30,215 nt of DNA from a virus. The position numbers were made by a program, and so were the translations under genes. The notes under the pieces are model-generated. The model made no database searches. It saw only the letters and a list, made by a program, of their open reading frames with translations, and was not told the origin of the DNA. The stretch lies in IMG/VR virus record IMGVR_UViG_3300049811_000134, positions 1 to 30,215 of that record. One strand, written 5' to 3'. Positions 1-30,215 of this stretch are shown piece after piece; the first letter of the stretch is position 1; the number at the start of each line of letters is the position of its first letter.

Positions 1-2
1 CC

Positions 3-86
3 GGCGAAGTCACCGGAGGCTCCAGCGATGGCAGCGCCGACTTCCTGGCCGAGATGGACGCTGCGGCGGCCGGGGGTGCGCAATGA
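3..86 (+). CDS. C-terminal end of an unidentified phage protein (partial)
   Basis: An open frame enters from the left edge and stops at a TGA that overlaps the ATG of the next gene (ATGA). The visible 27 residues are Gly-, Ser- and Ala-rich and end in AAGGAQ. The tight overlap says it is the upstream member of the same plus-strand operon. Nothing in the fragment identifies its function. Confidence 0.6.
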   Translation, partial: GEVTGGSSDGSADFLAEMDAAAAGGAQ

Positions 87-328
87 CCGCACCGACCCGC
101 ATCTACCTGGTGAGCAACACCGCGGCCGATGTCAACGCCGACACCGGCAAGCCCCACGCGCGCCTGGTGCGCGCCCCGAACGCCGCGCAGGCGCTGCGGC
201 ACGTCGCGGCCGACACGCTGCTGGTCGAGGTCGCCAGCCAGGACAAGCTGGTCGAGCTGGTGGCCGCTGGCGTCAAGGTCGAGACCAGCGGGCGTGCGGG
301 CGAGCTGGCGCAGATGGCGCTGCTGTGA
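83..328 (+). CDS. Small conserved phage protein, function unknown
   Basis: This is an 81-residue protein starting on the ATG that overlaps the previous stop. It opens with a short strand-like segment (RIYLVSN), then a stretch resembling small Burkholderiales phage proteins in which an RLVRA motif is followed by a helix with QALRHVA and a VASQDKLVEL segment. That resemblance is from memory of similar phage proteins and has no functional meaning attached. It ends at a TGA overlapping a GTG start (GTGA), so it is translationally coupled on both sides. No membrane segment or enzyme motif is visible. Confidence 0.7.
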   Translation: MTAPTRIYLVSNTAADVNADTGKPHARLVRAPNAAQALRHVAADTLLVEVASQDKLVELVAAGVKVETSGRAGELAQMALL

Positions 329-495
329 GCGCCGGCCGCGTGTCGCACTGGCGGCAAGACCGCACCAAGGCCGCACGCCAGGTCGAGCTCGCCCGCAGCT
401 ACGGCGTCGACCCGGCGCAGCTGGCGCTCAATCTGCAGGCCGACGCCGACACCGCCGATGCCGATGCAGAGGCCTGCGAGGCGGCCGAGGCATGA
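325..495 (+). CDS. Very small phage protein (56 residues), function unknown
   Basis: The start is the GTG at 325 that overlaps the preceding TGA; the frame is open further upstream, but coupling favours this start. The protein has a basic N-terminal half (RVSHWRQDRTKAARQ) and a strongly acidic, Ala/Asp-rich C-terminal half. The stop overlaps the ATG of the next gene (ATGA). It might be a small DNA-binding or regulatory protein from the basic segment, but this is a guess; no known fold is recognised. Confidence 0.6.
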   Translation: MSAGRVSHWRQDRTKAARQVELARSYGVDPAQLALNLQADADTADADAEACEAAEA

Positions 496-1019
496 GCCGC
501 AAGCGCTGCCACCGCCGCGTGTGGGTGCCGCAGCCACCGCGCGGCCTGCGGCCCAAGCTCAGCCGCGACCAGGTCACGGACCTGGCGCTGGCGCACATCG
601 TCAACCTGGACGACATTGCCCGCGGCCAGGCCACCGCAGACACGCTCTGGCAGACCGTGGGCGGCGTGCTCACCTGGTCGCGCGTCGCCGCGCTGCGCGG
701 CGAGCTGGTGGCCGAGATGACCGAGCAACTCGACGTCCTGACCAGCGTGGTGGAGCGCTACCGCCGCACCGGCCGCGTGGGCTTCAGCGGCACCGAGTAC
801 CAGCTGGCCAAGCGCGGCGTCCAGCTCATGGACGACCTGGCCGAGCGCGTGGACCGCGCCACCGCCACCGCGGCGGCAGATTGGGCTGAGGCGCGGGTCA
901 ACGCGTGGGCGGCGCAGTGCAGCGAGGTGGCGGTATGCGCGCCGCTTAGGTGGCATGTGACACCCAACGAAAAGGGTAACCGGCCTGCGCAGGCCGAAGG
1001 CCGTAGCGGGTCCGGTTGA
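492..1019 (+). CDS. Phage conserved protein whose C-terminus runs into the attC array
   Basis: The ATG at 492 overlaps the previous stop, giving 175 residues. The body (about residues 1-148) resembles small phage proteins of Burkholderiales: a basic N-terminus, then GLRPKLSRDQVTDLALAHIVNLD, a VGGVLTWSRVA segment and a C-terminal helix with AAADWAEARVNAWA. The last roughly 20 codons lie inside the first attC-like repeat (962-1033) and read as low-complexity NEKGNRPAQAEGRSGSG. I infer that the original stop was lost, or the tail replaced, when the cassette array joined the phage genome. Function is unknown. It is the last phage gene of the plus-strand unit. Confidence 0.7.
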   Translation: MSRKRCHRRVWVPQPPRGLRPKLSRDQVTDLALAHIVNLDDIARGQATADTLWQTVGGVLTWSRVAALRGELVAEMTEQLDVLTSVVERYRRTGRVGFSGTEYQLAKRGVQLMDDLAERVDRATATAAADWAEARVNAWAAQCSEVAVCAPLRWHVTPNEKGNRPAQAEGRSGSG

Positions 1020-1033
1020 CCCGCCTGTTCGGC
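962..1033 (+). other. attC-like site a (left edge of array, degenerate R' box)
   Basis: R'' is ACCCAAC at 962-968. The right end has TTGACC, five bases, then GTTCGGC at 1027-1033, matching the spacing of TTGACC-GAGGA-GTTAGGC in site b but with one base off the GTTRRRY consensus. Internal AACCGG/CCGGTT arms and a GGCCTGCGCAGGCC palindrome give secondary structure. It overlaps the 3' end of the phage gene at 492-1019. Confidence 0.65.
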
Positions 1034-1059
1034 CTCACCTGGCCGAAGCGAGAGGACTG

Positions 1060-1401
1060 ATGAACACTTACGACACCGACGACCGCCGCCTGAACGTGGG
1101 CACCTTTTGGGGCAACCTGCGCGCCGTGCTGCGCCGCTGGATGGACCGCGAGCGCGAGCTGGTGAGCCTGCGCAACGCCGTGGGCATGATGAGCGAGGCC
1201 CGCCGCGCCGACGCCGCCGAGTGGCACGACATGCGCGAACTGAACCGCGAGATGCGTGCCGACGCGCTGCGGCTGCGCTGGCTAGCCGACGACCACGCCG
1301 ACCCGGAGACGTGCGAGCGCGTGCGCTCAATCTGTCAGAGCCTGCCGACGCGCAGCATCAGCGGCGTGCGCCTGGACATTGACGCGGCGATGCGCCCGTG
1401 A
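1060..1401 (+). CDS. Cassette 1: phage-like protein, function unknown
   Basis: This 113-residue protein begins at an ATG preceded by GAGAGGA. The N-terminal half is helical and charged (RRWMDRERELVSLRNAVG), compatible with a short coiled coil. The C-terminal half (RLRWLADDHADPETCERVRSIC, then LDIDAAM) resembles small phage proteins I have seen in proteobacterial prophages, which have no assigned function. The TGA stop lies just before the R'' box of attC b. Its 5' leader shares the pattern GGCCTCA..CCT..CCGAAGCGAGA with cassette 6, suggesting a common origin of cassette 5' ends. Confidence 0.75.
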   Translation: MNTYDTDDRRLNVGTFWGNLRAVLRRWMDRERELVSLRNAVGMMSEARRADAAEWHDMRELNREMRADALRLRWLADDHADPETCERVRSICQSLPTRSISGVRLDIDAAMRP

Positions 1402-1402
1402 G

Positions 1403-1506
1403 GCCTAACGTTCGAGGTAACGCGCCCACAAGGGCCGAGGAGATGCACGATGAACAGCACTGAGCAGGCCGGCCCTTGTGGGTCGCCGTTGACCGAGGAG
1501 TTAGGC
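1403..1506 (+). other. attC-like site b
   Basis: R'' is GCCTAAC (1403-1409) with L'' region TTCGAGGTAA. L' is TTGACCGAGGA, followed by R' GTTAGGC (1500-1506). A perfect 12-bp internal stem pairs 1425-1436 with 1471-1482. The 34-nt loop contains GAGGAG and an ATG at 1450 that reads through R' into cassette 2. Confidence 0.9.
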
Positions 1507-1815
1507 GCGTGGGTGCCGACTGCAGACACAGCACGCCTGCCACCGTTTGACGTGCCGGTGTGGGTGTACGAAGACGGCTACTGCTACATCGCGTGCCGAG
1601 CCGACGACAGTGACGGATGGTTGTGGGCAAAGTGCTACACGCTGCCGTACTTGGACAAGGCCGGGCGCTGGCAGACGGTGGACGCCGAGATTGACGACGA
1701 ATACCTGCCGACGCTGTGGCAGCCGCTGCCGGAGCCGCCGCGCTACAACCAAGCCGCCCTAGACGCTGCCAAGCTCGAAGCCGCCGCGATGTTTGCGGAC
1801 CTGCGGGTGGAGTGA
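1450..1815 (+). CDS. Cassette 2: DUF551-type protein
   Basis: The protein has 121 residues if started at the ATG at 1450, which has a good GAGGAG Shine-Dalgarno but lies inside attC b. A GTG at 1513, just after R', would give about 100 residues but has no ribosome-binding site. The core has LPPFDVPVWVYEDG early, then GRWQTVD, and ends LWQPLPEPP. That WxPLPEPP ending, after a VPVxVY strand, is the signature of DUF551 (PF04448-type) proteins, small proteins common in phages and prophages and of unknown function. It is followed at eight bases by the collapsed attC c. Confidence 0.75.
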   Translation: MNSTEQAGPCGSPLTEELGAWVPTADTARLPPFDVPVWVYEDGYCYIACRADDSDGWLWAKCYTLPYLDKAGRWQTVDAEIDDEYLPTLWQPLPEPPRYNQAALDAAKLEAAAMFADLRVE

Positions 1816-1822
1816 CACAAGC

Positions 1823-1841
1823 GCCTAACGACCAGTTAGGC
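1823..1841 (+). other. attC-like site c, collapsed to R''-R' hairpin
   Basis: The sequence is GCCTAAC, five bases, GTTAGGC: a perfect 7-bp stem with a 5-nt loop. It occupies the position of an attC between two cassette ORFs but has lost L'', L' and the variable terminal structure. I infer a deletion by replication slippage across the folded site. It is unlikely to be a normal integrase substrate. Confidence 0.75.
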
Positions 1842-1848
1842 CCTGGCT

Positions 1849-1904
1849 CCGAAGCGAAGTAGTGCAACCGTACTAGGACTAAACGACGTGGATAAGCAAA
1901 AACT
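1849..1904 (+). repeat. 56-bp cassette leader repeat, copy 1
   Basis: This copy is identical to 3938-3993 except for one AG/GA swap; the right-hand 45 bases are perfectly conserved. It begins CCGAAGCGA, contains GTACTAGGACTAAAC and includes the GTG start and first codons of the cassette-3 ORF. It is AT-richer than its surroundings, so it could hold a promoter or translation signal, although no convincing -35 box is visible. Confidence 0.85.
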
Positions 1905-2331
1905 GGAAGATGCGCGGCAGCTTGCGATGAGCATGACCTCGCACCCCGTGGCCTTCGGGACCATTGAACACACGGAGCGGGCCGGCGAGTTGCTGGGCTT
2001 GCTGTGGCAGGAAGTGCTGCGGCTTGAGCGCGACCTGAAGGACGCGCTGGAGCCGCAGAGCCCGAACACCGCTGACGGCCCCGTGGCGCTGGAGCTTTCT
2101 TGGGTGCCGCTGAACAAGCGCGACCTGAACTGGCACGCGCACGCGACCGTGCAACTGCGGTCCATGCACGCAGCACTGAACGCAGCCGAGAAGACCCCGC
2201 GCGACCCGCTGGAGATTGAGGAACTGTGGGACGAGGCGAACGAGCTGGCGACAGGCGAAGGCGCGGAACCGCACGAGTTGTTTGCGCGCCTGCTGGAGCG
2301 CGCGCACGGGATTGGAGTTGAGCATGGCTGA
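1888..2331 (+). CDS. Cassette 3: unknown protein, paralogue of cassette 6
   Basis: This 147-residue protein starts at a GTG fixed by the conserved 56-bp leader; stops close the frame upstream, and AGGA lies about 10 bases before the start. The first 34 residues match cassette 6 at 24 positions (MDKQKL, ARQLA, SHPVA, TI-H-E-AG), after which the two proteins diverge into helical, charged sequence. The C-terminal part (EIEELWDEANELATGE, then AHELF-like helices) is acidic. No known domain is recognised. The stop overlaps the ATG of the next ORF by eight bases, so this is a two-gene cassette. Confidence 0.75.
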   Translation: MDKQKLEDARQLAMSMTSHPVAFGTIEHTERAGELLGLLWQEVLRLERDLKDALEPQSPNTADGPVALELSWVPLNKRDLNWHAHATVQLRSMHAALNAAEKTPRDPLEIEELWDEANELATGEGAEPHELFARLLERAHGIGVEHG

Positions 2332-2602
2332 CGGGAACATCACGGTGGAAGTGAGCACACAGGCGGCGCAGGCCGAGCTACAACGCCTGCGCGCCGACAA
2401 CGCAGCCCTAAGACGCGAGGCGCACGCATGGTGGGAAGCCGCACGCAATGCGACCAAAGCCGAAACCGAGCGCTGCGCGCTGGTGGCCGCACTGCACAGC
2501 CAGTACCCCGTGACGACGGACTACGACAGGGGCTACGCGAAGGCGCGCGCGGATGCTGCGGCGGCGATTCGCTTGGGGCCTAACGTTCGAGGTAATGCGT
2601 GA
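2324..2602 (+). CDS. Cassette 3, second gene: small coiled-coil protein
   Basis: The ATG at 2324 lies inside the end of the preceding ORF, a coupled arrangement. The 92-residue protein has a helical N-terminal half with a heptad-like AELQRLRADNAALRREAHAW segment (coiled coil likely), and then DYDRGYAKARADAAAAI, a pattern seen in many small phage proteins of unknown function. The last eight codons and stop lie within attC d. It probably oligomerises through the coiled coil; beyond that nothing can be said. Confidence 0.65.
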   Translation: MADGNITVEVSTQAAQAELQRLRADNAALRREAHAWWEAARNATKAETERCALVAALHSQYPVTTDYDRGYAKARADAAAAIRLGPNVRGNA

Positions 2603-2679
2603 CACACGGCGCTGACCAAGCATGCAAAACGCGACACGGCAACCCGCCGTGTGGCATCGCCTTGACCGAGGAGTTAGGG
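2578..2679 (+). other. attC-like site d
   Basis: R'' is GCCTAAC (2578-2584) with L'' TTCGAGGTAA identical to site b. L' is TTGACCGAGGA, followed by GTTAGGG (2673-2679); the last base departs from the R' consensus. A 9-bp internal stem pairs 2603-2611 with 2645-2653. Confidence 0.88.
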
Positions 2680-2701
2680 CTCTTGTTGGAGTGGGACTTG
2701 T

Positions 2702-3397
2702 ATGCCTGAGAAGGTGGTGATCGGAGGCGCGACACTTTGGCACGCCAACTGCCTGGAGGTGCTGCCAGGCTTGCCGAAGCACGACTTGCTGTGCACGGAC
2801 CCGCCTTACGGGATTGGTGCAGGCGCGGCCAACTTTCGCAGCGGCACGCGGAAGAACGACCCAACGTACACCTACGGCGAGTGGGACGCTGAGCCGCCAA
2901 AGCGCTGGCTGCTGGACATGATGCTGGACCATGCAAGCGCGGCGATTGTGTGGGGCGGCAACTACTTTGGCTTGCCGGCTAGCCGCTGCTGGCTGGTGTG
3001 GGACAAGTGCACCGGCGACAACAGCTACGCCGACGCCGAACTGGCCTGGACGAACATTGACGCCACCGTGCGCGTGCTGAAGCACCCCTGGAGTGGCGCC
3101 AACGCGAAAGAGCGCGGCGAGGAAAGGCTGCACCCTACACAGAAGCCGCTGCGCGTGATGGGCTGGAGCCTTGAGCGCGTGGCTGGCGCCAGGACAGTGT
3201 TGGACCCGTTCATGGGCAGCGGCACGACTGGCGTTGCCTGCATGCAGCTAGGCCGCGAGTTCACTGGCATAGAGCGTGAACGCCGGTACTTTGACATAGC
3301 GTGCGAGCGGATACAGCGCGCACACGATCAGGGCGTGCTGCTGCCGCCAGAAACTGCTGGCACGCCACAACAGGCGGGGCTGGCGCTAGAGCCCTAA
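2702..3397 (+). CDS. Cassette 4: beta-class DNA methyltransferase
   Basis: The protein has 231 residues. Catalytic motif IV, TDPPYG, is at residues 32-37; HPTQKP is at 144-149; and the S-adenosylmethionine-binding motif I, DPFMGSGTTG, is at 168-177. Motif IV before motif I is the order of beta-class amino-methyltransferases (N6-adenine or N4-cytosine, PF01555). DPPY favours adenine, but the base and target sequence cannot be read. The length is short but complete for the stand-alone phage type. No restriction endonuclease is adjacent, so it is an orphan, plausibly protecting phage DNA from host restriction or marking it. The start has GGAG upstream, and the TAA stop is the one inside the R'' box of attC e. 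Confidence 0.93.
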   Translation: MPEKVVIGGATLWHANCLEVLPGLPKHDLLCTDPPYGIGAGAANFRSGTRKNDPTYTYGEWDAEPPKRWLLDMMLDHASAAIVWGGNYFGLPASRCWLVWDKCTGDNSYADAELAWTNIDATVRVLKHPWSGANAKERGEERLHPTQKPLRVMGWSLERVAGARTVLDPFMGSGTTGVACMQLGREFTGIERERRYFDIACERIQRAHDQGVLLPPETAGTPQQAGLALEP

Positions 3398-3451
3398 CGC
3401 TACAGCTCACCTGCCGGCCGTAGGCCGGTCAGGTGCAGCGAGGGGTTAGGC
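3392..3451 (+). other. attC-like site e
   Basis: This is a classical 60-bp site: CCCTAAC (3392-3398; first base off the RYYYAAC consensus) to GTTAGGC (3445-3451). The centre is a nearly perfect stem, CACCTG-CCGGCC pairing with GGCCGG-CAGGTG, with one unpaired T and a 3-base loop. The TAA in R'' is the methyltransferase stop. Confidence 0.88.
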
Positions 3452-3488
3452 GCGTGCCCCGATTCACGCGCCAATGGTGGAGAGCCAC

Positions 3489-3848
3489 ATGGGAACGAGA
3501 GCAGATTTCTACATCGGTCGCGGCCAGGATGCCGAGTGGCTGGGTTCGGTGGCCTGGGACGGCTACGAATGGGAAGCCGACGACAGCGACCTGATGCAAG
3601 CGAAGACGGCCGACGAGTTCCGCGCAGCGGTGGCCGCCATCGAGGCCGAGCGCGACGACTTCACCGCGCCCGCCGAGGGCTGGCCTTGGCCCTGGGACGA
3701 CAGCAACACGACGGACTACGCCTACGTGTTCCACGACGGCGCGGTGACGATCCCGGACGGCCGCGTGGACTGGCTGCCCAACATGGCTGCCCGCAAGAAC
3801 GTGCAGTGGGGCAGTAAGAAGGGCGGCATTCTGGTGGTGGGCGGATAA
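3489..3848 (+). CDS. Cassette 5: small acidic protein, function unknown
   Basis: The ATG at 3489 is chosen because GGAGAG precedes it at good spacing; an in-frame ATG at 3474 would add five residues without a clear ribosome site. The 119-residue protein begins MGTRADFYIGRG, continues AEWLGSVAWDGYEW, and has a GWPWPWDDS motif followed by TDYAYVFHDGAV. I believe proteins with this MGTRADFY-GRG/AWDGY/WPWPW pattern occur in phages and mobile elements, but no function is known to me. It is rich in Asp, Glu and Trp, and such acidic proteins sometimes mimic DNA, but this is only a thought. Confidence 0.8.
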   Translation: MGTRADFYIGRGQDAEWLGSVAWDGYEWEADDSDLMQAKTADEFRAAVAAIEAERDDFTAPAEGWPWPWDDSNTTDYAYVFHDGAVTIPDGRVDWLPNMAARKNVQWGSKKGGILVVGG

Positions 3849-3850
3849 GC

Positions 3851-3927
3851 GCCTAACGCCCGAGTTCAGCCGCCCACGGAGGGCGCGCAGCGGCCGTAGT
3901 GGGTCGCGCTGGAACGAAGTGTTAGGC
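3851..3927 (+). other. attC-like site f (closest to classical type)
   Basis: GCCTAAC (3851-3857) is followed by GCCCGAGTTCAGC. The right end is GGAACGAAGT-GTTAGGC (3921-3927). These are the textbook L'' and L'-R' patterns of mobile integron cassettes. The site is 77 bp and starts two bases after the cassette-5 stop. Confidence 0.93.
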
Positions 3928-3937
3928 CTCAACCTAC

Positions 3938-3993
3938 CCGAAGCGAGATAGTGCAACCGTACTAGGACTAAACGACGTGGATAAGCAAAAACT
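3938..3993 (+). repeat. 56-bp cassette leader repeat, copy 2
   Basis: This is the second copy of the leader at 1849-1904, with the same spacing to a GTG start. Its 5' neighbour GTTAGGCCTCAACCT also resembles the start of cassette 1 (GTTCGGCCTCACCT, then CCGAAGCGAGA at 1043). Confidence 0.85.
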
Positions 3994-4330
3994 CGATGAA
4001 GCGCGGCAGTTGGCGCACAGCATGATTTCGCACCCGGTGGCCTACAGCACGATTGACCATGTGGAGAAGGCCGGCGACACGATAGTGGACATGCTGTCTG
4101 AACGCGTGGTGCTGGTGGCCCAGGTCAATGCCTTGCGGGCCGCGCTGGCGAAGGTGCTGGACGCTGGCAACCGTGAGGCGGCGGCCACCATGAGCTGGCA
4201 AAACGCCCGCGAGAACTTCAGCGACAGCAGCCACGAGCGCAAAGCACACGAGCGCGCCATGCTGGCCGCCAGCGAGGCCGAACGCGAGGCCCACGTACTG
4301 CTGGCAACGCTGAAGCGTATTGGGGCCTAA
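3977..4330 (+). CDS. Cassette 6: unknown protein, paralogue of cassette 3
   Basis: This 117-residue protein starts at the GTG in the shared leader. The N-terminal 34 residues match cassette 3 (24 identical), and the remainder is different and strongly helical (LVAQVNALRAALAKVLDAGN, then ERKAHERAMLAASEAEREAH), likely a coiled coil. The conserved head with a variable tail suggests a common functional module with exchanged C-termini. The TAA stop is the one embedded in the R'' box of attC g. No known domain is recognised. Confidence 0.75.
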   Translation: MDKQKLDEARQLAHSMISHPVAYSTIDHVEKAGDTIVDMLSERVVLVAQVNALRAALAKVLDAGNREAAATMSWQNARENFSDSSHERKAHERAMLAASEAEREAHVLLATLKRIGA

Positions 4331-4438
4331 CACCCCAGGTAACTTGCCCGCCACGCGCGGGCGGAAGGCGTGACATGGAAGCTGACAAGGTGGCGCCCAC
4401 AGGCGCCGTGGCGGGTCAAGTTGAACGAGGGGTTGGGC
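4325..4438 (+). other. attC-like site g
   Basis: R'' is GCCTAAC (4325-4331). The right end is GTTGAACGAGGG-GTTGGGC (4432-4438), a good L'-R' pair. CCGCCACGCG and GGCGCCCAC...GTGGCGGG segments give internal pairing. The variable region holds GGAAGG and an ATG at 4375 that is open through R' into cassette 7. Confidence 0.88.
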
Positions 4439-4653
4439 CGCTTGCTGGGCCGAACCCGCGCCGCATGCTGCGCGCCGCGCGACTGTGCGAGGAACTTGGA
4501 CACGGCGGCGACACGCTGGCGGCGTTGGAGCACATGAAACGCATGGAAACCGCGCTAAAGGTGCTGCACATATGGGCTGCATTCCCGCCGCTGGACGGGC
4601 GCCAAGTGCGCGAGCTTTGTGCCCGAGCGCTTAAAGCGGATGAAGCGGCCTAA
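4375..4653 (+). CDS. Cassette 7: small helical protein, function unknown
   Basis: The ATG at 4375 has a GGAAGG ribosome site six bases upstream but lies inside attC g, giving 92 residues whose first 20 or so come from the recombination site. The next in-frame ATG, at 4465 (62 residues), has no Shine-Dalgarno. The part beyond 4465 is helical: MLRAARLCEELGHGGD, LAALEHMKRMETAL, then VRELCARALKADEAA. The TAA stop is inside the R'' box of attC h. No family is recognised. Confidence 0.6.
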   Translation: MEADKVAPTGAVAGQVERGVGPLAGPNPRRMLRAARLCEELGHGGDTLAALEHMKRMETALKVLHIWAAFPPLDGRQVRELCARALKADEAA

Positions 4654-4746
4654 CGTGCTGGTGAGCCGACAAGGAGGCGCTGATGAGTGACCGAAGCGAG
4701 ACGAAGCCGCCCGCCGACGAAGGTCGGCTCGACCGGCGTGTTAGGC
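4648..4746 (+). other. attC-like site h
   Basis: GCCTAAC (4648-4654) to GTTAGGC (4740-4746), 99 bp. An internal 8-bp stem pairs GAGCCGAC (4663-4670) with GTCGGCTC (4723-4730). The loop carries AAGGAGG and an ATG at 4683 that is open through R'. CCGAAGCGA, the 9-mer of the cassette leaders, also occurs here at 4691. Confidence 0.85.
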
Positions 4747-4874
4747 GCGATGCGGAGACGGACGAGCGCCGGGAAGCGCAGCGCAAGCGGCTGGCCGAGC
4801 TGTTGCAAGGCCGCAAGCAGACGCCGCTGAAGTGGAACGAGTTTGGCAACTATCCGCTGACGGAGATGGAATGA
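4683..4874 (+). CDS. Cassette 8, first gene: small basic protein starting inside attC h
   Basis: This 63-residue ORF has a strong AAGGAGG Shine-Dalgarno and an ATG at 4683, both in the loop of attC h. Downstream of R' there is no in-frame ATG or GTG before the last residue, so if the ORF is translated this start is the obvious one. The protein is highly charged (RLDRRVRRDAETDERREAQRKRLAELLQGRKQ) and ends PLTEME. The stop overlaps the next ATG (ATGA), supporting real translation and coupling. No domain is recognised. Confidence 0.55.
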   Translation: MSDRSETKPPADEGRLDRRVRRDAETDERREAQRKRLAELLQGRKQTPLKWNEFGNYPLTEME

Positions 4875-5122
4875 CGCGCGCCGCCTGGGGCTCTCGACGC
4901 GATGCGGTGCTGGCATACCTAGCCGAGCCGCACACGAAGCAGGATCTACTGAAGTGGGGCGGCCCGCCGGCGCTGCATTGCGCATGGTGGCTGAAGAAGA
5001 CTGGCCGCGTGGAGTGCCGCCGCGTATCGCACTACGTGTGGCTGTGGCAGGCAACCGTTGAGCCGGCCACGAAGCCGAGCAACGATGGTGGCGCCGCACT
5101 GATGGCAGCGTGGAGCGCCTAA
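4871..5122 (+). CDS. Cassette 8, second gene: small winged-helix-like protein, function unknown
   Basis: The ATG at 4871 overlaps the preceding TGA. The protein has 83 residues. RRDAVLAYLAEPHTKQDLLKWGGPPALHCAWWLKKTGRVECRRVSHYVWLWQ has the look of a small winged-helix fold: helix, helix, recognition helix ending in LKKTGRV, then two strands. This is an inference from pattern only, and DNA binding is therefore possible but unproven. The TAA stop is inside the R'' box of the last attC. Confidence 0.65.
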   Translation: MTRAAWGSRRDAVLAYLAEPHTKQDLLKWGGPPALHCAWWLKKTGRVECRRVSHYVWLWQATVEPATKPSNDGGAALMAAWSA

Positions 5123-5187
5123 CTCGTCGCTACGCGAACCGTGAAAAGTCGCCGCGCTAACCGTCGCCCATCGCGCAGCCGTTGGGC
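5117..5187 (+). other. attC-like site i (right edge of array)
   Basis: R'' GCCTAAC (5117-5123) is clear and carries the stop of the preceding ORF. The best right end is GTTGGGC at 5181-5187, which fits GTTRRRY, but the internal stem is weak, so the site may be truncated or diverged where array and phage DNA meet. The following 54 bases (5188-5241) up to the Rz1 stop hold no gene and no clear terminator. Confidence 0.6.
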
Positions 5188-5241
5188 GCACCTCAACACG
5201 CCCGATGCGCTGCGTCGGCGCCGCGCGGAGGCCAGCGCGCC

Positions 5242-5526
5242 CTACCGCGGCCACGCCCCCACAAGCCCCCGATGCCGCGCCCGGCACTCCGCCGCCGCCG
5301 CCTCGCGCTGGGCCACGATGTCGAGCACGACGCTGACGGGCAGATCGCCGGGCGGGTAGTCCGGCCCCGGCCAGCACGGCGCGGCTAGGCTCGCGGGCGG
5401 CGGGTCAATCACCGGCCGGATCGGCGCCGGCGTCGCGCAGGCGGTCAACAGCGGCAGCAGGCACCAGCACGTCACCCACGGCCACCGGAGCGCCTGTAGG
5501 GCACGCCAGGGGCCGGCGCAGAGCAT
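5242..5526 (-). CDS. Outer-membrane spanin lipoprotein (Rz1-like)
   Basis: The protein has 94 residues from the ATG at 5526. A hydrophobic signal (WVTCWCLLPLLTAC) ends in a lipobox with the lipidated Cys at residue 30, followed by a proline-rich stretch (PAPIRPVIDPPPASL) typical of Rz1 outer-membrane spanin subunits. It starts inside the Rz gene in another frame and extends beyond its end, a common overlapped spanin arrangement. With the Rz partner it would span the periplasm and fuse the inner and outer membranes at the last step of lysis. It is the most distal gene of the minus-strand late unit and borders the cassette array. Confidence 0.88.
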   Translation of the reverse strand: MLCAGPWRALQALRWPWVTCWCLLPLLTACATPAPIRPVIDPPPASLAAPCWPGPDYPPGDLPVSVVLDIVAQREAAAAECRARHRGLVGAWPR

Positions 5527-5776
5527 CAGCGAGGTCACGGCGCAGCCCCGGCAGCCGGGCCTCGATGCGCCGGCGCTGCGCCTCGTGGCGCGTGGCCGCG
5601 GCCTGGGCCAGTCGCTGAGCCTCGGCGCGCAGCTCGGCCGCCTGGCGCTCGCGCTGCAGCTCGGCGACATCCCAGCGGGCCTGCACCCGGCCGGCGCCCA
5701 GGTGCCAGCCGCCCGCGGCGGCCGCCAGCAGCAGGGCCAGCGCGGCGGCGTAGGGCCACAGGCGCAGCCACGTCAC
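5405..5776 (-). CDS. Inner-membrane spanin (Rz-like)
   Basis: The GTG at 5776 overlaps the endolysin stop (GTGA), giving 123 residues; a GTG at 5797 is less likely. A single N-terminal transmembrane segment (LWPYAAALALLLAAAAGGWHLG) is followed by a long helical periplasmic domain rich in Arg, Glu, Gln and Ala (residues about 30-90), as in Rz proteins. The position just after the endolysin and the embedded lipoprotein gene confirm the assignment. The product acts in the inner membrane with the Rz1 partner to disrupt the outer membrane. Confidence 0.88.
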   Translation of the reverse strand: MTWLRLWPYAAALALLLAAAAGGWHLGAGRVQARWDVAELQRERQAAELRAEAQRLAQAAATRHEAQRRRIEARLPGLRRDLADALRRPLACPTGAPVAVGDVLVPAAAVDRLRDAGADPAGD

Positions 5777-6279
5777 TGCACCCCCCGGCCTTCGCACAGC
5801 GCGCGCTCCTCAGCGCGGCGCGTCACCAGGCCGCTGCAGCGGTTCGCCGGGTCGCGGCAGTCGCGGCCCTGGAAGTAGGTCCAGCGGTCGTACTGCGCGC
5901 ACGCCTCGGCGTAGCGGCCGGCGTTGGTCAGCCGCACCAGCGTCGAGCTGCAGGCGGCCGCCGGCCCCACGTTGTAAGCCCAGCGTACCAGCGCGTCGTA
6001 CTCGTGCTGGTGCAGCGGCGCCGTGACGCACCCGCGCAGCTCGCCCTCGAACTGCCGCACGTCGCGCAGCTTGGCCTGCAGCGCCGGGACCGGGGCAGTG
6101 GTGTCTCCCATCTGCACGGGCGTGCCGTCTGGCCGCCGCGTGGTGCCGAAGCCGACTGTCGGGACATCGCCGGGCAGCGGCCGCACGGCGCGATCGGTGT
6201 AGCCCTCGTGCACGGCCAGGCCCACCAGCGCGGCCGCGCTCAGGCTCAGGGCGGAGATGGCGACGCGGGCGCGTATCAC
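5773..6279 (-). CDS. Endolysin, GH24 lysozyme with SAR-type signal
   Basis: The protein has 168 residues. The N-terminal segment (VAISALSLSAAALVGLAV, residues about 6-23) is weakly hydrophobic and rich in Ala, Gly and Ser, as in signal-arrest-release endolysins. It leads straight into HEGYTD with catalytic Glu25. PGDVPTVGFGTT follows, carrying Asp38 and Thr41 in the place of the catalytic region of P21-type lysozymes. It cleaves peptidoglycan glycan strands in the periplasm after release from the membrane. The start overlaps the holin stop and the stop overlaps the Rz start, so the lysis genes form a coupled cassette. Confidence 0.92.
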   Translation of the reverse strand: MIRARVAISALSLSAAALVGLAVHEGYTDRAVRPLPGDVPTVGFGTTRRPDGTPVQMGDTTAPVPALQAKLRDVRQFEGELRGCVTAPLHQHEYDALVRWAYNVGPAAACSSTLVRLTNAGRYAEACAQYDRWTYFQGRDCRDPANRCSGLVTRRAEERALCEGRGVQ

Positions 6280-6539
6280 TGCCGGCCCTCAAGCTGGCTG
6301 GCCTGCTCCTCGAGCAGCCGAATGCGCGCTTGGCTCTCGCGCTCCTCGCGCCGGTCGCGGCGCCACGTGGCAGCGATCTGCACCACCAGGCCGGCCACGC
6401 CGACCATGATGCCGACGACGACCGCGGCATCGCTTGTGGTCAGCCAGCCGAGCACGCTGCCCACGGCTCCCACGTAGGCGCTCTTGCTGCCCATCTCGAT
6501 GGCCGCCTGCTCGGCGGCGTGGTGCGCTGGCTGCGTCAT
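6276..6539 (-). CDS. Putative holin
   Basis: The protein has 87 residues from the ATG at 6539, which overlaps the preceding stop. Two hydrophobic segments are visible: SAYVGAVGSVLGWLT and, stronger, AAVVVGIMVGVAGLVVQIAATW. They are followed by a basic, charged tail (RRDRREERESQ) and a helical end. Size, two membrane helices with a short turn, a charged C-terminus and placement directly before the endolysin all fit a class II-type holin, or pinholin given the SAR-type endolysin. Membrane lesions formed by it would trigger endolysin release. The assignment rests on topology and context. Confidence 0.82.
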   Translation of the reverse strand: MTQPAHHAAEQAAIEMGSKSAYVGAVGSVLGWLTTSDAAVVVGIMVGVAGLVVQIAATWRRDRREERESQARIRLLEEQASQLEGRQ

Positions 6540-6829
6540 CGCTGCACCATCCGGAAGTTGATCGTCTGCTCGTCCGTGTCGCCCTGCGCCGTGGTCCACC
6601 GCAGCGTCACGCTGGCCGGCTGGCCCACGGTGCCGCCCGTCACGCGGCACTGCACCGACGATGCGACGTAGGTGGGTTGATCGGCCGTCACGCCCACCTG
6701 GGCCGCGATGCTCACGCCGGTGATGCTGTCGCCGGCCGCCAGGCGGTCGCGCACGTCGAAGCCATAGCGCAGCGTGGTGTGCGGGTCGCGGTCGATGGTG
6801 TAGATGCCGCCCACGAGGGTGTAGCTCAT
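6536..6829 (-). CDS. Small beta-rich phage protein, fibre-tail adaptor-like
   Basis: The protein has 97 residues. The sequence starts DPHTTLRYGFDVRDRLAAGDSITG and ends with alternating strands and GDTDEQTINFRM. The pattern of D-L-Y-F-D, then L-x-x-GDSI, and a final TxxGxTDEQTI strand recalls a family of Ig-like proteins found near tail-fibre and lysis genes of siphoviruses, described as fibre-tail adaptors. The match is by memory, so the function is tentative. It overlaps its neighbours on both sides by four bases. Confidence 0.6.
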   Translation of the reverse strand: MSYTLVGGIYTIDRDPHTTLRYGFDVRDRLAAGDSITGVSIAAQVGVTADQPTYVASSVQCRVTGGTVGQPASVTLRWTTAQGDTDEQTINFRMVQR

Positions 6830-7488
6830 GCGTCGATCTCCAAGATGCGCCGCTCCCGCGCCAGGCGCACGACGCGGCGCTCGGCGGGCAGCAGCAGGAT
6901 GCGGGTCTCGCGGGGCAGGCGGGCGACGATGGCCGTCATCGGCAGCGCCGTGCCCGCCAGCGTGGCCGTCGCGGTCGCGACCGCCTGCGCGATGGCAGTG
7001 AGCCGGATTGCCGTCGTCAGGCTCGCGCTGGCCTGCGCCGTGGCAATGGCCGCTGCCGCCCAGGCCGCGCTGGATGTCGTCAGGTCGGCGGTCGCCGTGC
7101 CCGTAGCCGTCGCTGCTGCTTGCAGGCGGATCGCTGTCGTCAGCGCGGCGGTGACGGTGCCGGTGCCTGTTGCTGCGGCGGCAAGCTGGATCGCGGTCGT
7201 CAGCGCCGCCGTGGCCGTGCCAGAGCCCGCAGGGGCCGCGGCCAGCCTGATGCCGGTGGTCAGCGCTGCCGTGGCCGTTGCGGTGCCAGTGGCGCCGGCC
7301 GACAGCCTGATGGCCGTGGTCAGCGCCGCAGTCGCCGTGCCCGTGCCGGCCGGTGCAGCCGACAGACGGATCGCCGTCGTCAGCAATGCGGTGGCGGTCG
7401 CGCTGCCGGTGGCAGACGCGGCAAGATCGACAGCCTCTGGCGCCGCAGCCTCTGGCGCAAACGGGTACGGTAGCCTCAGCGGCAGCAT
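6826..7488 (-). CDS. Ala/Thr-rich protein of eight 20-residue repeats
   Basis: The protein has 220 residues. After a short head (MLPLRLPYPFAPEAAAPEAV) it is built of about eight consecutive units of 20-21 residues, each following the pattern TTAIRLxAAxxGTGTATAAL, with one diverged unit (TTSSAAWAAAA). A distinct tail follows (RLPRETRILLLPAERRVVRLARERRILEIDA). The alternating small and hydrophobic residues with a fixed period suggest a solenoid of beta-strands, perhaps a thin fibre or spacer, but this is inference. It lies among tail-fibre-associated genes just ahead of the lysis cassette. No signal peptide is evident. Confidence 0.75.
   Translation of the reverse strand: MLPLRLPYPFAPEAAAPEAVDLAASATGSATATALLTTAIRLSAAPAGTGTATAALTTAIRLSAGATGTATATAALTTGIRLAAAPAGSGTATAALTTAIQLAAAATGTGTVTAALTTAIRLQAAATATGTATADLTTSSAAWAAAAIATAQASASLTTAIRLTAIAQAVATATATLAGTALPMTAIVARLPRETRILLLPAERRVVRLARERRILEIDA
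6960..7440 (-). repeat. 60-bp tandem repeat within the Ala/Thr-rich gene
   Basis: Units of about 60 bp recur in phase with the 20-residue protein repeats; a recognisable core on the plus strand is GTCGTCAGCGCCGC or close variants, recurring near 7135, 7195, 7255, 7315 and 7375. Boundaries are approximate. Unit number could change by slippage without shifting the frame. Confidence 0.75.
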
Positions 7489-7520
7489 CGCGCGTTACTC
7501 CGTGCGCAGCGTGCGCATGC

Positions 7521-7943
7521 TTACTCCGGCCAGCCGGCCGACAGGTCCAGCGTCAGCGGGTCGTCCAGCGCGGCGGCCTGCGCTTCGAGGGCGTCACTGT
7601 GCGCGCGGGTGGCGCGGACCCAGGCCCAGGCGGCCTGCAGCGCGTCCCACTCGGGGCCGTTGGTCTGGCCCAGCGCGACCAGCTCGACGGCGAGCGCCGT
7701 GGCATTAGCCTGCCGCCACTCGGGCAGGCGGGCCAGGATGCGGCGGCGGGCTTCGGACTTGATGCGCTCCGTCACCAGCGCCAGCGCGGCCGGCTTGCGC
7801 GCGGCTTCGATCTCGGCGGGGGTGGGCTGGGGCTGTGGTAGGCGCCATGCGTGAATCTGCTCGTCATAAACCTCGCACTCAGCGCTAGGTCCGAACGTGA
7901 TTCCTGGGAACAAATAAGCCAGCACCTGCCCAAGCGTCACCAT
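7521..7943 (-). CDS. Phage protein, possible tail-fibre assembly chaperone
   Basis: The protein has 140 residues. A short strand-like head (CEVYDEQIHAWRLPQPQPTPAEIEAARKP) is followed by a long helical body (LVTERIKSEARRRILARLPEWRQ, LQAAWAWVRATRAHSDAL). The turn xPTPAEIEAA after an I-x-W segment recalls tail-fibre assembly proteins encoded directly downstream of fibre genes, and this gene overlaps the end of the fibre-like gene upstream by seven bases. The residue-level match is weak, so the assignment relies on context. Confidence 0.55.
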   Translation of the reverse strand: MVTLGQVLAYLFPGITFGPSAECEVYDEQIHAWRLPQPQPTPAEIEAARKPAALALVTERIKSEARRRILARLPEWRQANATALAVELVALGQTNGPEWDALQAAWAWVRATRAHSDALEAQAAALDDPLTLDLSAGWPE

Positions 7944-9013
7944 GTCAATATCTCCTGCAGCGACAAGTAACTACCCTCGGTCGTACCAGAGCCGTAGCTG
8001 CTTTGACTAGTGCCGCTTGAATGTCCTGCATAAAGGATCAGCAGATCGTCGGCCTGCATTTGCGTCGGGGCCTCAATGGACGCAATGGAAAACGACCCAG
8101 CGCCACCCACGGATGTCTCTGCCAGAACTACCCATTCTGTAGTTACTCCGCTGCGCGTTCTCCACATGCCGCCATACCATCGCACCATCGAGGCCGTTGA
8201 ATTTCTGATGCGAGCCACTGGCATGCAGCTATACAAACCGGGCCGCTTGATGCGGATGCGGTTGCTGCCCGTTTCCACCATGCGCCCGCTGTTGTCCGCA
8301 ACGCTTGTATTCAGATTCAGTTGGATGCCTCCAGCAACCGTTACTGTCTGATCCGCCGATGGCGCCGCGACCGCAGTCAATGCAATAGAGCGGCCCGCCA
8401 CCTTCGTCCACGTCGATCCGTCGCAGTACAGCAGCGCCGTTTCACCGGACCACATCACCCGGGTCAGCGCGCCGTCGATAGTCTCGCTGGCGTTGCCGTC
8501 GAGCGTCACGAATCGCGTCAGGCCCGCGGCCATCACGAATCCGATGTACCTATCGGCGTTGCCCGACACAGCCGGCAGCGTCACGGTGTAGTCGCTCGTC
8601 GTGCCGCTGCACACGTTCAGCCGCCCAATCAGCGCCGTGGCCGTGCCGGTGATGCTGTTCTGGCCAGACAGAACGCCCCATGCGCCGAGGAAGTTGTCCA
8701 CCAAGTTGACGACACCGGCAGGCACCGTCACCCGCACCACCGTATCCGCAGGGAGCGACACCCGCACGCCAGGGCCGCTGCTGCCGTCCTCGACGGTGCC
8801 GCGCGTGATGACGCCTGTCGCCCCGTTGAGTGAGCAGTCGCGCTCGACGGTCCACACGCCAGTGCCGCGTGCTTCGATGTCCACGATCCACGTCCCGGTG
8901 CCATAGGCGGTCGTCAGCGACTGCGCGCCGGCCAGCGCAGAGCCCTGCGTGATGTTGCCGGTGCCCGGTGCGCTGGCTACCGTGACGGCGACGTTGTTGC
9001 GGTAGACGCTCAC
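7937..9013 (-). CDS. Tail fibre or receptor-binding protein
   Basis: The protein has 358 residues. The N-terminal part (about 1-110) has VYRNNVAVTVASAPGTGNITQGSAL and repeated short strands, resembling attachment domains of siphovirus fibres. The middle (about 115-200) includes NADRYIGFVMAAGLTRFVTLDGNASETIDG, a pattern seen in phage fibre shaft domains. The C-terminal domain (about 235-358) has RIRIKRPGLYSCMPVARI and ends SYLSLQEILTW, like TNF/C1q-type trimeric knob domains that finish in a last buried strand. It probably binds the cell surface. It follows several small tail genes and precedes its possible chaperone. Confidence 0.72.
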   Translation of the reverse strand: MSVYRNNVAVTVASAPGTGNITQGSALAGAQSLTTAYGTGTWIVDIEARGTGVWTVERDCSLNGATGVITRGTVEDGSSGPGVRVSLPADTVVRVTVPAGVVNLVDNFLGAWGVLSGQNSITGTATALIGRLNVCSGTTSDYTVTLPAVSGNADRYIGFVMAAGLTRFVTLDGNASETIDGALTRVMWSGETALLYCDGSTWTKVAGRSIALTAVAAPSADQTVTVAGGIQLNLNTSVADNSGRMVETGSNRIRIKRPGLYSCMPVARIRNSTASMVRWYGGMWRTRSGVTTEWVVLAETSVGGAGSFSIASIEAPTQMQADDLLILYAGHSSGTSQSSYGSGTTEGSYLSLQEILTW

Positions 9014-9339
9014 TGCTTCGTCCTCATCTCAGGCGGATGTCCGTACATCTCACGCTCGCGCAGGTAGGCGTAGTGGCAGTGGCCGCGCACGCCGGGAGGG
9101 AGGCGTTGCCAGAAGAACAGCGCGTCGATGATCGGCCGCCACACGCGGCCCCACGGCTTGCCTTCGGCGTACATGCGCCAGGCGCGGCTACTCAACGTCT
9201 CGTCGGCCCAGGCGCCGCCGCTCAGCGGCGTGACGAGGACGTTGGCCAGTTGGTCCAAGGCGAGGAACAGCTGCACGCCCCAGTGCCGCGCGTCCACGCG
9301 CTGCCACCAGTCGCGCAGGAGACGGATGAGGCCGGGCAT
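9010..9339 (-). CDS. Conserved small phage protein (function unknown)
   Basis: The protein has 109 residues with LFLALDQLANVLVTPLSGGAWADETLSSRAWRMYAEGKPWGRVWRPIIDALFFWQ and then HCHYAYLRERE. The GG-WADETLSSRAWR motif and the DALFFWQ segment mark a family common in prophages near tail and lysis genes. Members have no established function, and some carry misleading helicase annotations. The conserved Cys/His and Trp residues might bind metal, but this is speculative. It overlaps the fibre gene by four bases. Confidence 0.7.
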   Translation of the reverse strand: MPGLIRLLRDWWQRVDARHWGVQLFLALDQLANVLVTPLSGGAWADETLSSRAWRMYAEGKPWGRVWRPIIDALFFWQRLPPGVRGHCHYAYLREREMYGHPPEMRTKQ

Positions 9340-9343
9340 GGCT

Positions 9344-9781
9344 TCAGGCCAAGGTGAAGGTGAGCGCGCCCGCCGCGAAGGTCGGCGCGGGGTCGCCGTT
9401 GTTGACGGTCTTCGCGTTCGTCAGCGGCGTCCAGAACAGCAGGTTGCCCGCCGTGCTGGCGTCATACACGCCGACGTGCGTGACCGTGCCCCAGTTCGCC
9501 GTTGGCGTGGGGAATGCGATGGTGCCGTTGTTGCTCGTCTGCCCGCCCGTGCCGCTGCTGGCGGTGGTGCTGCCGGCCGACTGCGTACCAGCCCAGTTCG
9601 CGAGCGACGAAGTCACGGATGCCCGCGCGTAGCCGCCGCCGCTCACTTCCGTGCCGCCGCCAGAGTCGCTGGGGGCGGCCGTGAACAAGGCCACGTGCAC
9701 GCTAGCTGGAGGGCTGAACGATTGCCCGCGCAGCAGCCAATCAATGACGCCATTTTCGAGATAGTTACTGAGTGCGCTCAC
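9344..9781 (-). CDS. Phage tail-fibre-associated protein
   Basis: The protein has 145 residues: NYLENGVIDWLLRGQSFSPPASVHVALFTAAPSDSGGGTEVSGGGYARASVTSS, then NNGTIAFPTPTANWGTVTHVGVYDASTAGNLLFW. The combination of LxNxxLDxLLRG, VALFTAAPSDxGGGTEVSGGGYAR and a WGTVTHVGVYD strand identifies a widespread siphovirus virion protein linked to tail fibres. It is beta-rich and lies directly downstream of the tail-tip genes. The exact position in the tail is unknown. Confidence 0.8.
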   Translation of the reverse strand: MSALSNYLENGVIDWLLRGQSFSPPASVHVALFTAAPSDSGGGTEVSGGGYARASVTSSLANWAGTQSAGSTTASSGTGGQTSNNGTIAFPTPTANWGTVTHVGVYDASTAGNLLFWTPLTNAKTVNNGDPAPTFAAGALTFTLA

Positions 9782-10095
9782 TTTGGGTTCCTTTCGGTTT
9801 GCTGCCGATTGCCGTTTGCAAGAGACAAAAGCCGGGCATCAATTCGTTGTAGAGTTTCGGTCTGCGCCCGCGCTTGCGCTTCCATGCTCGCCAGGCGTTC
9901 GACAATGCGCAGCTCGGTAGCGCTGGCGTCGAGGCGCTGTCGCTCCAGCAGCTCCAATCTGCGCGTTTGTTCGCGGTTCATTGCGCTCTGTTCGGCGGCC
10001 CACCAGACTCCGATTGCAGATTGAGCCATCAGCCCGAGGATAAGCGCCAGCGGGACGCGCTTGTCCAGCGTCCAGTGTGTGTTGTCGTCGCGCAT
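9778..10095 (-). CDS. Small membrane protein with coiled coil
   Basis: The protein has 105 residues. A DKRVP anchor is followed by one transmembrane segment (LALILGLMAQSAIGVWWAA, residues about 15-33) and a long heptad-like helix (QTRRLELLERQRL, ELRIVERLASMEAQARAQTETLQRIDARLLSL). The stop overlaps the start of the next gene. Such single-pass proteins occur beside holins and fibre genes in prophages. It could assist lysis or superinfection exclusion, but neither can be shown from the sequence. Confidence 0.68.
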   Translation of the reverse strand: MRDDNTHWTLDKRVPLALILGLMAQSAIGVWWAAEQSAMNREQTRRLELLERQRLDASATELRIVERLASMEAQARAQTETLQRIDARLLSLANGNRQQTERNPK

Positions 10096-10106
10096 GGTGA
10101 TCTCGT

Positions 10107-13100
10107 TTAAGAGTTAGGCCAGGCCGGCACCCAAAACGTGCTCCCGCCGTGGCGCACCTCCAGCCACACGTTGGTGCTGGCGGCGCCGGGTTTGTTGTTC
10201 GGGTTAAAACTTGCCGTTGCGGCTCCAACGGTTGTGTTACCGATTTCCGCTCGCTGCGCGCCGATGCTCCGCGCCCAGTTCGTATTGCTTTCGCCGCCCA
10301 CCGTGCTGGCGGCCGATGCGCCGTCCGCCCAGCCGGCCGTTGCGACGTTGAGGTTTGCCACGCGCGTGGTGCTGGCGACCGTGAACGGCGCGGTGCCGGT
10401 GGAGACGGTGCTTTGGATCTGATGCTCGAAGCGCGACGGCAGCGAGCCGCGGGCGTGTACCGCGTAGACGTCGCCCGCGAGCGTTACCGCCGAACCGCTG
10501 TTGAAGCACTCGGCCTCGATGGCTTCGCCGCCGATGCTGCGCGCGAACACGGCCACGCCAGAACCGCCGTGCCGCGCTTCGATGGCCCTGGCGGTGTTCT
10601 TCTCGCTGTTGGCATACAGGCCCACCATCACCGGCGATGCGCTTGGGATGTCCACGTACATCGCCGCGGCGGCGGACCCGGTGCCCATGCTGGCGACCGT
10701 GTTGCCGCTGGCGTCGGCCGTGAACAGCCCGCCGGCGTTCATAAACACCCGCTGCCCGCTCGCTGCCGTGCGGATCGTGGCCCCCGTCACCGTGCCCGCC
10801 GTGATGCTTCCCAAGTCCGCCGCAATGGCCGACAGTTGCGCCACCCGGAAGTAGGACAGGTACGGCGTGCTCCAGGTGGTAGTCGTGGACCCAGCCGGCT
10901 GCGTGCCATCGGTCTGGAACTGTGCCTGCGTCCCCGTCAGCGTCACCGGCGTGGCGCTCCAGCCGGCCGGCGTGGCGCCGTTGGTGGTGTTGCCTGGCGT
11001 GGCCGGCGTCGCGCTGCTGTTGGCCGCGGCGATGTAGGCCAGGAACCGGCTCGCGCCCGTGCTGCCGGCCGGGCCGGTGGCGCCTGTGGCACCGGTGCTG
11101 CCGGTGGCGCCGGCCCGAGCCTTCGTCAGCCGCTGCACTTTGCTCAAGCCGAAGGCGGCGCCCGTGAGCGTGCGGCCGGTGATGGCGAACGCGATGCTGG
11201 CCACGTCCGCGGTCATCGCGCTGGCGTTGGCCGTCTGCGCGTTGCTGCCGCTGGCGCTGATGGCGCCGGGCGTGATGTTGGTGCCGCTGGCGCTCACCGT
11301 CCAGCGGCCGGCGGCCGTGCCCACGCCGTCGTAGATGAGCACGTTGGTGCCCTCGGCCACGGCGATGATGGTGCCGCTCTGCGCGAAGCTGGTGACGGTG
11401 CCGGCGCTGTCTGCGGGCACGGCGTGCGCCTCGTTGGTGAGGGCCGCCACCAGCGCGCTGCTGCCCTGGTCCACGCGCAGCACGGTGGCGCTGTCGCTGC
11501 TGCCGCTGAGGCTGGCCGTCACCGTGACGTAGCGCGTGCCCGCGTAGGTCACGAACTGCGCCGCGCTCATGGTGCGGGTGTTGCCCGTGCCGGAGAGCGT
11601 GACCGGCCCCAGGTTCGTGCCGTCGGCGGTGAAGGCCGTGGCGCTGAAGCTGACGGTGCCGCTCAGGTTCTGGAGCGCGGCCGTGAAGGTGATGGCGCCG
11701 GTGCCGCTGGTGGTGGCCGCGGCGTCGGCGAACACGAAGGCGAAGTTGCTCTGGCTCAGCGTCAGCAGCGCGGCGCCGCCGGAGACGTCGGTGTGCGTCA
11801 CCGTCACGCTGGCGGGCGTGCTTTCGTTGCCCGAGCGGTCGCGGTGCACGGCCCACAGGGTGATGCTGCCGGGGGCCGGCGGCGCCCACACGAAGAACGT
11901 GGCCAGGCCGGTGTAGATGCGCGTGCCGGCGGCCCAGCTGGCGCCGTGGCGCACCTCGGTCTCGGCGTAGTCCGCAGCGGGGCACTCGTTCCAGGTCACG
12001 CGCTGGCCGCCGGGCACGCTGGTGGCGGCTAGGCCGGTCACGGCCGCGGGCGCGCCGTCGTCGCCCGCCGTCAGCACCGCGCGCTGGGCGCACCAGGCGC
12101 TGCGCACCGGCAGGGCAGACACGCTGCGCACCGCCACGGCCACGGCGCGGCCGGGCAACAGGTTGCGCAGGGTGTGCGCGGTGAGGCTGTCGGCGCGCAC
12201 GATGGCGGGCGCGACGTCGCTGTCCACGTAGCGCCACTGCACTTCCACCCACCCGCCCTGCTGCACGGCTTGGCTGGGGATGGGGTCCCACTCGGCCAGC
12301 ACCTGCGCCACCACGGCGCCGTCGGCCGCCAGCTCGGCGCTGGTGCTCAGCGCCAAGCCGGTGGGCACGGGCACCTGCCAGGGCGGCGGCAGGCCGGTAT
12401 TGGGCGCGGGGTCCAGGCCGCGCAGCTCGGCCAGCGGGGTGAAGATGGCGCTGGAGATCTCGGCCAGCTGCAGCTCCACGCCGCTGTCGGGGCTCCAGGT
12501 CCAGCCCACCACCTCCATGGGCTTGGCCGTCATGCCCAGGCGCGGCAGCGTGACGGCGGCCACGTCGAACAGCTCCACCGGCCAGGCGATGACGTTGCAG
12601 GTGGCGTCCATGCGCAGGCCGGCCTGCGCCTCGCGGATGAGGATGCTGCCCAGGTGCTGCGCGTGCGCGGGGTGGTTGACACCGGCCAGCCGCACCTCCA
12701 GCGGCAGCGGGTAGCCGTCGCGGGCGATCAGAACCGGGTCTTCGATGGCCGGGAACGGCAGCACCTGCCAGCGCTCGGCCGGGTGCGTGCAGGTGCCGGT
12801 GACGCGGGTCACGCGGCGGTCGCGCGGCGTGCCGCCGGCCACGCGCAGCACGGGCTCGTCGTCCGGGCTGCCGGTGCCGGCGTCCAGGCGCAGGGCCACG
12901 ACGCTGTCGTCCAGCGTCCACGCCGGCGCCGCGGCGGTGCCCGCGCGCAGGCGCAGCGTGCCGCCGGCCCAGCCCCAGCGGCCGGCCATGGTGGCCATGA
13001 TGTCGTCCCACACGGCCCGGGGCTCGGCGTCCAGCGGCACCACCAGGCCGCAGCGGTAGCGCGGCAGGGTGACGGTGGTGGTGGTGGTGTCCGGCAAGCG

Positions 13101-14108
13101 CAGCGTGAAGGCGGTGGACACGTCGCACGCATCGGCCGCGGCGGTGATGTCTGCGGTGCGGATGTCGCCGGCCGGCACGGCCCAGCCGTGGGCGTGGCGC
13201 GCGTAGTGGTAGGCCAGGACGGCGGGGTTCTCGGTCCACGCCGTGTTGCCCGTGCGCGGGTCCAGCACGCGGGCGCCGCGCAGCAGCGCGGTAATGTTGG
13301 GGATGCCCTGCGGGTAGACGTCCGGGTCGAAGACAAGGTCCACCACCGCCAGCGCGATGCCGGCGAAGCGGTCGGTGCTGGTGATCTTGCCGGGGTACTC
13401 TGCCGCCAGGTCGCCGCCCACGTTCTGCGTGGGCGTGCCGCGGTAGGTGCGGATGCGCGCCAGGCTCTGGCCGGCTGTGCGCTGCCACACGATGTTCGCC
13501 GCTTCGCCCACGATGCCGCCCGTAATGGTGGCGATGTTTCCCGACATTGACACCGACAGCGGCGCGTTCTGACGACCGCTCTCTGGCTCGGACTGGTTGA
13601 CCCACGCGCTCACGGTGCCGGCAACCACATTGCCCGCCAGCGTGACGGTGGCAGACCCGCCCACACCAAGGGCAACCTCTTGCTGCTCGCTTATCAGGTC
13701 AGACTTCTGCCACGGCGCGGTCTGCACCCAGCCGTTGCCGTCCAGGGTCAGCGGGATGTCGTCGAAGTAGAAGGTCTCGAAGCCGTCGATCTCGTGTCCG
13801 GCGAAGGACACGATCAGCGTCAGGCGCTCGCTGTTGGTGCCGCTGGTCCAGCGGCGGCGCACGCCTTCCACGGTGCGCGCGCGGCCCAGCACCAGCGTGC
13901 GCGGCGCGTCGGGCTGCAGGTCCAGCATCACCTGCCGGTCGCGCTGCGCGGCGTTGTAGGCGTCGCGGCTGTCGCGCTCCATGCGGCGCTTCTGGTTGCG
14001 GTAGTCGACGGCGCTGGCTGCCACGCTGGCGGCGAAGTACCACCAGTTGCCGGTGACAGCCGCGGCGATGTTCAGCGCGGCGCCGATGAGCTGGCGGAAC
14101 AGGCTCAT
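10107..14108 (-). CDS. Tail tip protein J-like, host specificity
   Basis: The protein has 1333 residues, the largest in the window. The N-terminal part has a short hydrophobic segment (residues about 8-33), a basic linker and TLVLGRARTVEGVRRRW, as in J-type central tail-tip proteins. The middle (about 250-530) carries the conserved tail-tip region with WDDIMATMAGRWGWAGG. Roughly 575-790 is fibronectin-III-like (PTGLALSTS..., VTGLAATSVPGGQRVTWNE). Near residue 1000 there is a short collagen-like run of G-x-T/G-x-x triplets that would trimerise the fibre. The C-terminal 250 residues form a variable receptor-facing region. The gene overlaps its upstream neighbour by four bases. The J-like role rests on size, order and these motifs. 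Confidence 0.88.
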   Translation of the reverse strand: MSLFRQLIGAALNIAAAVTGNWWYFAASVAASAVDYRNQKRRMERDSRDAYNAAQRDRQVMLDLQPDAPRTLVLGRARTVEGVRRRWTSGTNSERLTLIVSFAGHEIDGFETFYFDDIPLTLDGNGWVQTAPWQKSDLISEQQEVALGVGGSATVTLAGNVVAGTVSAWVNQSEPESGRQNAPLSVSMSGNIATITGGIVGEAANIVWQRTAGQSLARIRTYRGTPTQNVGGDLAAEYPGKITSTDRFAGIALAVVDLVFDPDVYPQGIPNITALLRGARVLDPRTGNTAWTENPAVLAYHYARHAHGWAVPAGDIRTADITAAADACDVSTAFTLRLPDTTTTTVTLPRYRCGLVVPLDAEPRAVWDDIMATMAGRWGWAGGTLRLRAGTAAAPAWTLDDSVVALRLDAGTGSPDDEPVLRVAGGTPRDRRVTRVTGTCTHPAERWQVLPFPAIEDPVLIARDGYPLPLEVRLAGVNHPAHAQHLGSILIREAQAGLRMDATCNVIAWPVELFDVAAVTLPRLGMTAKPMEVVGWTWSPDSGVELQLAEISSAIFTPLAELRGLDPAPNTGLPPPWQVPVPTGLALSTSAELAADGAVVAQVLAEWDPIPSQAVQQGGWVEVQWRYVDSDVAPAIVRADSLTAHTLRNLLPGRAVAVAVRSVSALPVRSAWCAQRAVLTAGDDGAPAAVTGLAATSVPGGQRVTWNECPAADYAETEVRHGASWAAGTRIYTGLATFFVWAPPAPGSITLWAVHRDRSGNESTPASVTVTHTDVSGGAALLTLSQSNFAFVFADAAATTSGTGAITFTAALQNLSGTVSFSATAFTADGTNLGPVTLSGTGNTRTMSAAQFVTYAGTRYVTVTASLSGSSDSATVLRVDQGSSALVAALTNEAHAVPADSAGTVTSFAQSGTIIAVAEGTNVLIYDGVGTAAGRWTVSASGTNITPGAISASGSNAQTANASAMTADVASIAFAITGRTLTGAAFGLSKVQRLTKARAGATGSTGATGATGPAGSTGASRFLAYIAAANSSATPATPGNTTNGATPAGWSATPVTLTGTQAQFQTDGTQPAGSTTTTWSTPYLSYFRVAQLSAIAADLGSITAGTVTGATIRTAASGQRVFMNAGGLFTADASGNTVASMGTGSAAAAMYVDIPSASPVMVGLYANSEKNTARAIEARHGGSGVAVFARSIGGEAIEAECFNSGSAVTLAGDVYAVHARGSLPSRFEHQIQSTVSTGTAPFTVASTTRVANLNVATAGWADGASAASTVGGESNTNWARSIGAQRAEIGNTTVGAATASFNPNNKPGAASTNVWLEVRHGGSTFWVPAWPNS

Positions 14109-14677
14109 GGCCGCAAGAAGAAGCTGCGCGCCGGCCAGACGATGGGCGCGGCGTCGGTTGCGGGGTCGCCAGCCAGCGACGTGTCGCCGGGGTACAGGCG
14201 CTGCTGCTCGTCGTTGGTGTAGCGGCTCGACTTGGCGCGCAGGGCCACGGTGCCGCGGTGCTCAGCCGTCAGGCTGATGGTGGCGGTGCGGCCGTCGGCC
14301 AGGCTGGGCACGTTCAAGCGGCCGGCCCAGCACAGCACGGCATCGGCCACGGCGCCGGTGTCGGGGTCTACCAGCGCGTCCCACACGCGCAGGGCGGTGC
14401 CCTCCACGTCCTCAGACAGCGCCAGGGCCACGGCGTCGGGCGTCACGCCAGGCAGCGTCAGGGCCAGGCCGGGCATCTCCGCGGCGCTGTCCTGCACGGG
14501 CTCGATCACCAGGCCCAGCGGCTCCCAGGTGTGGCCGCCCCACGTCAGGGCATGCCCGGCGGTGGTGTAGCGTTCCACCACGGGGAAGCTCATCTCCACC
14601 AGGCGCACCATGGGCACCTGTTCGCCGGCCTGCAGGCGGGCCAGCAGGGCGGTGGCGGCGGTGTTCAGCGCGCGCAT
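14105..14677 (-). CDS. Minor tail protein, DUF2163-like
   Basis: The protein has 190 residues. RLVEMSFPVVERYTTAGHALTWGGHTWEPLGLVIEP at residues about 26-61 is typical of tail-hub proteins that follow the distal tail protein. The rest is strand-rich (ALRVWDALVDPDTGAV, LSLTAEHRGTVALRAKSSRYTNDEQQRLYPGD). The last motif, RYTNDEQQRLYPGD followed by a short Pro/Trp-containing end, is commonly seen in this class (DUF2163 or similar). It sits between a minor tail gene and the J-like gene, in the place of lambda L or K. No NlpC/P60 peptidase gene is visible at this position. Confidence 0.7.
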   Translation of the reverse strand: MRALNTAATALLARLQAGEQVPMVRLVEMSFPVVERYTTAGHALTWGGHTWEPLGLVIEPVQDSAAEMPGLALTLPGVTPDAVALALSEDVEGTALRVWDALVDPDTGAVADAVLCWAGRLNVPSLADGRTATISLTAEHRGTVALRAKSSRYTNDEQQRLYPGDTSLAGDPATDAAPIVWPARSFFLRP

Positions 14678-14678
14678 C

Positions 14679-15275
14679 TCAGAACACCTCGAGCAGGCTG
14701 ATTTCCGGCCCGAGCTGCACGCGGGGGGCGACGTACTCCGCCACGAAGCCGCCCACCAGCTGGAAGGTGCCGGTGGGCTGGTTCCACACCACCGCCGTGC
14801 CGTTCGTCACCGTCAGCCGCAGCGGCATCACCAGCGGCACCACAGCCACGCCGCTGCCGTTGGCCGTGGCGTTGCTGGCGGCCTGCACCAGCTGGCCGCC
14901 CACGCCCAGCATGTCGCCGGCCAGCAGCGTGGCGCCGGGGGTGGTGTTCACGGTCAGGCTGGTGGCGCCCCGGCTGGCGGCGCTGGCCGTGGGGTTGCCG
15001 CGCAGCGTGCCCAGCGGCACCGGCCGCGCGAAGTGCCACAGGCGCACCCAGTCGCCGCTGCGGGCCAGGGCGGACAGGAAGGCCTCGCGCGCGCCGGCCT
15101 GCTCCGCACGGGCCACGGGCAGCGTCATGGTCACGCGCCAGCGGTCAGCCAGGTGCGAGATGCGCTGCGCCTGCCCGGTGTAAGCCGCGCTCCACGCGGC
15201 GCCCTGGCTCTGCACGCTCCAGCGCATGGTGGCGGGCGTGGCCCAGCGCTGGGCCGGCCAGTCCAGCGTGGCCAT
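14679..15275 (-). CDS. Minor tail protein (distal tail type)
   Basis: The protein has 198 residues and starts on the base where the tape-measure stop ends. The N-terminal half (ATLDWPAQRWATPATMRWSVQSQ, then WRVTMTLPVARAEQAGAREAFLSALARSGDWVRLWHFARPVPLGT) reads as a beta-rich distal-tail-like fold. An inserted small domain follows (TSLTVNTTPGATLLAGDMLGVGGQLVQ), with a closing strand ending LGPEISLLEVF. Position directly after the tape measure fits a distal tail or hub component that connects the tube to the tail tip. Confidence 0.72.
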   Translation of the reverse strand: MATLDWPAQRWATPATMRWSVQSQGAAWSAAYTGQAQRISHLADRWRVTMTLPVARAEQAGAREAFLSALARSGDWVRLWHFARPVPLGTLRGNPTASAASRGATSLTVNTTPGATLLAGDMLGVGGQLVQAASNATANGSGVAVVPLVMPLRLTVTNGTAVVWNQPTGTFQLVGGFVAEYVAPRVQLGPEISLLEVF

Positions 15276-17287
15276 CAGCCGGCCCCCTGCGCGTACTGCA
15301 TGCGCGCGGCGCGCGCGCGCTCGCGCGCCATGGCCTGCTCGACCAGGCGCACGGTGGCCGGCCCCACGTCACCCTGCACCACGATGGTGGGCGCGTAGGT
15401 CATCCCGCCACCGCTACCGCCCATGGCGCGGCGCAGGCGCTCGGTGTTCGTGACCCAGCCGCGGCCGGCGCCCATGGTGATGAGCTCGGGCCCGCGCTCG
15501 CCCACCAGGTAGCTGTTGCCGCCTTCGACCGGGCCACCGTCGGCGCGCGGCTTGAAGATGTTGCCGATGGCCGCCAGCAGCGGGTTGCTGCTGCTGCCCA
15601 GGCTGCTGAAGATCAGCTCGTTGAGCCGCGCCGCGGCGGCCTGCGCCGCCATGCGCTGCAGGGTCTGCGCCCACAGGCGGCCGATGTTGGCGAAGTTGCC
15701 CCCCAGCACCTGCTCCAGCGTGTCTCCCAGCGCGTCCTGGATGTTGCGCGCGGCCTGCTCCGCGAAGGTCGTCATCGACCGCGTGGTCTTCTCCGCCTCG
15801 GGTGTGACCAGACCGAGCCGCTCGCGCAGCTTGTCCAGGGCCTGGTTGATCTGCTCGATCCGCGCCGGGTCCGTGGCCGTGCCCAGCTCGTCGTACAGCT
15901 CGCGCGCCAGCGTGGCGGCGGCCTGCAGCTGGAAGGCGGGCGTCTCGGCCAGCGCGGCGTTGATGCGGTTGATGCGCTCCTGCGCGGCCACGGCGGCCGG
16001 GTCCAGGCGGGCCAGCTCGTCGGCCAGCCCCGCGAACACGGAGTCCGACACCACGCCGCCGCCCTGCACCAGGCGCACCAGCGCCTCGAGTTGCCCGCGC
16101 AGGCCCTGCAGCTTGGCCTCGTCGGTCTGCTCCAGGCGGCGCAGGGCTTCGATGAGAGTGGCCTGCTCGGGGGTCAGGCTCAGGCGCGGGGCTTCGGCGG
16201 CTGGGCGGCGGCCTGCAGGCTGCGCGATGGGTGGCGCGGCGCCAACGCGGCGCGGCCGACCTTCGTTGCTGAACTCGGCCAGCGGCAGCCCGGTCAGGTC
16301 GCCACCCATTCGGCGGCGCGCCGCGTCCTGCACACCCTGCAGCCGGCGCAGGCGCTCCTCCAGGCGCGCGATCTCGGTCAGCGCGGCGTTCGCTCGCGGG
16401 CCGTCGGCCAGCGACGCAAAGCCGGCGCGCAGCGCGTCCAGCTCGGTGCGGGTCTCGTTGATGCGTCGTGCCAGGATGCTGCCGGGGTCGGTGCCCAGGG
16501 TGCGGCCCAGCTGCTCGTTCAGCTCGATGAGCCCGCCGATCATCCCGCGGTTGCGCACGGCATCGGCCAGGGCGTTCAACGCGGGCACCAGCGACGACAG
16601 CACCACGCGCGCCGCGTCCTCCGCGTTGGTCTTCAGCTGCGCGATGGCCTTGTCCAGCTTGTCGGCCTCCTCGGCCTGCTGCGCCGTGACGCGGCCCGCG
16701 AATTCCGTGGCCTCCGCCAGGTCGCGCAGGAACGGCCCCGTCTCGCGCACCGACTTGCCGAACAGCTCCTGCACCAGCCGCGCCTTCTCGCCGTCGTCGG
16801 CGAAGCCCGCCAGGGCCTGGGCCACCTGCCGCAACGCGAGCGCGGGGTCCTGCCTCCTCAGCTCGGCGGCGTCCAGGCCGATGCGCTGCAGCGCGATGCT
16901 GATCGGCGCCGTGGCGCTGTCTGCAGCGTTCAGGCTCTGGTTGAACCGCACCAGCGCCCCGCCGACCACGTCGAACTGCACCCCCGCCCGGCGCGCGATG
17001 TCCTCCAGCGCGCTGACGTTCTCGAACGCCGCGCCGGTGGCCTCCGTCAGGTCCTTCATCGCCAGCAGCGGCGCGTTCAGGCGCTGCACGAAGGCGGCCA
17101 CCGCGCCGCCCGCGGCGAACGCCGCTGTCAGCGCGCCGCCGATGGCCAAGCCGGTGTCCTTCAGCCCGTCGAAGGCTGCGCGGATGCGGCCGGCCCGCGC
17201 CTCGGCGATCTGCCCGGCCTGGTCCATGCCCTGCTGGAACTGCGCCAGCCGCGCCACCAGGTCAACGCTCAGGGTCGCCAGTGCCAT
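15275..17287 (-). CDS. Tail tape measure protein
   Basis: The protein has 670 residues and is strongly helical. The N-terminus (LATLSVDLVARLAQFQQGMDQAGQIAEARAGRIRAAFD) and a hydrophobic stretch (LAIGGALTAAFAAGGAVAAFV, about residues 50-70) are typical of tape measures. The body has FENVSALEDIARRAGVQFD and long coiled coil. The C-terminal region carries GERGPEL near residue 595-601 after a Gly-rich turn, a hallmark of tape-measure ends. It sets tail length and is ejected during infection; using the usual relation of about 0.15 nm per residue, the tail would be near 100 nm. It follows the frameshifted chaperone pair. Confidence 0.93.
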   Translation of the reverse strand: MALATLSVDLVARLAQFQQGMDQAGQIAEARAGRIRAAFDGLKDTGLAIGGALTAAFAAGGAVAAFVQRLNAPLLAMKDLTEATGAAFENVSALEDIARRAGVQFDVVGGALVRFNQSLNAADSATAPISIALQRIGLDAAELRRQDPALALRQVAQALAGFADDGEKARLVQELFGKSVRETGPFLRDLAEATEFAGRVTAQQAEEADKLDKAIAQLKTNAEDAARVVLSSLVPALNALADAVRNRGMIGGLIELNEQLGRTLGTDPGSILARRINETRTELDALRAGFASLADGPRANAALTEIARLEERLRRLQGVQDAARRRMGGDLTGLPLAEFSNEGRPRRVGAAPPIAQPAGRRPAAEAPRLSLTPEQATLIEALRRLEQTDEAKLQGLRGQLEALVRLVQGGGVVSDSVFAGLADELARLDPAAVAAQERINRINAALAETPAFQLQAAATLARELYDELGTATDPARIEQINQALDKLRERLGLVTPEAEKTTRSMTTFAEQAARNIQDALGDTLEQVLGGNFANIGRLWAQTLQRMAAQAAAARLNELIFSSLGSSSNPLLAAIGNIFKPRADGGPVEGGNSYLVGERGPELITMGAGRGWVTNTERLRRAMGGSGGGMTYAPTIVVQGDVGPATVRLVEQAMARERARAARMQYAQGAG

Positions 17288-17290
17288 GCG

Positions 17291-17901
17291 TCAGCTCCCC
17301 TCGTCTTCCTTCGGCGGCTTGTAGGCCGCGATCACGCGCAGGCGGTCCATCAGGCCCTCCACGTCGGCGATGCCCAGGTACTCGCGCACCAGGTCGAAGC
17401 CGGCCCACTGCACGGCGCCGTGCCCGTTGTGCAGTAGGTTCCATGCGCTGATGGCGACCCTGTCAGCCGGGTCGCAATCGGGCGGGTCCTCGCCGTCCCA
17501 TGTGACGCCGTGCTGCGCATCGAGCAGGGCCCTTAGCCGTTTCCCAGCGCGGCCTTGCGCTGCAGGTGTGCGGTGATGGCCTCGGCCAGCGCGTTGGCAC
17601 AGGCCTGGACGGCGTCCAGGTTGTCGCGCACGTACTCGCCCCACAGGTCGGCGTCGAACGGCAGCGGCTCGCTGTTGCCCGCAGGGCCGATCAGGCTCGC
17701 CTCGGTGAAGCCGGCCCAGTCCACCGCGCAGGCGGCCACGTCTTCCACCTGCACGCCGGCCGTGAAGCGCGGCATCTCGGCCTCCAGCGGGCGCTGCAGC
17801 TGCACGCGCAGGCCGCCCTGCAGGTCCACCCAGAAGCGGCGCTGCTCGCGCAGGGCGCGCAGCGCGTCGCGCACCAGCGGGGGCTTGCTGTCGGCCATCA
17901 C
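17291..17901 (-). CDS. Tail assembly chaperone long form (gpGT-like) by -1 frameshift
   Basis: The ribosome reads the short chaperone frame from 17901 to the heptamer at 17539-17545, slips back one base, and continues in the next frame to 17291. The product would be about 203 residues: 121 from the first frame and 82 from the second (RLRALLDAQHGVTWDGED ... YKPPKEDEGS). The second frame has no convincing start of its own: upstream it is only shadow sequence, while meaningful protein begins right at the slip site. The long form would bridge the short form, tail tube and tape measure during tail assembly, as gpGT does in lambda. The acidic C-terminus is typical. Confidence 0.85.
17533..17901 (-). 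CDS. Tail assembly chaperone short form (gpG-like)
   Basis: The 122-residue product ends in AALGNG just after the slippery heptamer. The sequence is mixed alpha/beta, with RRFWVDLQGGLRVQLQRPLEAEMPRF at residues about 21-46 and a helical C-terminal half. Position between tail tube and tape measure, the small size and the frameshift site at its end define the role more surely than sequence resemblance. It coats the tape measure before tube polymerisation and is not in the mature virion. It overlaps the tail-tube gene by four bases. Confidence 0.85.
   Translation of the reverse strand: MMADSKPPLVRDALRALREQRRFWVDLQGGLRVQLQRPLEAEMPRFTAGVQVEDVAACAVDWAGFTEASLIGPAGNSEPLPFDADLWGEYVRDNLDAVQACANALAEAITAHLQRKAALGNG
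17539..17545 (-). promoter_or_regulatory. Programmed -1 frameshift slippery heptamer
   Basis: On the minus strand the sequence is G GGA AAC in the zero frame (CTG GGA AAC GGC TAA), a canonical X XXY YYZ heptamer. The zero-frame stop follows one codon later, and the -1 frame is open for 82 codons. It is placed exactly where lambda-like phages frameshift. Confidence 0.88.
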
Positions 17902-18539
17902 GGGGCCAGCTGCAGCACCACGCCCTTGAGCGTGACGCTGAGCGTGCCGGTGCCCAGCTGGCCGCGCTGCACGTCCTCGCCCGGCAGGCTGGGCTCGCCG
18001 TAGCCGATGCGCACCGCGCCGTTGGGCAGCCGCACCCGGAAGACCATCTTCGCGCCAGACTGCGCCAGGCTCTGCAGCGCCGCCATCGCGGTGCTGGGGG
18101 TGTCCTGCGCCAGGATGTTCAGCGTCAGCGACTGCGGCGCCAGCAAGCCGGCCTCTTCTTGCTTCACCACGTCGATCAGCGTGGTGGCGTCCAGCTTCTC
18201 TGCCTCGCCGCCGCCGATGCTGTAGCTGGTGGCCTCAGCCAGCGTGTGCCATGTGGCAACCGGGATGAACTGGCCCGCGGTGAACGCGCTGTAGGCCGTG
18301 GTGTTCAGACCCTGAAGCTCGAAAGTGTTCGTGGCCTGGTTCTTCACCCGGACGGCCTGGCCCTCAAGCTGCACCATGCCCGACACGTTGTTGAAATAGC
18401 CGACCGTGTTGTTTGCCTGCCCGTGCGCGGTCGCGGTAGCGACTGCGGGGTTGGCAAGCGTCACGGCGGTGACGTTGATCGCGGTTCCATACGTTGCGGC
18501 AAACTCAAACGCGATGCCGCGGCCCTTGACGACAGCCAT
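17898..18539 (-). CDS. Major tail tube protein
   Basis: The protein has 213 residues, with a strong Shine-Dalgarno (AAGGAGAG) before the ATG. It starts VVKGRGIAFEFAATYGTA, and has NNVSGMVQLEGQAVRVKNQATNTFELQGLNT (an inserted small domain common in tube proteins), then EAEKLDATTLID and SLTLNILAQDTPSTAMAALQSLAQ. The last features match siphovirus tube proteins (phage_tail_3 type). It polymerises as hexameric rings into the tail tube. A terminator-like hairpin lies directly upstream, and the chaperone gene follows with a four-base overlap. Confidence 0.9.
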   Translation of the reverse strand: MAVVKGRGIAFEFAATYGTAINVTAVTLANPAVATATAHGQANNTVGYFNNVSGMVQLEGQAVRVKNQATNTFELQGLNTTAYSAFTAGQFIPVATWHTLAEATSYSIGGGEAEKLDATTLIDVVKQEEAGLLAPQSLTLNILAQDTPSTAMAALQSLAQSGAKMVFRVRLPNGAVRIGYGEPSLPGEDVQRGQLGTGTLSVTLKGVVLQLAP

Positions 18540-18580
18540 TGCTGCTCTCCTTGCGAAGCCGGCGCGGCCGGCGAACTGTG

Positions 18581-18621
18581 AAAAGACGAAGGGGCCGGCG
18601 ATTGCTCGCGCGGCCCCTTCG
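18581..18621 (-). terminator. Intrinsic-terminator-like hairpin before tail tube gene
   Basis: The inverted repeat CGAAGGGGCCG (18587-18597) and CGGCCCCTTCG (18611-18621) is perfect over 11 bp with a 13-base loop. On the minus strand it is followed by TCTTTT. It lies between the tail completion gene and the tail tube gene, about 40 bases before the latter's start. Confidence 0.85.
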
Positions 18622-18639
18622 GCAACTGCTCTGAGACGG

Positions 18640-19002
18640 TTACGCCGTCCACTCCACGGTGAGTTCCACCCCGTCTAGCTGCAACTCAGCATCGAACGTG
18701 CCGCGCTTCGCGATGACTTCGGCGTAGCGCGCCGGCGGCGCGGCGGCCACGGCGGCCGTGACGGCAGCGGCCACCTGCGCGGCCTCGGCCGCGGTCTTGC
18801 CCCAGCACTGCACCGCGAACGTGACCTCGTCGCACAGCACGCCGCCGTCGATGCCTAACTCCGGCTCATGGTCGGCGGTGAAGACCACCAGCGGCGGGCG
18901 GTCGCCCTCGCCCACGGCGTTCTCTGCGATGCGCGTGCCGACCAGGGCCACCAGCGGCGCGTGGCTGGCCAGCAGGGCGCGGAACTCGACCTCGGCGCTC
19001 AT
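18640..19002 (-). CDS. Tail completion protein (DUF3168, gp17-like)
   Basis: The protein has 120 residues: VEFRALLASHAPLVALVGTRIAENAVGEGDRPPLVVFTADHEPE, then CDEVTFAVQCWGKTAAEAAQVAAAVTAAV, and ends LDGVELTVEWTA. An N-terminal helix followed by L-V-G-x-R-I, a P-P-L-V-V-F strand, a xVQCWG strand and a helix is the pattern of DUF3168 tail terminator proteins. It would cap the tail tube for joining to the head. It sits between the HK97 gp10-like gene and the tail tube, as expected. Confidence 0.88.
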   Translation of the reverse strand: MSAEVEFRALLASHAPLVALVGTRIAENAVGEGDRPPLVVFTADHEPELGIDGGVLCDEVTFAVQCWGKTAAEAAQVAAAVTAAVAAAPPARYAEVIAKRGTFDAELQLDGVELTVEWTA

Positions 19003-19006
19003 GGGC

Positions 19007-19573
19007 TCACACCTGCGCGCTGCGCACGTTCAGCTTCTGGATCGCCGGCGCGATCTCGCGGGTGAAGATGGCCAGCGCGGTCGGGAACATGCGCGCGCTG
19101 CCCTGCAGGAACTCCACCGGCGGGATGCCGCCGCTGTTGCGTGTGACGCGCCGGGTCTTGAGCTTGCCGCGGCTGGTGTAGGTCACGCGCTCGCCCTTGG
19201 TGCGGATGGCCCGGCCGAACTCCACCCAGCGCCAGTAGAACGGGTCGTTCGGGTTCTTCGCGCCGCGGCTGCCCTTGGGCGCCGGGCGCACGTTCACGAA
19301 CACCCCGACGTCGCCCAGCTTGCGGTCGCGCTTGCTGGTCCGCAGGCTGATGGCCTTGCGCAGCGTCCCGGGCTTGCGGATGCCGCGGCGGATGGCGCTG
19401 GCGCCAGATGGCGTGGACGCGCTGAGCACCGGCGCGCGGCGCCGGGCCTCGTCGCGCACCACCCGGCCGGCCTTGCGCCACGCGGCCCCGAGCGCGCGAC
19501 GGCGCAGCCGGGCCGGGAGCTCCTTGAGCGCCGACACGAAGTCCGGCAGCCCGACGGTCTGCGCCTCGATCAC
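19007..19573 (-). CDS. HK97 gp10-like tail component
   Basis: The GTG at 19573 overlaps the preceding stop (GTGA), giving 188 residues; the open frame upstream is low-complexity shadow. It reads IEAQTVGLPDFVSALKELPARLRRRALGAAWRKAGRVVRDEARRRAPV, with an L-P-x-R-x-R helix and an R-x-x-A-P turn typical of the HK97 gp10 family, then KGSRGAKNPNDPFYWRWVEFGRA, where FYxxxxEFG is another hallmark. It contributes to the head-tail connection or tail completion. Confidence 0.88.
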   Translation of the reverse strand: MIEAQTVGLPDFVSALKELPARLRRRALGAAWRKAGRVVRDEARRRAPVLSASTPSGASAIRRGIRKPGTLRKAISLRTSKRDRKLGDVGVFVNVRPAPKGSRGAKNPNDPFYWRWVEFGRAIRTKGERVTYTSRGKLKTRRVTRNSGGIPPVEFLQGSARMFPTALAIFTREIAPAIQKLNVRSAQV

Positions 19574-19923
19574 GCCGCCTCCGCCTTGCTGCCGCTGGTG
19601 GTCATCAGCTCCAGCGTGTGCCGCCCGCCGTCGACGTCGATCGGCTCGCCCACGATGGCGTAGGGCACGCCGCGCCACAGGATGCGCATGGTGCCCTGCA
19701 CGTCCGGGCGCCAGCGGATGCGGAAGCGCACCTCGACCTGGCTCTGCATGGCGCCGGCCGCGAAGAACTCGCGGCCCCGCAGCGGCTGGGCCTGCGCCCA
19801 GACCTCGGCCACAGTCGCCCAGTCCAGCACGCGCTGGCCGCGGTCGTCCAGCGTGGCGGTGGGCGCCTGCAGCGTGATGCGCTGATCCAGCGAGCCCGCG
19901 GCGGGCATCTTCGGCATCGTCAC
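19570..19923 (-). CDS. Head-tail adaptor / closure protein
   Basis: The protein has 117 residues. AGSLDQRITLQAPTATLDDRGQRVLDWATVAEVWAQAQPLRGREFFAAGAMQSQVEVRFRIRWR is the pattern of the phage head-tail joining family (PF05521, SPP1 gp16-like): an R-I-T-L-Q strand, W-x-x-V-A-x-V-W-A, and R-G-R-E. It would close the connector under the portal. It is overlapped by four bases on both sides. Confidence 0.9.
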   Translation of the reverse strand: MTMPKMPAAGSLDQRITLQAPTATLDDRGQRVLDWATVAEVWAQAQPLRGREFFAAGAMQSQVEVRFRIRWRPDVQGTMRILWRGVPYAIVGEPIDVDGGRHTLELMTTSGSKAEAA

Positions 19924-20477
19924 GGGTACAGCCTCAGCGGGTCCAGCAGCCGCAGCAGGTAGGCATTCGCGCCGAGCACCTCAGTCGTCGTCAGGCTCGG
20001 GTCGTGAGCCATCACCGTCACCATCGCCGCTATGAACTGCCGCGCCGCAGCAGGCACGGCCGCAGCCGTGGCCGCGCCGCTGGTGACGTCCACGCGCACC
20101 GCGATGCCGGTCACGTCCGGGTAGCTGGCCGGCCAGCTTGTTGCCGGGTACAGCCACAGCCCGCCATCGTCTGCGGCCCACGCATACGCGGCACCGTCGA
20201 GCGTCACCCATGCGCCGGCCTGGTTGCGGTAGCTCACCGCCACCGCCGTGGGCAGCGGCTCAGGGATCGGCTCGACAGGGAACGCCGGCAGCGTGTGCCG
20301 CCACGTCTGCTGCATCAGCTTGCGGCCGGTTTCGTGCTCGGCCACCTGACGCGCCGCCGTGATCGCCAGCTCCAGGATCGGCGTCCAGTGCGCGCCGCCG
20401 TCCAGACGCGCCATCGTGGCGGCCTCGTCTGCCGTCAGGGGCTCGGCGGTCGGCGGGGTGAGCAGGGTGGCGGGCAT
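19920..20477 (-). CDS. Head-tail connector (gp6-like)
   Basis: The protein has 185 residues. PLTADEAATMARLDGGAHWTPILELAITAARQVAEHETGRKLMQQTWRHTLPAFP is the classical gp6-like start: two helices, E-x-x-T-G-R-x-L, and W. A central strand domain contains VTLDGAAYAWAADDGGLWLYPATSWP. The C-terminal helices have AAARQFIAAMVTVMAHDP. It docks on the portal beneath the capsid vertex. Upstream is the beta-helix gene, and downstream the closure protein. Confidence 0.9.
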   Translation of the reverse strand: MPATLLTPPTAEPLTADEAATMARLDGGAHWTPILELAITAARQVAEHETGRKLMQQTWRHTLPAFPVEPIPEPLPTAVAVSYRNQAGAWVTLDGAAYAWAADDGGLWLYPATSWPASYPDVTGIAVRVDVTSGAATAAAVPAAARQFIAAMVTVMAHDPSLTTTEVLGANAYLLRLLDPLRLYP

Positions 20478-20480
20478 GAG

Positions 20481-22466
20481 TCAGAACGAGCGGGCAACGA
20501 GCACCCAGGTGCCCACGGTGTCGAGAAGCTCCAGCGTGACGACGCCGTTCTCGGGCACGGTCAGCGTGGCCGACGCGGCGGGCAGGCGGATGTTTCCGCT
20601 GCTGCCGAGCACGATGGAGCCGGACCACGCCATCAGCTTGATCTGCGCACGCGGGCCGTGCCGGCTGCTAATGTTCTGGATCGTCGTGGCCGAGGTGTTG
20701 ACGAAGAGGAAGTCATGCCCGGCGATGTCCAGCGTGGCCGCGGCGCTGATTTGCAGCGCGATGCCCGAAGACTGCGCCGTCGTGTGGCTGGTGCCCTCTT
20801 TGATCCAGCCGCCGCCACGAACTGCCGCGTTGGCCGAATGCACCAGCTTGTCGATGGTGCCCTTGTAGATCGGGCACCCCTCGACGACGATGCTGGTGTT
20901 GAAGCCGACACCCGACACCACGACGCCAGCGCCGCCGTCGTCACCTGCGTTGCTGTACAGGCCGCCGAGAATGCGCACGTCGGCCTGGTAGACGTAGACG
21001 CTCTGCTTGTTCTCTTCGCAGTGCAGTGTCATGATGACGTTGTTGCTGCGGCTGACGTAGACGCCCTGCAAGCATCCTTCCACGCTGGTGCCGTCCATGA
21101 TGACGGTGGCCGCGCCGACAGCACTCTCGGGCACGGTCAGCGCAAACAGCGTGACCGTGCCGCCACTGAACGTGATTGCCGTTCCTGCTTGTGCATTGGC
21201 AAGGCTTGACGCGAGGGCGATCTGCACGGCACTGCGTCGAATCACCCAATAGTCAACGCCCGCAGACAGCCCGGTCGGCAGACTCGCGCCGACAAGCTGC
21301 ACCTTCTTGTGGTCGGGGAAGTTGTGCGGAAACTCGAAATTGAGCACCGACGTTCCGACGCTGGTGACGTACAACGGCGCCATCCGCCAGTCAGCCACGG
21401 TTCCGGCACTTGTCAGGTTGACCCGCGTGTCGCTGGCGACGTTGGCTTGTGACGTGTGCACCGTGAACCGGAGCCCGTCGCTGTCGCTGCCGGGGGCGTA
21501 GCGGCGAACGTAGTACGTCGTGCCGGTACTCAACCCGCCCGGCAGGTTGGTGCCGATGAACCGCACCGGCGTGCCCGTGGCGACATCCAGCGGCGACGTG
21601 ATGAACTCGTTTGTCGTGTCCACCGCCGACGCCTGCACCGCTGCCCGGTTGTCGGGGCTGATCTGCGTGGAAGCGGCTGCCGCGGTGTCCTTGCTGTAGG
21701 CGCCGACATCACCCCCGGCGAACCGAACCTGCCCGAGCTGTCCCAGCGATTTGAACGAGGCGCCGCGGTCTGCGATCAGGCTGCACTCTTGCAGTTCGAG
21801 AAACTGATTGGGCGCGAGGAAGTCGTCGCTACCGCCCACCAGCACCAGCGCATCGCCGTAGTGGCTGCGCGCGCTGAAGCGCTGGAAAGCCGCCTTCGTG
21901 ATGCCGCCCGTGTTGTCGAGCGTGCGGCGGGTGGCGACGATGGAAAGCGCGTCCTGCCGAATGTCCGTGCGCGTGACAATCGACAGGTCTGCGACCATGT
22001 TGTGCGCGATGTAGCCGGCGAGAATCTGAAGCACCACCGGCGCCGTGCTGTCTGACTTGCTGATGATGCGCGTCACGTCGCGGCCGGCGCCGCGAATCTG
22101 GAAACGTGGCGTGTAGGTGAAGCCAGCACCGCGGAACGTGGCATCTACTTGCGCGCCATCGACGTAGTAGTCGCCCGGACCCAGCTCAAGCGCGACGCTG
22201 CGATTGAAGCTGAAGTCCGCATTGCCAGCCCCCATCAGCCACGCCGCGAACAGCGCGAAGCCGGGCGCGTTGTCGGCGTTGGTGGGGAGGATGCCGAAGC
22301 GTTCGGCGCGGACGAAGTTCTCGCGGTTTGAAGCTTTGCCGGCTTCAGGACTGCCATTGGGAAGCGCCAGACCAAGGCCGATCAGTCGCGATTCTTCGGC
22401 CGGCCCGAGGTCATAGATCGCATCTTGCTCCAGGCCATTCCACGCGACGACCATCTGCACCGTCAT
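20481..22466 (-). CDS. Beta-helix protein in the head module (spike- or fibre-like)
   Basis: The protein has 661 residues. A short N-terminal module (VQMVVAWNGLEQDAIYDLGPAEESRLIGLGLA) resembles small anchoring domains of phage head or spike proteins. From about residue 90 the sequence (LELGPGDYYVDGAQ, FQIRGAGRDVTRIIS, and many short strands such as GCLQGVYVSRSNN, VYVYQADVRILGGLYSNAG) fits a right-handed parallel beta-helix of the pectate-lyase superfamily, as in tailspikes. Inserted strand domains (FIGTNLPGGLSTGTTYYVRRYAPG and a similar one about 90 residues later) appear duplicated. It lies between the capsid and connector genes rather than with the tail fibres, so it may decorate the capsid or the portal vertex. 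An enzyme function on polysaccharides is possible but unproven. Confidence 0.75.
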   Translation of the reverse strand: MTVQMVVAWNGLEQDAIYDLGPAEESRLIGLGLALPNGSPEAGKASNRENFVRAERFGILPTNADNAPGFALFAAWLMGAGNADFSFNRSVALELGPGDYYVDGAQVDATFRGAGFTYTPRFQIRGAGRDVTRIISKSDSTAPVVLQILAGYIAHNMVADLSIVTRTDIRQDALSIVATRRTLDNTGGITKAAFQRFSARSHYGDALVLVGGSDDFLAPNQFLELQECSLIADRGASFKSLGQLGQVRFAGGDVGAYSKDTAAAASTQISPDNRAAVQASAVDTTNEFITSPLDVATGTPVRFIGTNLPGGLSTGTTYYVRRYAPGSDSDGLRFTVHTSQANVASDTRVNLTSAGTVADWRMAPLYVTSVGTSVLNFEFPHNFPDHKKVQLVGASLPTGLSAGVDYWVIRRSAVQIALASSLANAQAGTAITFSGGTVTLFALTVPESAVGAATVIMDGTSVEGCLQGVYVSRSNNVIMTLHCEENKQSVYVYQADVRILGGLYSNAGDDGGAGVVVSGVGFNTSIVVEGCPIYKGTIDKLVHSANAAVRGGGWIKEGTSHTTAQSSGIALQISAAATLDIAGHDFLFVNTSATTIQNISSRHGPRAQIKLMAWSGSIVLGSSGNIRLPAASATLTVPENGVVTLELLDTVGTWVLVARSF

Positions 22467-22470
22467 TCCG

Positions 22471-22683
22471 TCACTCCTTCGCGCGCTTGCGCTTCACCAC
22501 AGGCTCGGCTGGCGCTGCGGGCGCTTCCACCGCAGGCACCACAGGCGCCTCGACGTACTCAGCCGCCGCCGCGTCTTGCACGAAATGCCGAGCCTCGGCT
22601 TCGCCACAGGTCAGCGTGTCGCCGGGGCTGAACGCGCCGAACGCGGCCGACCAGCCTGAGCGGGTGAACTTGATGCGGGGCAT
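22471..22683 (-). CDS. Small head-module protein, function unknown
   Basis: The protein has 70 residues. IKFTRSGWSAAFGAFSPGDTLTCGEAEARHFVQDAAAAEYVE forms a small folded head: strand, loop with PGD, and a helix ending in A-A-x-Y-V-E, a pattern of short phage head proteins. The tail is Ala/Pro/Val-rich (APVVPAVEAPAAPAEPV) and ends in basic KRKRAKE. The same basic design (strand, G/D turn, helix rich in Ala) appears at the N-terminus of the adjacent beta-helix protein, so the two may share an anchoring fold. It lies four bases upstream of that gene. Confidence 0.65.
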   Translation of the reverse strand: MPRIKFTRSGWSAAFGAFSPGDTLTCGEAEARHFVQDAAAAEYVEAPVVPAVEAPAAPAEPVVKRKRAKE

Positions 22684-22703
22684 CGTGCCCTCGTGAAGTG
22701 CGG

Positions 22704-22729
22704 CCCCGGCCAGCGTCAGCCAGCCGGGG
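22704..22729 (-). terminator. GC-rich hairpin after capsid gene
   Basis: CCCCGGC (22704-22710) pairs with GCCGGGG (22723-22729) with a 12-base loop, just after the capsid stop. There is no T-tract, so it is at best a weak terminator or an RNA 3'-end stabiliser. Confidence 0.4.
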
Positions 22730-22739
22730 CGCTGCCGGC

Positions 22740-23927
22740 TTAGGCCGGGGTCAGGTCGCCGTAGCGAACGGCGGCCGGGGTCGTCACCGCCAGCATGCAG
22801 CGGCGCTCGGCGCGGATCGTGATGAGGTTGCGGACGAAGTTGTCGCCGTCGCTCTCGCTCATGTCGATCACCACGCCCTCGCGGTTGTAGAACGTGGCGG
22901 CCATCGCCGTGTTCATCACCAGCACGTTGTCGGCGGTGATGGCGTTGGTCGCCACCACCGGCACGCCGAACAGCGACGGCCCGACGATCGAGCCCGGGTC
23001 ACCCAGCAGATACTCGTTCTGCGTGGTCTTCGCCAGGCGCATCGTCCACCAGTCGGCGGGGTTCAGCAGGATCACGTTCGCCGGGTAGTCGCCCGCCTGC
23101 GCGTCGCCCAGGATCTTGCCGATCAGGTCGAAGCGGTTGTTCAGCAGGCCGGCCGCCGTCAGCGACGCCGCGGTGTAGCCGTGCGCCGTGAAGTTGCCCG
23201 ACTTCGTGAAGCCCGACATCAGGGGCGCCACGCCAGTGCCCGCGATGATCTGGTTCTCGACGCGCAGGTTCACGCCGTAGCGCATGCGCGTGTCGACGTA
23301 GGCGGCTAGGGCGGCGTTGTCGCTGGCGAGCTGGCGGCTGATCTTCAACCAGTGGGCGATCGTGGCCACCGGCTCGGTGACGGTCGTGAAGGTCACCGCG
23401 CTCTCGGGCTTGGTGTTGCCTTCAGTCGTTTCCGCCGCCGCGTTGGTGAACACGTTTTCGCGCACGTAGTCGACCGCGTTGCTGGTGGTCGGCAGCGTGT
23501 TAAGCAGCGACTCCAGGGTCAGCTCGCGGAACGCGCCCGGCACGATGCCGGGGCGGCGGTCGCTGAAGGTGTTGCCGATGGCGTTGGTGATGGTGTTCTT
23601 CACCTCGGCGGCCACCGACTTGCGGCGCTTGCCCAGCAGGTCGCCCAGGTCGGCGGCGATGCCCTTCACGAACTGCTCGCCCCAGCTCTCGCCGGCCGGC
23701 GCGTCCTTCGGCGGCGTGGCGCCGCGCTGCTCCAGCGTCAGCAGGCGGTCGGCCAGCTCGCGCTGTTGCGTGCCCAGGCTGTCGATTGCGGCCTTGGTGT
23801 CGGCAGACACCTGGCCCACGGTCTTCACCTGGCCCTCGGCAATCTGCGCCTGCTGGGCCATCTTGGCTTCGATGCCGTCAAGCATCTTCATCACTTCGGC
23901 AAAGCCGGGAGTGTTTGCGGTGGTCAT
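22740..23927 (-). CDS. Major capsid protein, HK97 fold
   Basis: The protein has 395 residues, with a clear GGAG ribosome site before the ATG. The first about 110 residues (VMKMLDGIEAKMAQQAQIAEG, AIDSLGTQQRELADRLLTLEQRG) form a coiled-coil delta domain that acts as an internal scaffold and is cut off by the prohead protease. From about residue 125 the HK97 fold follows: ESLLNTLPTTSNAVDYVRENVF, VATIAHWLKISRQLASDNAALAAYVDTRMRYGVNLRVENQIIAGTG, and VILLNPADWWTMRLAKT near 280. The end is IRAERRCMLAVTTPAAVRYGDLTPA. It assembles the icosahedral shell. A terminator-like hairpin sits immediately upstream. Confidence 0.95.
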   Translation of the reverse strand: MTTANTPGFAEVMKMLDGIEAKMAQQAQIAEGQVKTVGQVSADTKAAIDSLGTQQRELADRLLTLEQRGATPPKDAPAGESWGEQFVKGIAADLGDLLGKRRKSVAAEVKNTITNAIGNTFSDRRPGIVPGAFRELTLESLLNTLPTTSNAVDYVRENVFTNAAAETTEGNTKPESAVTFTTVTEPVATIAHWLKISRQLASDNAALAAYVDTRMRYGVNLRVENQIIAGTGVAPLMSGFTKSGNFTAHGYTAASLTAAGLLNNRFDLIGKILGDAQAGDYPANVILLNPADWWTMRLAKTTQNEYLLGDPGSIVGPSLFGVPVVATNAITADNVLVMNTAMAATFYNREGVVIDMSESDGDNFVRNLITIRAERRCMLAVTTPAAVRYGDLTPA

Positions 23928-23945
23928 GGTCAGTTCTCCAGAAAT

Positions 23946-23970
23946 GAAAAAGGCCCGCGTCTGCGGGCCT
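23946..23970 (-). terminator. Intrinsic-terminator-like hairpin before capsid gene
   Basis: AGGCCCGC (23951-23958) and GCGGGCCT (23963-23970) form a perfect 8-bp stem with a 4-base loop. On the minus strand it runs into TTTTT then CATTT. The capsid start codon lies only about 20 bases further on. Confidence 0.85.
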
Positions 23971-23996
23971 GGTTGCTGCGGGTGTTGCGCTCTCGG

Positions 23997-24680
23997 CTAC
24001 ATGCTCAGCCGCGCGATGCGGTCATGCAGCGCCTTCATCGCCGCGGCTTCGTCGCCCGTAGGTTCGCCCTGCGCAGTGACTGCCTTGACGCGGGCCACCA
24101 GCGCAGCGGCGGCCCTCTTGCTGAGCCCGGCTGCATCCCGCAGCAGTTGCTCGATCTCGCTCAGGCGCTCGCATTCGTCGAGCGCGTCCAGGATGTCGAT
24201 GCCCTTCACGCTGCCGGCGTCAATGCGCGCAGCAGCGTCGGCGGGGAACACCACCGGCGACACCTCTACCAGCTTGTCCCAGCGGCGGATGACGCGGCCG
24301 CCTTCGGTCTCGTCATAGTCGCCCTTCTTGACGAACCCGCCGATCGACAGGCCGTCGAGCGTCCCGTGGCGCAGGGCGGCGGCAACGTCGTCGGCTAGGC
24401 TCAGGCCCTTGGTCAGCTCGCCCTCAACCCAAAGCCCCTTGTCGTCTTCACGCGCGACAAGCCACTTGCCGATGGGCATGTGCCAGTCGTGCTGAAAGAA
24501 CATCTTTGGCTTGCCGTTGCGCGTGAGGCTCGACGCGAAGGCGCCGCGCACGATGGTGTCGCCGTAGCTGTCCACGCCACCGAACACGGACGCATAGCCG
24601 GCGAACCGGCCGGAGTCGCCGTCCAGCTTGATGTCGCACTCACTGAGCGACAGGTGCTTGCGAAGCAGCATCGACGCCAC
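23997..24680 (-). CDS. HK97-family prohead protease
   Basis: The protein has 227 residues: GRFAGYASVFGGVDSYGDTIVRGAFASSL at about 25-52 is the family signature start. MFFQHDWHMPIGKW contains the catalytic His64, and DGLSIGG contains the catalytic Ser112. The C-terminal helices (IDILDALDECERLSEIEQLLRDAAGLSKRAAAALVARV) probably bind the capsid scaffold. It cleaves the delta domain of the capsid protein and itself during head maturation. Its start lies 41 bases inside the portal gene in another frame, and the next gene is the capsid. Confidence 0.94.
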   Translation of the reverse strand: MASMLLRKHLSLSECDIKLDGDSGRFAGYASVFGGVDSYGDTIVRGAFASSLTRNGKPKMFFQHDWHMPIGKWLVAREDDKGLWVEGELTKGLSLADDVAAALRHGTLDGLSIGGFVKKGDYDETEGGRVIRRWDKLVEVSPVVFPADAAARIDAGSVKGIDILDALDECERLSEIEQLLRDAAGLSKRAAAALVARVKAVTAQGEPTGDEAAAMKALHDRIARLSM

Positions 24681-25878
24681 CTCCGGTAATGCGGCCCAGC
24701 ATCGTCAGCGGGGCCAGGTTTGTCTGCGCGGTCAGCTCGTCGCCGCCGTCAAGCGGCTCGTCGTTCTCAAGCTGGCGGCATTCGTTGCGCGTCTTCAGCC
24801 CGTTCTGCACCGCGGTGGCGTAGGCCGCCAGGCGATCCTTCAGGCTGCCGCGCAGCAGCGCGTCGTAGTTGAACTCGGCCACCAGCGTCGCGCGCTGCGC
24901 CGGCGTCATCACCTGCTGGCGGATCGCCTGCTCGATGCCGACGATCACAGGCCGGATCGACAGCTTGTGCCAGGCGTCGATCACCTGTTCGGCGCCGTTG
25001 TAGGTGACGCCCTTGCTGTGATGCACCAGCACCGGCGGCACGTCGAACCAGCGGCACAGGGTCTCGACGCCGAAGTGCCTCGTCTCCAGCAGCTGCTGCT
25101 GCTCAGGCGACAGGCTGAGCTGCTGATACTTCATGTTTGCTTCGAGCACATACAGCCGCGCCGCGTTGCCATCGGCCATCTCCCTGAAGCGGGCCTGCAC
25201 CGCCGCGCGCTGGTCTGCCGTCAGCACCTTGTCGATCATGAGCGCGCCCGTGGGCTTTCCGCTGCTGCCGAACATCTTGGTCGCGCTGCCCTGCGCGTGC
25301 GCCGCTTCGGTCAGCGCCGGGGACATGAAGTCCAGTTTGCTCATGCCCGTGGTGCCGTTGCCCAGGCCGCGCAAATGCAGCACGTTGGCAGCGGCCAGAA
25401 TCGCCACGTCGCTCTCGACGCGGTATTCGTAGGCCATCGCGCCATCGGGCAGCACGAAGGCGCGCACCTGATCCGACGACATGGGCCATAGCGCCACCGC
25501 CTCGCCCGTGCGCTCGTCGCGGTCGATACGCGCGTAGGCGTTGCCGCGCAGGTCCAGGCTCAGCAGCATGGCCCGCCAGAAGTCGTAGGGCGTCATGCGG
25601 CCGTTCGGGCGTTCGTGAAGCACGCCGTACAGCCTGGCGTCGCGGGCCAGTGCCTTGCGCCCGTTGCCACGGTCGCGGTAGACGAACAGCGGCAGGCTCG
25701 CCACCGTGCTGGCCCGGCGATCGACGCAGGCCCACACGGTATCCAGCTGCAGCGCGTGGTCAGGCCCCAGCAGCAGGCCGCCCTCGATGACGGCCGACGA
25801 TGGGACAGGGTACTGCTCACCCTGCCGCTGGTTCAGCACCCCGAACCATCGCCCCAGCCAGCGCGGGATCGAGATCAT
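24640..25878 (-). CDS. Portal protein, HK97 family
   Basis: The protein has 412 residues. LQLDTVWACVDRRASTVASLPLFVYR near residues 44-70 and HERPNGRMTPYDFWRAMLLSLDLRGNAYARIDRDE near 88-122 are portal hallmarks, as is VLHLRGLGNGTTGMSKLDF. Further on, SPEQQQLLETRHFGVETLCRWFDVPPVLVHHSKGVTYNGAEQ leads into the stem helices. It forms the dodecameric ring through which DNA enters and leaves the capsid and to which the terminase docks. The ATG overlaps the terminase stop by three bases (ATGA). Confidence 0.95.
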   Translation of the reverse strand: MISIPRWLGRWFGVLNQRQGEQYPVPSSAVIEGGLLLGPDHALQLDTVWACVDRRASTVASLPLFVYRDRGNGRKALARDARLYGVLHERPNGRMTPYDFWRAMLLSLDLRGNAYARIDRDERTGEAVALWPMSSDQVRAFVLPDGAMAYEYRVESDVAILAAANVLHLRGLGNGTTGMSKLDFMSPALTEAAHAQGSATKMFGSSGKPTGALMIDKVLTADQRAAVQARFREMADGNAARLYVLEANMKYQQLSLSPEQQQLLETRHFGVETLCRWFDVPPVLVHHSKGVTYNGAEQVIDAWHKLSIRPVIVGIEQAIRQQVMTPAQRATLVAEFNYDALLRGSLKDRLAAYATAVQNGLKTRNECRQLENDEPLDGGDELTAQTNLAPLTMLGRITGGGVDAASQAPVAQ

Positions 25879-27392
25879 GCGATCAGGGGCGACGACAGGA
25901 AGTCGTCAAACGCGGGGTCGTGGTTGACTTCCGTCGGCATCACCCCCACCGCCATCGTCAGTGCAACCATGCCGTCGATCCTCCCCGTTGCCTTCGCCTT
26001 GTTCAGCTTCCGGTTTCCGGCCGGGTCGCTGGTTGTCACTGCGTTGGCTGCACACATGGTCAGCACCGGGTGATTGCCGTGGCGCAGCTTGCGCGCCAGC
26101 AGCAGGGACTCCAACTCGCGCAGCGCCGGGCTCATGCTCTGGAAGCCCTGCCCAAAATCCACGAACCGTTCCAGCTCGTCTTCGGTGAAGCCGGCCCGCA
26201 CAAGCCACGGCTTCAGGTGCTTCATGCCCCAGCGGTCGAACGCCAGCGCGCGCACGTCGCAGCGGTCGAACAGGCCGCGCAGGTGCTCCGCGATGAACTC
26301 ATACTCGATCGACGCGCCCGGCGTCGTCATCAGGTAGCCGTCACGCTCCCACACGTCATAGGGCACGCGGTCGGTGCGCGACTTTTCGGCCAGGCCGGCG
26401 CCCGGCAGCCAGAAGGTCGGATGCACGTCGTGGCCGCCTTCGCCCGGGGCCACCAGCACCAGCGCCGTGAGGTCGGCCACGCTGGACAGGTCCAGGCCAG
26501 CGAACACTTCGCGGCCTTCCCACTCACCGGGGATGCCGCCGTTCTCTGTCCAGATCGCCCGCGCAATGAACGGGCTGCGGGCCTCTACTCGCTGGTTGAG
26601 GATGAGATTCCTGTAGCTGGCCTCGCGGCTCGGCAGGCGCTTCGCATCAGCCGCCTGCTGCAGCACCTCGTCGCGGTTCATGAACTCACCGAACGCAGGG
26701 TTCGCCGCGCGGATCGCCGCCTCACTGAACGGGTCGGCGTCCAGCGGCGCTGTGAACAGCCACACCTTCTGCGTCGGGTCGGCGCCGGTCTGCGCGTCGT
26801 CGATCAGCAGCGACAGCAGGTCGGCATCCGTCGGCGCCTGCGTGCTGATGACGATCGACAGCGGGGCTTCTTGCGCCGCGCTGGCCGTCTCCAGCGCTTC
26901 GTACAGCTCCGACCGCGGCCCCTTCACCTGGCCCAGCTCGTCATGCACTACGAACACCGGGGACAAACCGTAGGCCGTGCTGGCATCCGCGCTCAGCGCC
27001 CGGTACAGCGTTCCCAGCTCACCGCAGTGCAGTTGCTTCGCGGTGTCCCGGATGCCGACGTAGGCCGACAGGTCGGGCGACATGCGCACGATCTTGGCCG
27101 CCAGGCTGAAGAGGATGGCCGCTTGTTCGCGCGACTGCGCCGCGCTGTAGAGCTGACTGTTCGCCTTTGCCTCGGGGCCGCACAGGTGCAGCAGCAGCAG
27201 GAACGCCGACAGCGTGGTCTTCGCGTTCTTCCGGCCGAAGCTGATGATGGCCCGCCGCGTGGGGCTGTCGTAAATGCCCCGGATAACGTCTTTCTGAAAG
27301 CCGCACAGGCGCACCGGCTTGCCGACGAACTTGCCCTCGGGGATGCGGCAGTGCTGCTCAATCCAGGCGATGTTGCGGTCGCCGCGGGTCAT
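25875..27392 (-). CDS. Terminase large subunit
   Basis: The protein has 505 residues. The ATPase domain has a Walker-A-like GRKNAKT at 53-59 and a Walker B VFVVHDE at 146-152 with the catalytic Glu152. The C-terminal nuclease domain has candidate acidic residues Asp301 (AGLDLSS), Asp386 (AFDRWG) and Asp473 (GRIDGMVAL). This is the Terminase_1/HK97-like type. It pumps DNA into the prohead and cuts the concatemer. It overlaps the small subunit by one base and the portal by four. Confidence 0.95.
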   Translation of the reverse strand: MTRGDRNIAWIEQHCRIPEGKFVGKPVRLCGFQKDVIRGIYDSPTRRAIISFGRKNAKTTLSAFLLLLHLCGPEAKANSQLYSAAQSREQAAILFSLAAKIVRMSPDLSAYVGIRDTAKQLHCGELGTLYRALSADASTAYGLSPVFVVHDELGQVKGPRSELYEALETASAAQEAPLSIVISTQAPTDADLLSLLIDDAQTGADPTQKVWLFTAPLDADPFSEAAIRAANPAFGEFMNRDEVLQQAADAKRLPSREASYRNLILNQRVEARSPFIARAIWTENGGIPGEWEGREVFAGLDLSSVADLTALVLVAPGEGGHDVHPTFWLPGAGLAEKSRTDRVPYDVWERDGYLMTTPGASIEYEFIAEHLRGLFDRCDVRALAFDRWGMKHLKPWLVRAGFTEDELERFVDFGQGFQSMSPALRELESLLLARKLRHGNHPVLTMCAANAVTTSDPAGNRKLNKAKATGRIDGMVALTMAVGVMPTEVNHDPAFDDFLSSPLIA

Positions 27393-27829
27393 CAGTCAGT
27401 GCCGGTCGCTTCCCAGGGCCGAGCACCAGCAGCACGCGCGCCCGCCTTCGTCGCCGCCGTCTTCTCCGTGTAGCGCGCCGACGGGCACAGCCTGAGCTTG
27501 ACGGCCATCTGCGCCATTGCGCTGGCCTGCGAGGTCAGCACCTGGTGCGTCGGGTTGACGTACTCGCGGCCCTTGTCGTCCATGCACGTCATGCCGCGCG
27601 ACTCCATGTCAGCCGCCGCGCGCTTGTAGAACGTCGCCGCCACGCAGTACGCAGCAAGCAGCGGCACGTCGCCAGGACGGAAGTAGTCGGCCGGCAGCGA
27701 GTCCACGATCGCGCGCCACTCGTCGGCCTGCGCTTCAGTCAAGTGCGGCGGCGGCGCAATGCGGCTGCCCGACACCGGGACCACGGACAGCAGATCGCCC
27801 GTTGATTTACGGCCCCGTTTCGTCGTCAT
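27392..27829 (-). CDS. Terminase small subunit, P27 family
   Basis: The ATG at 27829 gives 145 residues; the earlier in-frame start has no good context. It begins TTKRGRKSTGDLLSV, followed by PPPHLTEAQADEWRAIVDSLPADYFRPGDVPLLAAYCVAATFYKRAAADM, the signature of P27-type small terminases. It then continues NPTHQVLTSQASAMAQMAVKLRLCPSAR. It recognises the phage packaging site and loads the large subunit. The HNH gene upstream is a frequent partner of this terminase type. Confidence 0.92.
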   Translation of the reverse strand: MTTKRGRKSTGDLLSVVPVSGSRIAPPPHLTEAQADEWRAIVDSLPADYFRPGDVPLLAAYCVAATFYKRAAADMESRGMTCMDDKGREYVNPTHQVLTSQASAMAQMAVKLRLCPSARYTEKTAATKAGARAAGARPWEATGTD

Positions 27830-27966
27830 GCGTCCATCGCGCGCCCGCGCGCACGTCCAATCGACCCCGGAAGGTCGCGATTTGTGGTTCAAAGTGGTCG
27901 GGATTGGTGCGGCGCACCATCAACCTAGACTTTTCGCCCGCCCCTCCCCAACGGCATAGGCCTTGC
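27830..27966. promoter_or_regulatory. Non-coding interval, candidate cos/packaging site
   Basis: The 137 bases between the HNH gene and the small terminase gene hold no ORF of note. They contain two dyads: GGTGC-GGC-GCACC (27906-27918) and ATAGGC-CTT-GCCTAT (27956-27970, touching the HNH stop). In cos phages with an HNH gene beside the terminase, cos lies here, so this is the best candidate, but no known cos sequence is recognised. Confidence 0.4.
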
Positions 27967-28305
27967 CTATCGCCCGACAGGCCAGCCGTCCAGCCCGATC
28001 GCATCCCGAAGGGGACGGCCTCGCTCATCGGCCGTCTTCGCTTCGTGGCACGGCCTGCAGATCGCCTGCAGGTTGTCGTCGTCATCCGTGCCGCCGCGCG
28101 CCTTGTTGACGATGTGGTCCACCTCGGCGGCGAACGTCATCCGCCCTGCTGCCTTGCACAACTGGCACAGCCCACCGTCGCGGGCGAGGATGCGGCGCGC
28201 GGTATTGCGCCACTGCCAACCGTAGCCGCGTTCGGCCGCGGTGCCTTGCTTATCCCAGCCCACAAATAGCTTCGGAGACGGCGGCGCCCGCAAACCTGCG
28301 AGCAC
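27967..28305 (-). CDS. HNH endonuclease
   Basis: The protein has 112 residues; the GTG at 28305 has GGAGA upstream. GWQWRNTARRILARDGGLCQLC leads to Cys47 and Cys50; EVDHIVNKARGG carries Asp63-His64; DDNLQAICRPCHEAK supplies Asn78, Cys83, Cys86 and His87. This is the complete beta-beta-alpha metal site with a Zn knuckle. Small HNH proteins at this position cooperate with the terminase in cos cleavage in related phages. The protein is complete with no missing residue. Confidence 0.92.
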   Translation of the reverse strand: MLAGLRAPPSPKLFVGWDKQGTAAERGYGWQWRNTARRILARDGGLCQLCKAAGRMTFAAEVDHIVNKARGGTDDDDNLQAICRPCHEAKTADERGRPLRDAIGLDGWPVGR

Positions 28306-28319
28306 CGGCCTGTCTCCGA
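28272..28319 (-). repeat. Inverted repeat at the start of the HNH gene
   Basis: TCGGAGAC (28272-28279) and GTCTCCGA (28312-28319) form an exact 8-base inverted repeat, with GC-rich sequence between. The HNH start codon lies inside the loop. It may fold in mRNA and influence HNH translation, or be a protein-binding dyad between the regulator gene and the HNH gene. Confidence 0.45.
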
Positions 28320-28353
28320 TGGCGCGGACTGTGCCCGATCTGCCGCACGGCTG

Positions 28354-28734
28354 TCAAGCCCCGCGCGCCACCAGCATCTGCCTGGCGATGTGGATCGTGT
28401 CCATGAGCTGCCGCATCGACAGGCCCAAGTCCTGCGCCGCGCGCTTGGGATTGCGGTCGACGACGTAGCACCAGGCCAGGGCTAGGCGATGCAGCTGAGG
28501 GAGGGCAGCCACCAGCCTCTGCATAGCCAGCGCGTCCGTGCTGTCGACAGTGACGCCGGCTTCGACGTGCTGCCGCCAGTGCTGAGGCGGCCGGTAAAGC
28601 CGGAACATAGGCGAGCACGCCAGCGCAGCACCTCGCCCTCCGCGTGCCCAGCGCGCCCAGTTGTGCAGCCTCTCGTCAACAGCCTGGTGCTGCGGGTGCA
28701 CGGCCGAGAAGTCCACGTAGTCACGCACGACCAT
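28354..28734 (-). CDS. Q-like late regulator (helix-turn-helix)
   Basis: The protein has 126 residues from the ATG at 28734, 14 bases inside the RusA gene end. The C-terminal region, LPQLHRLALAWCYVVDRNPKRAAQDLGLSMRQLMDTIHIARQMLVARG, has the look of a sigma-region-4-like helix-turn-helix (about residues 96-122). This pattern is common in phage proteins at this exact place, between RusA and the terminase region, where antitermination protein Q-type regulators sit. I infer that it switches on the long late transcript. The first half (DYVDFSAVHPQHQAVDERLHNWARW) also fits this group. Confidence 0.72.
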   Translation of the reverse strand: MVVRDYVDFSAVHPQHQAVDERLHNWARWARGGRGAALACSPMFRLYRPPQHWRQHVEAGVTVDSTDALAMQRLVAALPQLHRLALAWCYVVDRNPKRAAQDLGLSMRQLMDTIHIARQMLVARGA

Positions 28735-29155
28735 CGTGCAACTCCTGGACGGTGACGCGCACGCACGGCGTCTCGCCGTAGACCTTGACGACGCGAGCGT
28801 CCACTGCCTGCACGTCGTCGACCCACACGACCCCGTTGATGCCGTCGCACACGGCTTTAAGCACGTTGTCACCGTCCGGCTTCTTCGTAGGGCGCAGCCG
28901 GCCCTCCAGCGCGTCCGCGCGGTGCTTCTTGGCCATGCTCTTGGGCATGCCGTGCACGCACTCGACCACGACCTGGCAGGCCGCCTTGGTGGGCGCACGC
29001 CCGGCCATCGCCTGCTGAGCAGCCATTGCCACGAGCCCCTCGTAGGCCGCGGTCTTGGCGGGAGTGAACATCCGCGCATGCCCGCCGACGCGACCGACCC
29101 GTGGCCGGCCCTTGCCCTGCGGCTCGCCGGGGATGGTGAACGCCACCAGCATCAC
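28721..29155 (-). CDS. RusA-family Holliday junction resolvase
   Basis: The protein has 144 residues: FTIPGEPQGKGRPRVGRVGGHARMFTPAKTAAYEGLV, then RPTKKPDGDNVLKAVCDGINGVVWVDDVQ. The KPDGDNxxKxxxDxLNGxxxxDD motif with Asp94, Asp96 and Asp113/Asp114 is the catalytic signature of RusA. It resolves recombination and replication intermediates before packaging. It overlaps the zinc-ribbon gene by four bases upstream and the Q-like gene downstream. Confidence 0.93.
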   Translation of the reverse strand: MMLVAFTIPGEPQGKGRPRVGRVGGHARMFTPAKTAAYEGLVAMAAQQAMAGRAPTKAACQVVVECVHGMPKSMAKKHRADALEGRLRPTKKPDGDNVLKAVCDGINGVVWVDDVQAVDARVVKVYGETPCVRVTVQELHDGRA

Positions 29156-29463
29156 GGCCCCCAGACCGCAGCGGCCTGGCTGCTCACACGGTCAGCGATG
29201 GCGTCCGCGATCCGCCCAGCCCAGGCCTTGACGTCGCGGTGCAGCGCCTCCTGCTGGGCCCTGTCGGGCCCGGCGATGCGGCGCAGCGCCTCGGCGTAGT
29301 CGCCGCGGAACTTACGCGCCAGCATGGACGCCCAGTAGCCCGGGCTATTCGACAGCGCGCGCGCTTGGCACTCGCGGCAGTCGGAGTGGTAGGCGCCGGA
29401 CAGTGGGTCGGCCAGCGCCGCGGCGCAGCTAGGGCAGTCGGCAGACAAGAGGTCGGGGGTCAT
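29152..29463 (-). CDS. Small zinc-ribbon-like phage protein
   Basis: The protein has 103 residues from the ATG at 29463, which overlaps the preceding stop. The N-terminus has CPSC at residues 10-13 and HSDCRECQ with Cys29 and Cys32: two CxxC knuckles that could bind zinc. The C-terminal part is helical (YWASMLARKFRGDYAEALRRIAG, ALHRDVKAWAGRIADAIADRV). It lies between a replication-type gene and RusA. A role in DNA metabolism is likely from context, but the exact function is unknown. Confidence 0.75.
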   Translation of the reverse strand: MTPDLLSADCPSCAAALADPLSGAYHSDCRECQARALSNSPGYWASMLARKFRGDYAEALRRIAGPDRAQQEALHRDVKAWAGRIADAIADRVSSQAAAVWGP

Positions 29464-29984
29464 GCTGCAGCCTCCTCTGCGGTCGCGGCCTGCTCGGCGC
29501 GCACGAACCCGTGCGCCGAGGCGTCGACCAGCCGCAGGTCGTGCATCCGCTGCACCTGGTCGCGCTGAGCCGTCGACCACTTGCCGCCCTGGTGCCCGTT
29601 GACGCGCGCCAAGATGTTGCGCAGCACGCACTGCGCCGGCGTGAGCCGCTGCGGGTTCGCGCGCTGCTGCGCGGCTTCGATGCGCTGGCGCACCTCGTCG
29701 CCCATCTCGCATTCGCCGCGCGGCGGCGGCAGCGCCAAGTGCGCGGTGCTGGCCGGGCGGCTGGCGGCCAACGCGCGGAACTGCATCGCGCTGGGCGGGA
29801 ACTCGGGCGGCAGATGCGCGAGCGCGTAGCTGATCCCCTCGGGCGAGATACCGTCGAGCACGTCGGACCAGTCGGCGCGGACCAGCTGCGGGTCCACCCC
29901 GGCCCACAGGGACGTCCAGCGGCTGCCGTAGCGCACCAGCAGCCTCTGGTGCAGGCGGTCAACCCAGCGCAGGTCGAGCGGCAT
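29460..29984 (-). CDS. Phage replication-associated protein
   Basis: The protein has 174 residues from the ATG at 29984. It begins PLDLRWVDRLHQRLLVRYGSRWTSLWAGVDPQLVRADWSDVLDGISPEGISYALAHLPPEFPPSAMQFRALA, a pattern I know from small Burkholderiales phage proteins in the replication region (RWVDRIFxRLxVRYG, then VKADWAxEL, LPxxxPPTxxQFR), related in style to lambda P-type accessory factors. The C-terminal part is variable and ends with a helix (ARVNGHQGGKWSTAQRDQV). It overlaps the upstream gene by 26 bases. A role in recruiting the host helicase is inference. Confidence 0.7.
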   Translation of the reverse strand: MPLDLRWVDRLHQRLLVRYGSRWTSLWAGVDPQLVRADWSDVLDGISPEGISYALAHLPPEFPPSAMQFRALAASRPASTAHLALPPPRGECEMGDEVRQRIEAAQQRANPQRLTPAQCVLRNILARVNGHQGGKWSTAQRDQVQRMHDLRLVDASAHGFVRAEQAATAEEAAA

Positions 29985-30215
29985 TGATGGCCTCCAGGTC
30001 GATGATCTCGGCGGTGCCGCGGCGCTCGGCCGGCGGCGGTGACGGGCGGTCGAGTCCCAGGTGGCGCGCCCACTTCGCGCCCTCGGCGACGCGGGCCGAT
30101 AGCCGGCCGCCGGCAGCGGCCGCGGCGCCATCGGAGTGCAGCCAGTCGGCCCGGAAGCCGGCCCAGCCGCTGCCGGCGGCGATGCGCACGGCCTCAGCCG
30201 GGGCGATGCGGGCCT
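29959..30215 (-). CDS. C-terminal end of a replication-region protein (partial)
   Basis: The frame is open to the right edge, so the gene starts outside the window. The visible 85 residues include RIAPAEAVRIAAGSGWAGFRADWLHSD, an Ala-rich stretch, and then SPPPAERRGTAEIIDLEAINAARP. The final segment with EIIDLEAIN is a short linear end. Position directly before the replication-associated gene suggests an initiator- or O-like role, but no domain can be read here. Confidence 0.55.
   Translation of the reverse strand, partial: ARIAPAEAVRIAAGSGWAGFRADWLHSDGAAAAAGGRLSARVAEGAKWARHLGLDRPSPPPAERRGTAEIIDLEAINAARPALG

Follow-up and report, generated by a model that had tools for sequence, protein, structure and literature searches.

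The window, a 30,215-nt stretch of DNA representing a fragment of a tailed-phage genome, carries an array of attC sites with small genes between them, and the cassette genes of such phage arrays are inverted relative to attC, unlike those of bacterial cassettes. The window is thus read as a phage cassette array whose units, each consisting of an attC and a gene, are likely to be moved singly by an integron integrase and read from an early promoter.

attC sites and cassettes in the window

The sites were detected by an attC covariance model, R1, whose training set of 50 attC came from other phages and excluded the window. In line with the covariance check proposed in the earlier note, R1 recovered seven complete attC (E 6e-12 to 6e-7), every one on the plus strand and within 962–4746. 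In 574 kb of related phage loci, the model gave six matches at E ≤ 0.1, confined to three array-bearing loci. A scan of the 30 kb for boxes plus a bulged stem, independent of R1, detected six sites, all on the plus strand of 962–4746 and none elsewhere, whereas 60 dinucleotide shuffles averaged 0.97 sites and gave at most 3. Of the nine attC-like repeats in one orientation counted in the earlier note, seven are therefore complete and on the plus strand, and two (1823–1841 and 5117–5187) are remnants. The seven sites and two remnants carry complementary R'' (RYYYAAC) and R' (GTTRRRY) boxes, and three of the complete sites depart once from the box consensus. The L''/L' stem with one extrahelical base, the 5/6-nt spacers, and the variable terminal structure of attC were also found. 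In the gene-strand reading, the extra base lies in L' in six of the seven complete sites, attC a, b, d, e, f, and h. Two-sided, compensatory changes occur at seven of eight stem pairs, with the bulged base and the stem maintained. Rfam at gathering thresholds gave no match in the window, and a blastn search with the array as query returned only methyltransferase fragments or nothing from cultured phages and plasmids. The window sites are shown to be attC as far as sequence, bulged stem, and covariation define them.

All parts of the array lie on the plus strand, including the ORFs that had been noticed between the sites. attC a (962–1033; R1 42.7 bits, E 4e-8) has a 10-bp stem with a bulge and an R' box, GTTCGGC, with one deviation; a near-identical counterpart is present in another phage locus (L279:8486–8557). 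It is followed by cassette ORF c1 (1060–1401), with function unassigned and no Pfam family over the cut-off, and by attC b (1403–1506; 46.1 bits, E 7e-9; bottom-strand fold z −4.9), within which the DUF551 ORF c2 starts (1450–1815; PF04448, 24.2 bits, cut-off 22). A collapsed attC remnant (1823–1841), GCCTAAC-5 nt-GTTAGGC, retains both outer boxes (R1 E 0.23) and precedes c3 (1888–2331), whose stop is overlapped by c4 (2324–2602). attC d (2578–2679; 42.6 bits, E 4e-8) is followed by c5 (2702–3397), a putative N6/N4 DNA methyltransferase (PF01555, E 2e-17) with homologues that are also cassettes in L092 (53%) and L213/G337 (48%). Next come attC e (3392–3451; 60 bits, E 6e-12; fold z −4.2), c6 (3474–3848), which is conserved with function unassigned, attC f (3851–3927; 53.5 bits, E 2e-10), and c7 (3977–4330), which shares with c3 a paralogous leader, MDKQKL. 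c8 (4375–4653) starts within attC g (4325–4438; 37.4 bits, E 6e-7; fold z −3.5), and the weak ORF c9 (4683–4874) starts within attC h (4648–4746; 44.8 bits, E 1e-8; 11-bp stem). The array ends with c10 (4871–5122) and a degenerate or truncated attC (5117–5187) that has boxes without a stem, a fold z of +1.0, and an R1 match (E 0.012) on the wrong strand.

A complete integron comprises intI, attI, and Pc; the window lacks IntI, and no tyrosine recombinase or IntI (PF00589) was found in its 30,215 nt, which are a fragment of the phage genome. With seven attC and PF00589 absent from the contig fragment, the array is a CALIN, that is, at least two close attC without an integron integrase, and the earlier note was right both in placing a CALIN in a tailed-phage genome and in reporting no integrase. 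Phage CALINs as such have already been described (PMC9892861).

Phage genome around the array

The array lies between the 3' end of the early-left operon and a head-on late operon, so that phage genes flank it on both sides, as had been stated. The final early-left genes (83–956, +) comprise a gene at 83–328, an overlapping small ORF at 326–495, and a gene at 492–~956 whose frame continues into attC a with a stop at 1019. The latter has a weak match to phrog_26767, and no relatives were found in IMG/VR or cultured phages. Homologues of the first gene (46–57% identical) occur in L104, L137, L169, and L172, where they are antiparallel to the lysis genes. On the right, the converging end of the late operon (5242–6542, −; PHROG) encodes spanin, endolysin (5773–6279), and holin. 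The terminase large subunit (TerL; 25875–27392, −) is of HK97 type and shares 74% identity with that of Pseudomonas phage PAJU2; together with the tail fibre, lysis genes, HNH, and RusA, it identifies a tailed siphophage with HK97-type packaging, in which the portal and tape measure were assigned by position only.

No relatives of the endolysin were found among the TerL relatives, and the phage is therefore mosaic. TerL relatives in 301 host-family genomes are at most 53% identical, so neither a close prophage nor an empty site of this lineage was found in them; a search for a near-identical phage without the array found none. No phage integrase or repressor was seen in the window fragment. 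PAJU2 and a Rubrivivax prophage as relatives suggest that the phage has temperate kin.

Cassette turnover and integron integrases

Near-identical phages differ by single cassettes, and three such indels were compared. In the L131/L137 indel, the junction is confined to the 9 nt GCCTAACGT, which is the canonical R' cleavage box with orientation considered. The breakpoints of the other two are compatible with the R' cleavage box and are blurred by 57–60 nt of similar attC, for which reason homologous recombination also fits them. The two phages L131 and L137, which are related to the window phage, carry attC at the locus homologous to its array. c6 has a 96% identical counterpart (amino acids) as a cassette in a different phage, L084; of the 19 substitutions between them, 14 fall at third codon positions.

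Modules might alternatively be shuffled at attC-like relics by phage homologous recombination through a single-strand annealing protein, without an integrase. Such a protein (phrog_3290) adjoins the array in one array phage, and the two blurred indels would agree with it. However, the junction pinned to the R' box, the compensatory changes that keep bulge and stem, and the many relatives that encode IntI at the array end all speak against this explanation, and we regard it as unlikely.

IntI was found at the array end in 27 viral contigs and one Rubrivivax prophage, which sits at tRNA-Arg; the relatives L366–L391 encode IntI. In the IntI-bearing phages, all 51 attC lie upstream of IntI and on the same strand, and IntI ends the early-left array, with the cassette genes read toward it. 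IntI is also present in 126 of 301 host-family genomes, and the suggested search for host intI was borne out, as IntI is carried by host bacteria whose attC are of the same type. Because IntI is encoded at the array end by related phages themselves, a host integrase is not the sole possible source. The integrase acting on the window may come from the host chromosome, from a co-resident integron phage, or from the phage itself, and would move the units of attC plus gene one at a time.

Gene orientation, cassette pool, and origin of the array

In a canonical cassette, which is read from Pc, the attC comes after its gene and shares the gene's orientation; the window departs from this arrangement, its genes being inverted. 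A class 1 integron (plasmid p23) served as a control: IntI1 and the R1 match are on the plus strand, aadA1 and dfrA15 are on the minus strand, and the phage-trained R1 recognised the class 1 attC at E 6e-10. In Rubrivivax-type arrays, the longest ORF is opposite the model match in 68 of 86 cassettes, and Pfam families are distributed 39 to 1 in favour of the opposite strand. In phage arrays, the ORF on the match strand is longer in 144 of 200 cassettes, and all 40 PHROG families lie on that strand. Taken alone, ORF length is a noisy criterion in GC-rich DNA (the other 56 phage cassettes scored opposite), and per contig, inverted genes characterise 26 of 30 multi-cassette phage contigs, with four exceptions, versus none of 10 bacterial contigs. 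Phage cassette genes are thereby shown to be inverted relative to attC, and the units of the window are therefore not host cassettes in transit. A reversal of IntI in these phages was considered and dropped, as the IntI–attC geometry is canonical, as in class 1, and the genes are flipped. The inverted genes would be transcribed from the phage early promoter through the array; expression from the early operon, rather than from an integron promoter, is most likely.

Approximately 74 further array contigs, with up to 20 sites each, were found in IMG/VR; this census is a biased lower bound, because nearly all arrays were found via one attC motif family. The cassette products serve phage functions (DNA methyltransferases, HNH, Mom, and Lar), whereas host cassettes encode acetyltransferases, glyoxalases, and similar proteins, and no window cassette matched host integron loci. 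As judged from sequence, the pool is phage-specific and common to many phages.

These observations bear on the possibility that an ordinary stretch of host chromosomal integron was captured by illegitimate recombination, the phage being merely its vehicle. The attC half-site GCCTAACGTTCGAGGTAA is a typical feature of integrons in Burkholderiales, Rubrivivax included, capture has been published as the explanation of phage CALINs (PMC9892861), and the CALIN of phage TJE1 is canonical in orientation. Nevertheless, neither transfer nor inversion of a whole array can produce the inverted orientation of gene versus attC. The difference in gene content, the absence of matches to host loci, and the recurrence of position and strand in unrelated phages, where the arrays are mostly antiparallel to the late genes, also argue against capture, which we consider quite improbable. 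The earlier idea of a phage vehicle using a host integrase thus holds in that hosts carry IntI, but is incomplete with respect to the inverted genes, the phage-specific pool, and the IntI of relatives.

Qi et al. (2023; PMC9892861) reported 17 CALINs in 10,705 genomes, including phages TJE1, P12002L, and PH101, and five of six phage attC tested recombined with IntI1 into attI1. A functional attC is defined by recombination with attI or another attC under an integron integrase, preferentially through its bottom strand. Like the window, these are tailed-phage attC clusters without integrase and with small cassettes including DNA methyltransferases (PMC9892861). Unlike the canonical genes of TJE1, the genes of the present arrays are inverted, and the arrays differ further in reaching 20 attC, in their recurrent position, in the IntI of some relatives, and in cassettes that are common to, gained, or lost between phages. 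The sedentary chromosomal integrons of Burkholderiales (Rubrivivax, Aquabacterium) share the attC family, the presence of IntI, and the IntI-to-attC geometry, but their attC are longer (mostly 125–132 nt) and their genes canonical. Vibrio phages p16/p42, Shewanella M16-3, and P1 L-II likewise combine IntI and attC in a phage, but represent host or class 1 integrons that were captured, with IntI less than 60% identical. In the atypical integrons of Treponema (PMC3607928), intI and cassette genes are also codirectional; there, however, intI is transcribed toward attI with the cassettes after it, whereas in the phages the genes are read toward IntI and are flipped relative to attC, and IntI is not. 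The geometry of the relatives' IntI and attC is that of class 1, and the window, without IntI, is not of the Treponema type. The class 1 integron of p23 shares the attC asymmetry and IntI–attC geometry, with cassette genes on the opposite strand. 'Virus Rctr41k' has no attC under R1. The inverted, phage-specific form of CALIN appears to be new.

A chance resemblance to attC, with hairpins between early genes that serve in termination, attenuation, or RNA processing, would agree with intergenic sites of uniform orientation and strong stems, and attC are considered weak terminators (PMC9892861), but the conserved outer boxes, the asymmetric bulge and 6/5 spacers like those of class 1 attC, cassette gain and loss at the box, and co-occurrence with IntI leave it scarcely credible. 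Equally implausible is an assembly chimera or mis-binned host integron, despite a metagenomic fragment with the array close to the contig end, given the phage genes on both sides, the recurrence of this layout in a prophage of a bacterial assembly and in many contigs that also contain terminase or tail genes, the attC at the homologous locus of L131 and L137, and an orientation that matches no host array.

For the phages in general, we lean towards a phage-specific integron system, in which inverted early-gene cassettes would be expressed only from the early operon and exchanged among unrelated phages by a phage-encoded or host-borrowed IntI. Caught in a host integron, phage cassettes would be silent because they are antisense there. 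Small anti-restriction and takeover genes may be traded between phages through this cassette system. Phages shuffle small early accessory genes, such as those for methyltransferases, restriction alleviation, and takeover, quickly and cleanly, and module boundaries are usually invisible. In the array, the module boundaries are marked by recognisable recombination sites, and the way in which single genes are acquired, lost, or traded is therefore directly readable and testable with attC × attI assays. The view of the integron would shift from a bacterial device with phage passengers to a device adapted by phages, with the gene direction flipped for the phage promoter. The recurrence of inverted-gene arrays in dozens of phages, some with an integron integrase of their own, suggests that phages operate their own gene-swapping system.

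attC sites between the two operons of the window

In this IMG/VR fragment of 30,215 bases, gene annotation places a late operon on the minus strand, running from the HNH and terminase genes to holin, endolysin, and spanin and ending near 5242, and a short early operon on the plus strand that extends to about 956, and the cassette array is located between the two operon ends. The window TerL shares 74% identity with that of Pseudomonas phage PAJU2. A scan for the outer boxes together with a stem containing one bulged base found six sites in the window, all on the plus strand and within 962–4746; 60 dinucleotide-shuffled versions of the window averaged 0.97 sites, with no more than 3 in any of them. 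A covariance model trained on 50 attC from other phages, none of them from the window, detected seven plus-strand attC (E 6e-12 to 6e-7). Thus, of the nine attC-like repeats claimed in the earlier note at 962–5187, seven are complete sites; 1823–1841 is a 19-nt attC remnant with both boxes, while 5117–5187 has attC boxes and no stem. The model was also run over 574 kb of related phage loci, where only L098, L131, and L137 gave matches. In the training alignment, seven of eight stem pairs show two-sided changes, a covariation that is supportive rather than independent, as the training sites were picked for complementarity.

The cassette ORFs c2, c8, and c9 start (1450, 4375, and 4683) inside the terminal loop of the attC just upstream, which ties the length of the attC to the start of the gene. 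A near-identical leader, agtgcaaccgtactaggactaaacgacGTGgataagcaaaaact, precedes c3 (1850–1902) and c7 (3940–3993), whose proteins diverge afterwards, and may reflect a duplicated cassette or a leader held in common.

Inverted cassette genes in phage arrays

In the class 1 integron of plasmid p23, used as a control, the aadA1 attC match and IntI1 are on the plus strand and the genes on the minus strand, and the extra base of the attC, read in the gene direction, lies in L''. Rubrivivax-type chromosomal arrays likewise have the longest ORF opposite the strand of the attC match in most cassettes (68 of 86; median length 142 vs. 76 aa), and Pfam assigns 39 families to that opposite strand and a single one to the match strand. 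In phages, it is the match strand that carries the longest ORF in 144 of 200 cassettes; PHROGs identified 40 families on this strand, and the 108 ORFs of the opposite strand yielded none. Among contigs with three or more cassettes, 26 of 30 viral contigs versus 0 of 10 bacterial ones are inverted. Every cassette ORF of the window, including the methyltransferase (PF01555, E 2e-17), lies on the strand of the attC matches, and the attC asymmetry is clear in six window sites. In contrast to the window and related phage arrays, the CALIN already published for phage TJE1 keeps its genes in the canonical direction. Since moving or inverting a whole array leaves gene orientation relative to attC unchanged, the inverted cassettes are not host cassettes carried by phages.

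The attC type itself is shared with bacteria. The 18-nt half-site GCCTAACGTTCGAGGTAA, common to attC b and attC d of the window, was found in 43 bacterial genome stretches, mostly from Rubrivivax and other Burkholderiales with attC arrays; IntI exceeded the NCBIfam cut-off in seven of eight tested genomes among its carriers, and a close IntI is encoded by 126 of 301 genomes of the host family. No window cassette protein matched the host loci carrying GCCTAACGTTCGAGGTAA. Read on the correct strand, host cassettes encode GNAT acetyltransferases, gamma-glutamyl cyclotransferase, glyoxalase, DUFs, and ParE; the phage pool comprises DNA methyltransferases, HNH, Mom-like modification, Lar restriction alleviation, NinX, dNMP phosphatase, and HTH regulators. 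On the canonical strand, the Rubrivivax-type integron cassettes of L041–L083 include a TIR protein resembling Thoeris ThsB as well as a ParE toxin.

Recurrent position and cassette turnover

Six viral stretches contain GCCTAACGTTCGAGGTAA and 117 the more general GCCTAACGTTYGAGCTAA, and the model identified about 470 attC across the 115 viral loci scanned, with at least two in tandem in 74 of the contigs entered in the gene-orientation test. The largest arrays have 15–20 sites (G357, 20; G337, 18 in two arrays; G018 and G361, 15 each). The phrog_2 terminase is encoded in 18 of 33 array records, G018 carries terminase, portal, and head genes from other families, and further array records contain tape measure, tail fibre, or head genes. 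The array strand is opposite to the TerL strand in about 16 of 20 comparisons (binomial p 0.012), and an SSAP operon runs straight into the G018 array, which together with the window layout positions the arrays where the early-left operon ends, head-on with the late operon. Two separate arrays on opposite strands occur in single contigs of G337 (640–5024, minus; 12560–16767, plus) and G361 (about 2829–4388, plus; 25100–29288, minus).

The window shares its endolysin with the viral loci L131 and L137, and the early gene g83 (83–328, plus) has a homologue in L137; both loci carry attC at the position corresponding to the window array. L130, whose flanks are 91–95% identical to L137, lacks attC in the model scan. 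L137 has one unit more than L131 (attC plus an 86-aa ORF), and the junction is confined to the 9 nt GCCTAACGT. Single-unit differences between otherwise near-identical neighbours also separate L309 from L220 and L270 from L308, where the breakpoint ranges include the same R' box but are blurred by similar attC. On the gene strand, the mobile unit thus consists of an attC plus the gene after it, exactly as predicted by cleavage at the canonical R' box if attC and gene have opposite orientations. A 478-nt stretch with attC and a 67-aa cassette (L137:3827–4304; L131:2371–2848) is 99.8% identical between flanks of 94% and 85%, indicating recent exchange. The window cassette c6, a conserved one, is also found as a cassette, with 96% protein identity and 93.5% DNA identity over 449 nt, in L084, a different phage whose array adjoins replication genes; third codon positions account for 14 of the 19 substitutions. 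L092 and L210 share an HNH cassette. The array locus is hypervariable in L130:7100–9700, L131, L137, and L169, with repeated small early genes and shared LREAAQQALEALE-type starts.

Integron integrases and a possible mechanism

IntI is absent from the window, 13 further viral records, and 28 of 30 array records, the other two encoding a full IntI alongside a major head protein and tail genes (G347) or a primase (G350). Searches with these two proteins found 27 IMG/VR contigs encoding IntI. The model, applied to 26 loci, placed every one of the 51 attC upstream of IntI and on the same strand as IntI. This geometry is that of class 1 integrons, but the cassette genes read toward IntI. IntI is directly downstream of the same-strand array in L366–L391 (e.g., L371, L372, L386, and L388), and the nearest group among them is 70–100% identical to G347 IntI, compared with only 63–64% for chromosomal IntI of the host family. 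In cultured phages, IntI was found in only nine records, each under 60% identical. A Rubrivivax prophage-like region, L363 (G036:C246:50001–70000), whose genes were named from their translations, contains terminase and replicative helicase genes and a complete integron of three attC (15124–15925, plus) and an IntI (16266–17327, plus) 75% identical to that of G347, beside a phage integrase (17866–18960, minus) and tRNA-Arg (19051–19125).

Earlier work (PMC9892861) has reported CALINs in phages, cassettes encoding methyltransferases, and activity of IntI1 on attC from phages, and orientation-specific cassette insertion has been described (PMC3607928). Inverted-gene arrays, between-phage cassette turnover, and such an IntI arrangement were not found in the literature searched, many subscription papers and preprints being outside its scope. 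It is established that intI is under SOS control in bacterial integrons (PMC8946536). IntI, either SOS-induced by infection or phage-encoded, may recombine folded single-stranded attC that become accessible as the phage replicates. Transcription of bacterial cassettes starts from Pc, next to attI, whereas the promoter of the phage arrays would lie at the end away from attI. The early-left promoter would read through the array, and, given this promoter position, selection for the readable direction may account for the inverted genes.

Follow-up and report, generated by a model that had tools for sequence, protein, structure and literature searches.

Integron cassettes are usually described as a gene followed by its attC site, and they are expressed from the integron promoter. 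Within attC, the variable terminal structure varies freely, and the arms carry the signals for recombination. According to the accessible part of Qi et al. 2023 (PMC9892861), attC arrays also occur in phages, some of them together with intI; they include DNA methyltransferase cassettes, and IntI1 recombines the sites. The examples in this part of the paper are of typical or mixed orientation, and it describes neither arrays in which all genes are reversed relative to attC nor start codons within attC. The 17 CALINs it presents come from named phages, whereas the attC family described below found no match in the named-phage collection.

Two further systems invite comparison. In the attI1 site of class 1 integrons, the short separate leader ORF-11 recruits ribosomes by coupling (PMC8876359). 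Of the known arrangements this comes closest to the phage sites, in that start signals within a recombination site would aid a cassette gene, but ORF-11 lies in attI instead of attC, is a short, separate and coupled ORF, and precedes a cassette of normal orientation. Cassette fusions, for example blaGES-1/aacA4, arise by loss of an attC (PMC4670013). There, as in the phage arrays, reading proceeds across or around an attC boundary, but the arms of the phage attCs are intact. Inverted phage arrays and translation starts in attC loops did not turn up in the literature searched, preprints and most subscription papers aside.

The Window and Its attC Sites

The stretch of DNA analyzed here (the window) comprises the 30,215 bp of an IMG/VR virus record and represents a fragment of a siphophage genome. 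Its minus strand carries late genes for terminase subunits (including TerL), portal, major head (capsid) protein, tape measure, tail fibre and endolysin. At approximately 960–5190 lies a cassette array whose plus-strand genes converge with these late genes:

962–1033, minus strand: attC a, the probable first site, degenerate (CCCAACG...GTTCGGC), placed by sequence inspection and inference
1403–1506, minus strand: attC b, with its recombination box GCCTAA^C at 1403–1409; classical polarity on the minus strand
1438–1442, plus strand: Shine-Dalgarno motif (SD) AGGAG in the loop of attC b
1450–1815, plus strand: ORF b, 121 aa, DUF551-like, starting in attC b
1823–1841, no strand assigned: attC remnant c, 19 bp, R boxes only
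2578–2679, minus strand: attC d, with a loop ATG but neither SD nor long ORF
2702–3397, plus strand: DNA methyltransferase gene, starting 22 nt past the box of attC d
3392–3451, minus strand: attC e; the methyltransferase ORF (end 3397) takes its stop codon from the left box, CCCTAA
3851–3927, minus strand: attC f, with a short loop and no start
3977–4330: ORF whose TAA is in the left box of attC g
4325–4438, minus strand: attC g, with AAGG at 4365–4368 and ATG at 4375 in the loop
4375–4653, plus strand: ORF g, 92 aa, starting in attC g; its stop is the TAA of the attC h left box
4648–4746, minus strand: attC h, with AAGGAGG at 4671–4677 and ATG at 4683 in the loop
4683–4874, plus strand: ORF h, 63 aa, with its start in attC h; its stop codon and the start codon of the next ORF overlap (ATGA)
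4871–5122, plus strand: second ORF of cassette h, ended by the TAA of the site i left box
5117–5187, no strand assigned: site i, the probable last attC-like site, with a weak score

Six of the sites show the imperfect inverted repeat of attC with R''/R' (RYYYAAC/GTTRRRY) and L boxes. A profile search for the integron integrase (TIGR02249) found none in the window, which is a fragment record. With six scored attCs, where at least two are needed, and no neighbouring intI within this fragment, the array belongs to the CALINs. A classical gene cassette consists of a promoterless ORF followed by an attC of the same direction; here, the gene comes after its own attC and runs in the opposite direction.

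A DNA search of the array against named phages returned matches to the methyltransferase only, and a protein search found no relatives of the ORF at 4871–5122. Three phage loci that matched ORF g were dismissed as chance hits, since the similarity is of the low-complexity, arginine-rich kind and no attC is present at these loci.

The 19-bp remnant at 1823–1841 (GCCTAACGACCAGTTAGGC) contains both R boxes and no stem. In L111, a contig from a Rubrivivax MAG that has 612 bp in common with cassette c of the window at 90% identity, a full attC precedes the same body. Judging from this relative, the stem of remnant c has probably been deleted in the window, where two cassettes would now be fused. 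The same match hints at a Rubrivivax-like host for the phage. The bodies at 1842–2000 and 3928–4077 are 84% identical over their first ~140 nt, including the N-terminus MDKQKL, and diverge beyond that point, giving one 5' module with different 3' parts. Many phage attCs are followed, after the 3' box, by a loosely common stretch (CCT...CCGAAGCGA; for example, at 1842–1857 and 3928–3950 of the window). This stretch is present in cassettes with and without loop starts, and it reads PLxER in the loop-start ORFs.

Related Arrays

To collect relatives, we searched for exact matches to the left box of sites b and d, which is conserved; these patterns are blind to gene direction and loop content. The yield was 6 + 98 viral and 119 genomic stretches, and among the latter are many large arrays from the chromosomes of Rubrivivax and other Burkholderiales. 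The survey took in about 100 IMG/VR loci that have this attC family. The attC finder and the collection scans were built on the motifs of this one family. The counts below refer to fragmentary contigs and to related, non-independent sites. Across 171 phage sites the attC arms are conserved while the loops vary.

The chromosomal integrons of Rubrivivax and other Burkholderiales use the same attC family, as judged by boxes and extrahelical bases, but their arrays mostly have the gene before its attC. The longest SD-preceded ORF between phage attCs lies on the reversed strand in 82 segments versus 5. In the chromosomal arrays the classical direction prevails, both for the longest SD-preceded ORF (146 vs 77) and for the longest ORF alone (169 vs 18). 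Several Rubrivivax loci (L012, L029, L031, L034 and others) are very large chromosomal arrays with highly uniform attCs of ~126–132 nt.

Polarity of the Sites

To assign polarity we used the L-box motifs of class 1 attCs, which are asymmetric, and gave each site a score in either orientation; sites from R100 and pEGY1 were the controls. On the gene strand these controls scored 15 in the classical versus 8–9 in the reversed orientation; on the plus strand, the window sites scored 7–9 classical versus 11–15 reversed. The extrahelical bases lie on the plus-strand 3' arm, the classical R''/L'' arm, in five window sites versus none, with one tie. They occupy the R''/L'' arm in 136 phage sites versus 2, in 319 chromosomal sites versus 3, and in both distinct class 1 controls (2 vs 0). 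Hence, the window sites have the extrahelical bases of an attC, with a polarity opposite to that of the genes. Furthermore, in phage records that contain IntI, the sites stand in canonical polarity relative to intI. These three independent lines (box motifs, extrahelical bases and polarity relative to intI) therefore show that the window attCs are reversed on the plus strand. The classical R' is the left (5') box, which is cut at GCCTAA^C, and not GTTAGGC. The sequence-only reading of this DNA had taken the 3' box GTTAGGC as R'. Its observation that ORFs start within attC stands, but the assignment of the cut does not.

The Mobile Unit

Cassette junctions were read from the loci of five relatives (L161, L179, L182, L201 and L215). 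A 1156-bp body is identical in L179, L182 and L215 and has three unrelated attCs downstream. L161 and L201 have an identical body in common; the attCs before it are 93% identical, and the neighbours further upstream are unrelated. The order in L182 is attC1-body-attC2; L215 has a single attC at this place, which combines the left flank of L182 attC1 with the distinguishing right-hand bases (right half) of attC2. Read from these sequences, the L182/L215 pair is a natural instance of cassette gain or loss, with an apparent crossover to the left of the right box. A cut at the 3' box is therefore incompatible with the junction in L215. The junctions support a mobile unit that, on the gene strand, consists of an attC together with its own downstream ORF, and with such a unit the start codon would travel with its own gene. 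The junctions in these relatives would also fit recombination by IntI at R'. The earlier proposal that an interchangeable start codon is left with the upstream cassette is contradicted by the natural junctions as well as by the reversed polarity.

Among 76 informative segments, 38 ORFs end precisely at the TAA in the left box that follows and 17 end before it; 13 extend beyond the cut and end within the next attC, with tails like PNVRAK. Several ORF stops in these segments overlap or abut the next loop ATG. Four ORFs of the window stop at a box TAA (ends 3397, 4330, 4653 and 5122). From these positions, the swappable part would sometimes be a C-terminal tail, in a minority of ORFs, which is the mirror image of the exchangeable start proposed before.

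Probable Translation Starts in attC Loops

ORFs b, g and h begin inside attC loops, at 1450, 4375 and 4683, and read through the 3' box, as had been recognized from the sequence alone. We could also confirm the SD motifs upstream of the three ATGs (AGGAG at 7 nt in b, AAGG at 6 nt in g and AAGGAGG at 5 nt in h) and the lack of any in-frame ATG or GTG in ORF h from the 3' box until residue 62. ORF g has an in-frame ATG past the 3' box, at 4465, without a clear SD. The distance from ATG to box is indeed 57 bases in g and h and different in b. The suggestion that this common frame is special did not hold up, since loop starts use both phase 0 (38) and phase 2 (34). The third frame is not used because it reads TAG in the GTTAGG box.

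The DUF551 match of ORF b begins at residue 29, which corresponds to profile position 8, and because the first conserved tryptophan (W21) lies two codons past the 3' box, a start downstream of the box would lose this residue. Given a domain that starts at Trp-Val-Pro directly past the 3' box, the ORF b protein most likely begins inside attC. In an ORF from L198, position 1 of the MT-A70 profile falls ~8 residues past the box. Apart from MT-A70 and DUF551, a Pfam search of the loop-start ORFs found almost no domains.

For a wider survey, which the sequence-only reading had proposed, a loop start was defined as a loop ATG with SD and an ORF of at least 40 codons past the terminal box, in attCs of at least 85 nt. 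Phage attCs have such starts in 67 of 119 cases on the gene strand and in 2 of 117 on the opposite strand. Dinucleotide-shuffled phage loops gave 7.5 of 119, so that loop starts of this kind are far commoner than chance, contrary to a possibility that the same reading had raised itself. The chromosomal arrays of Rubrivivax and other Burkholderiales differ from the phage arrays in this respect, with loop starts at the rate of the shuffled loops, that is, at chance level (21/349 on the same strand, 0/349 on the other). The difference between phage and chromosomal sites corresponds to a Fisher value of 6e-30, calculated over related and therefore non-independent sites. The SD–ATG spacing is 5–8 nt in 55 of 61 cases, and none of the phage sites scanned that are shorter than 85 nt has a loop start. 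In the predicted mRNA, the probability of being unpaired is 0.70 for the ATG and 0.59 for the SD, compared to 0.36 for the whole attC and 0.23 for the arms.

Where homologous bodies can be compared, they keep the reading frame that begins at the loop ATG in 40 of 42 pairs (2 disagree), including 7 of 9 pairs with different box phase. The loop-start ORFs are each 60–210 codons long in all and stay in frame through the body; none of this matches a leader of the ORF-11 type, a short ORF that ends before the gene start. An in-frame ATG or GTG with SD at most 40 codons past the box is also present in 24 of 72 loop-start ORFs, and therefore a later start is possible in some of them.

A Model for the Phage Cassettes and Its Alternatives

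It is very probable, in our judgment, that the window carries a phage-borne CALIN with genes opposite to their attCs, in which the loops of the longer sites are translation start regions and the cassettes are self-contained. On the gene strand each cassette would then consist of the cut (GCCTAA^C), the attC, the ORF and its stop. The attC arms, with R boxes, L boxes and extrahelical bases, would be retained for the integrase, and the variable loop of the longer sites would have taken up an SD and a start codon; phages may thus have used the free variation of the loop to place a translation start there. The polarity, the boundaries of the unit, the enrichment of loop starts and the conservation of their frame are read directly from the sequences. 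We infer that ribosomes start in the loop and translate through the 3' arm, which would add a leader of ~12–28 residues, into the body, often up to the TAA that the following attC has in its left box. For translation such a cassette would be complete in itself and could do without a promoter, being transcribed as part of a phage operon and moved by an IntI of either host or phage.

Integron cassettes would thus have a recurrent phage form of opposite polarity, whose recombination site also serves as a translation start. It would explain how cassettes are expressed inside a phage operon without Pc, and it would give the variable loop of attC a use. Cassette finders and gene callers that expect the usual order may mis-assign phage genes and their starts. 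The effect of gene direction relative to attC on recombination also becomes testable.

With a cut at the 3' box instead (G^TTAGGC as read along the gene strand), the loop start would belong to the upstream cassette and serve any inserted body. Close relatives among loop-start attCs that stand before unrelated bodies would fit this idea (attC g of the window and its counterpart in L206 are 83% identical, with a similar leader), as would the fact that the used frames are always open through the box. However, it is common in integrons for similar attCs to stand before different genes, and no exchange at the 3' box is required for this. Given that the polarity by motif and by extrahelical bases is at odds with such a cut, and that in the natural junctions, including L182/L215, the attC goes with the downstream body, we regard this explanation as very unlikely. 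It is improbable, too, that the loop ATGs are incidental or begin short leaders, with genes starting past the attC as in ordinary cassettes. This possibility draws on the 46 long phage attCs without a loop ORF, many of which have an SD and ATG 17–32 nt past the box, and on the coupling documented for ORF-11 of attI1 (PMC8876359). It does not account for the enrichment of loop starts over shuffled loops and chromosomal attCs, nor for loop ORFs that share the frame of the body over their whole length and conserve it, and domains that start at the box leave no space for a later start.

The idea that the sites are attC-like phage repeats, such as terminators or regulatory hairpins, and not integron sites has next to no likelihood. 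The window lacks an integrase, and as mRNA the sites are predicted to form very stable hairpins (z −4.9 to −6.9), which may have an additional regulatory role. Yet, phage repeats would not be expected to display the full R/L box and extrahelical signature of IntI-bearing Rubrivivax arrays and class 1 sites, to adjoin IntI and attI, as the same arrays do in records G008, G061 and G069, or to take part in the gain or loss of a cassette at the predicted junction.

Phages with Their Own Integron

IntI scored above cutoff in four of the ~70 viral records tested. Two of them, G061 and G069, are clear phages with capsid or terminase, tail fibre and phage integrase. Both have IntI, an attI-like site and cassettes that face inward. 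G061 and G008 have the order intI, attI-like box and attCs of canonical polarity, and so does G069, judged by position; G061 and G008 thus contain complete integrons with intI, attI and attCs in canonical geometry, where attI is named by its position and its GTTAGGC junction only. In all three records the cassette genes share the strand of intI and point toward it. The first cassette gene of G061 stops at the TAA of the attI box, and that of G008 reads into attI. Loop-start cassettes are present in G008 and G053. The integron integrase is full-length in the temperate phages L248/L249 (IMG/VR G061, 29.8 kb) and L250/L251 (G069, 39 kb).

We offer as a tentative and rather doubtful extension that phages of Burkholderiales hosts, and perhaps of others, keep an inverted-integron lineage of their own. 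In such a lineage cassettes would face intI, the loop would be the ribosome-binding and start region, and cassettes would circulate among phages rather than with chromosomal arrays. Transcription of the array could promote exchange because the exposed non-template strand is the recombinogenic bottom strand of attC.

Among published viruses, our finder, which is tuned to another attC family, found no attC sites in Rctr41k, M16-3 or TJE1. Shewanella phage M16-3, which like Rctr41k came from the IntI search of named phages, has its genes the usual way round. Virus Rctr41k (KX853513; L253), published from an enrichment culture, carries at 68–5678 a row of small genes that run toward an IntI-like integrase at its end, all on one strand, and this looks like the same backward layout.
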